A stretch of 64,000 bases of DNA from Blautia hansenii DSM 20583 (lineage in GTDB: Bacteria > Bacillota > Clostridia > Lachnospirales > Lachnospiraceae). The first letter of the stretch is position 1. The number at the start of each line of letters is the position of its first letter. Both the position numbers and the translations under genes were made by a program. The notes under the pieces were generated by a model, which searched no databases, was not told the DNA's origin, and saw nothing but the letters and a program-made list of their open reading frames with translations. Location of the stretch: positions 2,914,001-2,978,000 of the forward strand of contig NZ_CP022413.2 of the NCBI RefSeq assembly GCF_002222595.2, written 5' to 3'. Below are positions 1-64,000 of this stretch, one piece after another.

Positions 1-1566
1 TACAATAGTTGCCGTTCCCGGTTTACCTGTCGTAATCTCTGATTTTGGATTTGTAAAAGTCAGCCTATTCTCCCAACTCCAAGTACTAATTGTACCTAAA
101 AGGAAAGATTTACTAAGCCAAACGCTCCGTTTGTACCACGAATAATCTGGAGCACAGACTTCATCTTCAATCATGTACTCTACCTCATAAACTGCTTCAG
201 CTGGATTAGTTTGCAAGGTGACATCATATTGCTTTCCGTTTCCGTCAAGAGTAATCTCAACATCAGGAGTACTCTTTCCATCAACTAGCAGAGTAGCCTC
301 TTTCACAAAACCAATATTGGAAGAAGTGACGCGTACAAACAATTCTTCTCTAGCTGATACACTCTCTGCTGTAATTTTTGCCGTACCAGTAGCATGAGCA
401 GTATAATTTCCGACATTGTCAACAGACAAAACAGAAGGATTACTACTTGTCCATGTAACACTTTCAGCAGCTGATGCTGGTGTAAAAATAAGCTCATATT
501 TTCCTGTATCTCCTGGAGAAAGAGATCTATCTCCTTTCATATCTATACGCTGTAACGGAGGCGAATTCTCTGGCTTTTCCCAGCTCGCATCAACCAACAC
601 CCAATTTTCCAAACCATCAGCAGGAAAATCATAAGGTGTAGTCCATCTGTCAATAGCCCCTCTCTTAAACCCCTTGTCACTAATAGACACTGGCTCCATT
701 GTTTTTCCATCGCGGCTCTGATTTCCGCATCTCCAACATTTCCAATATCCATCTCTATAAATTTCATCAGTTCCCGTATTATAAACCGGTTCTTCATAAC
801 GCCAATCATGTTCATGCTTTTTCATTTCACAGGATTCACAGATATAATATGCTGGTTTCAAAATCCATACATGTGTATGAAATGCACCACAACAATCATA
901 CCTATCGTTCCATTCCCAGTCTGATAAGTCCTGAGAGCAGCCATTACAGGCATGACCATCCTTTCTCTTCTCCCAATCTACCCATTTCCACTTATGGACG
1001 TGTCTGTCTGAAACCCACCTTCCATCTTTTCCTACATAACAATCCCCTATCCATGTATTGCTTGCCATAGTTCCATCATCATACAAGTAATACCATGATC
1101 CATCTATTTCCTGCCAGCCTGTCATCATATAGCCATTCCCGTCAAAATAGTACCAATATCCGTTTATCGACTCCCAGTTACTTGTCGTATAACTTCCATC
1201 TGCATGACAATACCACCAGCCATGAGCCGTATCTATCCACTGGGCTGTTCTCCAACTACCGTCTTCTCCTACATAATAGCCTTCTATCCACGTATTACTT
1301 GCCATAGATCCGTCGCTGTACAGGTAATACCACTTCCCACCTATTTCCTGCCAACCTGTTACCATATAGCCATTTCTGTCAAAATAATACCACTTTCCGT
1401 TGATATATTCCCATGCATTTGTTGTATAACTTCCATCTGTATGGCAATACCACCAGCCATGACTGTCTATATTCCATTGAGCTGCCTGTACTTCTGTATT
1501 GCTTACAACAACACTGCTTATAAAAAGAAATGCGGCTGTCAATAAGCCTGCTCCTTTGTTTCTCAT
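1..1566 (-). CDS. Secreted cell-wall-binding-repeat protein, 5' part (runs off the window)
   Basis: The reading frame is open from an ATG at 1566 to the window edge (522 codons seen), so the C-terminus is missing. Residues 1-28 form a signal peptide (MRNK, hydrophobic core, cut near VQA). Two long modules follow (about residues 25-106 and 107-188), each with the aromatic/Gly pattern of CW_binding_1 (choline-binding-type) repeats: WWY, DGSYTT, WYYFD, NGYM, TGWQEI. Next comes a Cys/His-rich stretch (about 189-289) with three CxxC pairs (CNGC, CESC, CWRC) and HxH motifs, which may bind metal or be disulphide-linked. Around residues 350-420 there is a bacterial Ig-like (Big_2) domain (VTWTSSNPSV, then ATGTAKITAES). 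It is expected at the cell surface, held to wall polymer by the repeats. Function is unknown and an enzymatic domain may lie beyond the edge. Confidence 0.85.
   Translation of the reverse strand, partial: MRNKGAGLLTAAFLFISSVVVSNTEVQAAQWNIDSHGWWYCHTDGSYTTNAWEYINGKWYYFDRNGYMVTGWQEIGGKWYYLYSDGSMASNTWIEGYYVGEDGSWRTAQWIDTAHGWWYCHADGSYTTSNWESINGYWYYFDGNGYMMTGWQEIDGSWYYLYDDGTMASNTWIGDCYVGKDGRWVSDRHVHKWKWVDWEKRKDGHACNGCSQDLSDWEWNDRYDCCGAFHTHVWILKPAYYICESCEMKKHEHDWRYEEPVYNTGTDEIYRDGYWKCWRCGNQSRDGKTMEPVSISDKGFKRGAIDRWTTPYDFPADGLENWVLVDASWEKPENSPPLQRIDMKGDRSLSPGDTGKYELIFTPASAAESVTWTSSNPSVLSVDNVGNYTAHATGTAKITAESVSAREELFVRVTSSNIGFVKEATLLVDGKSTPDVEITLDGNGKQYDVTLQTNPAEAVYEVEYMIEDEVCAPDYSWYKRSVWLSKSFLLGTISTWSWENRLTFTNPKSEITTGKPGTATIV
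1003..1494 (-). repeat. Tandem pair of ~245-bp repeats coding for cell-wall-binding modules
   Basis: Two head-to-tail copies (about 1248-1494 and 1003-1247) encode the two wall-binding modules of the gene at the left edge. Long stretches are the same or nearly so at DNA level, for example the stretch for DGSYTT and the MASNTW box. This suggests recent intragenic duplication and a region prone to copy-number change. Confidence 0.8.
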
Positions 1567-1592
1567 ACTGCTTACCTCTTACCCTTTTAATT

Positions 1593-2279
1593 TTATTTTC
1601 TCTTTTTAATATAGCAAATATTACTCACTAAAGAACAGCTATGCTTTTTCACATAGTTCTGATACTCGTAAAAATTAATATAATATTCCCTTCCCCATGA
1701 AGAAATACGTAGCCACTCACTTTCAAATCCTGTAACCACGACAAAATGAGCTGCTGTTTCTGCTATTTTTTCGTATCCCTCTTCTGTCTTATTATAAAAA
1801 GCCAGCTTATGTTTCCTTAAAGGAATAGGAAAGTTCGGGCCGATTGCCAAAATCACAGGTATATCGTGTGCCAGCATAGCTTTTATTCTGTTTGGTATAT
1901 TTCGACTCCTTACCCCAAAGGCTGCCTTTAAAGGAATTCTGTTTTTAATAAAATAACGATTTACCTCTATTCCTAAAAGCCAACCGGGAATTCCCAGACC
2001 TGGAATGATAGGAAAGTATTTTTTACACATTGTTTCTACACATTTCTCATAAACCTCAGCATCTAAAATACCATTTCCTTTCTCTTCTTCCTGAAACTCC
2101 TTACCTTTACAGTAATCTTTATGTAAATCCAAATACAAAAGAATATCCGTTGCCGCAATCGTACCACAGCCATAACCTGACATACTTCTTCCCTTCCACC
2201 ATTCCTGATTACCGCCATAAGACAGCTTCCCATCTTTCATAATTGCTATATAAGGTTCATTCAGCTTCCCTGCCTTCAT
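1593..2279 (-). CDS. C39-like (papain-fold) cysteine peptidase family protein
   Basis: A 228-residue protein without a signal peptide. It has the C39-like layout: Cys38 in SGYGCGTIAATD at the start of a helix, a His near residue 177 in AAHFVVVTG, and a following SSWG strand near 192. These positions fit the catalytic Cys, His and third residue of papain-like folds, including bacteriocin-processing and peptidase_C39_2 domains. Its start overlaps the stop of the DapF-like gene by 4 nt (ATGA), so the two are translationally coupled. I do not recognise the exact family and no substrate can be named; a transglutaminase-like or amidase role is possible. Nothing nearby looks like a bacteriocin precursor or an ABC exporter. 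Confidence 0.7.
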   Translation of the reverse strand: MKAGKLNEPYIAIMKDGKLSYGGNQEWWKGRSMSGYGCGTIAATDILLYLDLHKDYCKGKEFQEEEKGNGILDAEVYEKCVETMCKKYFPIIPGLGIPGWLLGIEVNRYFIKNRIPLKAAFGVRSRNIPNRIKAMLAHDIPVILAIGPNFPIPLRKHKLAFYNKTEEGYEKIAETAAHFVVVTGFESEWLRISSWGREYYINFYEYQNYVKKHSCSLVSNICYIKKRK

Positions 2280-3055
2280 TTTATGTCAACCTTCATTTCT
2301 TCTGATATTGTTACCGGTCCTCCCATTTTACAGGAAAATACCTTGCCATTCTCTTTTTTTACATAAGCTTCTATCATGCCTCCCGGCTGATGAAGCTCAT
2401 ATACAAATTCTCCGGTATCTGCATCTTTAGAAAGATACACAGCTGCTCCCATACTGCCACTTCCGCAGCTACTCTCCCAGACCATGGAAGTGGTACTCTC
2501 CACATATACCACGGGAGTCATCTTACTTTCCTCTAAAAACATAACACCATAAGCATCACAAGGGCAGACTCTTTTTGCCTCCTCAATAAGTTCATCTACA
2601 AACTCCTGAGCTTTTGGAGCGCTATTTACAATAATGTGACAAATCCCCTCAAATACAACCATCGAATATTTTTCCTCTTTTACGGAAACTTCTGTCATTT
2701 CCATTGGAAGAGACATTTCTGTCCTTGCAGTCCCCTTTTCCATATCCACTGTTACTTTCAGTTTCTTTTTAGAACCGCTGACATCCACCCACACATCTTC
2801 TGCCTTTTCTTCTGAAAGCATACTTAATAAATATCCAAAGCTTCTGGTTGCATTTCCACAAAATTCACCGCCCATCATCTGCATGTGAAAACTTCCATCC
2901 TGCATTTTCTCCACAAAACCCACCTGTTCTCCGTGAAGTTCTTCCATGCACAAAAGTTCTCTGGAAATTGCCGGATAATCTTCTCTTTTTGCCGGACTCA
3001 TTACAAAAATTGTTACATTGCCTGCTGGATTTGCTACTCTAATTTTTAATTCCAT
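2276..3055 (-). CDS. DapF-fold amino-acid racemase, closest to CntK/HisR-type histidine racemases
   Basis: A 259-residue cofactor-independent racemase/epimerase of the DapF fold. Both catalytic Cys are present: Cys66 in GGEFCGNATRS and Cys near 197 in ESSCGSGSMGAA. The sequence departs from genuine diaminopimelate epimerases (no MRxFNxDGS-type motif). It matches what I remember of staphylococcal CntK and the Fusobacterium histidine racemase: the NPAGNVTIFV start, EQVGFVE, GEFCGNAT, SCGSGS and HQPGG. L/D-histidine racemisation is therefore more likely than lysine biosynthesis. It is the first gene of a two-gene operon with the C39-like protein and is divergent from a MATE exporter. No CntL/CntM-like gene is seen here, so a staphylopine-type pathway is not supported. 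Family confidence is high; substrate is inferred. Confidence 0.8.
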   Translation of the reverse strand: MELKIRVANPAGNVTIFVMSPAKREDYPAISRELLCMEELHGEQVGFVEKMQDGSFHMQMMGGEFCGNATRSFGYLLSMLSEEKAEDVWVDVSGSKKKLKVTVDMEKGTARTEMSLPMEMTEVSVKEEKYSMVVFEGICHIIVNSAPKAQEFVDELIEEAKRVCPCDAYGVMFLEESKMTPVVYVESTTSMVWESSCGSGSMGAAVYLSKDADTGEFVYELHQPGGMIEAYVKKENGKVFSCKMGGPVTISEEMKVDIK

Positions 3056-3204
3056 ATCTTCATACCTCCCAAATATTTTCGTTCCCCAATTTATTTTTAA
3101 TCATATCACATTCCACATCAAAAAATAATAAAATTTATCGACATTTGTAAAAAGCTGTGATATATATTGAGTATAGAATTTAATAAAAAAGGGGGGGACT
3201 TTCA

Positions 3205-4569
3205 TTGAAGACTAAAAAGAATTCTGTAAACCAGATTACAGAGGGTGTTATATGGAAACAGCTCTTGTTTTTCTTCTTTCCGATTATGCTGGGAACTCTG
3301 TTTCAGCAGCTCTACAATACTGCTGACGCAGTTGTAGTAGGTCGTTTTGTAGGAACGCAGGCGCTTGCTGCCGTAGGTGGCTCCACCGGACAAATGGTTA
3401 ATCTGATTGTAGGATTTTTTGTAGGTCTTTCTTCCGGTGCCACAGTTATTATAGCTCGCTATTATGGAGCAAAAAACAAAAAAGAGCTCAACGATACTCT
3501 GCATACTGCTGCCGCTCTCTCTATTGTAGGAAGCGTTATTATCACCATTGCCGGTATTGCTTTAACACCTTTTATGTTAAAACTTATGAACACTCCAAAA
3601 GACGTTATTCAGGGTTCTTCTACTTATCTTAGAATTTATTTTGCAGGCATTATTTTTGTATTTATTTATAACGTAGGTTCTGCAATTTTAAGAGCTGTGG
3701 GCGACTCTACACGCCCTCTTTATTTCCTGATTGTATGCTGCTTTATTAACATCTTTCTGGATATTCTTCTGGTAGTGGGGTTTGATATGGGTGTTGCCGG
3801 TGCTGCTCTCGCCACGGTGATTTCTCAGGCAGCCAGCGCTATTTTAGTGATTTACGCCCTGATGAAATCCAAGGATATGTATCGTCTGAAGCCAAAGGAA
3901 ATTCATTTTCACAAGTTCCTTTTGCTGTCCATTGTTACTATTGGGCTTCCTGCGGGTATTCAGTCTGTCATGTATAATGTTTCCAATATGATTATTCAGA
4001 CTTCTCTTAATGATTTAGGGACAAGTACCATGGCAGCTTACACTGCTTTTGGAAAGATTGATGCCATTTACTGGATGATTTCCGGTGCTTTCAGCGTGGC
4101 AATTACAACCTTTATCGGGCAGAATTACGGTGCCGGAAAATATCACCGTATGAAAAAGAGTGTTGCAGTCTGTCTATTTATGGATTTCATTGCTTCTGTG
4201 CTGGTAAGTATTCTTTTACTTTCTCTGGGAGAGTATCTCCTGCGAATGTTTACCACTGACCCGGAGGTGATTAAAATCGGTATGAAAATCATTCATGTGA
4301 TTGCGCCCTCTTACGTGCTGTTTATTTTTATTGAAATTTTATCCAGCGCCCTTCGAGGAGTGGGAAATGTATTAGTTCCCATGCTTATGACCTGTACCGG
4401 CGTATGCTTGCTTCGTATTATCTGGATTTTCCTTGTAATACCGGAAATACCAAGCATTTCTGACATTTTGCTGTGTTATCCTATCTCATGGGGATTGACA
4501 GCAGCCCTGTTTGTTATTTACTATTACTTTGACCAGAAAAAATTCTATAAAACACATATAGACCATTAA
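3205..4569 (+). CDS. MATE family multidrug/metabolite exporter
   Basis: A 454-residue protein with about 12 membrane segments in two MatE halves. It has typical MATE landmarks: FPIMLGTLFQQLYNTADAVV at the start, AAVGGSTG, a GAGKYHRMKK loop and AL/RGVGN in the second half. It works as a Na+- or H+-coupled antiporter for cations or metabolites in the plasma membrane; the substrate cannot be read. The start is TTG at 3205, chosen because a strong AGGGGGGGA ribosome site lies about 6-8 nt upstream and no ATG fits. The GH20 gene starts 23 nt downstream, so the two form one transcript. A second MATE gene (44074) is in the window but is not closely similar. Confidence 0.93.
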   Translation: MKTKKNSVNQITEGVIWKQLLFFFFPIMLGTLFQQLYNTADAVVVGRFVGTQALAAVGGSTGQMVNLIVGFFVGLSSGATVIIARYYGAKNKKELNDTLHTAAALSIVGSVIITIAGIALTPFMLKLMNTPKDVIQGSSTYLRIYFAGIIFVFIYNVGSAILRAVGDSTRPLYFLIVCCFINIFLDILLVVGFDMGVAGAALATVISQAASAILVIYALMKSKDMYRLKPKEIHFHKFLLLSIVTIGLPAGIQSVMYNVSNMIIQTSLNDLGTSTMAAYTAFGKIDAIYWMISGAFSVAITTFIGQNYGAGKYHRMKKSVAVCLFMDFIASVLVSILLLSLGEYLLRMFTTDPEVIKIGMKIIHVIAPSYVLFIFIEILSSALRGVGNVLVPMLMTCTGVCLLRIIWIFLVIPEIPSISDILLCYPISWGLTAALFVIYYYFDQKKFYKTHIDH

Positions 4570-4592
4570 AACAATGAAAGGAAGCTATTATT

Positions 4593-6512
4593 ATGACTTT
4601 TTCTTATTCCAACGCACCTTCCTCTCTGGAGCTTGCACTGATTGAGGAAAGCACACAGATACTTTTAAATGAATACAGCAAGCAGTGTGCAGACGCAGAA
4701 CAGCTCTGTGTAAATGTCACTTTTACTTCATCCGGAAACACTTTAAGGGTTTCTAAAAAAGGAGAACAGTGCACCATTACCTGCCATGAACCAGCTCATT
4801 ATTTCCGCTGTCTCAATTACCTTATTCATCACTTGGATGAGGATTTTGACTTTGAAGAAACAGGCTTTTTCGAAAAAAACGGTTTTATGCTGGACTGTTC
4901 CAGAAATGCCGTTTCTACTGTAAATACAGTAAAAAAATTAATTCGTATTATGGCAAAGCTGGGGCTTAATCAGTTACTTTTATATACAGAGGATACTTAT
5001 GAGGTTCCGGGACTTCCTTACTTCGGCACTTACAGAGGCCGTTACTCACAGGAAGAGCTTCGCCAGTTAGACGACTATGCTTACCAATTCGGAGTTGAGC
5101 TGGTTCCCTGTATCCAGACACTCGCTCATTTAAGAAATGCCCTGAAATGGCCTATGGGACAGGACTTAAAGGACAGCGCCGATATTTTGCTGGTAGGTTC
5201 TGAAAAAGTCTACGATTTTATCAGACAGCTTTTAACCTCTGTAAAAAGCTGCTTCCGTTCTGAAAATATTCATATCGGTATGGATGAGGCTGTTATGCTG
5301 GGGCTTGGAAATTATCTGCACCAGAACGGCTACAAGAAAAGCTCTGAACTGATTTTAGAGCATACAGACCGTGTTCTGGAAATTTGCAGAGAATTAAACT
5401 TAAAGCCTATGATGTGGAGTGATATGTTTATTTCCTCCAACGCCGGAACATGGTATTATAATGTTGATGAAAATGTTGATACTACAAACTGGACAAAACC
5501 GGCAGATGATTTAGCTTTGGTATACTGGGATTACTATAATACAGACAGAAGCGTATATCGTAAAATGCTTCGTGTTCACCATGAAATTGCCAAAAAAACA
5601 GTCTTTGCAGGCGGTATCTGGAACTGGAATGGTATTGCACCAAACTATGGCAGAGCAATTAACTGTACCATCCCTGCTCTTTTAGAATGTCAGGCACAAA
5701 ATGTACAGGAAGTATTTGCTACCGGCTGGATGGATAATGGCGCAGAAACCCCAATTGATGCTATTTATCCGGGACTTGTAGCATTTGCTACACTTTGCTT
5801 CCATTCTGATTTAGATGAAAATGTTTTAAAACAAAACTTTACAGACTGTGTGGATGCAAAATGGGAAGATTTTGAACTTTTAGACAGATTTGATTCTCTT
5901 TTCCAGGGAGACGGAAATAATATTTCCGCGGATAATCCTTCAAAATATTTGCTGTATCAAGATGCTATGTTGGGTATGTTTGACTACCACATTCAAGGAG
6001 TAGATACAAAATCCTATTATAAAGATTTAGCTGACAAGCTGGATAAATGCGTAGAAGAAAATACCTGCTATAAAACACTGTTTAATTTCTACAAATATTT
6101 TGCCCTTGTACTGTCTGAAAAAGCTGATTTGGGAATTCATTTAAAAGAAGCTTATGACAAAAAAGATTTGTCCACATTAGAAGAATTAAATACAAAAGTT
6201 ATCCCCAATATTCTGGAGAATTTACAACTTATGCACCAATTCCGCGAGGAATTATGGATGAAGGATGCAAAGCCTTTTGGTTACGAGCTTATGGATATTA
6301 AACTGGGCGGAGTTTCTGCACGTTTAAAAGCTTGCCAGAGACGCATTGCCTCTTACCTTTCTAAGGAAGTGGATAAATTAGAAGAATTAGAGCAGGAACG
6401 CCTGTCTTACTGGACAGTGGAAAATAAATATCCACATGATATGAAGGTAGAACTTCGTGAAAATATCTGGAGCAGAATTGTCAGTGGATGTGATTTAATC
6501 GATACGATTTAA
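4593..6512 (+). CDS. Cytoplasmic GH20 beta-N-acetylhexosaminidase (GH20C-like)
   Basis: A 639-residue glycoside hydrolase family 20 enzyme. The N-terminal part (about 1-95) is the small domain that precedes GH20 barrels; the TIM barrel runs from FFEKNGFMLDCSRNAVS (about 103) to about 450. The catalytic Asp-Glu pair is D231-E232 in HIGMDEA, where Asp assists the substrate acetamido group and Glu is the acid. YWDYYNTD and GGIWNWNG supply further barrel strands. A helical C-terminal region follows. There is no signal peptide, so it removes terminal GlcNAc or GalNAc from imported oligosaccharides, as proposed for the pneumococcal GH20C type. ATG at 4593 has an AAAGGAAG site 8 nt upstream. It is co-transcribed with the upstream MATE gene. 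Confidence 0.9.
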   Translation: MTFSYSNAPSSLELALIEESTQILLNEYSKQCADAEQLCVNVTFTSSGNTLRVSKKGEQCTITCHEPAHYFRCLNYLIHHLDEDFDFEETGFFEKNGFMLDCSRNAVSTVNTVKKLIRIMAKLGLNQLLLYTEDTYEVPGLPYFGTYRGRYSQEELRQLDDYAYQFGVELVPCIQTLAHLRNALKWPMGQDLKDSADILLVGSEKVYDFIRQLLTSVKSCFRSENIHIGMDEAVMLGLGNYLHQNGYKKSSELILEHTDRVLEICRELNLKPMMWSDMFISSNAGTWYYNVDENVDTTNWTKPADDLALVYWDYYNTDRSVYRKMLRVHHEIAKKTVFAGGIWNWNGIAPNYGRAINCTIPALLECQAQNVQEVFATGWMDNGAETPIDAIYPGLVAFATLCFHSDLDENVLKQNFTDCVDAKWEDFELLDRFDSLFQGDGNNISADNPSKYLLYQDAMLGMFDYHIQGVDTKSYYKDLADKLDKCVEENTCYKTLFNFYKYFALVLSEKADLGIHLKEAYDKKDLSTLEELNTKVIPNILENLQLMHQFREELWMKDAKPFGYELMDIKLGGVSARLKACQRRIASYLSKEVDKLEELEQERLSYWTVENKYPHDMKVELRENIWSRIVSGCDLIDTI

Positions 6513-6525
6513 GAGATTTTAAAGG

Positions 6526-6580
6526 TTTCCTCTTTTATTTCCATCATTTTATGTTACACTATAGGAAATAAAGGAGGAAA
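6526..6580 (+). promoter_or_regulatory. 17-bp inverted repeat spanning promoter and RBS of the ArsR gene
   Basis: The arms TTTCCTCTTTTATTTCC (6526-6542) and GGAAATAAAGGAGGAAA (6564-6580) pair at 16 of 17 positions around a 21-nt loop. The right arm contains the AAGGAGG ribosome site of the ArsR gene (start 6588). In RNA this would hide the RBS; in DNA it could be an operator. A weak -10 (TACACT or CACTAT) lies in the loop region. Confidence 0.5.
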
Positions 6581-6587
6581 TACTTTT

Positions 6588-6953
6588 ATGGAAGAACATA
6601 CATTGCCCCATCAACACGGAGAATATGGGGAACATTTAATAGAACATATACCTGACACAGAAAAATTTCAAATTGTTGCTTCTATCTTCAAGCAGCTCAG
6701 TGACACCACACGTATTCGCATTTTTTGGATTTTATGCCACTGCGAAGAATGCGTAATCAATATCTCTGCCCTGATGGATATGAGCAGTCCGGCGGTGGCA
6801 CATCACTTACGGCTTTTAAAGAGCAGCGGACTGGTAGAAACCCGCAGAGAAGGAAAAGAAACTTATTATAAAGCCAGTTCATCAGAAAAAGCACAGTCCC
6901 TTCATCACATGATTGAACAAATGATGGACATTTCTTGTCTATCTGAAAAATAA
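6588..6953 (+). CDS. ArsR/SmtB family metal-responsive transcriptional repressor
   Basis: A 121-residue winged-helix protein. The helix-turn-helix is in MDMSSPAVAHHLRLLKSSGL and the wing in ETRREGKETYYKA. Possible metal ligands are plentiful: a His-rich N-terminus (HTLPHQHG.., HLIEH), CHCEEC at about residues 44-49 (the place of the ELCVC motif of ArsR/CadC sensors) and HH near the C-terminus. It should repress its own or nearby metal-transport genes when free of metal. Convergent feoB and the P1B ATPase/HMA genes lie next door, the latter with a palindromic operator at 11799-11826 that such a repressor could use; the pairing is inferred. ATG at 6588 follows AAGGAGG by 11 nt. Confidence 0.88.
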   Translation: MEEHTLPHQHGEYGEHLIEHIPDTEKFQIVASIFKQLSDTTRIRIFWILCHCEECVINISALMDMSSPAVAHHLRLLKSSGLVETRREGKETYYKASSSEKAQSLHHMIEQMMDISCLSEK

Positions 6954-7111
6954 AGAGCTGTCACTTTTAGCATTCTTGCGAAATATTTATACACTTTTAG
7001 CGAATTTGTCGAGCACGCTTTGAGATTGCAAGCTCAAAGTAAGCACAGGCTGAGCATAAAATGTATAAATATTCCAAAGATGCAATAAAAGCGTCAGCTC
7101 CTTAATTTTTG
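6946..7111. repeat. 166-nt imperfect palindrome between convergent arsR and feoB (bidirectional terminator-like)
   Basis: The left half (from AAAAATAAAGAGCTG) and the reverse complement of the right half (ending CAGCTCCTTAATTTTT) align over about 60 nt with few mismatches, including AATATTTATACA in both arms. A central CTTTGAG/CTCAAAG hairpin sits at 7018-7039. The left arm overlaps the arsR stop codon. The outer ends carry T-runs in both directions, so it can end both transcripts, but it is far larger than a usual terminator and resembles a MITE-like folded element. Confidence 0.7.
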
Positions 7112-7116
7112 TAAAT

Positions 7117-9447
7117 TTAAAGTAAGATTGCAATATGGTAAACTGCAAATGCTGCAATCCATGCGATTACGCACTGTCCAACTACCATAGCTGTTGCCCA
7201 TTTCCCACCCAACTCACGTTTTACAGAGGCGATTGCCGCCACACAAGGGGTATAAAGAAGGCAGAATACCAATAATGCCACTGCTCCCGGTATGTTTATG
7301 CTGCTCTGCAACGCAGCGGTGCTTCCAAATAATACTGTAAGAGAAGATACCACACTTTCCTTTGCCAAGAAACCGGAAATTAAGGCTGTCACAATTCTCC
7401 AATCCCCAAATCCCACAGGTACAAAAACAGGTGCAAGCCTACCGGCAACTAAAGCCAGAATACTGTTCTGTGAATTTGTCGTCATGTTCAGGCTTGTGTC
7501 AAAGTTCTGTAAGAACCAGATTACAATGGTTGCAATAAAGATAACAGTAAAAGCTCTCTGAAGGAAGTCCTTTGCCTTATCCCATAACAAATGCCCCACA
7601 TTTTTCAACCCCGGCATACGGTAATTAGGAAGCTCCATAACAAAAGGAACCGCTTCCCCTTTAAACGCCGTCTTCTTAAAAATCAATGCCATGATAATTC
7701 CCATTACAATTCCGAAAACATACAGAGAAATCATTACAAGCGCTCCGTGTTTCGGGAAAAATGCCGCTGTAAAAAATGCATAAATCGGAAGCTTTGCAGT
7801 ACAGCTCATAAATGGAGTAAGAAGAATTGTCATCTTTCTGTCTCGTTCAGAAGGAAGAGTACGGCTTGCCATAACGCCCGGAACTGTACATCCGAAACCA
7901 ATCAGCATAGGCACAATACTTCTGCCGGAAAGCCCCAGCTTTCGAAGCAGCTTATCCATAATAAATGCCACACGAGCCATATAGCCGCTGTCCTCTAAAA
8001 GGGACAGAAAGAAAAACAAAGTTACGATAATCGGCAGAAAACTCAGTACACCGCCTACACCGTTAAAAATGCCGTCAATGATAAGAGAATGTAACACACC
8101 CGCCACATGGGCTTCCTGCATTGCCATATCTGCCAGCTCTGTAAGATAGGTAATACCGGACTCTAAAAGCCCCTGAAGAAAAGCTCCTATCACGCTGAAG
8201 GTAAGCCAGAATACAATTCCCATAATTCCGATAAACGCAGGAATTCCTGTATATTTTCCCGTAAGGAAACGGTCAAGACTTCTGCTTCGAATATGCTCTT
8301 TGCTTTCCTTTGGCTTTACCACTGCCTCACCACAGACATCTTCGATATACTGAAAACGCATCTGGGCAATTCCTGCTGCCCTGTCAAGACCTGTCTCCTC
8401 CTCTGTCTGTTTGGCAATCTGCTCTACAATATTCTGCTCATTTTCTGTAAGCTCCAACTGCTCTAAAAGTTTTCTGTCGCCTTCCATTACCTTGCTGGCT
8501 GCAAAACGTACCGGAATTCCGGTCTTCTGTGCATGGTCTTCAATGAGGTGCATGATTGCATGAATTCCTCTGTGAATTCCTTCTTCTTTTCGGCAAAAGT
8601 CTGTTTCCAGCGGTGTTTCCTGATATTTCGCCACATGAATGGCATGCTGAATAAGTTCTTCAATTCCCTCGCCTTTTGCTGCTGAAATTGGTACAACAGG
8701 AACACCAAGGGCTCCCTCCATCTCGTTTACTAAAACAGAACCTCCGTTTTCCCAAAGCTCATCCATCATATTCAAAGCAACTACCATAGGAAATCCCAAC
8801 TCTAAAAGCTGCATGGTGAGATACATATTTCTCTCAATATTGGTAGCGTCTACAATGTTGATAATTCCCTTTGGTCTTTCACGGATAACAAATTCTCTTG
8901 TGACAATTTCCTCACTGCTGTAAGGTGACATAGAATAAATTCCCGGTAAATCCGTAATTAAGGTATTGCTGTGACCTTTAATCACACCGTCTTTACGGTC
9001 TACGGTAACGCCGGGGAAATTTCCCACATGCTGTTTCGAACCTGTAAGCTGATTGAATAAAGTTGTTTTTCCACAGTTCTGGTTCCCCACCAGAGCAAAG
9101 GTTAAGGTTTCACTGTCCGGTAATGGATTTTCACTCTTTCTGTCATGAAACTTTCCGCCCTCTCCATATCCGGGATGAAGCTTTTCCTGCCTGCTTTTTT
9201 TCTTTTCTCTGTCTTTTGGTTTATGTTCTTTACTGATTTCAATATTTTTTGCATCTTCTAAACGGATAGTCAATTCATATCCATGGATACGCAGTTCAAT
9301 AGGATCTCCCATAGGCGCATATTTCACTACGGTTACCTCTGTTCCCTGTATTAAACCCATATCCAGAAAATGCTGACGCAAAGCACCGCTTCCCCCCACT
9401 GAAAGAATGGTGGCGGTACTTCCTATTTGTAACTCACTTAACTTCAT
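7117..9447 (-). CDS. feoB: Ferrous iron transporter, FeoA-FeoB fusion
   Basis: A 776-residue protein. Residues 1-75 are a FeoA SH3-like domain (LRQHFLDMGLIQGTEVTV). A basic linker follows. The GTPase domain (about 115-280) has G1 GNQNCGKTT, G2 NFPGVTVD, G3 DLPGIY and G4 NMMD. The membrane core (about 390-776) has two Gate motifs and the conserved PFMSCTAKLP and GFGCTVPGVMA segments. It imports Fe2+ across the plasma membrane under low-oxygen conditions. FeoA is normally a separate protein; the fusion is common in gut Clostridia. The gene stands alone between the P-type ATPase and the convergent arsR. An ATTAG...CTAA palindrome just upstream may be a DtxR-family iron box. Confidence 0.96.
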   Translation of the reverse strand: MKLSELQIGSTATILSVGGSGALRQHFLDMGLIQGTEVTVVKYAPMGDPIELRIHGYELTIRLEDAKNIEISKEHKPKDREKKKSRQEKLHPGYGEGGKFHDRKSENPLPDSETLTFALVGNQNCGKTTLFNQLTGSKQHVGNFPGVTVDRKDGVIKGHSNTLITDLPGIYSMSPYSSEEIVTREFVIRERPKGIINIVDATNIERNMYLTMQLLELGFPMVVALNMMDELWENGGSVLVNEMEGALGVPVVPISAAKGEGIEELIQHAIHVAKYQETPLETDFCRKEEGIHRGIHAIMHLIEDHAQKTGIPVRFAASKVMEGDRKLLEQLELTENEQNIVEQIAKQTEEETGLDRAAGIAQMRFQYIEDVCGEAVVKPKESKEHIRSRSLDRFLTGKYTGIPAFIGIMGIVFWLTFSVIGAFLQGLLESGITYLTELADMAMQEAHVAGVLHSLIIDGIFNGVGGVLSFLPIIVTLFFFLSLLEDSGYMARVAFIMDKLLRKLGLSGRSIVPMLIGFGCTVPGVMASRTLPSERDRKMTILLTPFMSCTAKLPIYAFFTAAFFPKHGALVMISLYVFGIVMGIIMALIFKKTAFKGEAVPFVMELPNYRMPGLKNVGHLLWDKAKDFLQRAFTVIFIATIVIWFLQNFDTSLNMTTNSQNSILALVAGRLAPVFVPVGFGDWRIVTALISGFLAKESVVSSLTVLFGSTAALQSSINIPGAVALLVFCLLYTPCVAAIASVKRELGGKWATAMVVGQCVIAWIAAFAVYHIAILL

Positions 9448-9465
9448 CTTCTGCCTTCTTTCATA

Positions 9466-9479
9466 TTAGCTTTGTCTAA
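9466..9479 (-). promoter_or_regulatory. Possible DtxR-family iron box upstream of feoB
   Basis: The short palindrome TTAGCTTTGTCTAA lies 19 nt before the feoB start and resembles TTAG-N6-CTAA boxes of DtxR/IdeR-type repressors. The arms are only 4 bp, so the match could be chance. Confidence 0.3.
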
Positions 9480-9489
9480 CTCATATTTT

Positions 9490-9530
9490 AAGAATTGGAG
9501 CTGTATGAAATAACAGCTCCTTAAATTCTT
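9490..9530 (-). terminator. Terminator of the P-type ATPase gene
   Basis: The hairpin GGAGCTGT/ACAGCTCC is extended by AAGAATT/AATTCTT arms. It lies between the ATPase stop (9589) and the feoB start. The T-run is better on the plus strand, so it may act in both directions or be part of the feoB leader. Confidence 0.55.
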
Positions 9531-9588
9531 TTTCTCATATAGTATACGTTTTTATCCGCATAAAATCAACTGTTTCTTACAGGAACTT

Positions 9589-11475
9589 TTATAAATTATG
9601 CACTCTGAGCGTACGAATTGCATTTAAAACAGCAATAATCATAACGCCGACATCTGCAAAAATAGCAAACCACATGTTGGCAATTCCCACAGCGCCAAGC
9701 GCCAGACAGCCAAATTTAATCACTAAAGCCAAAATAATGTTCTGATATACAATACTAAGGCATTTTCCGGAAATTCTGATAGCTTTGGAAATCTTTAAAG
9801 GATCATCATCCATTAGAACCACATCTGCTGCCTCAATAGCTGCGTCTGAGCCCATAGCTCCCATAGCAATTCCGATATCTGCCCGTGTAAGAACCGGCGC
9901 ATCGTTAATGCCATCACCTACAAATGCCAGTTTTTCCTTTTCAGACTTGGCTGCCAGCAGCTCCTCTACCTTTGTTACCTTATCTCCCGGAAGCAATTCT
10001 GCATAAACCTCATCAATTCCCAGCGACTGCGCAACCTGCTCCGCCACAGGCTGTGCGTCTCCGGTAAGCATAACAGTCTTCTTTACTCCCGCTTTTTTCA
10101 GTCGTGCAATCGCCTCTTTTGCATGTTCCTTTACAATGTCAGAAATCACAATATGTCCTTCATATTTTCCGTCTATTGCCACATGGATAATCGTTCCCAC
10201 CTTATGACAATCCTGATATTTCACATTTAATTTCTTCATCAGCTTGCTGTTTCCTGCTGCAACTTCTCTTCCGTCTACTTTTGCAATTATTCCGTGACCG
10301 CTTATTTCCTGAATATCGGAAACTCTGCTTCTGTCAATTTCTTTACCGTAAGCTCTCTGAAGGCTCTTGCTGATTGGATGAGAAGAAGCACATTCTGCCA
10401 ATGCCGCATATTCCAGTAGTTTCTTATTTTCCATCTCATTATGGTGCACACCACTGACTTCAAAGACACCTTGTGTCAAAGTACCTGTTTTGTCAAAGAC
10501 CACATATTTTGCCTGAGACAAGGTTTCCATATAGTTAGAGCCTTTAATCAAGACACCTTCCTTACTTGCCCCGCCAATTCCTGCAAAAAAGCTAAGCGGA
10601 ATACTAATTACCAAAGCACAAGGACAACTGATAACAAGGAATGTTAATGCACGATAAACCCAAACGCCCCACTGGGCTGTCTGTCCCAAGAACAGCACTT
10701 GTACCAACGACGGAAGGATTGCCAATGCTAAAGCGCCATAGCAAACTGCCGGTGTATATACTTTGGCAAATTTGGAAATAAAATTCTCGGATTTTGATTT
10801 TCTGGAACTGGAATTTTCCACAAGCTCCAAAATCTTTGATACCGTAGACTCTCCAAATTCTTTTGTTGTCTTTATTTTCAGAACGCCGTTTAAGTTGATA
10901 CATCCGCTGATAATCTCGTCTCCCTGCTTTACATCACGAGGAAGGCTTTCACCTGTCAAAGCACTGGTATTTAGACTAGAGCTTCCCTCCATAACAATTC
11001 CGTCTAAAGGAATTTTTTCTCCCGGCTGAACTACAATCATGCTATCGATTTCCACTTCGTCCGGATCTACTTTTTCCAGCTTTCCGTCTCGCTCTACATT
11101 GGCATAGTCAGGACGAATATCCATCAATGCGCTGATATTTCTGCGACTTTTTCCAACTGCATAGCTCTGGAATAATTCACCTATCTGGTAAAACAACATA
11201 ACTGCAATGGCTTCATTATAATCTCCGCTTTTGGAATAAATTGCCAACGCAAATGCTCCAACAGTAGCCACTGCCATTAAGAAATTTTCATCAAAAACAC
11301 GTCTGTTCAGAATACCTTTTCCGGCTTTTTTCAAAATATCATATCCAATAATCAGATATGCCGCCAGATAAAGAGCTAATCTCAATATTCCTGTTGTAGG
11401 TATGAAATTCAAAACAATTACCATAACCGCTGCAATAATAATTCTGATTAGCATTTTCTTCTGCTTTTTATTCAT
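9589..11475 (-). CDS. P1B-type heavy-metal ATPase (Zn/Cd/Pb class), lacking its own HMA domain
   Basis: A 628-residue P1B ATPase. The metal-site motif SCPCALVIS is near residue 284, the phosphorylation site DKTGTLT near 333, TGES in the actuator domain, and GDGINDAPVL near 523. The CPC motif and close resemblance to ZntA/CadA suggest Zn2+/Cd2+/Pb2+ export. The N-terminal CxxC metal-binding domain is absent and is instead the separate 72-residue protein encoded just upstream in the same operon. The start is set at ATG 11475 because AAGGTGGAGG sits 5 nt upstream; a GTG at 11487 would lie within that site. It may be under the ArsR-type repressor at 6588, but this is inferred. Confidence 0.93.
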   Translation of the reverse strand: MNKKQKKMLIRIIIAAVMVIVLNFIPTTGILRLALYLAAYLIIGYDILKKAGKGILNRRVFDENFLMAVATVGAFALAIYSKSGDYNEAIAVMLFYQIGELFQSYAVGKSRRNISALMDIRPDYANVERDGKLEKVDPDEVEIDSMIVVQPGEKIPLDGIVMEGSSSLNTSALTGESLPRDVKQGDEIISGCINLNGVLKIKTTKEFGESTVSKILELVENSSSRKSKSENFISKFAKVYTPAVCYGALALAILPSLVQVLFLGQTAQWGVWVYRALTFLVISCPCALVISIPLSFFAGIGGASKEGVLIKGSNYMETLSQAKYVVFDKTGTLTQGVFEVSGVHHNEMENKKLLEYAALAECASSHPISKSLQRAYGKEIDRSRVSDIQEISGHGIIAKVDGREVAAGNSKLMKKLNVKYQDCHKVGTIIHVAIDGKYEGHIVISDIVKEHAKEAIARLKKAGVKKTVMLTGDAQPVAEQVAQSLGIDEVYAELLPGDKVTKVEELLAAKSEKEKLAFVGDGINDAPVLTRADIGIAMGAMGSDAAIEAADVVLMDDDPLKISKAIRISGKCLSIVYQNIILALVIKFGCLALGAVGIANMWFAIFADVGVMIIAVLNAIRTLRVHNL

Positions 11476-11508
11476 AATTGCCTCCACCTTCTTACTAAGA
11501 TAAATTTA

Positions 11509-11537
11509 CACCCCTCTTGCAATTCGCATTCGGGGTG
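11509..11537 (-). promoter_or_regulatory. Intercistronic hairpin between the HMA gene and the ATPase gene
   Basis: CACCCC and GGGGTG arms enclose a 17-nt loop that itself contains GC..GC pairing. There is no T-run, so it is more likely an RNA processing or stability element that sets different levels of the small HMA protein and the ATPase. Confidence 0.45.
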
Positions 11538-11544
11538 CAGGTTC

Positions 11545-11763
11545 TTAAAGTTCAATTTCACAGTCTGACTCTACTTTTTTGCAAGCCTTTAAAACATTTT
11601 TCATAACCTTTTTCGGATCCTGTCCTTCCTCAAATTCCACAATCATCTTCTGTGTCATGAAATTTACAGTTGCGGAAGCAACGCCCTCTGTCTTCTTTGT
11701 TGCATCTTCCATTAAATTTGCACAGTTTGCACAGTCTACTTCGATATTGTAAGTCTTCTTCAT
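11545..11763 (-). CDS. Free-standing heavy-metal-associated (HMA) domain protein
   Basis: A 72-residue ferredoxin-like HMA protein. The metal site is Cys11-x-x-Cys14 in VDCANCANLM, followed by the conserved hydrophobic strand ATVNFMTQKMIVEF. Family members are metallochaperones or the N-terminal domains of P1B ATPases. The ATPase encoded 69 nt downstream lacks this domain, so this is probably its detached metal-delivery domain. Cys residues near the C-terminus (KACKKVESDC) may add ligands. It is the first gene of the operon, behind a strong promoter with a palindromic operator. Confidence 0.9.
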   Translation of the reverse strand: MKKTYNIEVDCANCANLMEDATKKTEGVASATVNFMTQKMIVEFEEGQDPKKVMKNVLKACKKVESDCEIEL

Positions 11764-11798
11764 AATAAAATACCTCTCTTTTTAATACAATGTTTTTT

Positions 11799-11862
11799 TA
11801 ACGATTAAGTATTCGTTTAATCGTTATGACTATACTATAATGCAAAGAGGTAAAAAAGTCAA
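11799..11862 (-). promoter_or_regulatory. Sigma-A promoter with perfect palindromic operator for the HMA-ATPase operon
   Basis: On the minus strand TTGACT (11857-11862) and TATAGT (11834-11839) are 17 bp apart. Directly after the -10 lies a perfect inverted repeat with 10-bp arms, TAACGATTAA and TTAATCGTTA, around an 8-bp centre (11799-11826), over the expected start of transcription. This is the layout of repression by an ArsR/SmtB-type dimer. Confidence 0.8.
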
Positions 11863-11921
11863 TAGAAAAATTAAATTTTGCGGAGCATTTCTATTTCACA
11901 GAACACAATTTCCTATGAAAT

Positions 11922-11951
11922 AAAAGGTCCCGCTTATAGCGAAACCTTTTT
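11922..11951 (-). terminator. Terminator of the YhgE/Pip operon
   Basis: The AAAAGGT/ACCTTTT stem with inner CGCT/AGCG pairs is followed on the minus strand by TTATTT. It lies 30 nt after the stop of the 730-residue YhgE/Pip gene and is also T-rich on the plus side. Confidence 0.75.
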
Positions 11952-11982
11952 CTACATTTTCTTTCGGAATTATCCCTTGATT

Positions 11983-14175
11983 TTACATCAATTTTGTTTC
12001 TTCCAATTTCTCCGTAAACATTTCATTTAACCGAATAACAGGCTTACGAAGTACCAATCCCAAGAACAGAGAAAAAATCAAAAACAGTCCCAACGTTCCT
12101 AATTCTCTTACATAAGCATTTTCGTACAAACCGGCTATTGCCTCCCTCATTGCTCCCATACTATGGGTAAAGGGCAGGAACTCATATACTTTTCGGAAGA
12201 ATGCCGGCGCCATTTCTATTGGGAAAGTTCCGCCGGAACCTGCCACCTGAATAACCAGTAAAATAACACAGATTGCTTTTCCCACATCGCCGAAAGAAAC
12301 TGTCAGGGTATAAATAATATTTACATACACGATACTGGTAAGCCAGCCTGACAATACAAATAAAAACGGATGCTCACATTGAATACCCAGAAAGAATAAA
12401 TCTCCCAGACAGATTAAACCGCTTTGAATGAGCCCCATAATAAAAAACAGCAAATATCTGCCAAAGTAAATCTGATAATTTTTTACATGATGAAGTTTTT
12501 TCTTTCTCTCCTCTGACAGAGTTACTTTCATCATAGCAACTAATACGATACCACCAACCCAAATAGACAAGGTAGAATAAAACGGCGCCATAGCCGAACC
12601 GTAATTCTCTACCGGATATATACTTTTTGTTTCCATTTTCACTGGTGAAGCAAGAAAAGAACTCACTGTATCAGGGCCATTTCTCAGAACATCCTTTAAT
12701 ATTTCCAGATTTCCGTTCTCTGCCGCTTCTGAAAGTTTCTGTAAAACATCATTCATTCTACCAGAAGCTTCATCCAGCAAAGAAGCCGAAGTATCCAAAG
12801 CTGTTTTTAATTTTCCCAAATCAGAAGCTGCGGAGCCTGACAAATCTTCAATCCCCTGTGCTCCCTCATCTAATTTTGATAAAATCAAAGACACATCTTT
12901 ATTGGTGTTACTGAGTGTCTGAAACAGCTGGTCTAAATTCCCCTTTACGTTCTTCTCATAATCTGTCTGCACATTCTGAATTTGCTGTGCACTTTGCTTT
13001 GCAAGCTCTTTTAATTCGCTCTGATAATTACCTGCATCTGAAACAGACTGAGAAATTTTATCCGCTGCCTCATTCAATTTATCTCTCACAGCTTCCTGCT
13101 GTGCAATAGAAGCGTTTAATTTTCCAATAACTGTGCCAAGCTGTTCCTTTATATGCGGAAAGACTTCCGGCAGGGAGTCGCTGATGCCTTGCAGGCTGTC
13201 ACGAAAAGCAGCATATCGGTCAATAATTGTCTGTATCTGCCCTGCCAGCCCGTTTAAACTCTGTCCCGCTGCTGCAGCATCCTGTGACAAAGATGAAAAT
13301 GTCTCATCCACCTGTTCCGACACTGCTTGATAAACATCACTGCCTGCCGCCAACACATCATTCACACTGTCCGTAGTACCTGATAAAGCATCTTTTAAGC
13401 TCTTAACGCTTTTTCCTGTATCTGTAAGAAGCGATAAATTGGTATCTGCATTACTTCCTGTCTGTTTTAAAAAAGAAGATGTGGATTCCAGTGTATTTCC
13501 CATAGAGTCTGTCATATTAGAAAAAGCCTTTATAGTACCTGACGCAGCTAAAAGACTATCTGCAATCTCTGTAATATTTTCATGTACTCTTCCAATCATT
13601 TCCTGAGAATCTTCCTTACTCATCATAGAAGAAAGGCTATCCATGAGCTGTAATCCCACCTGAGAAATTGTTTTTGTAAATAATTCTGCAATCTGCTTTC
13701 GTACAGCTCCTGCACCTTTATCTGTTACTTTCGGAGCAATAGCATTTTCCTTTTCATTTAAGTAATATAAAATATCAGAATGTTCTACATCATCAGAAAA
13801 AAGACTCATCATATCATTACTGAAAGTCTCCGGTATCACAATGGCTGCATAATATTTTCCGGATTTTACACCTTCCACTGCTTTTTGAGAATCTGTAAAT
13901 ACCCAATCCAGCTGATTATTCTCACGAAGTCCTGAAACTACCTGCTCACCCAGATTGATACTAATCGGAAGCAATTCACCCTCATATCCTGCATCTACGT
14001 TGGCAACTGCCACCTTCAGACTTCCTGTATTACTGTAAGGGTCCCAACTGGCAGCAATATTAAACCACGCATAAAGAGATGGAACAACGCTAAGTCCCAG
14101 AATAACAATCCATGCAATGGCATTTTTTTTGATTTTCTTCAGGTCTCCTATGAAGATTTTCCATATATTTCTCAT
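11983..14175 (-). CDS. YhgE/Pip-family membrane protein (ABC-2-like), second of a pair
   Basis: A 730-residue protein with one N-terminal membrane segment (about 15-38), a large outside region rich in Ser/Thr/Gln heptads (about 40-500, coiled-coil-like) and five or six C-terminal membrane segments (about 525-715). The YhgE N-terminal signature WFNIAASWDPYSNTG and the ABC-2-like membrane domain are clear. Relatives include phage-infection protein Pip and EsaA of type VII secretion; the role of stand-alone clostridial members is unknown. Its start overlaps the stop of the longer paralogue by 4 nt, so the two are coupled and probably form a complex. No other T7SS genes (EssC, WXG100) are seen. 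Confidence 0.85.
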   Translation of the reverse strand: MRNIWKIFIGDLKKIKKNAIAWIVILGLSVVPSLYAWFNIAASWDPYSNTGSLKVAVANVDAGYEGELLPISINLGEQVVSGLRENNQLDWVFTDSQKAVEGVKSGKYYAAIVIPETFSNDMMSLFSDDVEHSDILYYLNEKENAIAPKVTDKGAGAVRKQIAELFTKTISQVGLQLMDSLSSMMSKEDSQEMIGRVHENITEIADSLLAASGTIKAFSNMTDSMGNTLESTSSFLKQTGSNADTNLSLLTDTGKSVKSLKDALSGTTDSVNDVLAAGSDVYQAVSEQVDETFSSLSQDAAAAGQSLNGLAGQIQTIIDRYAAFRDSLQGISDSLPEVFPHIKEQLGTVIGKLNASIAQQEAVRDKLNEAADKISQSVSDAGNYQSELKELAKQSAQQIQNVQTDYEKNVKGNLDQLFQTLSNTNKDVSLILSKLDEGAQGIEDLSGSAASDLGKLKTALDTSASLLDEASGRMNDVLQKLSEAAENGNLEILKDVLRNGPDTVSSFLASPVKMETKSIYPVENYGSAMAPFYSTLSIWVGGIVLVAMMKVTLSEERKKKLHHVKNYQIYFGRYLLFFIMGLIQSGLICLGDLFFLGIQCEHPFLFVLSGWLTSIVYVNIIYTLTVSFGDVGKAICVILLVIQVAGSGGTFPIEMAPAFFRKVYEFLPFTHSMGAMREAIAGLYENAYVRELGTLGLFLIFSLFLGLVLRKPVIRLNEMFTEKLEETKLM

Positions 14176-16715
14176 TGTTCCCCTTCTCCTCTCTGGGTAT
14201 TTTCTTTTACTTCTTTCAAAAGCACCTCATCCGACATCTCACTTAAACGTTTCTTTCTTTTTAAGCTTTCATGGATGTATTCCACAACAATCAAATATAA
14301 GGCGATTAGTATAATTGAGGCAATCCACAATACCAAAAATACCATTTTAGAATCAATACTAAACATAAGTATGAGAAAAATAATAGGAATGACAACAATT
14401 GCAAGAAATCCTACGCGTATCTTCTTACGATAACCAGACTGAAATTTTTCAATCTTATCATTTAAGGTTTTACGAAATTCATCCTGCCCGGCTAAAATTT
14501 TCACTGCTGTTGACAAACTGATTTTTTCTCTTTGCATCCCCTCTTCTTCACAAATCATCAAATCTGTTTCAGCCAGCTTACGGTCAAACAAATAGTTCAA
14601 GTTCAAAAGATGCGGTCTTAAAAGAAGACCTATTCCCAAAGCAATCGGTAAAAACACTGCCAGACAAAGAATATTTTTCCAGTAATGCATACCATAAATC
14701 CCTGCAATTGCTTCTCTCATAGCATTAATCCCGTATGTAAATGGCAAAAGAGGATGAACAAACTGAAAAAATGCCGGTGTCATTTCAATGGGATACGTGC
14801 CCGCAGAGCCCGGAATTTGGAGAATGACTAAAATAACACTCAAGGCTTTTCCAATATGTTTAAAAGTAATAGACAATGCATAAATCAAATTAACATATAC
14901 AAAAGAAGCAAATAAACCTGCAAATATAAAGGCCGCCGGATTTTTACACTGTATTTTCAAAAGGTAGATATCTCCAAGACAAATAATAAGCGCCTGTATC
15001 AAACCTGTTGTTATGTATAAAATCCATCTTCCAAAATATCCTTGTGTTACTGTAAAGCTTTTAATCTTCTCATCTTTATCTACTTCCATCTTAAAAATAG
15101 CGATTAAAACAATACCGCCTACCCAGATTGCCAGATTTGTATAAAAAGGTGCCATAGCTGAACCATAATTTTCCACACGATAAAAGCTCTTCGTTTCCAA
15201 CTGTACCGGAGAATGCATAAATTCAGCTACTTCTCCTGTATCTTTTTTTGTCAGCTCTTTTAAACTCAGGTAAATATCTGAGCTTTGTAGCGCCCCCAAA
15301 TCTGTAATAGCAGTATTCAGTTTTTTCTGCACATCATCAAGAGCCTCTTTGGTACTCTCCATGGCTGTTTTTGTATCACTTAACGTCTGTTTCAAATCCC
15401 CCGTTACATTTTTAAGCTGTTCTGCGGAGGGCTCTACTCCGGCAAGAACTCCCGAAACCTTTCCTGAAAGCTGTGCAAAAGAATCTAAAGATTGATTTAA
15501 GGAAGGAAGCACATTTTTCTCAAAAGAAGCTCTGGAAGTCTGGAGATTTTTCTGTCCGTCCTGAATAACCGAAGCAATCTGATTTAATCCTTGAACAGAT
15601 GTATTTACGGCATTCCCTATACTATTGTTCCCTGTCTGAAGATTTTTCAATATCTCTTTATGTCTCTGATTTTCTGTTTCCAGCTTTTCTATGATTTCAG
15701 ACAACGGATTTCCTGGAACTTGATTATCAAGTTCTCTAAGAACTGTCAGAATTTCCTCGTTTTTTGAAATTAAATCCTGCATAGATGTAATGGTATTTCC
15801 AATCTTCTCATTTACATTCTGTACTTTCTCATTCAACTTTCCAAGGTCTGTTCCCACTGCACTGCTGATACCGGACAACGCATCTGCTCCCTGCGTAAGA
15901 CCATCAGATAAACCGACGCTTAATGCACCTACGCTATTTCTCACGGAAGCTAAAATATCTGTTCCATTATTCATAGATTTTGCTCCCGATGCTACCGCAC
16001 TTTTCAGAGCATCCAGCGTTTCCTGAGTTCCATTTATTAAATCATCACTTCCATCAATAGTTTTATTTAAATTTTCTAAAACCACCTGATATTCTTCCAG
16101 ATTTTCCTCTGCTGTCTGCATTTTTGCAATCAGACTTTCCTGCACTGTGTCAACCTGTGTACCCATCTGCTCTGCTGTCTGTCCCAAAATTTTAGAAACA
16201 GAGCCTGCCGCTGCAGCAATAAATTCTTCATTTACCTGCTCTTGAATCGTAGACGCACCTGTACCTGTAACCTTAGGGGCAATGGCATTTTTCTTTTCAT
16301 TTAAGTAATATTCAAACTGAGGCTGCTTCATATCACCGGAAAGAATACTCACAAAAGAAGAACTAAAATCCTCAGGTATCACAATAGCCGCATAATATTT
16401 TCCCGACTTTACCCCCTGCACCGCCTTCTTTTCATCTGTAAATTTCCAACCTAAACTATCATTTTTCTTTAAATTTTGGACAATTTCCTCCCCTACATTT
16501 AGTTCTCCTATCAACTCATTTTCCGTACCCTTATCTGCATTTGCCACTGCAATCTTAATGTTTCCTGTATTTGCATAAGGATCATAATTTGCTGCAATAT
16601 TAAACCATGCGTATAGAGATGGTATCAGACATACACCAATGGTAACAATCATTGCTACCATATTATGGGATAATCGATTGACATCTCTTCTAAAAATTTC
16701 AAATGCCCTCTTCAT
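14172..16715 (-). CDS. YhgE/Pip-family membrane protein, first of a pair
   Basis: An 847-residue paralogue of the downstream gene with the same plan: N-terminal membrane segment, WFNIAANYDPYANTG signature, a long helical extracellular region (about 40-500) and C-terminal ABC-2-like membrane segments. It carries an extra C-terminal tail (about 730-847) with two more membrane segments and a charged cytoplasmic end (SLKRKKRLSEMSDEVLL..) that the downstream protein lacks. The start is set at ATG 16715, 6 nt after GCGAGGG; the longer frame back to 16766 has no ribosome site. Function is unknown; ABC-2-type permeases and EsaA-like secretion components are the nearest relatives. Confidence 0.85.
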   Translation of the reverse strand: MKRAFEIFRRDVNRLSHNMVAMIVTIGVCLIPSLYAWFNIAANYDPYANTGNIKIAVANADKGTENELIGELNVGEEIVQNLKKNDSLGWKFTDEKKAVQGVKSGKYYAAIVIPEDFSSSFVSILSGDMKQPQFEYYLNEKKNAIAPKVTGTGASTIQEQVNEEFIAAAAGSVSKILGQTAEQMGTQVDTVQESLIAKMQTAEENLEEYQVVLENLNKTIDGSDDLINGTQETLDALKSAVASGAKSMNNGTDILASVRNSVGALSVGLSDGLTQGADALSGISSAVGTDLGKLNEKVQNVNEKIGNTITSMQDLISKNEEILTVLRELDNQVPGNPLSEIIEKLETENQRHKEILKNLQTGNNSIGNAVNTSVQGLNQIASVIQDGQKNLQTSRASFEKNVLPSLNQSLDSFAQLSGKVSGVLAGVEPSAEQLKNVTGDLKQTLSDTKTAMESTKEALDDVQKKLNTAITDLGALQSSDIYLSLKELTKKDTGEVAEFMHSPVQLETKSFYRVENYGSAMAPFYTNLAIWVGGIVLIAIFKMEVDKDEKIKSFTVTQGYFGRWILYITTGLIQALIICLGDIYLLKIQCKNPAAFIFAGLFASFVYVNLIYALSITFKHIGKALSVILVILQIPGSAGTYPIEMTPAFFQFVHPLLPFTYGINAMREAIAGIYGMHYWKNILCLAVFLPIALGIGLLLRPHLLNLNYLFDRKLAETDLMICEEEGMQREKISLSTAVKILAGQDEFRKTLNDKIEKFQSGYRKKIRVGFLAIVVIPIIFLILMFSIDSKMVFLVLWIASIILIALYLIVVEYIHESLKRKKRLSEMSDEVLLKEVKENTQRGEGEQ

Positions 16716-16884
16716 GCTTTTCCCTCGCTTTTCTATAATCTTCTTATATAAGCATATTGTCTGCAATTCGTATATTTTATCACCAGAATTTGAGATGTCA
16801 ATAATTTCGGAGAAAAAAATATGACCTTAAGTCAATTTTTTTATCAAATATCATTTCTAATCTGGATACAAGCTTAAAAATAAA

Positions 16885-16917
16885 GGTGAAAAGCTGATTT
16901 TACTCAACCTTTTCACC
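16885..16917 (-). terminator. Terminator of the GH13 amylase gene
   Basis: GGTGAAAAG and CTTTTCACC arms with a 15-nt loop are followed on the minus strand by TTTATTTTT, 17 nt after the amylase stop. Confidence 0.88.
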
Positions 16918-16933
16918 TATTATCATCATACTA

Positions 16934-18295
16934 TTATTCTCTTATTTCTATAAAAGTGCTTCCTGCTGCTTTCATAGTAAGGCAAATCCTGCCGCCTTCC
17001 ACAGGTATCTGTTCTTCTGTTTCCAGATTGATATACCTCTTATTCTCAAATGGAACCGGAATACTTATATTCACTTCCTGCTCATCATTATTTACTGCCA
17101 CAACAAGCCCCTGCTCCTGAGTAAATCTGACAAAAGCATATTGCCTGTTTGTCAGCAGTAGTTCCCGATATCTTCCATAAGCAAGACAATCTGTATATTT
17201 CTTATGCAGATTTCCCAGCCATTTCACATGCTGCATAATCTTAGAATCTTTTTCCTTATTTAAAGCCTCTTCAATCTCTACTGCCGGACGCAGTGGATCG
17301 TCATTTCCACCCTCCTTGCGTCCTTCAATTCCCCATTCGGAGCCATAATAAATAGAAGGAATTCCGGGAAGTGTAAACAGCAGTGTATAAATAGGAAAAA
17401 TGTGGTCTTTTACCTGAATTTTACTGATAATTCTGTCTACATCGTGATTGTCCACAAAGGAATATAACTTCATACCTTTATAAATCCCACCGTTTTCATC
17501 AAATTCTCGGCGAATTGTATGCGCAATCTCAAAATAATTGTGATCATTATGTCCTGAATAAAGCCCCTTATGCAATTCATAATTTGTAACACTGTGAAGC
17601 ATTTTTTGCCCATCCTGAATATAACGGCTGTAATCTCCATGAATGACCTCGCCCATAAGCCAGAAATCTTCCTTTTTCTCACGGGTTCTCTTTCTCATCT
17701 CTTCCATGAAAGAAAATTCCAGGCAATCTGCACAGTCTAAACGAATACCGTCAATATCAAAAGTATCAATCCAGAAATCAATAACTCCAAGAAGATATTC
17801 CCGCACAGCCGGCTCCCATAAATTCAAATTCACCAGTTCAAAGCAATTTCTCCATGCCTCATAACCAAATCCGTCATTATAAGGACTATTCCAGCCAAAA
17901 TTAACACCCTTGTACCAACTACAGTATGGTGACTGCTCTCTGTTTTTCTGTATATCCTGAAAGGCAAAAAATTCTCTTCCCGTGTGATTAAATACACCGT
18001 CTACTACAACCCGAATGCCTGCCTCGTGAGCCTTTCTGACAAAGCGTTTGAAATCCTCATTATCTCCTAATCTACGATCCACAACCTTATAATCCTTTGT
18101 ATCATATCCATGGGTACTGGATTCAAACAACGGTCCTATATAAATAGCAGTGCAACCTAAATCTGCAATATGAGGAAGCCATTTGTCCAGTTCTTCAAAC
18201 CTGTGTACTACCTCTTCTCCCTTATTTTCTCTAGGCGCACCTGTCATGCCAATAGGATAAATATGATAAAACACTGCCTCTTCATACCATGCCAT
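16934..18295 (-). CDS. Cytoplasmic GH13 alpha-amylase/maltodextrin hydrolase
   Basis: A 453-residue GH13 enzyme. Conserved region I is DGVFNH (about 100), region II GIRLDCAD with the nucleophile Asp near 186, region III MGEVIHG with the acid Glu near 215, and region IV VDNHD near 283. A short beta-sandwich domain ends the protein. There is no signal peptide or wall anchor, so it acts on imported maltodextrins or stored glucan. The start is set at ATG 18295, 7 nt after AGGAGG; the ATG at 18301 sits too close to that site, and the frame open to 18457 runs into vanY. It has its own promoter with a palindrome (18332-18360). Confidence 0.93.
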   Translation of the reverse strand: MAWYEEAVFYHIYPIGMTGAPRENKGEEVVHRFEELDKWLPHIADLGCTAIYIGPLFESSTHGYDTKDYKVVDRRLGDNEDFKRFVRKAHEAGIRVVVDGVFNHTGREFFAFQDIQKNREQSPYCSWYKGVNFGWNSPYNDGFGYEAWRNCFELVNLNLWEPAVREYLLGVIDFWIDTFDIDGIRLDCADCLEFSFMEEMRKRTREKKEDFWLMGEVIHGDYSRYIQDGQKMLHSVTNYELHKGLYSGHNDHNYFEIAHTIRREFDENGGIYKGMKLYSFVDNHDVDRIISKIQVKDHIFPIYTLLFTLPGIPSIYYGSEWGIEGRKEGGNDDPLRPAVEIEEALNKEKDSKIMQHVKWLGNLHKKYTDCLAYGRYRELLLTNRQYAFVRFTQEQGLVVAVNNDEQEVNISIPVPFENKRYINLETEEQIPVEGGRICLTMKAAGSTFIEIRE

Positions 18296-18331
18296 AATCA
18301 TTCCTCCTGCTTGTGAATAACTTTTACTCAC

Positions 18332-18360
18332 ATTATACCAATCGGTATAGAAAAAATCAA
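18332..18360 (-). promoter_or_regulatory. Promoter and palindromic operator candidate of the amylase gene
   Basis: TTGATT (18355-18360) and TATAAT (18332-18337) are spaced 17 bp on the minus strand, overlapping the vanY stop. A 16-bp palindrome TATACC-N4-GGTATA (18335-18350) covers the -10 and the spacer, a good place for a repressor. Confidence 0.65.
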
Positions 18361-19160
18361 TGGTGATAGCAATATTCCTCCAGTGTAATCTGATTACTGT
18401 AAATATATTTTGCTGCTTCCTTGCCCACATATCGATAGTGCCATGGTTCATAGACAATTCCCGTTATATCTGCCTTATCCTCAGGATAGCGCAGTATAAA
18501 ACCATATTTCCAGCAATTTTTCATGAGCCATTGTTGTACAGGCTGTTCCTCCATTCCACTGACTATTTTTTGTTCCGCAATATCTGTTATATCTACAGCC
18601 AGCCCTAACTCATGTTCACTTGTCCCCGGAATTGCAACTGATTTTGCCGTTTTTTCTTCTGCCTCCTGTCTGTCCATCCCATCTTTCATATATATCTGAA
18701 TTTGCTGGTTAAAAAGTTCCTGTTGTTTTTCATGAGTCCGATAGGAAGAACAAATAATTGGTGAATATCCCTGCGCACGGCAATCATCCATCATCTGCTG
18801 CAATTCAGGATAACATCTGGAATCAATACTCTGCCCGTTTCTAAGCTGTGTAAGAGATATATTTTCGGCATAAGATTGATCCAGCTTGTGCGAACTATTT
18901 ACTAAAATTAAGTTCCACTTCGTGCCCGCATCTGTTGATGAATCATTTTTCAAATCATCATTATTCTGATTAATTTTTTTAGAATTGTTATGTTTATATA
19001 AAATTTTTCCCTCTGCCGAGACGCTTGTTCTGACAATTCCTGCTGCAACTATGACACAAATCACACATACCATAATTTCGCTCATCAATACACCTACCAT
19101 CCTTCTTTTACGTGACATTCCCTTTCTTCGTCTTATTTTCCTCTTAATCACAAAACGCAC
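18357..19160 (-). CDS. VanY-like D-Ala-D-Ala carboxypeptidase (peptidase M15B)
   Basis: A 267-residue protein (about 264 if GTG 19151 is used) with a basic N-terminus, one membrane segment (about 22-46) and an outside M15B domain. The zinc-site motifs are SEHELGLAVDITD (His and Asp, about 180-190) and EPWHYRYVG (His near 240); CSSYRTHEKQ is the family's substrate-side motif. It trims the C-terminal D-Ala from peptidoglycan stem peptides at the membrane surface, which changes cross-linking and can lower glycopeptide binding. It follows a two-component system and a membrane-anchored protein and has a promoter-proximal direct repeat like that of the regulator. GTG at 19151 has an AGAGG site with 8-nt spacing; GTG at 19160 is the longer alternative. 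Confidence 0.88.
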   Translation of the reverse strand: MRFVIKRKIRRRKGMSRKRRMVGVLMSEIMVCVICVIVAAGIVRTSVSAEGKILYKHNNSKKINQNNDDLKNDSSTDAGTKWNLILVNSSHKLDQSYAENISLTQLRNGQSIDSRCYPELQQMMDDCRAQGYSPIICSSYRTHEKQQELFNQQIQIYMKDGMDRQEAEEKTAKSVAIPGTSEHELGLAVDITDIAEQKIVSGMEEQPVQQWLMKNCWKYGFILRYPEDKADITGIVYEPWHYRYVGKEAAKYIYSNQITLEEYCYHH

Positions 19161-19202
19161 CTCTCTTTCCTTTTTCTAAAGGATAGCGCGGTGCGTTTTC
19201 AA

Positions 19203-19233
19203 AATATATTCAGTTTGCCATCCATTTGGCATC
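19203..19233 (-). promoter_or_regulatory. Response-regulator box and -10 of vanY
   Basis: On the minus strand GATGCC-N5-GATGGC (19217-19233, repeat period 11 bp) is followed 8 nt later by TATATT (19203-19208). The same arrangement lies before the regulator gene (22016-22047). It replaces a -35 box, as in OmpR/PhoB-activated promoters. Confidence 0.65.
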
Positions 19234-19933
19234 ATTCAAATGGTAATAATTCAGGTCCCTTATAATAAAAATATACAGACATCAAAATTTCATCTTTGTT
19301 TTTATCAACTAATTTGATTACGTCATAACTATCATCTTCCGGTTCTATACTAAATTCATAATACTCTTCTAAATATGAAATTAAATTAGCCTTAACATAC
19401 TCGCTATTTTTATTATCAATACAATAAGCTGCTGAATTTCCGTCATCTGCTGTAACATTGTAACTCATCTGGACAACCTTTTTATTCTTATCATCCACGC
19501 ACAGCACCAATTCATCACCTGTTAAGCATTTCGCTTTCACCGTCCATATTACAGCGGAAGTAGAGGAATCCTTTATAACCAGCAGGTTACATTTTGCATC
19601 CATACTTGATTTATCAATACTTATCTGCATATAACCCCATCCCTCTAATTGCAATCCCTGCAGGAAAGAGTTACAGACTTCTGCTAATTCTTCTCTTGAT
19701 AAATTTGCCAGTTCTTCCTGATAATCAAACTCATAGTCTTTTTTATACACGACTCTCATAGCCTCTATAATACTATTGGAATGGGTAATTTCTATGGGAT
19801 TTACCTTATATTTTTCCACCTGTTCCAGATTTTCATTTAAAACATTTGAAAAGACAATACGAGGAAAAAACAGTCCAAAACCAATGCATAAAATCATGAT
19901 AAATACTCCAAATACCCATGAATACTTTTTCAT
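19232..19933 (-). CDS. Membrane-anchored extracellular protein of the two-component operon, unknown function
   Basis: A 233-residue protein with one N-terminal membrane segment (about 5-25, no lipobox Cys) and a mostly beta/alpha outside domain of about 200 residues. I do not recognise a family. The three Cys after the membrane segment, in AEVCNSF, AKCNLL and LVLCVDD, could form disulphides. Its ATG overlaps the stop of the histidine kinase gene by 4 nt, so it is made together with the sensor and may modulate it, as accessory proteins of Van/Bce-type sensors do. That role is inferred from position only. Confidence 0.6.
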   Translation of the reverse strand: MKKYSWVFGVFIMILCIGFGLFFPRIVFSNVLNENLEQVEKYKVNPIEITHSNSIIEAMRVVYKKDYEFDYQEELANLSREELAEVCNSFLQGLQLEGWGYMQISIDKSSMDAKCNLLVIKDSSTSAVIWTVKAKCLTGDELVLCVDDKNKKVVQMSYNVTADDGNSAAYCIDNKNSEYVKANLISYLEEYYEFSIEPEDDSYDVIKLVDKNKDEILMSVYFYYKGPELLPFE

Positions 19934-21327
19934 ATTCTGCCTCCCCGTATCTGCACTTTCACCACTGTTCCAACACCCACTTCACTTTCTATTGAAAGAC
20001 TTCCGTTATGAATTTTTGCTATCCGATCACAAAGTGACAGCCCCAGTCCGGCACCTCCAAAGCTACGGCTTCTGGCTTTATCTATACGATAAAAGGCTTC
20101 TGTTATATGCACCAGTTTATCTTTTGGAATACCACATCCGGTGTCCTGAATGAGCAAATCGCAACCATCTTTTTTCATGGAAAGTACTATTTTGATAACA
20201 CCACCATTTTCCATAGCACGTCTGGCATTTTCTAAGAGATTTACAACCAGAGAGACAAAAAGATCCGGTTCCAGCATACAATTACCAGCCTCACATTTTT
20301 TCTCTATCTCTATCCCATTTTCTTGAAAATATGGTACATAATGCTTCACCACATTTTCTATCAAATATGCCGGGTTTTGAATTGTCAGCTCCTGCTCTTT
20401 ATTACCTGCGGCAATGAGTTCAAGAAGCTTTATAGACAGCCTCTCCAATCGTTTACTTTCAGAATATATATAGTTTGCAGCGTCTGTCTGCTCCTCCTGA
20501 CTTAAATTCTGACGTCTCAACAAATCTGCATATCCAATCATAGATGTCATTGGCGTTTTCAGTTCATGTGTAAAATTTGCAATAAACTGATTCTGTCTGT
20601 CCACCGCCGCATTTAATTCCTCCATTTTGTCAACAAGCGTATCTGTCATACGGTCAAATTCTACTGAAAGTTCTTCTATCTCATCGTTTGTATGAATATC
20701 ACTTCTCAAATCATAGTTCCCTTGTGTAATACTGGAAACGATTTTCTTCAGCCTGCTTATGGGTTTTGTTAAAAAATATGATAAAATATAAGAGAAAACT
20801 GCGCTGCAGGTCACTACAAAAAGAAAAACCGCTATATAAAGTTTCTGCAATTCCTCTCTTTGCTCGTATACTTTTGTGATGTCATATAAAGCATCTATAT
20901 ATAAGTCTGCATTTTCCACTTTAATCACTGAACAAAGCTGAATATAGTACTGATTTTCACTACGGATAATCTTATATGCTACATTTCTGTAATCTGCTTT
21001 ATCACACATTTCTTCCATATCATTCACAAAATCACTACTTTTATATATAAGTTCTTTGTCTTTATGCAGACTTATAGCAACAAACAAATCATTTTGTTCC
21101 ACAATCTTCCCAAAATCCTTAGAAATCTCACTTGCTGTCGTCCAAGTAGTTTCCTGACTAAGCAGAGAAAATGTATGAATAACCATGTCAAATGATTTTA
21201 TTGCAGATATCTTTTCACGATTTATAGAGCTTTGAAAGGAACTGTATAAAAGAAATGTACCACCAATTCCAAAAATAAACGCAATCATGGAAATCATACA
21301 CAAAGTCACTTTATATCGAAACTTCAT
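19930..21327 (-). CDS. Sensor histidine kinase (OmpR-partner, VanS/PhoR-like layout)
   Basis: A 465-residue membrane kinase. It has a membrane segment at about 8-32, an outside sensor region at 33-163, a second membrane segment at 164-188, HAMP at 190-240, and HisKA with the phospho-acceptor His near 253 in NFTHELKTPMTS. The ATP-binding domain has an N box (LVVNLLENARRAM), G1 (DTGCGIP), F (FYRID) and G2 (GGAGLGLSL) motifs. It phosphorylates the regulator encoded directly upstream (4-nt overlap) and is followed by a membrane-anchored protein (4-nt overlap) and vanY. A cell-envelope signal is likely from the vanY link. Confidence 0.93.
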   Translation of the reverse strand: MKFRYKVTLCMISMIAFIFGIGGTFLLYSSFQSSINREKISAIKSFDMVIHTFSLLSQETTWTTASEISKDFGKIVEQNDLFVAISLHKDKELIYKSSDFVNDMEEMCDKADYRNVAYKIIRSENQYYIQLCSVIKVENADLYIDALYDITKVYEQREELQKLYIAVFLFVVTCSAVFSYILSYFLTKPISRLKKIVSSITQGNYDLRSDIHTNDEIEELSVEFDRMTDTLVDKMEELNAAVDRQNQFIANFTHELKTPMTSMIGYADLLRRQNLSQEEQTDAANYIYSESKRLERLSIKLLELIAAGNKEQELTIQNPAYLIENVVKHYVPYFQENGIEIEKKCEAGNCMLEPDLFVSLVVNLLENARRAMENGGVIKIVLSMKKDGCDLLIQDTGCGIPKDKLVHITEAFYRIDKARSRSFGGAGLGLSLCDRIAKIHNGSLSIESEVGVGTVVKVQIRGGRI

Positions 21328-21986
21328 GCCCTCATCTCCAATCGATATCCTACTTTATTAACTGCTTTTATCATGTCTTCCAGATGAGCTTTTCTTCGAA
21401 GTCTCTGTACATGCAAGTCCACTGTCTTACTGGTATATTCCAGGTTTCCTCCCCATACCCGCTCATATATAGTTTCTCTATATAATGCCACGTTTGGATT
21501 CTGTGCAAAAAGCACAAGCAAATCATATTCCTTTGGTGTCAGCGCTACTTCCTGTTCATCATATCGAACCACATGCTGTTTCAAATTAATTGTCAGCTTA
21601 TCATTAATTTGGATAATATCCGAAGTCTTATGAAATCTTCTGAGTACCACCTCAACCCTTGCCAAAAGTTCTACAACCTCAAATGGTTTTACGATATAAT
21701 CCTCTGCACCCATTTTTAAACCTTTTACTCTATCATCAATCGAATTCATTGCCGTGATAAAAATAACCGGGATATCAAAGGGTTTTATATATTCCAGCAA
21801 TTCAAATCCGTCAATATATGGGATCATAATATCCAGAAGAATTAAATCATATCTGTTTTCCTCTATCATATCAGCCGCAGTCTCACCATCATACACACAA
21901 GAACAAAAATATCCCGCTCCTTTCAACGACAGTTTTATCAAATCAGAAATGGGCTTTTCATCCTCAACAATTAAAATATTTACCAT
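21324..21986 (-). CDS. OmpR-family response regulator
   Basis: A 220-residue regulator. The receiver domain (1-120) has acidic pocket E8-D9-E10, phospho-acceptor D52 in LLDIMIP, the Thr/Ser switch region FITAM and Lys in VKPF. The C-terminal winged helix (about 125-220) has LTPKEYDLL and VDLHVQRLRRK. It is the first gene of the operon. Its promoter carries an 11-bp-period direct repeat GATGCC-N5-GATGCC in place of a -35 box, repeated before vanY, which points to autoregulation and control of vanY. Confidence 0.94.
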   Translation of the reverse strand: MVNILIVEDEKPISDLIKLSLKGAGYFCSCVYDGETAADMIEENRYDLILLDIMIPYIDGFELLEYIKPFDIPVIFITAMNSIDDRVKGLKMGAEDYIVKPFEVVELLARVEVVLRRFHKTSDIIQINDKLTINLKQHVVRYDEQEVALTPKEYDLLVLFAQNPNVALYRETIYERVWGGNLEYTSKTVDLHVQRLRRKAHLEDMIKAVNKVGYRLEMRA

Positions 21987-22015
21987 AGCTTTCCCCCTGT
22001 CTATATCCTGCGGCT

Positions 22016-22047
22016 ATTATATATCATAACGGCATCCTTTTGGCATC
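22016..22047 (-). promoter_or_regulatory. Autoregulated promoter of the two-component operon
   Basis: GATGCC AAAAG GATGCC (22031-22047 on the minus strand) is a perfect direct repeat with 11-bp period; TATAAT (22016-22021) follows 9 nt later, and there is no -35 match. The spacing fits two head-to-tail OmpR-type monomers contacting polymerase. A near copy precedes vanY. Confidence 0.72.
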
Positions 22048-22055
22048 AAAAAATC

Positions 22056-22337
22056 CTATCTTACATGAAAGCCTTTTTCATGCTGCTCCTTAGGAAGTGG
22101 TTTTCTATCTATCCATGAAATCTGAATATACGGACTCTGATTAATCATCTTCAGAACCCTGTTAATCTGCTCTGCTGTCCCCTGTGCTTCCATCACAACA
22201 CTGCCATCCCACTCATTTGTTACCCATCCGGTCACTCCCGAACTGTCTGCTGCATACTTTGCCCGATAGCGAAAGCCAACTCCCTGTACCCTTCCTGTAA
22301 ATGTCAGACGTTCACGGATGATATTTTGTTCATTCAT
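22056..22337 (-). CDS. acyP: Acylphosphatase
   Basis: A 93-residue single-domain acylphosphatase that hydrolyses carboxyl-phosphate bonds. The phosphate-binding loop with its Arg is GRVQGVGFRYR (about 15-25) and the catalytic Asn is in TGWVTNEWDGSV. The length is normal for the family. It lies between the SLC13/ArsB-type transporter gene and the regulator operon, in the same direction, with no sign of a functional link. Confidence 0.94.
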   Translation of the reverse strand: MNEQNIIRERLTFTGRVQGVGFRYRAKYAADSSGVTGWVTNEWDGSVVMEAQGTAEQINRVLKMINQSPYIQISWIDRKPLPKEQHEKGFHVR

Positions 22338-22400
22338 TTTATCGTTCCTCCTTCCCGTTATAAGAGGTAATTATCTTTTTTCCATATTTCTGTGCCATTA

Positions 22401-23486
22401 TCATAAAAACATAAATGCAGCCAGAATAAACACCATCAAAAATAAAATATTTGCAATTGTAAAGTACAAAATATACTTTCCTTTTCGACTAGGTCCAGAG
22501 GCTACAATAAGCCGGTAAGAAATCAAACTCGCCATTGATGCAATCAATGTTCCAAGCCCTCCGATATTTGTTCCGACAATCAAAGCTTCCCATTTCTGTG
22601 TAAATCCGGACAATAACAGCGCAGCCGGAACATTGCTGATGACCTGTGAAGAAGCTACTGCTGTGAGTATTTCATTTCCACTGATGATTCCTTTTAAAAA
22701 ATCACAAAAAGCCGGAATACGTCCCATATTTCCGATAAAAATAAAAAATCCCGCAAATGTAAGCAGCAAAGAATAGTCAATCACCTTTAACGTATCCCTA
22801 TCTGTGAAAAATACAACAAAAACTGTCACAATAGTGACAAACCATGCGGGCAATATCTGTGCCACACAGAGCAGACACTGCACAAACAAAACCGCATAGA
22901 TCACTTGCTTCCGATAGTTCTTGAAAGATACTTCCGAAGCAATCTGTAACGTGTGCAACGGCTGTTTTTTTCGAAGGACAATGGCCACGAAAAGTAACAC
23001 CGCCGCAAGAACAGTATACGGAAGCATCAATGCAAGAAATTCTCCCATTTCCATTCCGGATTTAGAATACAGATAAAGATTTTGGGGATTTCCAATTGGG
23101 GTAAACATACTTCCAAGGTTCGCTGCTATTGTCTGTAACACAACCACCAAAATAATGCTCTCCCTCCGGTCAGACATCTCTAATACCTGAATTGCAAATG
23201 GCACAAATGTGATAAGCGCCACATCATTGGTAATCAGCATACTGGATATAAAACATAAAAAAACAAGTATCAACTCCAACTGGTGACTGTTTTTTACTTT
23301 TGTAAGTAATCTATCGGCTGCCTGCCGAAATATGCCGAGACGATTTGCGCCTGCCATCACTGCCATCAGGCAAAACAAAAGCCCAAGCGTATGAAAATCA
23401 ATATAGCTTAAATATGCACTATCCGGCGGAACCGCAAGCGCAGATATAAGTGCAAGCACCCATGCAATAATCAATACAATATTCAT
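22401..23486 (-). CDS. ArsB/NhaD/SLC13-type ion transporter
   Basis: A 361-residue membrane protein of the IT superfamily with about 10 membrane segments. The repeated half-site motifs are visible: SSMLITNDVALITFVPF in the first half and SQVISNVPAALLLSGF in the second, with GSMFTPIGNPQN. These are the helix-breaking hairpins that bind substrate in CitMHS, ArsB and NhaD-like proteins. It is shorter than most members (about 420-450), the first segments being condensed. Substrate (arsenite, carboxylate or Na+/H+) cannot be told from sequence, and no arsenic genes are near. Confidence 0.85.
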   Translation of the reverse strand: MNIVLIIAWVLALISALAVPPDSAYLSYIDFHTLGLLFCLMAVMAGANRLGIFRQAADRLLTKVKNSHQLELILVFLCFISSMLITNDVALITFVPFAIQVLEMSDRRESIILVVVLQTIAANLGSMFTPIGNPQNLYLYSKSGMEMGEFLALMLPYTVLAAVLLFVAIVLRKKQPLHTLQIASEVSFKNYRKQVIYAVLFVQCLLCVAQILPAWFVTIVTVFVVFFTDRDTLKVIDYSLLLTFAGFFIFIGNMGRIPAFCDFLKGIISGNEILTAVASSQVISNVPAALLLSGFTQKWEALIVGTNIGGLGTLIASMASLISYRLIVASGPSRKGKYILYFTIANILFLMVFILAAFMFL

Positions 23487-23509
23487 TCTTTTCCTCTTTC
23501 CGTTCTTTT

Positions 23510-24640
23510 CTACAAATATTCCCCTAACCGCTCTTTTACGCTCGCTTCAATCTCTTTCATGATATCCAGACATTTTTCTTTATTCATTCCTGCTGCTATG
23601 CCTACTGCAAGAATTTCTTTTTCTCCCGGATTGCGGCCATTTCCATCCACTGCTGTCGTATGCTCCCCATAATACGTATTACTATAAGTAAGATCATAAG
23701 CAGGACTCAAACGCCAGCTATCATTTTCTTCATCATAAAGAAATGCAAAATTCTTCGAATGATCATCCCTGTTATGCGCAAATACATTAAAACACATTCG
23801 GCGAAACATATTTTCTAAATCCATCTCATTATTATTCGTCAATATTTTTGTCAACTTCATAAGGCCATGATAATCCATACTTGGCTGTTCAAAATCCAAC
23901 TCCAAAAGTGCCGCAGCTGTAAGCATATGAATCTTTTTTTCTCCTCTTGTATCCACTGCCCTGTCAAAACGTTTCGTTCCAAAATATCCTTCACATTTTT
24001 CAGATGGAAATAATCTGGTCTCACTCATAATAATTCCACACTGTCTTGCGCAGCAAGAATAATCATACTCCATCTTTCCTGCATTTTCACCATCTACATG
24101 AGCAGGAAATTTAATAATCCATTGCTCTTCACCTATTGATGTCATAATCTTCGGTCTGGCTCCGCCACTTGTACCTCCTAACTGATAGAGTTCATCCAGA
24201 TTATCCGAATATTCTGTATTTAATATTTTCTGACACTGTGCTGCCAATTCATCCAAATCTAAGTTATCCCTTTGTTTTGGAAACTCTCTTGCCGGCTGAT
24301 ACGTAAGTGCTCCCATTCCCGACCTTCCAACAATTGCCAAACGATCTAATACTGTCAAATTATCTGGATTTTGTTTATGCGAACGTAATAATCGGTTCAG
24401 CAGCAAGTTTCCCCAGCCATCCGGAAGACTATCCGCAAATACTCCAAAAAGTCCCTGAAAATAATCTTTTGTCGGAATAAACACCTGGTCTTTTAATGGA
24501 AGAGAAAAGGGGCTGATTGAAAATCCTTTTTCAATCCAACTTTTACTATACTGAAACGCAATTTTACGACCGGCTGTCATCGCCAGCGTCCCGACCAATC
24601 GTTCATTATAATATACTTGTAACGAATTATCTCGTTTCAT
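23510..24640 (-). CDS. hipA: HipA-type serine/threonine kinase toxin
   Basis: A 376-residue HipA-like kinase. The N-terminal subdomain (about 1-110, LVGTLAMTAGRK.. FADSLPDGWGN) and C-terminal kinase core are both present. The catalytic motif HNRDDHSKN is near 297, the metal-binding Asp in YDLTYSN near 315, and the P-loop-like GGTSGGARPK near 165. Family members phosphorylate glutamyl-tRNA synthetase or other targets and cause growth arrest or persistence. The start is set at ATG 24640, 6 nt after AGGAGG and overlapping the 3' end of the hipB gene by 14 nt; the frame reaching 24721 is only a shadow of hipB. Confidence 0.92.
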   Translation of the reverse strand: MKRDNSLQVYYNERLVGTLAMTAGRKIAFQYSKSWIEKGFSISPFSLPLKDQVFIPTKDYFQGLFGVFADSLPDGWGNLLLNRLLRSHKQNPDNLTVLDRLAIVGRSGMGALTYQPAREFPKQRDNLDLDELAAQCQKILNTEYSDNLDELYQLGGTSGGARPKIMTSIGEEQWIIKFPAHVDGENAGKMEYDYSCCARQCGIIMSETRLFPSEKCEGYFGTKRFDRAVDTRGEKKIHMLTAAALLELDFEQPSMDYHGLMKLTKILTNNNEMDLENMFRRMCFNVFAHNRDDHSKNFAFLYDEENDSWRLSPAYDLTYSNTYYGEHTTAVDGNGRNPGEKEILAVGIAAGMNKEKCLDIMKEIEASVKERLGEYL

Positions 24641-24905
24641 TAATAACCTCCTGAATATCCTTATATGGTACATTTGTGAATATATCTCTAAGCTCACCAG
24701 CAATATCCAAAGCCATTGCAATCTTCGTCAGTGAGAGTAAGGATATCTTTCCTGTCATTTCAAATCTCTTGATCGAACCATAACTCACTCCACTCATAGA
24801 AGCCAGTTTTTCCTGTGAAATAGAACGCCTTTTTCTGATGTTGCGCACTCGCCGTGCAAGTTTCTGATCCAGTTCTTCTGCTGTTTCCCATACAAGCTGT
24901 CGCAT
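24627..24905 (-). CDS. hipB: HipB-type antitoxin/repressor (XRE helix-turn-helix)
   Basis: A 92-residue XRE-family protein. The helix-turn-helix spans SISQEKLASMSGVSYGSIKR. It should bind HipA to neutralise it and repress the operon through the two identical palindromes at 24923-24980. ATG 24905 follows AGGTGA by 4 nt. The 3' end overlaps hipA, the usual order for hipBA modules. Confidence 0.9.
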   Translation of the reverse strand: MRQLVWETAEELDQKLARRVRNIRKRRSISQEKLASMSGVSYGSIKRFEMTGKISLLSLTKIAMALDIAGELRDIFTNVPYKDIQEVINETR

Positions 24906-24922
24906 TTCTTCACCTCTTTCTC

Positions 24923-24980
24923 TGATAATATATTATCTATTTTTTGTGATTTTCTGCTATTTTAGATAATATATTATCTA
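24923..24980 (-). promoter_or_regulatory. Twin palindromic operators of hipBA
   Basis: The palindrome GATAATATATTATC occurs twice, at 24924-24937 and 24965-24978, 41 bp apart (about four helical turns). The outer copy extends to an 18-bp perfect palindrome. The pair overlaps the hipBA promoter region and fits cooperative HipB binding. The rest of the 321-nt gap up to the lysS stop holds the lysS terminator and otherwise AT-rich DNA with no gene I can support. Confidence 0.8.
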
Positions 24981-25184
24981 TTTTTATTTTATCACATATT
25001 TCTTGTAATAACAATGATTTAACCATAAAACGATTACCTGTATCATTATAAAGAATGGCTTGTAATAGTGCTCTATAATATTAAAAAAGACGGTAAATAT
25101 GAACTGTCCTTTTAGCTGAAATCTCTTTTCCCTTTTCAGCAGGTACACTTCTAATGTCTACTTTTCCATTCCTTGATTCTAAAA

Positions 25185-25212
25185 ATGGGCAATCCCCCTT
25201 GGGACTGCCCAT
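25185..25212 (-). terminator. Terminator of greA-lysS
   Basis: A strong GC-rich stem, ATGGGCAATCCC paired with GGGACTGCCCAT (one mismatch), is followed by TTTTTAG on the minus strand, 15 nt after the lysS stop. Confidence 0.9.
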
Positions 25213-25226
25213 TTAATCACATTTTA

Positions 25227-27167
25227 TTAATACAATTTCGCACCTGCCGGAATTCTATCATCAACCATAAGAAGATTTAATCCTTCACGACCGTCTTCCT
25301 CGTGTACCGCTGAAATCAGCATACCACAAGAGTCAATTCCCATCATTGGTCTTGGAGGCAGATTTGTGATAGCGATACAAGTCTTTCCAACCAGCTCTTC
25401 CGGTTCATAATACTCATGAATACCGCTTAAAATTACTCTTTTCTCCTCTGTACCGTCATCTAAAACAAATTTCAAAAGTTTCTTTGATTTCGGTACTGCT
25501 TCACATTCCAAAACTTTCACAGCTCTGAAATCAGATTTGCTGAATGTTTCAAAATCAACCATTTCTTCAAACAATGGCTCGATTTTTACATTGGAAAAAT
25601 CAATTTTTTCTTCCACAACCGGAGTCGCTGCAACTGGTGCTGCTTTCTGTGTTGCATTGTTTGCTTCGTTCTTCGCAGCGCCCTGTGACTTCATTGTTGG
25701 GAACAGTAAAACGTCACGGATTGCAGCGCTGTCTGTCAACAGCATTACCATTCTGTCGATACCAAATCCGATACCACCTGTAGGTGCCATACCAATTTCC
25801 AAAGCATTCATAAAGTCTTCATCTGTTGTATTTGCTTCTTCATCACCCTGTGCCAGAAGTTCTTCCTGCGCTTTGAAACGCTCTCTCTGGTCAATCGGGT
25901 CATTTAACTCAGAATAAGCATTTGCCATTTCCCATCCATTCATGAAGAACTCAAAACGTTCTGTATATTCTGGATTTTCCGGTTTCTTCTTAGTCAGAGG
26001 AGAAATCTCAATTGGATGATCCATAACAAATGTAGGCTGAATTAAATGTTCTTCTGCAAATTCTTCAAAGAACAGTGAAAGGATATCACCTTTTTTATGT
26101 CTTTCTTCATACTCTACATGATGTTCTTTTGCAACTTCTCTTGCTTCTTTCAAAGTATGGATTTCATTAAAGTCAACACCAGCGTATTTTTTAACTGCAT
26201 CTACCATAGTAATACGCTCGAATGGTTTTCCTAAATCCATCTCAATACCATTGTATACAATTTTTGTAGTTCCCAGAACTTCCTGCGCTACATGACGATA
26301 CAGATTTTCTGTTAAATCCATCATGCCGTGATAATCTGTATATGCCTGATAAAGTTCCATTAATGTGAATTCCGGATTGTGTCTTGTGTCAAGACCTTCG
26401 TTACGGAATACACGACCGATTTCGTATACTTTTTCCATACCGCCTACAATAAGACGTTTCAGATAAAGTTCAAGAGAAATACGCAGTTTAAAATCTTCGT
26501 CTAAAGCATTAAAATGTGTTTCAAAAGGACGAGCAGCTGCACCACCGGCATTTGCAACCAGCATTGGTGTTTCCACTTCTAAAAATCCCTGACCATTTAA
26601 GTAATTACGGATACTTGCAATGATTTTAGAACGCTTAATAAAGGTATCCTTTACATCTGCATTCATAATCAAATCCACGTATCTCTGACGATAACGCAAA
26701 TCTGTATTTGTTAAACCGTGGAACTTCTCCGGAAGTGGTTTTAAACTCTTAGATAACAGTGTTACTTCTGTGGCATGAATAGAAATTTCTCCTGTTTTTG
26801 TCTTAAACACTTCACCTTTGATACCTACAATATCACCGATATCCATTTTCTTAAAATCTTTATAATGGTCTTCGCCAATATTATCTCTTGCAACGTAAGA
26901 CTGAATAGAACCCTGTACGTCCTGAATACTGCAGAAAGAAGCTTTTCCCATAACACGTTTGGACATCATACGTCCTGCAAGAGATACACTCTTTCCTTCT
27001 AATTCTTCAAAAGCATCCTTCACTTCCATGCTGTGATGAGTTACATCATATTTTGTAATCTGGAATGGATCTTTTCCATTTTCCTGTAACTCAGTCAATT
27101 TCTCACGACGCACCTTTAATAACTGGTTTAAATCCTGTTCCTGTGCTTTCTTCTGCTGTTCTGCCAC
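25227..27167 (-). CDS. lysS: Lysyl-tRNA synthetase (class II) with C-terminal EMAP-II-like tRNA-binding domain
   Basis: A 646-residue class II LysRS. An OB-fold anticodon-binding domain (about 55-165) precedes the catalytic core with motif 1 ([16 protein letters not shown]), motif 2 ([15 protein letters not shown]) and motif 3 ([12 protein letters not shown]). Residues about 530-646 are an added domain of the Trbp111/EMAP-II type ([20 protein letters not shown].., [14 protein letters not shown]), the same kind that ends many MetRS proteins. Ordinary bacterial LysRS stops near 500. The Ala/Asn/Gln-rich linker (about 500-525) joins the two. It charges tRNA-Lys; the extra domain should raise tRNA affinity. 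It lies 20 nt behind greA in one operon. Confidence 0.96.
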
Positions 27168-27187
27168 CTTTTACACACTCCTTATCT

Positions 27188-27670
27188 TTAAATATTTCTC
27201 TCGATACCGAGAATTTTGTATTCCATTACACCTGCAGGCATTTCAACGGAAACAGTATCACCTTTTCTTGCTCCGATAAGAGCTTTTCCAACCGGTGATT
27301 CATTGGAAATTTTACCTTCCAAGCTGTTTGCTTCTGTTGAACCTACAATTTTAAATTCCATTTCTTCTTCAAACTCAACATCGTAAACTTTTACTTTACA
27401 GCCTACGCTGATTTTATCTAAATCTACTTCATCCTCTACAACAACTTCTGCATTTTTCAGGATTTTTTCAATTTCTTCAATTCTGGCTTCAATATCTCTC
27501 TGCTCATCTTTTGCTGCATCGTATTCTGCATTTTCAGACAAGTCGCCCTGTTCTCTGGCTTCCTTGATTTTCTCTGCCACTTCTTTTCTTTTGTTTACTT
27601 TTAAGTCGTGTAATTCTTCTTCCAGTTTTGTCAGTCCCGCATACGTAAGTAATGTTTTCTTTTCTTCCAT
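27188..27670 (-). CDS. greA: Transcription elongation factor GreA
   Basis: A 160-residue GreA of normal length. The N-terminal coiled coil (about 1-75) carries the acidic tip DLSENAEYDAAKDEQ that reaches the polymerase active site; the C-terminal FKBP-like domain has SPVGKALIGARKGDTV. It rescues backtracked RNA polymerase by stimulating transcript cleavage. ATG 27670 is chosen because it gives the family N-terminus and has AAGGGTG upstream; the frame extends to 27733 without family similarity. It is first in the operon with lysS, behind a near-perfect promoter. Confidence 0.95.
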   Translation of the reverse strand: MEEKKTLLTYAGLTKLEEELHDLKVNKRKEVAEKIKEAREQGDLSENAEYDAAKDEQRDIEARIEEIEKILKNAEVVVEDEVDLDKISVGCKVKVYDVEFEEEMEFKIVGSTEANSLEGKISNESPVGKALIGARKGDTVSVEMPAGVMEYKILGIERNI

Positions 27671-27761
27671 TTTAATTCTACACCCTTTCTCAATATATTT
27701 ATAATGGAAAACGAACCCAGAAGGCTCGTCCATACAAATATCACTTCTTAACAGTCATAAT

Positions 27762-27790
27762 ATTATAAATAATAGATATGCGGATGTCAA
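27762..27790 (-). promoter_or_regulatory. Consensus sigma-A promoter of greA-lysS
   Basis: TTGACA (27785-27790) and TATAAT (27762-27767) with exactly 17 bp between them on the minus strand. The transcribed leader contains a hairpin (about 27708-27733) with ACGAGCC and GGGTTCGT arms followed by TTTT, a possible weak attenuator. Confidence 0.92.
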
Positions 27791-27827
27791 GCTTATTACT
27801 CCTCATAATCTAATATTTATGCTTTTT

Positions 27828-28784
27828 TTACAATCTATTCACCAGCTCTTCCAACTGTTCATAAGACTCTACTTCATTTACCATCCTTCTTACAGATGCG
27901 GAATGAGGCATACCGGAAGTATACCATGCCACATGCTTACGCATTTCTCTCATTCCCGTATAAGTTCCTTTATACTCTAACTGAAGTCTTGCATGGCGAA
28001 GCATCATTTCCTTAATCTCCTCCATAGATGGCTTTGGTTTTATCTTTCCGGTTTCCTGATAATACAAAATTTCAGAAAACAGCCACGGATTTCCCTGTAC
28101 AGCGCGACCAATCATAATACCATCGCAACCTGTTTCTTTTACCAGTTTTTCTGCTTTTTCAGGAGACGTTACATCACCATTTCCAATAACAGGAATGGAC
28201 ACTGCCTCCTTTACTTGTCGGATAATATCCCAATCTGCCTGTCCGGAATAATACTGCTCTCTTGTTCTTCCATGTACAGCAACAGCTGCTGCCCCTGCAT
28301 CTTCTAAAATTTTTGCAATTTCTACTGCATTGACACTGTCTTCTGTAAAACCTTTTCGAATTTTAACAGTAAGGGGTTTTTTAATTGCTCTTGATACCTT
28401 ATAGACAATCTCATGTACCAGCTTTGGGTTTTTCATAAGAGCAGAACCTTCTCCGTTATTTACCACTTTAGGAACAGGACAGCCCATATTAATATCCAAA
28501 ATATCAAAATTTCTATATTCAATCTGTTTCGCAATATCTGCCATTAAATCTGGCTCTGAGCCAAAAAGCTGTAAAGAAACAGGACGTTCTCTCTCATCAA
28601 TCTCCATCAGACTTTCTGTATTCTTATTTTTAAAATGAATGGCTTTTGCGCTTACCATCTCCGTGCAGATAAGCCCTGCTCCCTGCTCCTTGCAAAGCAA
28701 ACGAAATGGCAGGTCCGTTACCCCTGCCATAGGCGCCAATATTAAATTATTTTCCAGCGTCACATTTCCGATTTTAAGCTTCAT
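27828..28784 (-). CDS. dusB: tRNA-dihydrouridine synthase, DusB type
   Basis: A 318-residue FMN-dependent Dus enzyme. It has the TIM-barrel start LAPMAGVTDLPFR, the catalytic-Cys motif MGCPVPKV near residue 98, KIRKGF and the HGRTREQ phosphate motif, then the small helical C-terminal domain. It reduces uridine to dihydrouridine in tRNA D-loops. It closes the argF-birA-DUF-dusB run and overlaps the preceding gene by 11 nt. Confidence 0.94.
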   Translation of the reverse strand: MKLKIGNVTLENNLILAPMAGVTDLPFRLLCKEQGAGLICTEMVSAKAIHFKNKNTESLMEIDERERPVSLQLFGSEPDLMADIAKQIEYRNFDILDINMGCPVPKVVNNGEGSALMKNPKLVHEIVYKVSRAIKKPLTVKIRKGFTEDSVNAVEIAKILEDAGAAAVAVHGRTREQYYSGQADWDIIRQVKEAVSIPVIGNGDVTSPEKAEKLVKETGCDGIMIGRAVQGNPWLFSEILYYQETGKIKPKPSMEEIKEMMLRHARLQLEYKGTYTGMREMRKHVAWYTSGMPHSASVRRMVNEVESYEQLEELVNRL

Positions 28785-29115
28785 CTTCTACCTCTTGTCC
28801 CAGAAAGAATACTTTATAATATAATTCCAAAGACTCTAAAAGCTCTTTTTTCTTCTGGCGTAAATCTTTAATACGCAGTACACTGCCGATTTCATCAAAC
28901 ATAGCATCTGCTTCCAGCGCCTCTACCTGAAACTGCAGGCTTCCGTCTTCATCAAATTCCAAAGTGAGGACTCCTCCGATTTCCTCTGTATACAATACGC
29001 ACATAATGTGCAGCTCATCCTGTATAGACTGAGGAAGTGATGCAAAATCATCATTAAAATAATACTTCTGCTCGTATGCACTTGCACCGCACAAAACTAC
29101 TTTATCCTTGTACAT
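28774..29115 (-). CDS. Conserved small protein of unknown function (possibly DUF6145)
   Basis: A 113-residue acidic, soluble protein. The middle (about 35-65) looks like a beta-hairpin (GGVLTLEFDEDGSLQFQ) and the C-terminal third is a charged helix (RIKDLRQKKKELLESLELYY). There is no known catalytic motif. It overlaps dusB by 11 nt and follows birA by 11 nt, so it is a regular member of this housekeeping operon. The DUF6145 label is from memory and unverified. Confidence 0.75.
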   Translation of the reverse strand: MYKDKVVLCGASAYEQKYYFNDDFASLPQSIQDELHIMCVLYTEEIGGVLTLEFDEDGSLQFQVEALEADAMFDEIGSVLRIKDLRQKKKELLESLELYYKVFFLGQEVEDEA

Positions 29116-29126
29116 GCTTATCTCCT

Positions 29127-29888
29127 TTATACATAACTATATAATCCCCTGACAGAAACCTCGCCGGAAAAAACCTTTCTCACCTTTCCCTGTAAATCCT
29201 CTACAAGGAGCTCTCCTGTATCGGTAATTCCCCTTGCTGTACCAATGGTTTCTGTGCCTTTTTCCAAAATCCTCACCTGCTGATTTTTATTCAAAAGCCG
29301 TTTTTCATATTCTTCCTTCAATGCCTTTAAATTCTGTGTTTTCAAAAACAGCTCATAATTCTTCCAAAAGCATGCTGTAACCTTCGTTACCAGCTCTTCT
29401 CTTGACATTTCCTTTCCTGTTTCCAGAAAAACAGAAGTTGCCTTATTTCTAAGCTCTTCCTGAAATTCCTTTTGATTGACATTGATACCTACACCAATCA
29501 TAATAAAATCCGGCTTCTGTTCTTTCATCTGCATTTCCGTTAAAATACCACAGATTTTCTTCTTGGAAAGAACAATATCATTTGGCCACTTAATTCCTGC
29601 ATCTATTCCTGCCATTTCTTCAACAGCTTCTGCCACAGACAATCCCATTACCAGCGTTAGGGATGAGGCGTTTTCTGCTCTCACCTCAGGCTGCATCAGC
29701 AAAAGTGTCATATAGATATTTTCACCGGGGACAGAAGTCCACACTCTCCCCAGTCTTCCTTTTCCCGCCGTCTGCTCATTTGCTACAAATAAAGCTCCAT
29801 CCAGCTCTTTTCCAACACTCTTTTTTGCTTCCTCTTTTGCCCATGTCAGGGTAGAGTCCACACTTTCTTTCCAAAATATTTTCTCCAT
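29127..29888 (-). CDS. birA: Biotin--[acetyl-CoA-carboxylase] ligase (class I, no DNA-binding domain)
   Basis: A 253-residue biotin protein ligase. The biotin/AMP-binding motif GKGRLGRVW is near residue 43, with KWPNDIV near 100 and GVGINVN near 128; the small C-terminal SH3-like domain ends the protein. It activates biotin with ATP and attaches it to a carboxylase lysine. The N-terminal winged helix of bifunctional BirA is absent, so it is not a repressor. The gene begins 1 nt after the argF stop. Confidence 0.94.
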   Translation of the reverse strand: MEKIFWKESVDSTLTWAKEEAKKSVGKELDGALFVANEQTAGKGRLGRVWTSVPGENIYMTLLLMQPEVRAENASSLTLVMGLSVAEAVEEMAGIDAGIKWPNDIVLSKKKICGILTEMQMKEQKPDFIMIGVGINVNQKEFQEELRNKATSVFLETGKEMSREELVTKVTACFWKNYELFLKTQNLKALKEEYEKRLLNKNQQVRILEKGTETIGTARGITDTGELLVEDLQGKVRKVFSGEVSVRGLYSYV

Positions 29889-29889
29889 T

Positions 29890-30888
29890 TTAACAGCCTT
29901 CTGCCCCTAAAGTAGCCGCCATAACTGCTTTGATGGTGTGCATTCTGTTTTCTGCTTCATCAAATACAACAGACTGCTCGCTTTCAAAAACTTCATCGGT
30001 AACTTCCATGTCTTCAATTCCAAATTTTTCATTCATTTCTCTGCCGATATCTGTCTGCAAATCATGGAATGCAGGTAAGCAATGAAGGAAAATTGCCTGC
30101 TCTCCCGCATTTCTCATAACATCCATAGTAACCTTGTATGGTGTCAGCTCTTTAATACGCTCCTCCCATACTTCTTCCGGCTCTCCCATGGAAACCCATA
30201 CATCCGTATAGATAACGTCTGCGCCTTTTGTACCCTCCATGACATTTTCTGTTAAAGTAATGGTTCCTCCTGATTTCTCTGCAAATCCTTTACACTCCTC
30301 TACCAGTGCATCATTTGGAAAATACTTCTTTGGCGCACAGGCAACGAAGTGCATTCCCATTTTTGCGCATAAAATCATCAGAGAATTTCCCATATTATAG
30401 CGGGCGTCTCCCATATAAACCAATTTCACTCCCTCAACTCTGCCTAAATGCTCACGAATAGTGAGTAAATCTGCCAGCATCTGTGTAGGGTGATATTCGT
30501 TTGTAAGTCCGTTCCATACGGGAACACCTGCATATTTTGCCAACTCCTCTACTTTTTCCTGTCCAAATCCACGATACTCAATTCCATCGTAAACACGTCC
30601 TAAAACTCTTGCAGTGTCTTTAATGCTCTCCTTTTTTCCAATCTGAGAGCTTTTCGGGTCTAAATATGTGCTGCCCATTCCCAAATCATGTGCTGCCACC
30701 TCAAAAGAGCTTCTTGTTCTGGTGCTCGTTTTTTCAAAAATCAGCGCAACATTTTTTCCTTTTAATGTATCCACGGGAATTCCCTGTTTTTTCTTTCTTT
30801 TTAATTCCGCAGATAAGTCAACAAGATACTCGATTTCTTCCTTGGTAAAATCCTTCAATGTTAAAAAATGACGCCCTTTTAAATCCAT
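29890..30888 (-). CDS. argF: Ornithine carbamoyltransferase
   Basis: A 332-residue enzyme. The carbamoyl-phosphate site STRTRSSFE is near residue 55, HPTQ near 134, and the ornithine site HCLPAFHD with catalytic Cys near 274. It makes citrulline from ornithine and carbamoyl phosphate. No arginine-deiminase genes are beside it, so both biosynthetic and catabolic use remain possible. It is followed 1 nt later by birA. Confidence 0.95.
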
Positions 30889-30906
30889 TACAGTAATCCT
30901 CCGCTT

Positions 30907-32079
30907 CTATAAAAGTTTTTCTTTTGAAATAATCTGCACAAAAGCCGGTAACTCTTCGCCCTCAAGAGACGGCAACTTTTCTCTTACCCTGTCCTGCAGC
31001 TCCTGCAAAGTATAAATTTTATACTTTTGAATTCTGCATATCTTTGCCGTTGCTTCTAAGATAGAAAGATACAATTCTCTGTAACTCCATTCTTTAGAAA
31101 GCTTCATCTCCTCTGCGATTACCGGCAAAATAATTTCTGTAAGATTTCGAACTGCTCTGCTTTCCTGCACCTCCAATTTATATACATCTGCCAAATATAC
31201 ATAAATATCCTGACTTAATTCTGTCAACTGCCTTAAATAATAACATTCTTTTTCCTGTTCATCAATATAATATATTTTCCCCGCAAGTCCGTAAATCACA
31301 CGCATGGTATCAAAATACCCACGTTTTAGATGTATTTTGCTTCTTTTAGGGTTAAAATCCAAAATACTTCCCAAGCTTACCGTAGGAGCAATGGTGTAAA
31401 TCGTAGTATCTTCCGGAATTTTGACCTTTTTTTCTCTCCCAATGCCAAAAATCCGTACCACAAGAATATCCTTATACTCCTTCTCAATCAAAGTATCTAT
31501 GGGAACATTGTTAATAGCCCCACCGTCAATATAGGTCTTTCCGTGGAGCTTCTCACTCTTAAAAATAGGAAAAATATAAGAGCTTGCCAGTAAAAAATCC
31601 TTAATAAGCTCCGGTTCAATTCCCTTTAAATCTACATTTAAGTCTCGCATTTCATCTATGCTGAAGGTGTGAATATACAAATCCATAGGAGAATTTTGAA
31701 TTTTTTCTTCATCCACACATTCTGCAATCAGCTCTTTTAGGGGAGTAATGTCCACGCCGCCGGCAGAAATATAGTCCATCATATCCTTCAAAGCATCACG
31801 GCTGATTTTCTTCTGTTTAAAAATGTCTTCCATGACTTTATCATCTACCGACATAATCTGGGAATAAGAAATATTCTCCCACAGGCTTTCTGCCTTTTCC
31901 AAATCTCCCATACAGATTAAAGCTCCGTTTAATGCCCCTACGCTGGTTCCCGCAATTCCTTTTATACGAATACCTGCCTCTTTTAATGCTTTCCATGCGC
32001 CTATCTGATATGCGCCTTTTGCGCCGCCTCCCTCAAGTACCAGTCCATACTCCTTTTCAGTATCAAGTACCGGTTTCAT
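30907..32079 (-). CDS. Patatin-like phospholipase
   Basis: A 390-residue cytosolic patatin-domain protein. The oxyanion loop GGGAKGAYQIG is near residue 17, the nucleophile Ser in GTSVG near 46 and the catalytic Asp in YIDGGAINN near 188. A helical C-terminal region of about 150 residues follows. It is a Ser-Asp dyad acyl hydrolase for phospholipids or other acyl esters; the natural substrate is unknown. It lies 18 nt upstream of argF and may lead that operon. Confidence 0.9.
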   Translation of the reverse strand: MKPVLDTEKEYGLVLEGGGAKGAYQIGAWKALKEAGIRIKGIAGTSVGALNGALICMGDLEKAESLWENISYSQIMSVDDKVMEDIFKQKKISRDALKDMMDYISAGGVDITPLKELIAECVDEEKIQNSPMDLYIHTFSIDEMRDLNVDLKGIEPELIKDFLLASSYIFPIFKSEKLHGKTYIDGGAINNVPIDTLIEKEYKDILVVRIFGIGREKKVKIPEDTTIYTIAPTVSLGSILDFNPKRSKIHLKRGYFDTMRVIYGLAGKIYYIDEQEKECYYLRQLTELSQDIYVYLADVYKLEVQESRAVRNLTEIILPVIAEEMKLSKEWSYRELYLSILEATAKICRIQKYKIYTLQELQDRVREKLPSLEGEELPAFVQIISKEKLL

Positions 32080-32103
32080 GCTCCACCTCTCATTCCTATT
32101 TAG

Positions 32104-32140
32104 AAAGGGAGCCTTGCCTTCGCAAGCAGCCCCCTTTTTT
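32104..32140 (-). terminator. Bidirectional terminator after the SPFH gene
   Basis: The hairpin AAAGGGAGCCTTGC-TTCG-GCAAGCAGCCCCC has a short tetraloop-like centre. It is followed by TTTTTT on the plus strand and TTTCT on the minus strand, directly after the SPFH stop at 32143. Confidence 0.75.
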
Positions 32141-32142
32141 AC

Positions 32143-33072
32143 TTAATTTTCTTTTTTATTTGTAGCAATTTCTACTAAGGAAGATGCAAGACCTGCAATT
32201 CCCTGAATTTCTGACGGAATGATAATCTTGGTAGCTTTTCCGTCTGCTGCCTGTGCAAATGCCTCCAGACTCTTTAATGTAAGAACACTCTGGTCTGCAC
32301 CGGCATCTTTAATAAAGCGGATACCGTCTGCCTTTGCCTGCTGCACCTTCAAAATAGCTTCTGCCTGACCTTCTGCCTCTTTAATCATCTTTTCCTTCTC
32401 AGCTTCCGCTCTCAAAATTGCTGCCTGCTTTTCAGCCTCTGCATCTAAAATCGCAGACTCTTTTTTACCTTCTGCCACAAGAATTGTAGATTTCTTCTCA
32501 CCTTCTGCTTTCAGAATTGCTTCACGGCGTTCACGTTCTGCCTTCATCTGTTTCTCCATAGCTTCCTGAATAGCTGCCGGAGGAATGATATTTTTCAATT
32601 CTACACGGGTTACCTTAATACCCCACGGATCAGTAGCATCATCAAGAGACGCTCTCATTTTTGTATTGATAATCTCTCTGGAAGTCAGTGTAGCATCCAG
32701 TTCCATATCACCGATAATATTACGAAGTGTGGTGGCCGTCAGATTTTCAATCGCCATAATCGGATTGTCAATGCCGTAAGTAAATAATCTTGGGTCTGTA
32801 ATCTGGAAGAATACAACCGTATCAATCCGCATGGTAACATTGTCTTTTGTAATAACCGGCTGCGGAGCAAAATCTACAACCTGTTCTTTTAAATTTACAC
32901 GCTTTGCAACTCTTTCAATAAACGGCACTTTAAAATGAACACCGCTTCCCCATGTTGCCTTATATACCCCAAGACGTTCCAAAATATATGCCTGTGACTG
33001 AGGTACAATCTTTACACAGGATGCCGCAATAATTAAAATAATTACGAACAGAATAATAACTAACCACATCAT
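32143..33072 (-). CDS. SPFH/stomatin-like membrane scaffold protein
   Basis: A 309-residue SPFH (band 7) protein. It has an N-terminal membrane anchor (about 3-22), an SPFH domain (about 25-185; PQSQAYILERLGVYKATW, TVVFFQITDP) and a long charged helix rich in EAEK repeats (about 180-255) for oligomerisation. QmcA/paraslipin types of this layout scaffold membrane microdomains. The gene starts 2 nt after the stop of the NfeD gene, the classic stomatin-NfeD operon. Confidence 0.93.
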   Translation of the reverse strand: MMWLVIILFVIILIIAASCVKIVPQSQAYILERLGVYKATWGSGVHFKVPFIERVAKRVNLKEQVVDFAPQPVITKDNVTMRIDTVVFFQITDPRLFTYGIDNPIMAIENLTATTLRNIIGDMELDATLTSREIINTKMRASLDDATDPWGIKVTRVELKNIIPPAAIQEAMEKQMKAERERREAILKAEGEKKSTILVAEGKKESAILDAEAEKQAAILRAEAEKEKMIKEAEGQAEAILKVQQAKADGIRFIKDAGADQSVLTLKSLEAFAQAADGKATKIIIPSEIQGIAGLASSLVEIATNKKEN

Positions 33073-33073
33073 A

Positions 33074-33514
33074 TTACATGTCCTCCTCTACAATCAGCTT
33101 TACACCTTCTACTGCTGTAACCCTTACAACTTTTCCTTTTTCAATCGTATTGCCGTTTTTCGCTCTTGCAGTCCATTCCATTCCCTGAATGGTAACCTGA
33201 CCTTCTGCTTTCAAATTGTCAATGGTAGCTGTTACAATTCCTTTTTGTCCCGGAATACTGTCTACATTGGTTTTCTGCACGTCCTTATTCAGGTATTTCA
33301 CCGCCAGAGGTCTGGTAAATAAGAGAAGTACAACAGAAACCGCTATAAACAACAGCAGTTGCAGCCACAGCGGACCTCCTGCCAGAGAAACCAAAAAGGC
33401 AACTAATGCCCCACCTGCAAACCAGACAGTTGTAAGTCCCAGCGTCAAAAATTCAATGACAAGAAGAATTGCCAAAACTACAAGCCAGATAATGGATATT
33501 GTTCCTGCGTCCAT
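33074..33514 (-). CDS. NfeD family membrane protein (short form)
   Basis: A 146-residue NfeD1b-type protein. It has two or three membrane segments (about 5-75) followed by a C-terminal OB-fold (about 90-146; GQKGIVTATIDNL, GQVTIQGMEWTAR). It lacks the ClpP-like protease domain of long NfeD. It acts with the SPFH protein encoded next. The start is set at ATG 33514, 3-4 nt after AAGGTGGGG; the frame extends to 33547. Confidence 0.92.
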   Translation of the reverse strand: MDAGTISIIWLVVLAILLVIEFLTLGLTTVWFAGGALVAFLVSLAGGPLWLQLLLFIAVSVVLLLFTRPLAVKYLNKDVQKTNVDSIPGQKGIVTATIDNLKAEGQVTIQGMEWTARAKNGNTIEKGKVVRVTAVEGVKLIVEEDM

Positions 33515-33670
33515 AACCCCACCTTCTTTACTATAAATTCTCTGCATCAGTAAAGTTTCTACTGATTTGTCCTCTTATTATATTCTAGTTTTCTGAAAAT
33601 ATCAACGCTTTTTTCTTGTATTTCTTTTGTTTTTTATTAAAATCACTTAGTCGCATTTATCTCATAAAGA

Positions 33671-33709
33671 AAAACTCCAAAAACAACTTCTCGCTGCTTT
33701 CGGAGTTTT
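33671..33709 (-). terminator. Terminator of the SleB-type hydrolase gene
   Basis: AAAACTCC and GGAGTTTT arms enclose a 23-nt loop with inner A/T pairing; TTCTTT follows on the minus strand, 25 nt after the stop at 33734. Confidence 0.75.
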
Positions 33710-33733
33710 CAAAAATATAGTCAATCTTCTCTT

Positions 33734-34483
33734 TTAATAAAATGTCTGATTACCGATAGTCAGACCTCTGCCGCCTCCTGCATGGAAGAATAAACGGTCT
33801 CCAATAGTATTTGCTCCTGCAAACACATCTCTTGCAGCATCATAACATGCCTGACTTGCACCTCTGCTTAATACAGATGCAAGCTTACCTGACGCAGCCG
33901 GTGTAAACTGACCTTTCTGGTAAATAACTTCAGATAATGTATTTGGGAATTTGCTGCTGCGGATACGGTTCATAATTACCGCTCCTACACCAACTTTTCC
34001 TTCATAAGACTCCCCGCCTGCTTCACACTCAATAATTGCAGCCATCAAATCTAAATCTGCCTGAGATACAGATGTTGTCTGATTTGAAACTGCTGCCGTC
34101 TCAACTACGGCGTCTAACGGCTGTGCACCTGTAATCTCCCCATCGCCGTGCACGGACTCAAATAACTGCTGCGCTTCCTCTCCGGATACTAACAAGTCCT
34201 CTCTGATATATCCTTCAATCTCACCGGAAGAAACCTGAACCCATCCGTTTTCTTCACCTACCACAGTCACCACAGCTCCTGCCGGAAGCTTTCCGACTCT
34301 CTCTGTGCTGATGTCAGAGCCCTTACGAATGTTTGCGTATGTAGTCACATTCGCTGCTGCCTTATCTGACCAGTCAAAAGTTGCTTTATCTGTTGTATCT
34401 GCCAATGCCGGTACTGCCATTGCAACAGTCATGGCACCAACAGTTCCCACACAAGTTAAAAGTTTCATGAATTTTCTTCTCAT
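33734..34483 (-). CDS. Secreted SH3b and SleB/CwlJ-type cell wall hydrolase
   Basis: A 249-residue secreted protein: signal peptide 1-28 (cut near ALA-DTT), a bacterial SH3 domain (about 45-100; YANIRKGSDISTERVGKL), a linker, and a Hydrolase_2 domain (about 140-249; MAAIIECEAGGESYEGKVGVGAV with catalytic Glu, ending FHAGGGRGLTIGNQTFY). This domain cuts peptidoglycan as in SleB/CwlJ, but with an SH3b anchor such proteins are usually vegetative wall enzymes. AGGAGG lies 8 nt before ATG. A strong promoter and several TGTWAH hexamers upstream suggest WalR-type control. Confidence 0.9.
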   Translation of the reverse strand: MRRKFMKLLTCVGTVGAMTVAMAVPALADTTDKATFDWSDKAAANVTTYANIRKGSDISTERVGKLPAGAVVTVVGEENGWVQVSSGEIEGYIREDLLVSGEEAQQLFESVHGDGEITGAQPLDAVVETAAVSNQTTSVSQADLDLMAAIIECEAGGESYEGKVGVGAVIMNRIRSSKFPNTLSEVIYQKGQFTPAASGKLASVLSRGASQACYDAARDVFAGANTIGDRLFFHAGGGRGLTIGNQTFY

Positions 34484-34557
34484 TAAAATAACCTCCTGAT
34501 AAGTCTGTTTCTTTTTTTAACATTTGTTACAGATTTATTAAGCTTTGTTACAAACTT

Positions 34558-34586
34558 ATTCTAACAAGGTTACGTTTCTTTGTCAA
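34558..34586 (-). promoter_or_regulatory. Sigma-A promoter of the wall hydrolase, flanked by TGTWAH hexamers
   Basis: TTGACA (34581-34586) and TAGAAT (34558-34563) with 17-bp spacing on the minus strand. Hexamers of the type TGTAAC, TGTTAC, TGTTAA and TGTAAA recur on both sides (34515-34615), like WalR half-sites, though not with the standard 5-bp gap. Confidence 0.85.
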
Positions 34587-34635
34587 CCGGGTATTTTTTG
34601 TAACATTTTACAGTATTTCGGAGAGAAAAATAGAA

Positions 34636-34670
34636 AAAAGTGGCAAATATATAGAATATTCACCACTTTT
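34636..34670 (-). terminator. Terminator of the rRNA methyltransferase gene
   Basis: AAAAGTGG and CCACTTTT arms with a 19-nt loop, then TTCTATTTTTC on the minus strand, 12 nt after the stop. Confidence 0.82.
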
Positions 34671-34682
34671 CAAATTTTATAT

Positions 34683-35492
34683 TCAATTTTTACGGCGCTG
34701 CCTGTATGCCTCGTACATCAAAATTCCCGATGCCATAGCAGCATTTAAGGACTCCACTTTTCCCTGCATTGGAATTTTAATCAGGGTATCTGCGCTCTCT
34801 GTGAGCTGCTCGGTAAGACCGTTTCCTTCATTTCCAATAAGAAATGCTGTGCCTTTCGTATAACACTCCTCATCGTAATCATTTCTTCCTTTTAAATGAG
34901 CAGCATAAGTCGTAATTCCCTTTTCTTTTAAAAGAGGAAGCACTTCCTCCTCAATGGAATTTACATAAATAATCGGCATCCTGTAAACAGAGCCCATAGT
35001 GGAACGGATAACCTTCGGATTAAACACATCTACGGAGGTTCTGCTCATAATTACGCCTGTCACTCCTGCCCCTTCTCCGGTTCGTAAAATTGTCCCCAGA
35101 TTTCCCGGGTCCTGTAAATCTTCTAAAATCATCAGCAGGGGATTTTCTTCTCCGCTTAAAATTTCAGAAAGAGTATAATTCTCCATTTTCACCAGACAAA
35201 GCACTCCCTGAGGTGTTACGGTATCGGATAAATTTTTAAAAATCTTATCGTCCACAAGCTCCACATATTCTGTTTCTTCTATACTAATGCCTTTCTCCAG
35301 AAGGATTTTTTCACATTCCTCCTTCCGGGCAAAAGACTGGGATAAATACACCTTTTGCAGACGGGATTTTGGTACTTCACTGAACATCTTAATTCCCTCA
35401 ACCGCAAAAACCTGTTCTTCCCTGCGTACCTTTGCTTTCTTCAATATCTGCTGTACTTTCTTTATCTGTACATTTGACGCACTTGTAATCAT
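34683..35492 (-). CDS. SpoU/TrmH family RNA 2'-O-methyltransferase
   Basis: A 269-residue SPOUT methyltransferase. An N-terminal substrate-binding domain (about 1-95) precedes the knotted catalytic domain with motif 1 (EDLQDPGNLGTILRT), motif 2 (LIGNEGNGL) and motif 3 (IPMQGKVESLNAA). It methylates a ribose in rRNA, most likely 23S rRNA as in RlmB/TsnR relatives. It lies 5 nt after pfkA in the same direction. Confidence 0.92.
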   Translation of the reverse strand: MITSASNVQIKKVQQILKKAKVRREEQVFAVEGIKMFSEVPKSRLQKVYLSQSFARKEECEKILLEKGISIEETEYVELVDDKIFKNLSDTVTPQGVLCLVKMENYTLSEILSGEENPLLMILEDLQDPGNLGTILRTGEGAGVTGVIMSRTSVDVFNPKVIRSTMGSVYRMPIIYVNSIEEEVLPLLKEKGITTYAAHLKGRNDYDEECYTKGTAFLIGNEGNGLTEQLTESADTLIKIPMQGKVESLNAAMASGILMYEAYRQRRKN

Positions 35493-35496
35493 TTTC

Positions 35497-36498
35497 TTAC
35501 TCGTTATTCTTGCTGTAATTATGAGACAGGGAATAGCTTACCTCGTACTGGTATTCGGAGATACCTTTCTTCATTGCCAGAGCTTCATTGATATCCATAT
35601 CAATGTACTCACCGTCTCTGTAACAGATAACTCTCTTAGATTTACCTTCCAGAAGAATGTCTACTGCTTTTGCACCCATAATGGAAGCATATACTCTATC
35701 CTTACATGTCGGTGTACCGCCACGCTGCATGTGACCTAAGATAGTCGCTCTTGTTTCAATTCCTGTTGCAGCCTCGATACGTTTTGCCATAGCTTCGGAA
35801 TGTCCGATACCTTCTGCATTAATGATAATATGATGTTTTTTACCTTTTTTACGGTTGTCGATGATGTTGTTGATAATTTTCTGTTCATCAAAATCGTATT
35901 TTTCAGGAAGCAAAATATCCTCTGCACCATTGGCAATACCGCACCATAAAGCAAGATATCCTGCATTTCTTCCCATTACCTCAATAATACTTACACGTTC
36001 ATGAGAAGTAGAAGTATCACGTACCTTATCAATGGCTTCCATAGCTGTATTTACCGCTGTATCAAAACCGATTGTATACTCTGTACAAGCGATATCAAGG
36101 TCAATTGTTCCCGGAACGCCTACTGCGTTAATTCCCAGATTAGCCAGCTTCTGTGCACCGGCAAAAGAACCGTCACCACCGATAACTACCAGACCGTCAA
36201 TGCCGTGTTTTTTACATACCTCGGCAGCTCTCTTCTGTCCTTCCGGTGTACGCATTTCTGTACAACGGGCAGTATACAGGATTGTACCACCTTTTTGAAT
36301 TGTATCTGAAACGTCTACGGCAGTCATGTCAATGATTTCTTCATTCATCAGACCGCTGTAACCTTTTAAAATTCCCTTCATATTAATACCACGGCTTAAT
36401 CCTCTTCTGACTACTGCACGAATTGCAGCATTCATTCCCGGCGCATCTCCACCGCTTGTTAATACACCAATTGTTTTAATTTCTTTATTTGTAGTCAT
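35497..36498 (-). CDS. pfkA: ATP-dependent 6-phosphofructokinase
   Basis: A 333-residue PfkA. The ATP site is GVLTSGGDAPGMN and IGGDGSFAGA (GGDGS with Gly, the ATP-type form, not the PPi-type GGDDS). The catalytic loop is PGTIDLDI, with Leu where E. coli has Asn. It catalyses the committed glycolytic step. The start is set at ATG 36498, 2-3 nt after GGAGGAAGA and matching the family N-terminus; the frame reaches 36546. It lies 76 nt behind dnaE. Confidence 0.95.
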   Translation of the reverse strand: MTTNKEIKTIGVLTSGGDAPGMNAAIRAVVRRGLSRGINMKGILKGYSGLMNEEIIDMTAVDVSDTIQKGGTILYTARCTEMRTPEGQKRAAEVCKKHGIDGLVVIGGDGSFAGAQKLANLGINAVGVPGTIDLDIACTEYTIGFDTAVNTAMEAIDKVRDTSTSHERVSIIEVMGRNAGYLALWCGIANGAEDILLPEKYDFDEQKIINNIIDNRKKGKKHHIIINAEGIGHSEAMAKRIEAATGIETRATILGHMQRGGTPTCKDRVYASIMGAKAVDILLEGKSKRVICYRDGEYIDMDINEALAMKKGISEYQYEVSYSLSHNYSKNNE

Positions 36499-36574
36499 TT
36501 TCTTCCTCCATACTGTTGGCAGACTCTTGTTTCTTATTTTGTACATTCAGTCGTTTTTTATTCTAATCTATTTT

Positions 36575-39500
36575 CTACTGTTTTTCAATACTCTTTTCGA
36601 CAACTTTTACATTATCTTTTCCGTACTTTTCGTACAGCCTTGCCAATAAATCCTGACTGATACGAATACTTTTGGATGCCCCCAGCCTTTTTATGGCTTT
36701 TGGCGACTTGATGTAAATCACCACACTGTCTTTTCCGTCTGCTTCTTTTAAATCCTCGTACAGTTCCCTCTCGCAGGAAAGAAAACTTTCCTTTGTCTCA
36801 AACTGCAGCCACAGCTCTCTTGGCGCATCCTCAAAAGAATACATACTTTCACAGATTACCTTACTTGCTCTTTCCTCTTCCACGGAAACGCGACCTTTGA
36901 TAAACACCTTTTCATCAATTTCCATAAGTCTTACATTCTTTTCATAATCACGAGGGAAAACCACAATCTCCACAGTCCCCAGCAAATCCTCCAAGGTAAG
37001 AAATGCCATTACTTTATTAGTCTTCGTATACTTAATGGTCTTTTCCGTAATCATACCGCCTACAATTACCTGCTGCCCATCACGCACCTTCGGCTGTCCG
37101 CTTTCCTCATCAGGCATAAAATCCGTGGTGACCGCTGATATATTTTTCCTCCAGCAGGTCTCATATTCTTCCAATGGATGACCGCTGATATAAATTCCCA
37201 GCACTTCCTTTTCAAAGGCAAGCTTTGCCTCTTTCGGATATTCCTCCACATCCGGCATATGAATTTCATAGGCCGTTTTTTCTTCCTCTGACACAAAATC
37301 AAATAAACTCATTTGCCCTGCCATCATATTCTTCTTTTCCTGCACGATGGCGTCTAAAATCTGAGCGTATACCATCATTTTCTGACGGCGGTTTCCGGGT
37401 AGTTCGTCAAAAGCTCCTGCCTTAATAAAGTTTTCAATCGCCTTTTTGTTGACATCCTTTCCCGTCATTCTCTCAATGAAATCTCGAAGGCTTGTAAAAT
37501 CTCCTCTCTGATTTCTCTCCGCCACGATGGATTCAATCACCGGCTTTCCAATGCTTTTAATCGCTGATAATCCATATCGTATTCCCCCTCCATCTACGGA
37601 AAAGGTACTGTCTCCCTTGTTAATATCGGGAGGCAGAATAGCAATTCCCATTCTGCGACAGGATAAAATATAATCGGCAACCTTTGGTGGATTATCAATG
37701 ACAGACGTCATCAAAGCAGCCATAAATTCTACAGGGAAATGGCACTTCAAATATGCGGTTTGATATGCCACCACTGCATAAGCTGCCGCATGTGATTTAT
37801 TAAAGGCATACTTTGCAAAATCCATCATCTGCTCATAGATTTTATTTGCAATCTCCTCGGAAATCCCTCTGTTCACACAGCCGGGAACGCCTTCTTCTTC
37901 ATTTCCGTAAACGAAATTTTGACGCTCCTTCTCCATTACCGCAGCCTTTTTCTTACTCATGGCACGGCGCACCAAATCGCTTCGTCCCAAAGTATATCCG
38001 CCCAGAGAGCGCACAATCTGCATAACCTGCTCCTGATACACAATACAGCCGTAAGTTGCGCTCAAAATCGGCTCAAGCTGTGGACAAAGGAAATGAATAC
38101 TGTCAGGATTATTTTTCCCTTCAATATATTGAGGAATGAAGTCCATTGGGCCGGGACGATACAGCGATATTCCCGCAATAACATCCTCCAAACTCTCCGG
38201 CTTCAATTCCTTCATAAAGCTTGTCATTCCTGCACTTTCCAGCTGGAAAACGCCCTCTGTCTTACCTGCTCCCAGCATATCGTAGACCGCTTTATCATTG
38301 TAATCCACATGGTCCATGTCAAGAGAAATCCCTTTGTTTTTCTCAATCAGCTTCACTGCCTTTTGAATAACTGTAAGAGTACGAAGTCCCAAAAAGTCCA
38401 TTTTCAGAAGCCCCAGTTCTTCTAAAGTGGTCATGGTAAACTGTGTAACAATAGAACCGTCTGAAGCCCTTGCAAGGGGAACATATTCGTCTACGGACTT
38501 CTGACTGATTACCACACCTGCTGCGTGCATGGAAGTATGGCGGGGCAAGCCTTCCAGACGGCGGCTCATATCAATAAGCTTTTTCACCATTTCATCCGTA
38601 GTATACAAATTTTTCAATTCCGGGTTCATTTTTAAAGCCTTATCGATGGTGATATTTAATTCCTCCGGTATCATCTTGGCAATGGCATCACACTGCGCAT
38701 AGGGCAAGTCCATAACCCTTCCCACATCACGTATTACACCTCGTGCTGCCATTGTACCAAAGGTAACAATCTGAACCACCCTGTCTTTTCCGTATTTTTC
38801 CACTACATAATCAATAACCTCCTGCCTTCTCTCAAAGCAGAAATCCACGTCAATATCCGGCATGGAAACACGTTCTGGATTTAGAAAACGCTCAAACAGA
38901 AGATTGTATTTAATAGGGTCCAACTTCGTAATTCCCAACGTATAGGAAACAAGGCTTCCCGCCGCAGAACCACGTCCCGGTCCTACCATAATGTCATGGT
39001 CTCTGGCAAATCGGATAAAGTCCCATACAATCAGGAAATAATCCACATAGCCCATGGTTTTAATAACGCCCAACTCGTATTCCAGACGTTTTTCCAATTC
39101 TGTCAAATCTCCGCTGTATCGCTCCTTCAAGCCGTCATAGCACAGCTTGTTTAAATATTCCCATGAGGTATAAGGAGCAGGCACATCAAATTTCGGCAGC
39201 TTTGTCACCCCAAACTCAATCTCCACCTCACAGCGGTCTGCAATTTTCTGGGTATTTTCCAACGCTTCAGGAATATAAGGAAATAGCTCTGCCATTTCCT
39301 CCGGAGATTTTACATAATATTGTCCTCCCTCATAGCGCATGCGGTTTTCATCACTTAAAAGCTTTCTGGTCTGTACGCACAGCAAAATATCATGGGCTTC
39401 CGCATCTGTGTCATATGTGTAATGCACATCATTGGTGGCAACCAGTGCAATGCCCGTTTCCTGACTCATTCGCAAAAGCTGCTGATTGACTCTTTGCTGC

Positions 39501-40045
39501 TGAGGAATTCCGTGGTCCTGAAGCTCTAAAAAGAAATTTCCCTTCCCGAAAATTTTCTCATATCGCAAAGCAGCGCTTTTCGCTTCTTCGTACATGCCTC
39601 TTGTAATATTTTTTGCAACTTCTCCTGCAAGGCAGGCGCTCAATGCAATAATTCCTTCATGATATTCCTGCAAAAGGTCCATATCCACACGTGGCTTATA
39701 ATAAAAGCCGTCCACAAAAGCCTTTGACACAATTTTCATAAGGTTTTCATAGCCATGATTGTTCTCAGCCAGAAGAACCAGATGGTAATATCTGTCCTCT
39801 GCCTGTCCTATTTCTCTGTCAAAGCGAGAACCGGGGGCAACATATACCTCACAGCCCAAAATCGGCTTAATTCCCGCTGCTTTTGCTGCCCTATAAAAAT
39901 CAATGCAGCCAAACATGACTCCATGGTCTGTTATGGCCGCACTGTTCATTCCCAGTTCTTTTACTCTGGCTACATATTCATTTATCTTGTTTGAACCGTC
40001 TAAAAGACTGTACTCTGTATGTACATGTAAATGAGCAAAATTCAC
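36575..40045 (-). CDS. dnaE: DNA polymerase III alpha subunit (DnaE)
   Basis: A 1156-residue replicative polymerase subunit. The PHP domain (HLHVHTEYSLLDG at the start, about 1-270) is followed by the polymerase palm with GPGRGSAAGSLV and PDIDVDF (about 395), fingers (QEQVMQIVRSLGGYTLG), a helix-hairpin-helix region and a C-terminal OB domain (about 985-1060; VGGMITEKTIKYTKT). Full family length. In Firmicutes DnaE acts with PolC. Confidence 0.97.
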   Translation of the reverse strand: MNFAHLHVHTEYSLLDGSNKINEYVARVKELGMNSAAITDHGVMFGCIDFYRAAKAAGIKPILGCEVYVAPGSRFDREIGQAEDRYYHLVLLAENNHGYENLMKIVSKAFVDGFYYKPRVDMDLLQEYHEGIIALSACLAGEVAKNITRGMYEEAKSAALRYEKIFGKGNFFLELQDHGIPQQQRVNQQLLRMSQETGIALVATNDVHYTYDTDAEAHDILLCVQTRKLLSDENRMRYEGGQYYVKSPEEMAELFPYIPEALENTQKIADRCEVEIEFGVTKLPKFDVPAPYTSWEYLNKLCYDGLKERYSGDLTELEKRLEYELGVIKTMGYVDYFLIVWDFIRFARDHDIMVGPGRGSAAGSLVSYTLGITKLDPIKYNLLFERFLNPERVSMPDIDVDFCFERRQEVIDYVVEKYGKDRVVQIVTFGTMAARGVIRDVGRVMDLPYAQCDAIAKMIPEELNITIDKALKMNPELKNLYTTDEMVKKLIDMSRRLEGLPRHTSMHAAGVVISQKSVDEYVPLARASDGSIVTQFTMTTLEELGLLKMDFLGLRTLTVIQKAVKLIEKNKGISLDMDHVDYNDKAVYDMLGAGKTEGVFQLESAGMTSFMKELKPESLEDVIAGISLYRPGPMDFIPQYIEGKNNPDSIHFLCPQLEPILSATYGCIVYQEQVMQIVRSLGGYTLGRSDLVRRAMSKKKAAVMEKERQNFVYGNEEEGVPGCVNRGISEEIANKIYEQMMDFAKYAFNKSHAAAYAVVAYQTAYLKCHFPVEFMAALMTSVIDNPPKVADYILSCRRMGIAILPPDINKGDSTFSVDGGGIRYGLSAIKSIGKPVIESIVAERNQRGDFTSLRDFIERMTGKDVNKKAIENFIKAGAFDELPGNRRQKMMVYAQILDAIVQEKKNMMAGQMSLFDFVSEEEKTAYEIHMPDVEEYPKEAKLAFEKEVLGIYISGHPLEEYETCWRKNISAVTTDFMPDEESGQPKVRDGQQVIVGGMITEKTIKYTKTNKVMAFLTLEDLLGTVEIVVFPRDYEKNVRLMEIDEKVFIKGRVSVEEERASKVICESMYSFEDAPRELWLQFETKESFLSCERELYEDLKEADGKDSVVIYIKSPKAIKRLGASKSIRISQDLLARLYEKYGKDNVKVVEKSIEKQ

Positions 40046-40057
40046 TGTATCTCTCCT

Positions 40058-40651
40058 TTATTCGTCTTGCTTTTCCTTGCGAAGCAGAACATTAAACCAA
40101 CGATTGCTCTTGTCTGTTCTGACATCACTGGTTTTCCATATGTCCAATACTTTTACATTTGAAAAAGAGTCCAAAAGGTCATTAAGAGCCTCTCTGTCAT
40201 AATCATAGAAATATCTGCCATTGTAGTTACCGTTTCTGTCTCCCTTTTGAACGGAAAAATACAAAATCCCATCATCCTTCAATGCCCGCAGGATTTTCGC
40301 CATAATGTCCTTCACTCTGTCCGGTGAAAAATGCCCTAAAATAGCACAGGCCCAAATCCCATGAAAAACATCTTCAAATTCCATATCCTCCGCTCTAAGA
40401 TGCAGCACTTCTTTTCCTGTGTGAATACTTGCCAGCTCACACATTTTCTCAGAACCATCCATGGCAGTAACGACACAGCCTTCTTCTTCAAGGCATACTG
40501 TATCTCTGCCCGATCCACAGCCTAAATCAAGAACATCTGCACTTTCCGGAAGCAATTCAACAAAACGTTTGATTTGCTCCTCCATGCCAAATTCTACTGT
40601 TTCTTCATAATAAGGTACTGCGTACCGGTCATAATAATCTATCGAGTCCAC
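40058..40651 (-). CDS. Class I SAM-dependent methyltransferase
   Basis: A 197-residue Rossmann-fold methyltransferase. Motif I is VLDLGCGSGRDT (about 40), motif II TAMDGSEKM (about 60) and motif III region WACAILGHFSPD. It resembles Methyltransf_25/tellurite-resistance-like enzymes; the substrate is unknown. It lies 12 nt upstream of dnaE in the same direction and behind a structured intergenic element. Confidence 0.87.
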   Translation of the reverse strand: MDSIDYYDRYAVPYYEETVEFGMEEQIKRFVELLPESADVLDLGCGSGRDTVCLEEEGCVVTAMDGSEKMCELASIHTGKEVLHLRAEDMEFEDVFHGIWACAILGHFSPDRVKDIMAKILRALKDDGILYFSVQKGDRNGNYNGRYFYDYDREALNDLLDSFSNVKVLDIWKTSDVRTDKSNRWFNVLLRKEKQDE

Positions 40652-40730
40652 TTATTTTCCTCCTTCTGGACATTTACAATTATACTTTACTTAAACATTT
40701 TACAATTATACCACGTGCGCAGAAAAGGAA

Positions 40731-40845
40731 GCGCCCGATAGGGTATTTACTTTTCAAGCCGTGGCTTGCCGGTATAATCCGACGCCTCGTGGCGGCAAGC
40801 CGATTTCATCGGCTTGGTTTGCACATCGTGCAAACATTATACCAT
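40731..40845. other. GC-rich structured intergenic element (several hairpins)
   Basis: Between the CvfB-like gene and the methyltransferase gene lies a block richer in G+C than its surroundings, made of successive hairpins: AAGCC..GGCTT (40756-40767), CAAGCCGATTTCATCGGCTTG (40796-40816) and GTTTGCACATCGTGCAAAC (40817-40835). GGTATAAT (40771) and ATTATACC (40836) bound part of it as an inverted repeat. It may be a small mobile palindromic repeat, a terminator array or an RNA leader. Confidence 0.5.
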
Positions 40846-40867
40846 AATCTTTTCTCTTGGAAAAGTC

Positions 40868-41707
40868 TTACCGTATAGAAATTTTTCCATTTTTTATTTC
40901 GATTTTATTTTCTTTTAACAGATGCCCCACTGCACGCTTAAAAGCATTTTTACTGAGTCCGAACTCTCTTTGAATAATCTTCGGGTCTGCCTTATCGTCA
41001 AAAGGCAGCTCTCCGTCAAACTCCTGAATGATTTCATAAACACTTTCTGCATCTTCATAAATCTGCATATATGCTTTTTTCTTGGCGCTCAGTGTCAATT
41101 TTCCGTCCTCACGGACCGCTGTCACACGACAGGTCAGCTCATCTCCCGGTTTATAATTCCCCTGTGCCTCCTGTCTTGGTATCATGGCAGAATATTTATC
41201 ATCCACAGCCACAAAGACACCAAAATTATCGCTGATTTCATAAACAACACCGGTTACTGTATCGCCTTCTCCATAAGGTGAGTCTGTTCTTAAATAATGA
41301 TACACCTTCATGGTCGCACAAAGACGGCTACTCTTATCAATATACAATGCTACCAGAACTTCTTCGTTTTCATGAAGCTTTTTTGTCTGCTGTTTATATG
41401 GAAGGAAAAGGTCTTTTTCCAAGCCCCAGTCTAAAAATGCTCCTATTCTTGTTACCTGTGCTACGCGGAGCACTGCAATTTCTCCCAAAGTAATTTTCGG
41501 CTCTCTCACAGTGGCAATCAAACGGTCTGATGAGTCCTTGTAAATAAATACAGAAATCTTATCGCCCTTCTGTGTTTCTTCCGGAACCTGTTTTTTCGGC
41601 AGAAGAACAGTTTCCTTCTCCCCTGCATTTTCTGTTTCACCTAAATAAACACCGAAATCTACCAGCTTTGCAACTGTCAGCTCCTGTTTTTTTCCTAATT
41701 CTATCAT
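40868..41707 (-). CDS. CvfB-like S1-domain RNA-binding protein
   Basis: A 279-residue protein with S1-type OB folds (about 1-60, 65-130, 140-210; VLRVAQVTRIGAFLDWGLEKDLFLP is typical) and a C-terminal winged helix (about 215-279; IQREFGLSKNAFKRAVGHLL). This is the layout of staphylococcal CvfB and YitL, RNA-binding regulators of virulence and stress genes. Exact role here unknown. Confidence 0.9.
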   Translation of the reverse strand: MIELGKKQELTVAKLVDFGVYLGETENAGEKETVLLPKKQVPEETQKGDKISVFIYKDSSDRLIATVREPKITLGEIAVLRVAQVTRIGAFLDWGLEKDLFLPYKQQTKKLHENEEVLVALYIDKSSRLCATMKVYHYLRTDSPYGEGDTVTGVVYEISDNFGVFVAVDDKYSAMIPRQEAQGNYKPGDELTCRVTAVREDGKLTLSAKKKAYMQIYEDAESVYEIIQEFDGELPFDDKADPKIIQREFGLSKNAFKRAVGHLLKENKIEIKNGKISIR

Positions 41708-41787
41708 AAATTCTCCTCTATATTTCTCTTAACTGATTACTGTGTTTCAAGCATATCATAGAACATTTCTTTTCACAATAAATTTAT

Positions 41788-42498
41788 CTATCGAAACTCC
41801 ACAATCGCATAAGTTTCTCCATCAGGACTGTCCAGACTCACTGTGTAAATTCCGTTTTCTTCGTCTTCATGCACCTTCGGTATTATCACACTGTCCAAAA
41901 CTGCCTGACTTTTATATTCTGCCCGCATTTGTTTTACTGCAAAATCTGCCGGAATATATTCCTGCGCCATCAGCACATATTGTCCGTTGTTTACATGATG
42001 ATTGGTGTCCAAATGATGTACTTTCACCTGAAATGAAGGAAATTCTTTGTAATCCTTTGGCATCCTTATCTTTCTGGGGGCATATTCCATATCCAGCTTT
42101 TCCTCTAACACATAAGCCTTAATCTGAGTTTCATCCACATTCACCGGATGACCTGTATTCAAATCCAGAAGTGTCCATAGAGCATTCGCATAGGCTACTT
42201 TATTGCCATTTTCATCCTCCATGGCAAAATTTCTTTTTCCCAGAAAATGCTTAAACTCATAAGGCCACGTAGATATTGTAACTTTTTCACAAAGCTTAGG
42301 ATAACGTTCCACCACAATCTGCCATGCGGAAAGCACCCATACCTGATGTCTCTCTTCCAGAAATTTCATACCAACGCCGATATCCTCTGATTGAAATGTA
42401 CTGCAATCCTGAAAATAATTGATAATTCCATTTAAGGTAAGACATTTATTCTCCCCTGTCTCGCTGAAACGTATTCTGCTGTCAAAAGAATATTTCAT
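41788..42498 (-). CDS. Acyl-ACP thioesterase (FatA/FatB-like, bacterial type)
   Basis: A 236-residue double-hotdog thioesterase. The N-terminal hotdog starts IRFSETGENKCLTLNGIINY; the second carries the catalytic loop LDTNHHVNNGQY (Asp-x-Asn-x-His-x-Asn, about 160-170). It releases free fatty acids from acyl-ACP and so sets chain length and fatty-acid excretion. ATG 42498 (AGGGGG 9 nt upstream) is preferred to ATG 42504. Confidence 0.9.
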   Translation of the reverse strand: MKYSFDSRIRFSETGENKCLTLNGIINYFQDCSTFQSEDIGVGMKFLEERHQVWVLSAWQIVVERYPKLCEKVTISTWPYEFKHFLGKRNFAMEDENGNKVAYANALWTLLDLNTGHPVNVDETQIKAYVLEEKLDMEYAPRKIRMPKDYKEFPSFQVKVHHLDTNHHVNNGQYVLMAQEYIPADFAVKQMRAEYKSQAVLDSVIIPKVHEDEENGIYTVSLDSPDGETYAIVEFR

Positions 42499-42537
42499 AA
42501 TCATTATCCCCCTATTCTTTTCTATAAAGCAAAAAAA

Positions 42538-42562
42538 TATCCCAGACGCTTTGTCTGGGATT
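42538..42562 (-). terminator. Terminator of tRNA-Gln
   Basis: TCCCAGAC and GTCTGGGA arms with a 4-5-nt loop, then ATATTTTTTTG on the minus strand, immediately after the tRNA. Confidence 0.9.
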
Positions 42563-42567
42563 GAAAG

Positions 42568-42639
42568 CTGGGCTACAAGGATTCGAACCTTGAAATGACG
42601 GAGTCAGAGTCCGTTGCCTTACCGTTTGGCGATAGCCCA
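42568..42639 (-). tRNA. tRNA-Gln (anticodon CTG)
   Basis: A 72-nt cloverleaf on the minus strand. It has a 7-bp acceptor stem TGGGCTA/TAGCCCA with G discriminator, a D arm GCC..GGC, an anticodon stem ACGGA/TCCGT with loop CTCTGAC (anticodon CTG, reading CAG), a 5-nt variable loop and a T arm CAAGG-TTCGAAT-CCTTG. CCA is not encoded. The UG/U-A start is typical of Gln tRNA. Confidence 0.95.
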
Positions 42640-42891
42640 ATGTTTTGTGTTGTGCCTCACAACAAAATGTATTATATATCATTGTTTTTAAAAATGCAAG
42701 TACTTTTTTAAAATTTTTTTATTTTTTTTAAAATTATTTTTTAGAGCATATTTTAGGGGGATTTTAAAATAGAATTCCTCTGCTTTTCCTGAAATTTTAC
42801 CTGAAATGGTATTGAAATGTTTTGATTACCTGCAAACCCCATAAGCACTAAAGATTTGCAGGTATTTCAGATTTGATTTTACTTCTAAATA

Positions 42892-43458
42892 TTACATCTT
42901 AGAAATGAATTCATCCAGTGATTGAGCCGTTAATGCTGTCTGCATCCAAGCTTTAAGCCTTTCTATATCCTGTTGCTGATGCAGAGTTTCCAGAAGACTA
43001 TTGGGTAATCGTCCAAGTCTGCTTAAAGTCATCTCAAGCATCTCCTTTGCCATTTTTAGTTGTCCTTCTTCTTCCCCCTGTTTTTGTCCTTCTCTACATT
43101 CATCTTCCAGCAATAGTTCTAAAAGCATAAATCTTTCCTCCATTTCTCTGCTCTCCCTGATATGGGTGACTGATTTCTGCACTTGCCTTACATAATCATC
43201 TTGAAAATCCTTCTGACTTTCTTTTAAGTCTGCATGTACAAATTTCAGAAAAGAAACCAATTCCTTTGGTACGTCTTTTGAATTCTCTCCACGAGTATTT
43301 AAAAACACAATGCAACGTCCATCCTTTAGAATTTCCACATGGTCAACTTTTATAGGAAGAACACGTTCCAAAAAGCCTTTGCAGTTTTCTTCATCTGACA
43401 TCACTGCTGCAAACATAAAATTATTTTTAATTGTAAGGTTCTTTAATAATGTATCCAT
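42892..43458 (-). pseudogene. Rpn/PD-(D/E)XK nuclease family transposase remnant, internally deleted
   Basis: A 188-codon open frame with the N-terminus (LTIKNNFMFAAVMSDEENC) and C-terminal half (KELVSFLKFVHADL.., coiled coil and LEMTLSRLGRLP) of Rpn-type recombination-promoting nucleases. Family members are about 280-320 residues. The join falls after about residue 55, where the nuclease core with its Asp and E-x-K/Q residues should begin, so the protein has lost its active site while staying in frame. Inactive as a nuclease; a residual regulatory role cannot be excluded. Confidence 0.7.
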
Positions 43459-43818
43459 ACTTTTTCCTCCATCTTACAGAGGAATTCTATAACATATAGT
43501 ATAGCAAAGAAAAAAACAAGTTTCCAGACATTTTCCTTCTTGGACAGGGCATAAAAAGTTCTCTATTTATTTCCCCTTTCTTCACAGAATGTTCATTGAC
43601 TTTTTAATCGCAAAAAGAGTAAACTATTAGCTACATACTCTATATTTCATCCCAACACATCCATTCTCCTATTCTTGTCCTTTACTTACAAAACACTAAT
43701 CCTTATCTGCATTTCATCACATAACATACTTTAAAATCCGCAATCATCAGCCTAATATCTCTTACAGCTCCCTCTTTAATTCCTTTCAGCTTTATTTCTT
43801 CCATTAACGTATAGCTAT

Positions 43819-44016
43819 CTTCTCAGATACACACTCAGTATTCCAACAGCAAATGATTAGTCCTATTTTCGCAGTTTTTCGAGTATAGTGATGTTTTGAA
43901 AGCCATGTTTGAGTGCATCTGCACGAGTTTGGCTAAAAAAACATCTATATACGACGGAGAAAAACAAGAAAATTGACTTATTTGCTGTGGAATAGCTGAG
44001 ACCGTATCTGCATAAG
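43819..44016. repeat. 198-nt imperfect palindrome (MITE-like folded element)
   Basis: The left arm (CTTCTCAGATAC.., TATTCCAACAGCAAAT.., then GATGTTTT) aligns with the reverse complement of the right arm over about 90 nt, with small bulges and a TGCA-TC-TGCA apex at 43914-43925. Sequence differs from the palindrome at 6946-7111. The remaining non-coding stretch 43459-43818 is AT-rich with no gene or clear signal; a 109-codon open frame at 43835-44164 runs through the palindrome and is not credible. Confidence 0.7.
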
Positions 44017-44020
44017 ATAC

Positions 44021-44062
44021 AAAAAAAGCCACAATACCGCTCCCCACAGCATCATGGCTTTC
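44021..44062 (-). terminator. Terminator of the second MATE gene
   Basis: AAAGCCA and TGGCTTT arms around a 23-nt loop, then TTTTTGT on the minus strand, 12 nt after the MATE stop at 44074. Confidence 0.85.
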
Positions 44063-44073
44063 TGACTTTTTCT

Positions 44074-45405
44074 CTATCTGTTTTCTTTTTTCTTCATAAT
44101 CCAGAAGTAATATGGTATCAGTGGTATCAGCGCTGCAATCCATGCCGCCGGATCTGCCATACATACTCCTGCAAAGCTGGTATTTCCCGCTACCAGAAAA
44201 ACAATTCCGGCTCTGGCAACCAACTCAAACACGCCTCCCATCATAGGCACAAGTCCATATCCCATACCCTGCAATGCGTTTCGGTAAAGGAAAATACTTC
44301 CCAGAAATGGGTATGCCCACACCACCGTATTAAAGTAAATTCCCGCTGCCTTCAATACTTCTGTCTCCGATGCTTTCACGAAAATCAACATCAGATACTC
44401 TCCAAAGAAATGAACCAGCACCATCATAATCAAGCTGGTAACTAAAATCATTGCCTGTGTGAGATATACACCCTTTCTCACTCTGTCCATCTTGCCTGCG
44501 CCACGGTTCTGCCCTACATAAGTAGCAATGGTAGCACCAAAGGACACGAATACGGTACAAATGATATTCTGAATTTTTCCTGCTGCGGAAAATCCCGCCA
44601 TGCTCACTGCACCGTATACGTTAATAGCTCCCTGCACAATAATGGTTCCGATAGCAGTAATGGAAAACTGCAATGCCATAGGAATTCCAAGTCCAAGCAG
44701 CTTGTTGATTGTGCTCATGGAAAAATGAAAATCTTCCTTTTTTAACTTCAAAACATCGAATTTTTTAAGAATATACAGGAAACACAAAAGCGCAGATATT
44801 CCCTGTGCAATTACCGTAGCATAACCGCAGCCTTCCACACCCATGTGGAACACCACAATAAATACAATGTCAAGCACTACATTAATCACCGCAGATATAA
44901 TCAAAAAATACAAGGGTGACTTACTGTCTCCCAACGCTCTTAGCACACCGGCAAGGGCATTGTAAGCACAGGTAACTGCCAGACCGGCGTAAATAATTGC
45001 CATATAGCTGCTGATATCTCCCATAAGATGCTCCGGTGAATTCATCAGGCGCAAAATCGGCTCATTGGCAATTAAAAGCCCTCCTGTCATCACTACAACA
45101 AAGCCCACACAGATGTAGACGGACATAGCGATATAATGTCTCATTCTATCCAGCTTTCCGGCTCCAAACCATTGGGCAACCCATATAGAAAATCCACTGG
45201 TAAGCCCGTTTAACCAGCCTGTAACCAAAAAGATTAAAGAACCGGTACTTCCAATAGCTGCAAGAGCATCTACGCCCAAAAACTGTCCTGCAATAATGGA
45301 GTCCGCAATATTATAAAACTGCTGAAAAATATTTCCTAAACACATTGGAATCATAAATCTGATAATCAGCTTTATGGGACTTCCCGATGTCATGTCATTT
45401 GTCAT
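44074..45405 (-). CDS. MATE family exporter (second copy)
   Basis: A 443-residue MATE protein with about 12 membrane segments. Landmarks are FMIPMCLGNIFQQFYNIADS at the start, QFLGVDALAAIGSTGS, and the second half QNRGAGKMDRVRKGVYL. The substrate cannot be told. It is not a recent duplicate of the copy at 3205. The start is set at ATG 45405, preceded by AAGGGGAAGAAGG; ATG 45429 lacks a ribosome site. It is transcribed alone and ended by a hairpin at 44021-44062. Confidence 0.93.
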   Translation of the reverse strand: MTNDMTSGSPIKLIIRFMIPMCLGNIFQQFYNIADSIIAGQFLGVDALAAIGSTGSLIFLVTGWLNGLTSGFSIWVAQWFGAGKLDRMRHYIAMSVYICVGFVVVMTGGLLIANEPILRLMNSPEHLMGDISSYMAIIYAGLAVTCAYNALAGVLRALGDSKSPLYFLIISAVINVVLDIVFIVVFHMGVEGCGYATVIAQGISALLCFLYILKKFDVLKLKKEDFHFSMSTINKLLGLGIPMALQFSITAIGTIIVQGAINVYGAVSMAGFSAAGKIQNIICTVFVSFGATIATYVGQNRGAGKMDRVRKGVYLTQAMILVTSLIMMVLVHFFGEYLMLIFVKASETEVLKAAGIYFNTVVWAYPFLGSIFLYRNALQGMGYGLVPMMGGVFELVARAGIVFLVAGNTSFAGVCMADPAAWIAALIPLIPYYFWIMKKKENR

Positions 45406-45561
45406 CCTTCTTCCCCTTTCCTTCTTCATTCTTATTTCACGATTTTTTATTTTATCACGCTTTTTTTTATAATTCCAGAGATGTTTTTCACATATTTTCC
45501 CTTTATTTACATATCCTATTGTTAAGATTGAAAAGTATTTTTATGTATCGGAGGTGTTTTT

Positions 45562-45717
45562 ATGCTTTTTTTATTATTCCTTCTCCTTATTCTTTTTACT
45601 CTTTGTATCCTTTGCCTCCCCATGGCAAAGACAAGCTTTGACAAAGAGCTTTCAGACAAGGAGCAAGAAGCATTTCTTCAAGCTTACAAAGACAAGAACT
45701 CCAAGCCTTCTTCCTGA
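45562..45717 (+). CDS. Small membrane protein, 51 residues
   Basis: An open frame on the plus strand with GGAGG 7 nt before its ATG. Residues 1-20 are a strongly hydrophobic segment (Leu/Ile/Cys-rich, LFTLCILCLP) and 21-51 a charged tail (AKTSFDKELSDKEQEAFLQAYKDK). The 3' end overlaps the stop end of the GH29 remnant on the other strand by 34 nt. I do not recognise a family. The clean ribosome site and the membrane-plus-tail layout argue for a real gene, divergent from the MATE gene. Confidence 0.55.
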   Translation: MLFLLFLLLILFTLCILCLPMAKTSFDKELSDKEQEAFLQAYKDKNSKPSS

Positions 45718-46345
45718 AGAGTAATCTCCACACAGTAATTGGTTTCTTTCCATAAATCTTTTGGCAAATGAATGACAATCGTAGATATTTCCTCACAGTT
45801 TAACGTATTTTGCGGTTCTAAAGCTCTGTCATTCTTTAAAACTTTAGCACTTACAGAATGATTGGCAATGTTTGGAAGCTCAATATATTCTCTTTTCTTC
45901 AATACGTGCACATAGAGCTTATGCTCCTTTCTGGTAAGCTCTGCCCAGTCCAGCTCATAAGGGTAATATGGCATTGCCTTTGTTCCGAAAATCCTTTCGC
46001 CGTTTTCCTTTACGTATTTACCCACTTCATTTAAAACGTCCAGACTTCCCTTTGGCACTGCTCCTGTTCCGTCAGGACCGATATTCAGCAAATAATTTCC
46101 CCCTCTGCTTACTACTTTTAAGAGCAGACGGATAACCTCATCCGGACTTTTAAAGTTTTCGTCTCCTATTTTATACCCCCATGTATCGTTTAAGGTAGCG
46201 GGAAGCTCCCAATCTCCTTCATAGGAAAGACGTGGCAGGAAGTTATCACTGGTTGTCATATATTCTCCTAAATCATTTCCTATTCTTCCGCTTACAATAC
46301 AATCCGGCTGAAGGGATTTTACCGTATCAAACAATTCACGGCTGT
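45684..46345 (-). pseudogene. GH29 alpha-L-fucosidase, 3' part only
   Basis: About 220 codons of the C-terminal half of a GH29 fucosidase: ELFDTVKSLQPDCIVSGRIGN, WELPATLNDTWGY, DEVIRLLLKVVSRGGNYLLNIGPDG, then the beta-sandwich domain. The N-terminal half, with most of the catalytic barrel and the nucleophile region, is missing. Upstream the same frame stays open to a GTG at 46463, but residues before SRELFD (about 46345) are not fucosidase: that DNA reads in another frame as a sugar ABC permease N-terminus. A deletion joined the two genes. Fragment not expected to be active. Confidence 0.8.
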
Positions 46346-46453
46346 AAACACTGTAAAGAAAATCAAATATGGTGTAATAAACATCCATCCACTTCTGTTT
46401 TCCTTCTTTTGTGCTACGGAGGTTTTCACTTTTACTGCTGAATTCTTTTTCAT
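46319..46453 (-). pseudogene. Sugar ABC transporter permease (MalF-like), 5' fragment
   Basis: ATG 46453, 6 nt after AGAGGTGG, opens a 44-codon frame. After a basic leader it reads RSGWMFITPYLIFFTVFTAV, the hallmark first membrane helix of MalF/UgpA-type carbohydrate permeases. It then meets a deletion joint (about 46345), continues for a few codons in GH29 DNA and stops at 46319. The ribosome site and frame are those of the original permease gene. The rest of the transporter (second permease, binding protein) is absent from the window. It follows the YesM/YesN-type genes, the usual neighbours of such transporters. Confidence 0.8.
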
Positions 46454-46541
46454 AAAATTCCACCTCTCACTTCTTTTCTGATATCTTTATTTTATCTTGT
46501 GAAGCTTAGAATTTATATAGGTGGTTTTTTATATCCATTGG

Positions 46542-48402
46542 TTATTTTTGTTTTTCTTTTAAATTTCCGTTCTCGTCTACGTCCTCTTTGGTAATCACAG
46601 GAATTTTTACAACGACCAGCGTTCCCATGCCCTTTTTGCTGTATATGGACACAGCATCCTCAATACCAAAGTAAAGACGAATACGCATCTGGGCGCTGTG
46701 AAGTCCAATTCCCGTACTTCTGGGCGCTTTTTCCTCTGTGTTTTTTCTTCCCTCTTTAATCTGACTGCGTACCTGCTCCAAACGCTCTTTTTCCATTCCA
46801 CAGCCGTTATCTATGACTCTTATCCAAACCCATCCGTCTCTTTTACGGATAGAAAGGCGAACGGTCATCGGTCTTTCCAAGCCTTCTGTTCCGTATAAGA
46901 AAGAATTTTCCACAATGGGCTGAAGAAGAATTTTCAGGGAATGCAACTCGTGAACCTGTGCCATATCTGTCTGCAATTCAAATTCTACACTGTCTCCATA
47001 GCGGTTTTTCTGGATTTTCACATACGCCATGAGATGTTCTATTTCATGCTCCATAGGCACGATAACCTGTCCTCCGCTTATGGAAAGGCGATACATTCTG
47101 CCAAGGCTTGCCGCCATTCTGCCAATATCGGGACGGCCCGCTTCATTGGACTTCCACACAATATTTTCCAATGTATTATACAGGAAATGAGGATTTATCT
47201 GGCTCATCAACACCTCGAGCTCCAGCTCCTTCTTTTTCCTGTCCGCCTTTAATCCTTCAATGATATGAGTATTAATCCTCTTCAACATGGAATTATAATA
47301 AACCATCATATCATAGATTTCATTTCTTCTGAGGTATTCTTTTAATTCCACATAAGCGTCTAAGTTTCCGTTATAAACCTCTTTCATGGAAATATTCAGC
47401 TTGTTAATGGGCTCCATAAAGCTTCTGTAAAGATAAGTAATCAACAAAGCACTGGTGCCCACAGATACTAAAAGAATAATAAAAAATTTCAGATACAAAG
47501 TATCCACAGAAGCCGTCACTTGTGTCTCAGGAACAACCATAATAGTTCTCCAGTCATTGATTTCTGATTTTTTATATCCACCAAATAACTCTTTTTGTTT
47601 CTACCGATTTCAAGGACTTTTGTCGAGCTGTCCTGCACTTTTTCAAATAAACGTTCTGGAATTTTTCCTTCTTTTAGAATTTCTTCGTCACTGCTGGAAA
47701 TAACATTTCCTTCTCCGTCTATAGTATAAATTTCTCCTCTTAATGCTTTTGCCTTATCTTTATATAAATCATAAAAAACCCCTTCATTCAGAGCAAAAAT
47801 CTGTACATATTCATAACGGTTATGCTCACGGGAAAATACACGTCTGGAAGCAAAAACTGCCATTTTCTCATGAATATCCTTTGGCTTGTCACTGAGCAAA
47901 AAGTTTTCCCTTGCCGGATACCATATAAGCTGCATTAAATTTGCCGGATCATTTACCTGCATTTTTTCCAGCTCATGCTTTGTTTCCTCTGTATCCTGAT
48001 TGGGATCTCTGAAATTTAAAAGCTCCCCTCTCCAAGTATACATGGCGCTGAGCTTTTCACGGCGGTTCAGCCTGTCCAATGGCTCTAATATCTGCTCATG
48101 AATACGGACAATCGCTCTTTTTTATAAGAACTGCTCCTTTTGCTGTAAATGGTTTCCGCATAATCCTCGAACTCATCTGTCCCTGCATACACATCGGACA
48201 TGGCATACACTTCATCTACCTTCTCATCAACATTTCGGCTCACTTCTCTTAAATCATGATGGGCAGTGCGAATATACTCCTCTTTTAAAGCAGACCTTGT
48301 CTGCCAGAATAAAAGAGTCACCACGCCCAGCACCGGAATTAAAATCAACAGCATGCCAAAGAGCATTTTCCGCTTTAACGCTCCTGTTTTTTTCTTTTTC
48401 AT
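46542..48402 (-). pseudogene. YesM-type sensor histidine kinase with two frameshifts
   Basis: The original product (about 620 residues) reads across three frames: a membrane segment and start of the sensor domain (48402-48085), the rest of the outside dCache-like sensor domain (to about 47516), then the second membrane helix, HAMP and the His_kinase/HATPase region (47540-46542; SQINPHFLYNTLENIVW with the phospho-His, IVENSFLYG, GIGLHSAQMRIR). The joints fall in A-runs, one A short at each: A6 at 48118-48123 and A5 at 47592-47596; adding one A restores KKRAIVRIHEQILEPLDRLN and KKELFGGYKKSEINDW respectively. The 5' end overlaps the regulator gene by 4 nt. Pseudogene, slippage-dependent gene, or homopolymer base-call errors are all possible. 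Confidence 0.8.
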
Positions 48403-49992
48403 TCCCTTCCTGACCTCGCACCTTCTACAAAGTTTCTGTATTCATTGGGGCTCATGCCACAGCTCTTTTTAAACACTTTAATGTAATTTGATACGTCTGC
48501 CCAGCCAAGAGCTTCCGCAATCTCATAGATTTTCAGGGATGGGTCAGACAAAAGCTCCTTGCTCTTCTCCACTCGCTTTTGTGTTACATATTCACTAAAG
48601 TTACATTCAAATTCACTTTTAAAGATTTTGGAAATATAGGCAGTATTTTTATGCACCTTTCCCGCAATATATTCCAGAGAAATTTTATTGGAGGTAAATT
48701 CCAAATCTACGACTTCCCGAATAGCAGATGCCAGACTGCTGCGCTTCTTATTCTCTCCCCTCATCTCTTTGCAGGCTTTGGAAGACTCTGACAGCACCAG
48801 ATACAGAAAATCTCTTTTTTCCTTCAACGTATCCTTTTTATAAATATCCGAATATCTGCATCCCTGCTCTTTCATAACCTTTTCCATCTGCACACTGCAT
48901 CGCAGAAGCTTTCTGGAAATGTGAAACAGCAATTCCAGACACAGACGGTTAATATAGCCATAATCGGAAATCACCCTGTCGTAAAAAACAGAAAAGGTTC
49001 TGTCCAAGGCTTCCATCAGTTTTTCCTTTTCCTGCTTTAAGATATATTCCATAATCTTTGCATCGTCAAAGGAAATGGTATAATAATCAAAATCTGCTTC
49101 TCGAATTTCATCATAATACATAATCAAATCTTTTTTTCTCTTTAAAAATTTTCTGACTGACACAGCACTTTGCCTGCTCATAGCACTGGGGCAGCATCTG
49201 ATAATCCACACAAAAGCTGCTGATGCCCACGGACAAGCAAATCCCCGTACTTTCTTTTACATATTGCAGTAATTTCTCTGTTTTTTCCCGTAAGGTTTCC
49301 TCTTTTTCATCAGGCGGAAGCATTAAAATTCCTGTCAGCCTTTCCTCGTAGTTCAAAAAGAATTTTCCTGAAATGTCATCTAAATGTTGATATTCCCGCA
49401 AAGCCTTTAACACCTGCACCGTCAGATGATAATTGACATTCCTATCATTTTTCTGACTGTCTTCCAGATAAAAGAACATAACGCTGAAACGACATTCTCC
49501 TTCAAAAAGCTGCTCCATTTCATCTTCGTTGTAGCCGTATCCTTTGATTAAGGCATTACATCTTTTCTGCTCTCTTAACTGTCTGGCTTCTTCGTCAGAA
49601 AGTCGGCGCTCTACATCCTCATCCAGCTTCTTTTTCATTTTACGGAATACTTCCTCAAATTCATCAATACCCGTAGGTTTTAATAAGTATTCACTTACTC
49701 CGTTCTGAATTGCAGTCTGAAGATATTCAAAATCATTGTAACCGCTTAAAATTACAATTCTGATATGGGGATATTCTTTATTCAGCCGCTTCATTAGCTC
49801 AAGCCCGTCCATCTTCGGCATACGGATATCGGAAAGCACCAAGTCCGGACATTCCACAGCGATGGCTTCCAGAGCTTCTTCTCCGTTTGAACAAACTCTG
49901 CTTATCTGAAAGCCCCACTCTTCCCACGGCAGGCTGTTTGCAATACCCTGTGCGATTGCCTGCTCATCTTCTACTATCATTAGTCTGTACAT
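48399..49992 (-). pseudogene. YesN/AraC-type response regulator with one frameshift
   Basis: The original product (about 530 residues) has a receiver domain (MYRLMIVEDEQAIAQ, phospho-Asp in LVLSDIRMPKMDG, LLKPTG), a central domain and a C-terminal AraC helix-turn-helix pair (VHKNTAYISKIFKSEF.. AEALGWADVSNYIKVFKKSCGMSPNEY). The frame breaks in an A7 run at 49131-49137: with A6 the reading continues FKEKKDLIMYYDEI into the AraC half. It is the first gene of the pair with the YesM-type kinase (4-nt overlap) and lies behind the heparinase-type lyase gene. It would normally switch on a sugar ABC transporter. The same caveat on homopolymer errors applies. Confidence 0.8.
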
Positions 49993-50010
49993 ATTTTCAC
50001 CCTCTGTATA

Positions 50011-52014
50011 TTATGCGAAACTAATGGTATCTCCTTTATCTGCACAGATTAACAGCCTTCCTATTCCCAGACACTCCTCCACCTGAAGTAAATCCTGCGG
50101 CCCTGTCAAATCACGGTATCGGAATATCAACTGATATTCGTGATTATCTGTGCGGATATACAAGCCCTGCGCCTGTTTCTCATCCAGCATACAATCCCGT
50201 ACAGGATTATAAACCTGCTGCATACACACCTCTGCCTTCTGCTTCTGTCTGCCTGCCAGCACCGCAAGCATGGCTGTTGTTCCTTCTCCCTTTCTATCTG
50301 CCCAGATACTTTCGTTTTTCTCACACAGATTGTAATGGCGGGAAAGCTTGCTCTCAACCTTTTTAACGGATGTGTCTTTCTGAGGAAATACCAGTTCCAT
50401 TTTTGCTTTCTCTCCATTATATACAATTCTGTTGTCTTCGTAAACAAGCTGTCCCTGATTATTGAAGTGGAAAATTCTGCTATATGTATGTGTTTCTCCT
50501 GTATACGCCATATCTGCAACCACATAAACCCCCGGTTCTAATACGACTATTTTTCTATTCAGAAGCACCTGCGCTCCCCCTTGCAGATATCCTGTATGTG
50601 CACCCTCCAATACCAGATATCCGTTCTTTTCCTTTGGTGCAAATCGAAGCTCAGGCACAGCGTTTTGGCTGCCCCATGCGTCTGTATATTCCATAAAGTC
50701 CTGTCCGTCTACTAAAATCGTGTTGTGTGCATAAGCGCTTTTCAGCCAAATCCTGTTTTCTTCGTGATAAGTATACTGATATCTTCCTGCATCCACCAGT
50801 ACGTCCTCGCCTTCGCTGACCACATCAAGATGCAGCTTGTCATTATGTCCGTGTCCTCCGCCCAGGCAGCCGTTTCGGAAGTGAAGATATTCTCCGTCAC
50901 GCTCCCAACTGCTTCGCACATAATAATTTCCACTTTCCTCCAGCATAAAATTCTTCTGCTTCGGCGTCTGTCCATTGATGTTGTCGTAAATATCTGCTCC
51001 TTTTTGACGTAAATCCCAGATACTCTCATAGTCCGGATATTCTCCTGCACAGCCCTTTAAAGCCTCTGCCTCCTGACAGCCTTCCTTTGCCAGAATAATA
51101 GCAGAAGCAGCCAGCATATCCTCCAGACAAGTTTCGTCACTGTCTCCGGTAAGAGGCTGACAGCCATCCGGTTTTTTCCATGCCACATTTGCCATTGCCA
51201 TACGGCGGGTAACTTCTAAAAGCTTTTCGGGAATTTCCCTTTCCCATACCTGTAAAATATGAACGCTCTCTAAAAAGCAGTGCAGAACTTCATTGTGATA
51301 CATACAGGACTGCTCCCAATGTACGCCGTCTGAAAATACCTGAATTTGCCCTTCCTGCTCCAGACGCTTTAAAGCCGTTTCCACATATTCCTCCTGATTA
51401 AGCGCCAGACCGATAAACAGCAAACCGTGGTTTTCAATAACACCCCAGTTGCTGGAAATCTGAAAGCCCCTTCTGGCATGAAGAAGATATTCTCCATGTT
51501 CCTCTAAGCTTTTTGTAAACATTTCCATAAAAGCGTCATCAATCAGCGGACTGTTTTCAAAATATAAGATGCTCTTTGTCCAGTTTTCCCCACGAATACC
51601 TGCCTCAATTTCTCTCCATGTAACCTTTTTACTCTCCTCTGTCAGAGGTACGCCTGTAATCCAGTCTGTTATCATATCTACAAAGGCTTTGGCATACTTT
51701 TCCTCTCCTGTCATGGCATAAGCCTGTCCCAGACAGATAAAATAACGATGACGGTTCATCTGATAAATAAACTCCGGATCATCTGTGGGCATATACGTCC
51801 AGTTAATGGGATATGTAAACGTCTCCTTTTCGTAGGTACGCTCCATGTCCCAGGGTAAGTCAAAAATAAACTCTAAGCGCACAGCCTCATCTGCAATACG
51901 CATAATCTGGTCGGTGTTTTCCGAGCGATATTCTCTCGCCGCCTTTGCACACCATTCCAACTCGCCCTTTTGATATCTGTTTTTCTGTCTTTCAAAATAT
52001 TCTTTTTTATTCAT
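50011..52014 (-). CDS. Cytoplasmic heparinase II/III-type polysaccharide (oligosaccharide) lyase
   Basis: A 667-residue protein with the Hepar_II_III layout: an N-terminal alpha/alpha-toroid (about 60-340; NWTYMPTDDPEFIYQMNRHRY is the family entry motif, SSNWGVIENHGLL near 198 holds Asn/His candidates) and C-terminal beta-sheet domain with GGGHGHNDKLHLDV (about 395, conserved His) and YAHNTILVDG. No signal peptide, so it acts on imported uronic-acid oligosaccharides by beta-elimination, in the manner of PL12/PL15/PL21 enzymes; the exact family is not certain. It overlaps the GH95 gene by 8 nt and is co-transcribed with it. Confidence 0.88.
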   Translation of the reverse strand: MNKKEYFERQKNRYQKGELEWCAKAAREYRSENTDQIMRIADEAVRLEFIFDLPWDMERTYEKETFTYPINWTYMPTDDPEFIYQMNRHRYFICLGQAYAMTGEEKYAKAFVDMITDWITGVPLTEESKKVTWREIEAGIRGENWTKSILYFENSPLIDDAFMEMFTKSLEEHGEYLLHARRGFQISSNWGVIENHGLLFIGLALNQEEYVETALKRLEQEGQIQVFSDGVHWEQSCMYHNEVLHCFLESVHILQVWEREIPEKLLEVTRRMAMANVAWKKPDGCQPLTGDSDETCLEDMLAASAIILAKEGCQEAEALKGCAGEYPDYESIWDLRQKGADIYDNINGQTPKQKNFMLEESGNYYVRSSWERDGEYLHFRNGCLGGGHGHNDKLHLDVVSEGEDVLVDAGRYQYTYHEENRIWLKSAYAHNTILVDGQDFMEYTDAWGSQNAVPELRFAPKEKNGYLVLEGAHTGYLQGGAQVLLNRKIVVLEPGVYVVADMAYTGETHTYSRIFHFNNQGQLVYEDNRIVYNGEKAKMELVFPQKDTSVKKVESKLSRHYNLCEKNESIWADRKGEGTTAMLAVLAGRQKQKAEVCMQQVYNPVRDCMLDEKQAQGLYIRTDNHEYQLIFRYRDLTGPQDLLQVEECLGIGRLLICADKGDTISFA

Positions 52015-54241
52015 AATTTTCCACTCCTTCTAGCTCTAATCTGCTGTTTTCTAAAAGAGTAACGCTCCTTCGTATCCCACAATAACGCAGCTCTATGGTT
52101 TGAGTTTTCCCCGAAGAAAGAGAAATTTTTGTAAGTTTTCCACATTTCCATGCGAAATCCACCTTCAGCCTTCCTTCCAGACACAGACCTGTCACCATCC
52201 CTGTCTCCATTCCCTCAGGAATAATCCGAAGAAGCTCTACCACATCACCCCTTCGGGATGCCAATGCTTCCAATACTGCCTTTGCCATTCCGAAATTTCC
52301 GTCAATCTGAAACGGGGGATGAATATCCCACAGGTTTTCATCCACACTGTTTGCAAGAAATTGTCTCATCTGCTCATCAAATTTTTTCTTGTCCTTTAAG
52401 CGGGCATAAAAGCACATAATCCACGCTTTACTCCAGCCCGTATGACCGCCTCCGTGCTCCAAACGATATTCCAGAGTTCTTTTCGCCGCCTCGAAAAGCG
52501 CAGGCGTATCCTCTGAAATTTCTCTTCCCGGATGCAGCCCATATAAATGAGAAATATGACGGTGTCCCTTTTCTACTTCCTCGTATTCCTCCTGCCATTC
52601 CAAAATCCTGCCAGACTTCCCAATCTTGGTAGGCGGCAAATGTTCTAATATCTCCTGCGCCATTTTTTCTGTCTCATATTCCGGCGAACCTGTATTATAT
52701 CTTCTGCATCCTTCCAGATAATTCTCCGCAAGCTCACGAATAATCTGATGGTCCATGGCAACGCCCATAGCCACACTGGCTTCCTGACCATCTAAAAGGC
52801 GATAGGTATTTTCCGGTGATACCGTAGGGCCGCTTATCCACATTTTATCAGATTTCCGATAAAGATAGTCATAGAAAAATAAAATACATTCTTTCATAAC
52901 AGGCAGCACACGCTCCCTGATTTCCTTCGGATTTTCCTCAAACTCACTGTGATGATAAAGCTGGTTTGCCATCCATGCGCCACCCATAGGCCAGAGAAAT
53001 GCAGGAAGCCACAACCCTGTAATGTCCGTGTCTCCCCACAAATTTGTATTGTGATGCGCTACAAAACCTCTGCAAGCATACACTTTCTTGGCTGTTTTTC
53101 GTCCATTTGGAAGCATCTTTTCTATCAAGTTGAAGAACGACTCATAGCATACGCCCAGTCCTGCTCTATCTGCCATCCAGTAATTCATCTGGAGGTTAAT
53201 ATTGATGGTATATCCGCTTTCCCACGGAGGAGTAAAGCTGCCGTTCCATATCCCCTGAAGATTTGCAGGCAGCGCACAGCCATAGGAGCTACTGATAAGA
53301 AGATATCTTGCGTAGGAAAACATAAGCCAAATTAAATAGCCCTGAACCTTTGGTTCTTCACAGCGTTTTAAAAGCTCATCCGCCGGAATTTGAGCCAGCT
53401 CCTCTGCCCCTTCTATCTCCAGTCTCATATTATTATAGAGTCTTCCGTATTCCTCAATATGCGCCTTCTTAATCTCCTCAAATCCCACTTTTGCCGCAGC
53501 TTTTAAAAGTCTGCTGCACTTGTCCAAACATTCTTTGCTCTCGTAATCTGTACGCACACAAAAGAAAATTTCCACATAAGAGGCTCTTTCTACAAGAAGA
53601 TATCCACCTTCTACACAGACTCTTCCATCTGTTTTCCCCACTCTGCACCTTACATCATAACACACTCCGTCTCCGCTGTGTCCGTTTAAAGAAATTTCTC
53701 TGTCCTCTACTTCGGCATTTTCTTCAAACGGTCTGCGGTTTAATCCCAAGGAAAAGCTCATGCCCTGTTCTTTGTCTGTTTCCATCCGCAGAGCAGTGAC
53801 CTGATACTTAACAGAAGAAAAAATCTCTCTTACTGTCTTGCAGTTGTCAAAGCAGATTTTCACTCCTGCTTCTCCTTTTTCTAAGTCAATTCCTCTAAAA
53901 TACTCCTTTACTTTTCCAAAAGGCTCAAAATTAAGAACTGCCTCTGCCGCCGGATGATAAGGATTGGTATATCTGGGATTTCCCACAAACCATCTGCTGC
54001 ATAAGGTCTGTGCCTTGCTTGCTTCTCCTTTTTCTAAAAGTTCTCTCACCTTTTCCAGCTTTTCCTTGCCTGCTTCTACGGCTCGCTCTCTTTTTCCTCC
54101 GTACCACAGACTTTCTTCATTTAAAACAATCCGTTCCTGCTGTACACCGCCCAAAAGCACTGCTCCTTGTTGTCCGTTTCCCACAGGAAGCCCCTGTTCC
54201 CAGCTTTTTGCCTCGTGCGTTAAATAAAAACCTTTTCCCAT
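52007..54241 (-). CDS. GH95 alpha-L-fucosidase (or alpha-L-galactosidase)
   Basis: A 744-residue GH95 enzyme, near full length for the family. The N-terminal beta domain (about 1-230; WEQGLPVGNGQQGAVLLGG, LNEESLWYGG) is followed by the catalytic (alpha/alpha)6 barrel. Catalytic-site motifs are intact: HHNTNLWGD (paired Asn), WPMGGAWMANQL, TVSPENTY (general acid Glu) and FQIDGNFGMAKA (Asp). No signal peptide, so it removes alpha-linked fucose (or L-galactose) from imported oligosaccharides by inversion. It is first of the operon with the heparinase-type lyase, and with the decayed GH29 suggests former use of fucosylated host glycans. Confidence 0.93.
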   Translation of the reverse strand: MGKGFYLTHEAKSWEQGLPVGNGQQGAVLLGGVQQERIVLNEESLWYGGKRERAVEAGKEKLEKVRELLEKGEASKAQTLCSRWFVGNPRYTNPYHPAAEAVLNFEPFGKVKEYFRGIDLEKGEAGVKICFDNCKTVREIFSSVKYQVTALRMETDKEQGMSFSLGLNRRPFEENAEVEDREISLNGHSGDGVCYDVRCRVGKTDGRVCVEGGYLLVERASYVEIFFCVRTDYESKECLDKCSRLLKAAAKVGFEEIKKAHIEEYGRLYNNMRLEIEGAEELAQIPADELLKRCEEPKVQGYLIWLMFSYARYLLISSSYGCALPANLQGIWNGSFTPPWESGYTININLQMNYWMADRAGLGVCYESFFNLIEKMLPNGRKTAKKVYACRGFVAHHNTNLWGDTDITGLWLPAFLWPMGGAWMANQLYHHSEFEENPKEIRERVLPVMKECILFFYDYLYRKSDKMWISGPTVSPENTYRLLDGQEASVAMGVAMDHQIIRELAENYLEGCRRYNTGSPEYETEKMAQEILEHLPPTKIGKSGRILEWQEEYEEVEKGHRHISHLYGLHPGREISEDTPALFEAAKRTLEYRLEHGGGHTGWSKAWIMCFYARLKDKKKFDEQMRQFLANSVDENLWDIHPPFQIDGNFGMAKAVLEALASRRGDVVELLRIIPEGMETGMVTGLCLEGRLKVDFAWKCGKLTKISLSSGKTQTIELRYCGIRRSVTLLENSRLELEGVENYE

Positions 54242-54366
54242 TTCTGTCTCCTATTTTTTATAAAAGCTTATACTATCCCTTATTTTATAACTATTGTAAC
54301 CCTGCCCTATTTTTAATGATATAGGTAATTTTCAACATTCATGGGTGATACTTGCCTGTGAAATAA

Positions 54367-54426
54367 AAACTGCCGTAGAAATATAGCTCAGATACAATGA
54401 CCTGACTGTATTTTCTACGACAGTTT
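54367..54426 (-). terminator. Terminator of the B12-capture-like gene
   Basis: A long stem: AAACTG-CGTAGAAAATA paired with TATTTCTACG-CAGTTT around a 22-nt loop, ending in TTTTATTT on the minus strand, 10 nt after the stop at 54436. Confidence 0.88.
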
Positions 54427-54435
54427 CTTATTCCT

Positions 54436-57400
54436 TTATTTTATATTTTTCTTTCTTCTGTACAAAGCTGTTATTGTTCCTAAGGATATAACACCAATGC
54501 ACATCCAAAGCATGAGCTGTGCCTCATCCCCTGTTTTTACGCCACCGTTTGAGCCATTGCTCTGATTTCCGCTCTGATTATTTCCCTGTGAATTTGAAGG
54601 TGTATCTACCACTACTCCAAATCCTCCCAGACTTTTTACAGAAACAGATACCATATCGTCTGCACTCTTACCATTCAGTTTTTCTACTTTTCCGTCTATG
54701 TAATGCAATACAGTAAGCTGCTGTCCGTTATATTTTTCTCCTACCGGAATAGACAGCACTGCTTCCTTAGGAAGCTCTAAGTTCTTTCCATTCTGTCGGA
54801 TAACAACATCATATAAACGGAATACAGATTTTGCAGAAGGAATTTCCTTTCTCATTGCTTTCACTGCTTCACTGTCTTTATCAAGAGGTGTTACCAAAAG
54901 CTCCATATCCTGCTCAAGACCTTTTCCTTTTAAAGAAACTCCATACTTTTTATTTACCAATGTAATTTCTTTCTGCTCATCCGGATTTGGATTTGGCTCA
55001 GGATTTGGTTCCGGTTGTGGCTCAGGCTGTGAAGTCTTTTTCTGCTCTATGGTAAGAAGATACGTTTTGATGTCTTCTCCTCTTACTGTTTTTTTAGAAA
55101 CAATTTCAATTTTTGTTCCGTCTTCCACAGGAATAGCCTGTCCGCTTTCATAAACCTTATCTGCTGACTTTATTACTGTTTCCGCATAGCGATTATAAGA
55201 TTTCGGATTTAATGTAATTTCTTTTACCTTTTCTCCCACTGAAAGCGTATATTCATAAGTATCTCTTGCATATTCCGGTGACAATTTACCGTCTGTAATT
55301 CCCAGTGTAGATAATTCGGCATTTTCTGTTACGTCTTTTCCCAGATTTTCCGTATATTCTACTGTAATTACGTCCTTATCTTTTAACTTGCCGTTTTCTA
55401 CTGTAAAATCCGCAAAACCGGTTTTTGTAAATTCGTCATTTAAAGTACCTACCCAGCCGCTGCCCGGTCCACGGTCAAATTCGCCAAGTCCGTCAATTTC
55501 TTCAATATATTCTCCGTTTCGAATAGAAATACTAAAGCCATTTTCCTTGCAGGCACGTTCAATTACGCTCATCATAGAGTCCGTCTGATAAATCGTTGCC
55601 TGTGTCTGAAGCATCATACCCTTTATTTCGTTTTCTTCCAGAAGGGACAACATTTTTTCTTCCTTCTTTAAGCCGTCCATAATCGTTAAAGTAACTTTAC
55701 CGACTTCTTCACCCAGCGTTTTTAATTCCTCAATGCGTTCAATAGCTTTCTGTAACTTCTCTGCATTATGTACAAGCTGCTGTTCATCTTCTGTAAGGCT
55801 TTCATACAACGCCTGAATGGAAAGCACAACTTCTGCATCTTCCACTGTTAAATCTTTCATTGCCGGAAGGTTTTCAATAAGCTGAATAACTTCTTCTACT
55901 TCTGTTTTTTGATTTTCTTCTGTTAAATCCCAATAAGTCTTTTCTCCTGCTTTTACCTGTGTATAAGCTGTAAATGCCTGAAATACCTGAACACTGGACA
56001 TTTCATTTAACTTTTTATTACTTTTATCATGGCAGAAACCATTTCCTTTTTCTGTTTCACAATAATAGTTGTCCATAAGACAGGTAATCATATTACTATA
56101 AGGAGTTCCAAAATCGGAATTTAAAGAATCAATACCTAAACTCGTCAAAGTAAGCAGTACCTGCGCTGTACTTTCAGATGTTCCAAAGTCATAAGCGTCA
56201 GACATGGAATTCTTCAAATATTCTAATCCTGCTTCCACTGCCTGATGAACTTTTACATTTATATTTCTGTACGGAGCCAGCGCCTGCAAGCACATAGCTG
56301 TCATATCCACACTGACCGTCTGATTATCCACAAGTCCGAAACCGCCGTTTTCTTCATTCTGGAATTTCAAAAGTGCAGTTATGATACTCTCTCTGTTCCA
56401 TTTTGCATCTGTGGGAATTTCCATTCCTTTTGCATCCGTTACCAGCAGCGCCCATGCCAGCTCATTTGCACCCATATCTAAGCTCGGATGATTATAAATC
56501 ATTTCTACCAGATTTACACCGTCTACATCCGTAATGTCTTTGTTCATAATTAACAAGGACAATGCCACACGCTCCATATCTGTGGGTTTCTGCTTTTTAC
56601 TCCATTTTTTCACTGTGTCTGCCACAGACTGATAATAAGCATCTAATTTTTCCTGTGAAATGGTTTCTCCTGCACGCAGACGTGCATACACAATCCAGTC
56701 GTTATTGTTATACTGATAATTTTCTTCCGGATATTTGGATGCAAAATGCTCTTTTGCCCCCTGTAATCCTTTGTTTACCAACGCATCAATATCTACCTGT
56801 GGTGTTTCCCCGCCTGACACAGTAACGGTGAATTTTATAGGCTCTACTTTATTTGTCTTATCTATCGGGGTTCCCGTTACCGTTACAGTACCTTCTTTTA
56901 AAGACTGCACATAATACTTGTCGCTGGTAATAAAAGAGCCTTTATCCGGCGCATTATCCCATTCCGGATTTCCTTTTTTCCAATATCCCTGTTCTTTACG
57001 GACAATCTTTACAATTCCAGCTTTATCATAAGACCATTCCAGCTGTGGATCGGTAACACTCCAGCCATCCTTGGAAAGCTCTCCCTCAAAGGTTAAGTTA
57101 AGGAGCTGTTCTGTGAAGTTTTCCATCTGGAGGTTGCTTTCATCTATGGTTATTTTTGTTAATGGATTTTTATACTTATAAGTAACCTCTGAAGTTCCGC
57201 TTACTACGCTTGTTTTCTTTGTCTCAGGATTTGTCTGTTCGATTTTTGCCGTATAAGTGACTGTACCCGCTTTATATGGCACATATCCCTTCACCATACT
57301 GTCTACATAGTCGGCAACAGACGGATTGCTGCTGGTTACTGTCCAGTTACCCGCATAGCTGGCATTTTCCGGTGATACAATCACACCGCTGTAATCCGGC

Positions 57401-59826
57401 AAAAACGCATAATTGTCAGGATCATTGGCATTTCTGGAATGAATTTCTTTTTCTCCCGAAATAGCCGGCTTCACACTTTCAACAGGTACATAGGAAGAAG
57501 TTGCTTCTACCTCTGCTTTTATTTCGGGGTTTGCCTTTGCGGTCACTGTCATAGATGCTGTTCCCGGCTTGTTGAACTTAAATTCGCTGGATGAGTTTAA
57601 GTTATAAATCAATTTTCCATCACTTGGCGCATAAGTAAAACGAGAACTATGTACCGGAATAAATTCTTCGCTTCCCTGATATTTTGCCTGTACCTGAATA
57701 TTTTTCCATTCGGAACCTTCTACTTTTATTTTACCGTTAGTTACATCCTCTCCATCAATAAAAAGCTTAATTTGTTCAATTATCTGTGATTTTGCAATTA
57801 CTTTTACCCAAGCAACTGTTTCTGTGGATGCATCTGCTTTTCTTTCTGTTGCTGATACAATGGCAGAACCCTCTGCATCTACTCGAAGTTCACCTCGATC
57901 TGCCCCTATTGATAAGGCCCTGTCCGGCTTTACATCTGTTATGTTCCATGACACTGTACTCGTAGTCGGTAATTCTTTTAAGTGAAATGTTCCTGCCAGA
58001 TTAAAAGCACCTACCTCATCCGGTGATACATATAAAGTCTGATTTTCAATTGTCTCTGTTACACCATCTGCAAAAGCAAACTCTATTTCATATTTATTTT
58101 CCGGAAAATTTGGTTTGTTGGGATTATATTCCTGATTCTCCCCAAAATAAGGATATCCTGTACTATTTTGTCCCCATGCGATGCCAAACTCACCCTTATT
58201 CTTGTTTAAAAGCTCTACAAATTCCTTCGTCTTCATATCATCTTCTGACTTTGCAGAAGAATTTATTAATGCTTCTGCCGGAAATTGTACTGGATTTTTC
58301 CCACTGTCAGACCAATAGGAATTGATTAAGTTACCTCCTTTATATTCTTTAAATAAAACAGCTATTTTCCCTTCGCTAATAGAATAACTATTAATCAATC
58401 TGCCGCCTGTAAGACGTTTTGCAAATCCACAGGCTCCATCGCCTTTCACGTCTGTATAACAGTTAATAATTGCACCTTTTAAATCATATCCTGCCGGCCC
58501 GCTTTCTGCCCATGAAGCTAAAGTACCGGTAAAATGTGTATTTTGTAAAATCCCTTGTTCTCCAACACTCTGAAACAACCATGTAGTATCTTCAAAAGTA
58601 ACCGTATGTCCATTTCCATCAAAGGTAGCGTTAAATTCAAAAAACGCCTTATATTTTTTGTCTAATGTAATATCATTATCAAGAACATAGTAAACGTCTG
58701 TCTTTTCAGCGTCTATTTTCTCCAAATCTGCCTGCTTTTTAATATGAACAACCTGGTTTTCATCTTTTGGCGGAGCAACCGGTTCTGTTACTTTTTTCTT
58801 TTCTAATTGTTCTTTTGCCGCATTTAAGGCTTTCAAAGCTTCCTCAATTTCTGTCTGCTTTACATCTGATTTCTGCAAAACTTGTTCTGCTACATCTAAT
58901 GCTTCAGAAAATGCTTTCCAACTTTTTTCAGTATATCTGTCCTGCTCCAGTCGCTTTCCTTCATTTACAGCATTTTGGAGAGCTGTTTTATCTATCTGTT
59001 CAGGTTCTGGATTTCCTCCACTCTGTCTTAAAACAGGTAACCCTTGATTACTTCCATCTGATGGAGAAGTCCATGTAAATCCTGTGTCCGGAATATCTTT
59101 ATTTAATAATTGCGCTGCAGACTTTAATTCCTCTAATGTTTTTTTGAAACTATTTCCGTCTTCAGGCTTTTTTCCCCAAGATACAGGTCCCGAAGCTGAC
59201 GAAGCTTTATCTGTCGCATAATAACTGTTAGATAAAATACTTTCTTCCGTTTCTCGAATTCCAACAAGTCCGCCTGCCATCATAGCGTCAATACTTCCAC
59301 CAAAGTACGTATTTTTAACTGCTCCTGAGCGGAAAGTTCCTACAAGACCTCCTACTTCTCCTGCCCACCCAGTTAATTTTATTTTAGCCGTAGAATAGCA
59401 GTTCTGAATGGTTCCGCTTAAAGTAATCGCCATACTTCCAAAAGTTTTGTCACTTACAATAACATTTTCACTGGTTACTCCAAGGTTCTGAATCGTTCCT
59501 GTCACTTCATTTGCCAGAGGCTTATCTGCAAGAGTAATGGTGTGACCATTTCCATCTAAAGTTCCTGCAATGCGTTCAAAAGTTTGACCTTCTGTAAACA
59601 CAATATCCTCTGTCAACGTATAAGTTGTTCCCGCTTCAATAACTGTGGGAATTTCCGTTTCAGAAATTTCAGCTTCCTGCCCCGTCCCACTTAAAATTTC
59701 TCCTGCTTCTACAACCGGAGTCTCCATGTCGCCTGTGGCATGTACCGATACAGGCATTCCGGTAATAAGCAATGCCATTACCAGAAGCAGACTGAGAACA
59801 CGGTTTGCATTTCTTCTTTTTTTCAT
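54436..59826 (-). CDS. Riboswitch-controlled, wall-sorted protein with intrinsic-factor-like (toroid plus DUF4430) domains
   Basis: 1796 residues. In order: signal peptide 1-32; beta-helix/GLUG-like region (55-200); FIVAR-type helices (279-345); second beta-helix region (362-565); several Ig-like domains (575-1004); an alpha/alpha-toroid of the prenyltransferase/intrinsic-factor type (1009-1300; ITALLKFQNEENGGFGL, TAMCLQALAPY, ESTAQVLLTLTSLGID); a helical linker; a DUF4430 domain (1380-1505; SMMSVIERACKENGF, GSGWVGTLND, LKDKDVITVEYT); a cadherin-like sandwich; a PEPxPE linker; a conserved C-terminal domain (1620-1740) shared with the PL8 protein; and sorting signal VKTGDE, membrane helix, RRKK. 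Toroid plus DUF4430 is the plan of human intrinsic factor and transcobalamin. The cobalamin riboswitch upstream makes B12 binding the leading idea; binding itself is inferred. Start ATG follows AAAGGAG by 7 nt. Confidence 0.9.
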   Translation of the reverse strand: MKKRRNANRVLSLLLVMALLITGMPVSVHATGDMETPVVEAGEILSGTGQEAEISETEIPTVIEAGTTYTLTEDIVFTEGQTFERIAGTLDGNGHTITLADKPLANEVTGTIQNLGVTSENVIVSDKTFGSMAITLSGTIQNCYSTAKIKLTGWAGEVGGLVGTFRSGAVKNTYFGGSIDAMMAGGLVGIRETEESILSNSYYATDKASSASGPVSWGKKPEDGNSFKKTLEELKSAAQLLNKDIPDTGFTWTSPSDGSNQGLPVLRQSGGNPEPEQIDKTALQNAVNEGKRLEQDRYTEKSWKAFSEALDVAEQVLQKSDVKQTEIEEALKALNAAKEQLEKKKVTEPVAPPKDENQVVHIKKQADLEKIDAEKTDVYYVLDNDITLDKKYKAFFEFNATFDGNGHTVTFEDTTWLFQSVGEQGILQNTHFTGTLASWAESGPAGYDLKGAIINCYTDVKGDGACGFAKRLTGGRLINSYSISEGKIAVLFKEYKGGNLINSYWSDSGKNPVQFPAEALINSSAKSEDDMKTKEFVELLNKNKGEFGIAWGQNSTGYPYFGENQEYNPNKPNFPENKYEIEFAFADGVTETIENQTLYVSPDEVGAFNLAGTFHLKELPTTSTVSWNITDVKPDRALSIGADRGELRVDAEGSAIVSATERKADASTETVAWVKVIAKSQIIEQIKLFIDGEDVTNGKIKVEGSEWKNIQVQAKYQGSEEFIPVHSSRFTYAPSDGKLIYNLNSSSEFKFNKPGTASMTVTAKANPEIKAEVEATSSYVPVESVKPAISGEKEIHSRNANDPDNYAFLPDYSGVIVSPENASYAGNWTVTSSNPSVADYVDSMVKGYVPYKAGTVTYTAKIEQTNPETKKTSVVSGTSEVTYKYKNPLTKITIDESNLQMENFTEQLLNLTFEGELSKDGWSVTDPQLEWSYDKAGIVKIVRKEQGYWKKGNPEWDNAPDKGSFITSDKYYVQSLKEGTVTVTGTPIDKTNKVEPIKFTVTVSGGETPQVDIDALVNKGLQGAKEHFASKYPEENYQYNNNDWIVYARLRAGETISQEKLDAYYQSVADTVKKWSKKQKPTDMERVALSLLIMNKDITDVDGVNLVEMIYNHPSLDMGANELAWALLVTDAKGMEIPTDAKWNRESIITALLKFQNEENGGFGLVDNQTVSVDMTAMCLQALAPYRNINVKVHQAVEAGLEYLKNSMSDAYDFGTSESTAQVLLTLTSLGIDSLNSDFGTPYSNMITCLMDNYYCETEKGNGFCHDKSNKKLNEMSSVQVFQAFTAYTQVKAGEKTYWDLTEENQKTEVEEVIQLIENLPAMKDLTVEDAEVVLSIQALYESLTEDEQQLVHNAEKLQKAIERIEELKTLGEEVGKVTLTIMDGLKKEEKMLSLLEENEIKGMMLQTQATIYQTDSMMSVIERACKENGFSISIRNGEYIEEIDGLGEFDRGPGSGWVGTLNDEFTKTGFADFTVENGKLKDKDVITVEYTENLGKDVTENAELSTLGITDGKLSPEYARDTYEYTLSVGEKVKEITLNPKSYNRYAETVIKSADKVYESGQAIPVEDGTKIEIVSKKTVRGEDIKTYLLTIEQKKTSQPEPQPEPNPEPNPNPDEQKEITLVNKKYGVSLKGKGLEQDMELLVTPLDKDSEAVKAMRKEIPSAKSVFRLYDVVIRQNGKNLELPKEAVLSIPVGEKYNGQQLTVLHYIDGKVEKLNGKSADDMVSVSVKSLGGFGVVVDTPSNSQGNNQSGNQSNGSNGGVKTGDEAQLMLWMCIGVISLGTITALYRRKKNIK

Positions 59827-59942
59827 TTTCTTTCTCCTTTACATATTTTTTCTTACAGAGCATTTTTTATGAGACAGTCGCATAAAAGAGGATTTCAAAA
59901 TATTTATACATTTTTAGTTTTCCCTTAATGTAACAAACTCAC

Positions 59943-59979
59943 AAAAAAAGGTCTCTTTACACACCGGTAAAGAAACCTT
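59943..59979 (-). terminator. Riboswitch-controlled intrinsic terminator
   Basis: AAGGTTTCTTTAC and GTAAAGAGACCTT arms (one mismatch) around CGGTGT, then TTTTTTT on the minus strand. It lies between the cobalamin aptamer and the 1796-residue gene (start 59826) and is the natural off-switch of the leader. Confidence 0.92.
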
Positions 59980-60054
59980 ATCTATCTTCACTATGAAATT
60001 TTATCCTGCACATCTTTTTCTACACAAATAAAACTCCCTCAACCCGGAAATCTA

Positions 60055-60187
60055 TTTCTCTGATGGCAGATTTTCTGACTTAGCCGAAAAGCATTACAGT
60101 AGAGGTGACTGTATCGGATTTGCACCGATTTCCCTTTTAACCTTGGAGCAAGCTCCAACGACCATCATGGATATGCAGTTTATACTC
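60055..60187 (-). promoter_or_regulatory. Cobalamin (vitamin B12) riboswitch
   Basis: The minus strand shows the full aptamer core. P3-like hairpin TTGGAGCTTGCTCCAA; the invariant AAAAGGGAA then TCGGTGCAAATCCGA (the GGTG-x-AA-TCC core); the P5 hairpin ACAGT-CACCTCT-ACTGT; then the B12-box region AAGTCAGAAAATCTGCC. TGATGG (60161-60166) closes with CCATCA (60061-60066). CCTC of L5 could pair with GAGG at about 60038 downstream as the L5-L13 kissing contact. A terminator follows (59943-59979), so B12 should shut off the downstream gene. Confidence 0.92.
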
Positions 60188-60191
60188 CTTT

Positions 60192-60220
60192 ATAGTACAC
60201 AATTCAAAAAAGAATATCAA
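60192..60220 (-). promoter_or_regulatory. Sigma-A promoter of the riboswitch leader
   Basis: TTGATA (60215-60220) and TACTAT (60192-60197) with 17-bp spacing on the minus strand. The -35 overlaps the stop codon of the PL8 gene. No terminator separates the PL8 gene from the riboswitch, so read-through from PL8 would also pass through the switch. Confidence 0.85.
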
Positions 60221-63200
60221 GCCTTTTTCTTCCTTTTTAATACAACAAACAGCGTTCCTCCGACTACAAACATCACAGACAGCATTACAAGCGGTGTTTC
60301 ATCTCCTGTTTTAACCTTATCCACACCTGAAGAAACTGCCTTATCCAATACCGTACCAAAGCTGTTTAAAGACTCTACTTCTACGGATACAAATCCGTCT
60401 TTTACCTTTCCTTTTAATTTTTTTACATTTTCATTGTCACAGGAAAGTACCACAACTTCTTTGCCGTTATATTTTTCCGATACAGGAAGCTGAAGCTCTG
60501 CCTTATGAGGAAGGGCAATTTCTTTTCCGTCTTTTAAAAGCTGAATTTCAATAGGATTGTCAAGCTGCTGTTTCTTGGAAATTTCCTTTTCCATAAGCTT
60601 CACATCTGCATGTTTTTTATCCAGCTTCTCCACAGATAACTGCATATCTGATGTCAGACCTTCTCCCGTTAATTTGACACCATGCTCTTTATTTACCAGC
60701 ATATCAGTTTCCTGAATTTCCGGTGTACTTGGTTCTTCCGGATTTTCCGGCTTCTGAGGTGTCTCCGGTTCTTCCGGCTGCGGTGTTACAGGCGGCACAA
60801 GCTGAAGCTCTGCCATGGAAGCTGCTCCGTTTGTTCCTGCCATAGCAAAAGTCAAAACTGCTCCGTTTTCTGTTTTTTCACAAGTAACGTTTTCATCCAA
60901 CTGAATACAGTCTGCTATTTCTTCTTCAAGTGTAAGCTGAACATTTCCTTTATTCTTCATTGTGGGGTCGGAAACAGAAACTTTCACTGTTCCCTGTTCT
61001 GTTTCCTGAAGCATAACAGACGCAGCCTTATCACTTGTTATTCCGTCTATACTTCCTCCCTGCTCCTGCCAGAAGTTTATGCCTGTGATTTTTAATGTCT
61101 CATGGCGCACTGCCTGAACCTCACTGCTGTTCTCCAGTATGGTTACCTTAGGCGCTTGTGCGTAATTTTCTGTTTCTTCTGCACTTGTTTCGGGAAGCAA
61201 TACATAACTGTAAGATGCGTTTTCTGGGTTCTGTCCGTGGTCTACCCACATTTCCAGATAATTTTCTGTGCTTTCTCCCTCAAAAGTTCCTACGTCTTTC
61301 CAACTGCCTGTGGTCTGACCTCGACGAACCTGAATTTCTGTATTTTCTTCAGGGAAATAATATCCTGTTCCCACAGACTGATTGCCTTCTAAATGTGCCC
61401 AATTTACCTGCTCAAAGCTTGTGCCTGATATGTCTGCTGTACGTTCCACCAACTCTTTTACATTCGCTTCTTTCACAGGTATTTCTGTTTTTTCTCCATT
61501 GACAAGAAGCTGATTGCTTCCGTCTTTTCTTAACTTCTTATTCTCAATGGTAGTTTCCACCGGAAGTTCCATGTTTTTATTTGTAATTCCTGCTCCAAGG
61601 CAGACAATTTCGTCATCAAACATAAACCATGACTTCTTGCCTTTTAAATCCGGCGCATAAGAAACCGGTGCGTCTCCTGCAATTCCCTGCGTTTCTCCTG
61701 AAAATGACATACCGCTGACGCCATAATTTCCTATGGAAGTTCCTCCTACCCAGCTCTCCTTAGAGCAGAAGTCTCCGCCCTGTGCAAAACCTGAGCCATC
61801 CGGTTTCCCTGTCCCAATATTTACAGGAACTACCGTTGTTCCCGGCAGTCTTAACGGATTTACTGTATTCCAATAATTCTCCGTATACTGCTTGTCCTCA
61901 TCATAAATATAAGTCATCCCATTATTCTGATGCCATCCAAAACGATTTTCATCATTCATAATTTCCGTGTTCTGAATACGTTCCGAATACATAGACAATG
62001 CAAAAAGATAGTCTTCTGTTCTGTGAACTGCACGGTCCATAAGGGGGTAAGATTTATGTATCGGTGCTACATTGCTTTGGATAGAAGTGTCTTCCAAAAT
62101 TTCTTTGGCTTTCTTTTTAATTGCCATATTTTCCGCACCAACAAAACTGTCAATAAATCCTTCATCTTCTTCCAGCCAAGCTTTCAGAGCAGAAAGCGTT
62201 GTCTCTTTTGCCTCTTGGCTAAAGGAGTCTACAATTTGCAGAATAATCATCATTGCCTCACGTCCTGCTGCCTGATTGCTGCTTGCCGGTCTGGATACAG
62301 AACGCCCTTTCAGACAATCCAGCATCATTCCCTGATACATGCCGTTTCCAAAGCCTTCCACAATATAGCTTTCCAGATTGTCCTGAACCTGTTCCGGATA
62401 TTTCCAAGGTGTTCCAGCAAGGAGAGACGGAATTTTAGCGCCGCCCTTCATAAACTCAATCCCATAAGCGCCTAAATACGGCACTTTTATATGGTCGAGA
62501 TAAGAACCGTCCGGATAAAAACCGCTGTTGTATCCATTCGCTGCAATTTGAGCGCTGTCTTCTACATTTTGAATAACAAAGGTCTGGGAAGATGCCAGCA
62601 TCCCCAAATACACCAGCTCATTATCTTCTCTCAATGCTCCCAGTCCCACTGCCGTTGTGGAACAGTCAATAATATTCGCTCCCTGCGCCTCACGATATCC
62701 CTGCCCATGGGTGCTTGCCGTATTGATAACGCCTTCATGGAACGGATCAGGCTGGAAAAAGTAAAGTGTTTCTGTGTACGCCATAACCTGTTCTTCTGTC
62801 AGTCCGTCATAAATCAATATTAAAGCAGGAATTAAATCCTTGGGAATACCAATTTCCCATGTCCACCAGTTATCCGTCTGGCTTTTTGCCGTATAACAAG
62901 AGCCGCACAGGAAATCTAAAATATTGGTAATATCCTTTAGCATATCCTGATTTTGATAGAGAGCTCCGCCTTCTGCTGCGTAAGCTTTACACATAGAAAG
63001 CACCTTTTTAAAAGAAACACGAAATTCCACTGCATCGTCTTCATAAGGAATATTCTTATTGCCTTTTGCTCCCTCATCCTCTGCCCAAGGAATACCGCCA
63101 CATTCTTCCTGTCCCTTATAAACATAAGCGTTCCAAAGCGCTTCTGCCTCCTGATTGATTTCTTCTAAGACTTCCGCTCCGCCTTCTTCTGATACTAAAT

Positions 63201-63777
63201 CTTTGCCAATTAAAGACTCTTTCCATGCCTGACGAATTTTTCCGTAATCTTCTGCCGTTGCAGAGGGCAGTTTTGAAGGAGACTGATATAAAATTTCTAC
63301 CTTCCACTGTGCTGTTTTTCCTTGGTCATCCTGTGCCACCACTACGACATTGCCTTTATTCTCTCCTGTAATCACTGCGTTTCCGTTTTCATCCGCTTCA
63401 ACCTTCAATAAATGTTCCGCACTTGCATCTCCTGCCTTACGTGTTCCGTCTGTTTCCCCCTCCTTTAACTCTCTCTTAATTTTAGAATATCCCGCATTTC
63501 GTAAGAAAGTCCCGTCTTTCTTTAAAAATTTTGCACTCCATGTAACATTCTCGGAGAAGCTTTCCGGTTTGTCCAACTGCAAGCTTTCACCTCTGACAAT
63601 AGAAATCTCCTGATTTTCTGTTGGCACGGCTGTTTCCAAAACCTCACTACCCTGTTCTTTACTCACTGCAACAGTATTTACAGGCTCTGCCAAGACTCCC
63701 GTCACATTTCCCACACTCATAGCTGCAATTAACATTGCGCTTATGTACTTTTGATTTTTTCTTTTACCTGTCTTCAT
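60217..63777 (-). CDS. Surface polysaccharide lyase family 8 (hyaluronate/chondroitin-type lyase)
   Basis: 1186 residues. Signal peptide 1-34; an Ig/carbohydrate-binding-like N-terminal region (about 40-150); the alpha/alpha-toroid of PL8 (about 160-520) with DNWWTWEIGIP, catalytic Asn in QGANIID (about 371) and the His/Tyr pair in DGSYLDHIKVPYLGAYG (about 423-437); the PL8 beta-sandwich domains (about 540-1000); then a conserved domain (about 1025-1140) shared with the B12-capture-like protein, and the sorting signal VKTGDE, hydrophobic helix, KRKKKA. It cuts uronic-acid glycosaminoglycans (hyaluronan, chondroitin; xanthan-type less likely) by beta-elimination at the cell surface. Start ATG 63777, 4 nt after AGGAGG; the frame reaches 63828. 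The upstream 220 nt is AT-rich with no signal I can name. Confidence 0.93.
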   Translation of the reverse strand: MKTGKRKNQKYISAMLIAAMSVGNVTGVLAEPVNTVAVSKEQGSEVLETAVPTENQEISIVRGESLQLDKPESFSENVTWSAKFLKKDGTFLRNAGYSKIKRELKEGETDGTRKAGDASAEHLLKVEADENGNAVITGENKGNVVVVAQDDQGKTAQWKVEILYQSPSKLPSATAEDYGKIRQAWKESLIGKDLVSEEGGAEVLEEINQEAEALWNAYVYKGQEECGGIPWAEDEGAKGNKNIPYEDDAVEFRVSFKKVLSMCKAYAAEGGALYQNQDMLKDITNILDFLCGSCYTAKSQTDNWWTWEIGIPKDLIPALILIYDGLTEEQVMAYTETLYFFQPDPFHEGVINTASTHGQGYREAQGANIIDCSTTAVGLGALREDNELVYLGMLASSQTFVIQNVEDSAQIAANGYNSGFYPDGSYLDHIKVPYLGAYGIEFMKGGAKIPSLLAGTPWKYPEQVQDNLESYIVEGFGNGMYQGMMLDCLKGRSVSRPASSNQAAGREAMMIILQIVDSFSQEAKETTLSALKAWLEEDEGFIDSFVGAENMAIKKKAKEILEDTSIQSNVAPIHKSYPLMDRAVHRTEDYLFALSMYSERIQNTEIMNDENRFGWHQNNGMTYIYDEDKQYTENYWNTVNPLRLPGTTVVPVNIGTGKPDGSGFAQGGDFCSKESWVGGTSIGNYGVSGMSFSGETQGIAGDAPVSYAPDLKGKKSWFMFDDEIVCLGAGITNKNMELPVETTIENKKLRKDGSNQLLVNGEKTEIPVKEANVKELVERTADISGTSFEQVNWAHLEGNQSVGTGYYFPEENTEIQVRRGQTTGSWKDVGTFEGESTENYLEMWVDHGQNPENASYSYVLLPETSAEETENYAQAPKVTILENSSEVQAVRHETLKITGINFWQEQGGSIDGITSDKAASVMLQETEQGTVKVSVSDPTMKNKGNVQLTLEEEIADCIQLDENVTCEKTENGAVLTFAMAGTNGAASMAELQLVPPVTPQPEEPETPQKPENPEEPSTPEIQETDMLVNKEHGVKLTGEGLTSDMQLSVEKLDKKHADVKLMEKEISKKQQLDNPIEIQLLKDGKEIALPHKAELQLPVSEKYNGKEVVVLSCDNENVKKLKGKVKDGFVSVEVESLNSFGTVLDKAVSSGVDKVKTGDETPLVMLSVMFVVGGTLFVVLKRKKKA

Positions 63778-64000
63778 ACTTCCTCCTTCTTTCAAAAGTT
63801 CTCCATTCTTATTCCTATAAGTTACCATTCCTCCTTTGCTTTATAAATACAATATTTGAATTTTTCTGTTACTATTTATAGATATTCTATTTTTTAGTAT
63901 TATTTTTTCAATATTCTGTTATTTTCTTTTACTTTTTCATCCGATATAAATACCAAAATAATATTCATTTGCCATTTGAATTTCCAAATAATGTTTGTTA

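Follow-up and report, generated by a model that had tools for sequence, protein, structure and literature searches.

A cobalamin riboswitch with a truncated aptamer precedes a stand-alone gene for a predicted transcobalamin-like surface protein in Blautia hansenii

Why should an RNA switch of the cobalamin family stand directly before a single gene for a large surface protein, and what might that protein capture? The question is raised by a locus of Blautia hansenii DSM 20583 in a window of 64,000 nucleotides (contig NZ_CP022413.2, positions 2,914,001 to 2,978,000), the whole stretch of DNA analysed here, in which the feature coordinates below are given. The gene, at 54436..59826 on the minus strand (5.4 kb), encodes a surface protein of 1796 aa, secreted and probably anchored, which is proposed to act as a B12 trap.

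A search with the Rfam covariance model RF00174, the check proposed in the initial annotation for 60000-60200 on the minus strand, returned a significant full-length match at 60181-60048 (-) (model positions 1-189, 66.4 bits, E 3.3e-14), about 35 bits above the gathering score of 31.5 bits. This cobalamin riboswitch aptamer (60048..60181) measures 134 nt, as model positions 90-151 (62 of 189) are reduced to 5 nt; the earlier statement that all core elements are present holds for the core, which is conserved, but the peripheral part is absent. We take the missing portion to be P8-P12. In the RF00174 alignment, the 3' core of the aptamer lies at 60065..60081 (-) and is presumably the B12-box-like segment, and a hairpin with the 7-nt loop UGCAAAU lies at 60113..60129 (-), which we assume to be P5/L5. 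The longer aptamers of the same genome (181-196 nt) score 95.9-104.4 bits, and a second short aptamer is found in this genome before a paralogue of the trap gene. With short aptamers defined by a 150-nt limit, chosen once the lengths were known, they are commoner before DUF4430 genes (6 of 21) than elsewhere (1 of 61), two of those six coming from the window's genome. Class II cobalamin riboswitches lack a large peripheral extension, a feature that the window aptamer shares with them. Classes IIa and IIb of this group have been described in passages of PMC11477304.

Downstream of the aptamer, terminator scanning and folding located an intrinsic terminator of 13 pairs followed by a T tail at 59948..59979 (-), with a folding energy of -15.1 kcal/mol, in agreement with the T-tailed terminator previously annotated. 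A candidate antiterminator was detected by comparing duplex energies with those of shuffled sequences: its 5' strand (60021..60047, minus strand) may pair with a 3' strand (59963..59987, minus strand) that overlaps the 5' arm of the terminator, with a duplex energy of -18.9 kcal/mol that none of 200 shuffles equalled (null mean -9.6). The predicted minimum-energy fold of the leader contains the terminator and not this candidate duplex, which slightly lowers our confidence in the main reading given below and makes a decayed riboswitch slightly more plausible. The corresponding pairing in the leader of the paralogue (L005) was likewise matched by none of 200 shuffles. That such leaders generally contain an antiterminator was rejected: 25 leaders were entered, of which 18 were scored (6 were without a script-recognised terminator and 1 had too little sequence), and only four (the window, L005, L058 and L024) reached 3 or fewer of 200 shuffles; inspection by hand gave 13 of 500 for L030 and 95 of 500 for L003. 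By eye, the window leader 3' of its aptamer resembles that of L003, which carries a longer aptamer in the same genome.

Two further elements of the leader are candidates at most. The L5-L13 kissing interaction is, as we understand it, a feature of cobalamin riboswitches of family RF00174, and the segment AUUUGUG within 60021..60047 (-) is complementary to L5; a 7-nt complement was also reached in 13 of 100 shuffles and is not significant. When 23 leaders were subjected to this test, only two others scored 13 or lower (L034 with 9, and L018a with 1, for which the script probably took the wrong hairpin). The sigma-A promoter of the initial annotation could not be upheld, since the promoter-like TTGATA-17-TACTAT at 60192..60220 (-), a 9/12 consensus match that overlaps the PL8 stop codon, is at chance level (a region of 701 bases holds 2 such sites, where shuffling predicts 1.9), and it was therefore not used as evidence. 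Because a terminator scan of the 35 nt between the PL8 gene and the aptamer found none, transcription of the trap leader by read-through from the PL8 gene is possible. A ribosome-binding-site-like sequence, AAAGGAGAAAG, is present at 59830..59840 (-).

The gene itself appears to form a separate unit. A strong hairpin region with a T-rich 3' side, probably a terminator, follows it directly at 54362..54432 (-) (folding energy -28.1 kcal/mol, z -7.56, 0 of 200 shuffles as good, with a long loop), in line with its annotation as a single gene, and control of the whole downstream glycan locus by the riboswitch was rejected on the ground that this hairpin ends the unit. The immediate neighbours are PL8 and GH95 genes, with heparinase-like genes also nearby, and no CbiO/CbiQ-like transporter genes lie beside the trap gene. 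The encoded protein had been described as secreted and wall-sorted: it has a hydrophobic N terminus and a C-terminal tail of KTGD, hydrophobic segment and RRKK (aa 1763-1796; 54439..54540, minus strand), which is common to the PL8 protein, but it contains no LPxTG motif and is not matched by the sortase-anchor models of Pfam and NCBIfam. Five sortase-family matches occur in the genome. In the N-terminal part of the protein a FIVAR domain was identified (aa 279-341; 58804..58992, minus strand; PF07554, E 1.6e-9), and further on lie an alpha/alpha toroid domain, delimited by an AF2 model and structure searches (about aa 1013-1292; 55951..56790, minus strand), and a transcobalamin-like C-terminal DUF4430/SLBB domain (about aa 1374-1503; 55318..55707, minus strand), which matches PF14478 with E 9.1e-8 and 32.9 bits against a cut-off of 23.8. 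The toroid of the paralogue matches PF00432 above its cut-off.

A 497-aa module containing this pair of domains (aa 1008-1504) was modelled with AF2, yielding a pLDDT of 86.4, and compared with the PDB using Foldseek. The top 14 matches are all transcobalamin or intrinsic factor, with both domains covered in the same order (512-540 alignment columns, best E 2.4e-10, probability 1.00, 12-14% identity), and no direct sequence match of the module to a solved transcobalamin was found. The prediction for the module is a fold that comprises the two domains of transcobalamin/intrinsic factor. The human carriers transcobalamin, intrinsic factor and haptocorrin share this predicted two-domain fold and domain order; they differ in that the bacterial module, at the low identity given above, has an extra helical linker, places its domains differently in the model and is part of a much larger surface protein.

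Relatives of the trap are found together with genes for probable corrinoid transport. In the same genome, which has one of its longer aptamers at C1:950400, a sister gene run at C1:950400-963100 comprises a riboswitch, a toroid protein, a DUF4430 protein, EcfT, EcfAA' and an S component, the last of which matches chain A of 6fnp (E 1.4e-15), the structure of ECF-CbrT (PMC5997447). Two Bacilli loci also encode trap relatives under an RF00174 riboswitch with an ECF transporter and a CbrT-matching S component; L058 carries the same gene run as the sister locus, and L050 agrees with it in the genes scanned, which were all but the ATPase gene. The Blautia hansenii genome carries corrin-synthesis genes and CobT, and it probably also contains cobalamin users, as its two PF02310 (B12-binding domain) matches suggest.

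The association between riboswitch and DUF4430 recurs well beyond this locus. Across 60 genomes of the family, 22 of 44 DUF4430 matches (one of them below the curated cut-off) have an RF00174 match on their own strand no more than 8 kb upstream, compared with 1 in the orientation control with the riboswitch downstream on the same strand, 2 in the opposite-strand control, and a rough expectation of 0.08; with the window's genome left out, the count is 19 of 40. Among 79 loci, Rfam scans covered 29, with contig-coordinate mapping being ambiguous in fragmented genomes: RF00174 lies upstream on the same strand in 21 of these 29 and directly before the open frame of the gene itself in 17. By the same mapping, no upstream riboswitch was found at L015, whose record is one chromosome. 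Riboswitches before DUF4430/toroid genes are therefore common in the genomes examined, and the arrangement in the window is not exceptional.

We consider it likely that the cobalamin riboswitch acts by transcription attenuation and silences the stand-alone gene for a surface corrinoid trap once cobalamin is abundant in the cell. In the absence of ligand, 60047-60021 would pair with the 5' arm of the terminator during transcription, allowing the polymerase to enter the gene; with ligand bound, this pairing would be hindered, the terminator at 59979-59948 would form and the gene would be off. The product would be exported and then held at the wall through its KTGD tail, where the module made of toroid and DUF4430 (SLBB) domains, a pair also seen in transcobalamin and intrinsic factor, would close on a corrinoid. 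The captured corrinoid may then be handed to a DUF4430 lipoprotein-like protein and an ECF transporter whose S component is CbrT-like; both are encoded in the other riboswitch-led run of this genome.

Part of this evidence could be read differently. The aptamer may be real and the surface protein may bind a glycan or another ligand, with B12 status serving as a foraging cue in a glycan-degrading locus; the PL8, GH95 and heparinase-like neighbours, the FIVAR domain, the C-terminal stalk common to the PL8 protein, a match of aa 270-357 to the C-terminal region of the model for the lacto-N-biosidase LnbX (45.9 bits against a cut-off of 2500) and the occurrence of toroid folds in glycan enzymes (structure matches to unsaturated glucuronyl hydrolase and epimerase) all fit such a role. 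We nevertheless regard it as unlikely in view of the presence of both transcobalamin domains in the same order, the paralogue that adjoins ECF-CbrT-like genes under its own riboswitch, and the recurrence of the riboswitch association across many genomes. That corrinoids are trapped to be denied to or shared with others, or that precursors such as cobinamide are captured so that the cell's own synthesis genes can complete them, appears fairly unlikely: the corrin-synthesis genes with CobT and the encoding of the trap apart from a transporter favour it, the probable cobalamin users weigh against it, and nothing speaks against it directly; the riboswitch suits ordinary uptake equally.

A decayed riboswitch, whose shortened aptamer has lost ligand binding and leaves the gene either constitutive or shut off by termination, would be compatible with the lost third of the model (62 of 189 positions), the lower score relative to the longer aptamers of the genome and the terminator in the predicted minimum-energy leader. 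Against it stand the conserved core, scoring well above the gathering threshold, the second short aptamer before the paralogue, the recurrence of short aptamers before DUF4430 genes and the functionality of variant classes IIa and IIb despite their different architecture (passages of PMC11477304), and we judge it very unlikely. A further proposal, which we hold only tentatively and consider less likely than not, is that the shortened aptamers of stand-alone traps differ in ligand preference from the longer riboswitches that the genome also carries, within a riboswitch-governed capture chain in Bacillota that would lead from wall trap to DUF4430 lipoprotein to ECF-CbrT and would use the two domains known from human intrinsic factor; if so, trap display and transport would be tuned to different corrinoids.

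The reading as a B12-repressed, wall-displayed scavenger, offered in the initial annotation, remains the best supported one through the predicted fold, the riboswitch with its terminator and the CbrT-associated relatives, but the idea of a Gram-positive surface B12 scavenger with this domain pair dates from 2007. Passages of Burroughs et al. (PMC1796856) describe secreted Gram-positive proteins combining a toroid with a transcobalamin C-terminal domain as predicted B12 scavengers, with FIVAR fusions, some wall anchors and operons with CbiO/CbiQ-like genes as a general, not universal, trait, in bacteria that usually lack key B12-synthesis enzymes; the word "riboswitch" does not occur in that paper. 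The window protein resembles these transcobalamin-like SLBB proteins in its DUF4430/SLBB domain, adjoining toroid and FIVAR domain, whereas its gene stands alone behind its own truncated aptamer in a genome with synthesis genes. According to passages of PMC6143338, PMC13398666 and PMC6977713, BtuG and BtuJ of Bacteroides are likewise riboswitch-controlled gut surface B12 binders, but they are lipoproteins of a Gram-negative outer membrane with a beta-propeller (BtuG) or beta-jelly roll (BtuJ) fold, and BtuG works with BtuB. ECF-CbrT, matched by the S component of the sister run, is encoded in Lactobacillus delbrueckii in the cluster nrdJ-cbrS-cbrT-pduO, and the passages of PMC5997447 on it mention no surface trap. 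Among the titles, beginnings of abstracts and passages seen in searches of open-licence literature, there is no report of cobalamin riboswitches controlling DUF4430/toroid surface proteins; what is new here is the recurrent link between riboswitch and DUF4430, together with a stand-alone trap behind a truncated aptamer.

For Gram-positive gut bacteria, passages of a 2020 review (PMC6977713) mention homologues of BtuFCD that occur without BtuB, and a single ECF transporter. Because a B12-family RNA switch directly precedes its gene and its predicted fold is that of transcobalamin/intrinsic factor, the protein described here probably captures B12 at the surface of the cell under B12 shortage. 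The riboswitch link provides evidence on function that is independent of protein similarity, and such leaders may be used as markers to find further traps. The system also makes testable the 2007 proposal that the B12 carriers of animals were acquired from Gram-positive bacteria (passages of PMC1796856), and a riboswitch-led surface protein with a predicted intrinsic-factor fold is a direct candidate for competition for B12 with both microbes and host.

The gene of the 1796-aa surface protein (59826-54436, minus strand), the proposed B12 trap, is preceded by a cobalamin riboswitch, as the initial annotation had claimed: the Rfam scan gave a complete RF00174 match at 60181-60048 (minus strand; 66.4 bits, E 3.3e-14), and a tRNA provides the sole other gathering-level Rfam match across the 64 kb window. 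The claim that all core elements of the aptamer are present holds for the core itself, which is intact in the RF00174 alignment, and does not extend to model positions 90-151, replaced here by 5 nt. Five RF00174 matches occur in the window's genome, two of them short (134 nt in the window; 137 nt at C1:959324, on the same contig) and three of 181-196 nt. The 196-nt riboswitch lies before an ABC ATPase and an ABC-2 type permease (L007:8026-10327, minus strand, equal to C1:2542025-2544326) instead of a recognised btu or cbi gene.

The predicted T-tailed terminator was found downstream of the aptamer at 59979-59948 (13 pairs, T tail). A candidate antiterminator pairs 60047-60021, directly 3′ of the aptamer, with 59987-59963, overlapping the terminator 5′ arm; its duplex energy of -18.9 kcal/mol (shuffled mean -9.6) was equalled in 0/200 shuffles, as was that of the paralogous leader L005 (-20.7, 0/200). 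Among 18 scorable leaders, four had at most 3/200 shuffles as good. The minimum-energy fold of the window leader lacks this pairing, and forcing it costs 19.6 kcal/mol in the full leader, 8.3 kcal/mol before the terminator 3′ arm is made, and 1.6 kcal/mol when only the post-aptamer part is folded to that same end point; the element is therefore a candidate that would need co-transcriptional folding to win. A candidate L5-L13 contact, involving the same strand as the antiterminator 5′ part, was reached in 13/100 shuffles and is not significant. The sigma-A promoter proposed before the aptamer matches only at chance level. Directly upstream, a PL8 family (hyaluronate/chondroitin lyase-like) gene (60217-63828, minus strand) ends 35 nt before the aptamer, and no terminator was found between them, so read-through from it is possible. 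As the description of a single gene behind the riboswitch implied, the trap gene is probably a transcription unit of its own, since a strong T-tailed hairpin (z -7.56) lies directly 3′. The lyase and the trap share a C-terminal stalk and KTGD tail; in L013, the orthologous riboswitch has upstream of it an open frame equal in length to that of the lyase (1203 aa). The downstream glycan locus (45684-54241, minus strand) encodes GH95 and heparinase II/III-like proteins, a response regulator, an AraC-type regulator and a histidine kinase; a 259-aa open frame there is perhaps a fragment, its match to the GH29 fucosidase profile being confined to positions 205-345.

Across 60 genomes from the family, 22 of 44 DUF4430 (PF14478) matches have a co-oriented RF00174 no more than 8 kb upstream, against one at the mirror position, two on the opposite strand and a rough expectation of 0.08; the own genome contributes 3 to the 22 and 4 to the 44. 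The 22 matches fall in 19 of the 29 genomes having a PF14478 match and involve 21 of 82 riboswitches. The own genome's fourth DUF4430 match (C1:2103375-2103569, minus strand; L010), in a 134-aa open frame, has no linked riboswitch. Short aptamers account for 6/21 linked and 1/61 unlinked riboswitches (Fisher p 0.0009), with the cut-off (<150 nt) chosen after the lengths were seen and two of the six linked ones belonging to the own genome; stricter search filters drop weak matches, so short aptamers are perhaps undercounted in both groups. Searching genome contigs with the module (aa 1008-1504, toroid plus DUF4430) yielded 79 loci, the nearest named one in Blautia sp. Marseille-P3201T (98% identity over the module). 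Of the 29 loci scanned with Rfam, six lacked RF00174 and two had it on the opposite strand; in the other 21, among them loci of Blautia, Pseudoflavonifractor, Lysinibacillus and Paenibacillus, it was upstream on the same strand. In 17 of the 29 the aptamer immediately precedes the open frame of the gene itself, at 45-286 nt in 16; in the 17th, L034, the frame extends across the aptamer. Two riboswitches precede the toroid gene at L018:5123-5810 (in tandem), L019:1906-7983 and L022:1878-7969.

A sister locus in the own genome (C1:950400-963100) starts with a 186-nt aptamer, followed by genes for an 879-aa toroid protein, a DUF4430 lipoprotein-like protein, a weakly CbiQ-like EcfT, a fused EcfAA′ and an S component. 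The 879-aa protein is assigned as a toroid by weak, below-cut-off Pfam matches and is related to the window protein's toroid. The S component matches chain A of 6fnp (E 1.4e-15), the structure of the B12 transporter ECF-CbrT (PMC5997447). After a BspA-type LRR gene (L008:14228-15076, plus strand), the second, short aptamer precedes a 1177-aa toroid-DUF4430 protein with choline-binding repeats, related to the window protein (229/757 alignment columns identical). The order RF00174, toroid protein, DUF4430 protein, CbiQ-like protein and 6fnp-matching S component recurs in Paenibacillus lupini (L058), where the scan also covered the ATPase gene, and in Paenisporosarcina (L050). In the Pseudoflavonifractor locus L034 only the toroid, DUF4430 and CbiQ-like proteins of this order were recognised, and no S component.

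Gram-positive toroid-SLBB surface proteins were predicted in 2007 to scavenge B12, and CbiO/CbiQ neighbours were already noted (Burroughs et al., PMC1796856); the word "riboswitch" does not occur in that paper. A 2013 regulon survey (PMC3766115) distinguishes four groups of cobalamin riboswitches, for B12 biosynthesis, B12 and precursor transporters, cobalt transporters and isozymes. A partial literature search found no report linking them to DUF4430/toroid surface proteins. The trap is thus classed as a variant of the predicted kind, new in being stand-alone, in having its own truncated aptamer and in the transporter locus of the same genome. For regulation, anchoring, binding and hand-over, we infer as the likeliest mechanism that low cobalamin would allow leader read-through and display of the trap on the cell surface, where its toroid and DUF4430 domain would hold a corrinoid for uptake by the DUF4430 lipoprotein-like protein and the ECF transporter. 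The own genome also encodes CbiM, CbiQ and CbiK behind another riboswitch, CbiD, CobT, a cobyric acid synthase and a protein resembling CbiC that scores below the cut-offs of its models. These corrin-synthesis genes complicate the scavenging view. Two PF02310 matches show that the genome also encodes B12-binding domains. The trap may serve to spare synthesis, to take up cobinamide or to compete.
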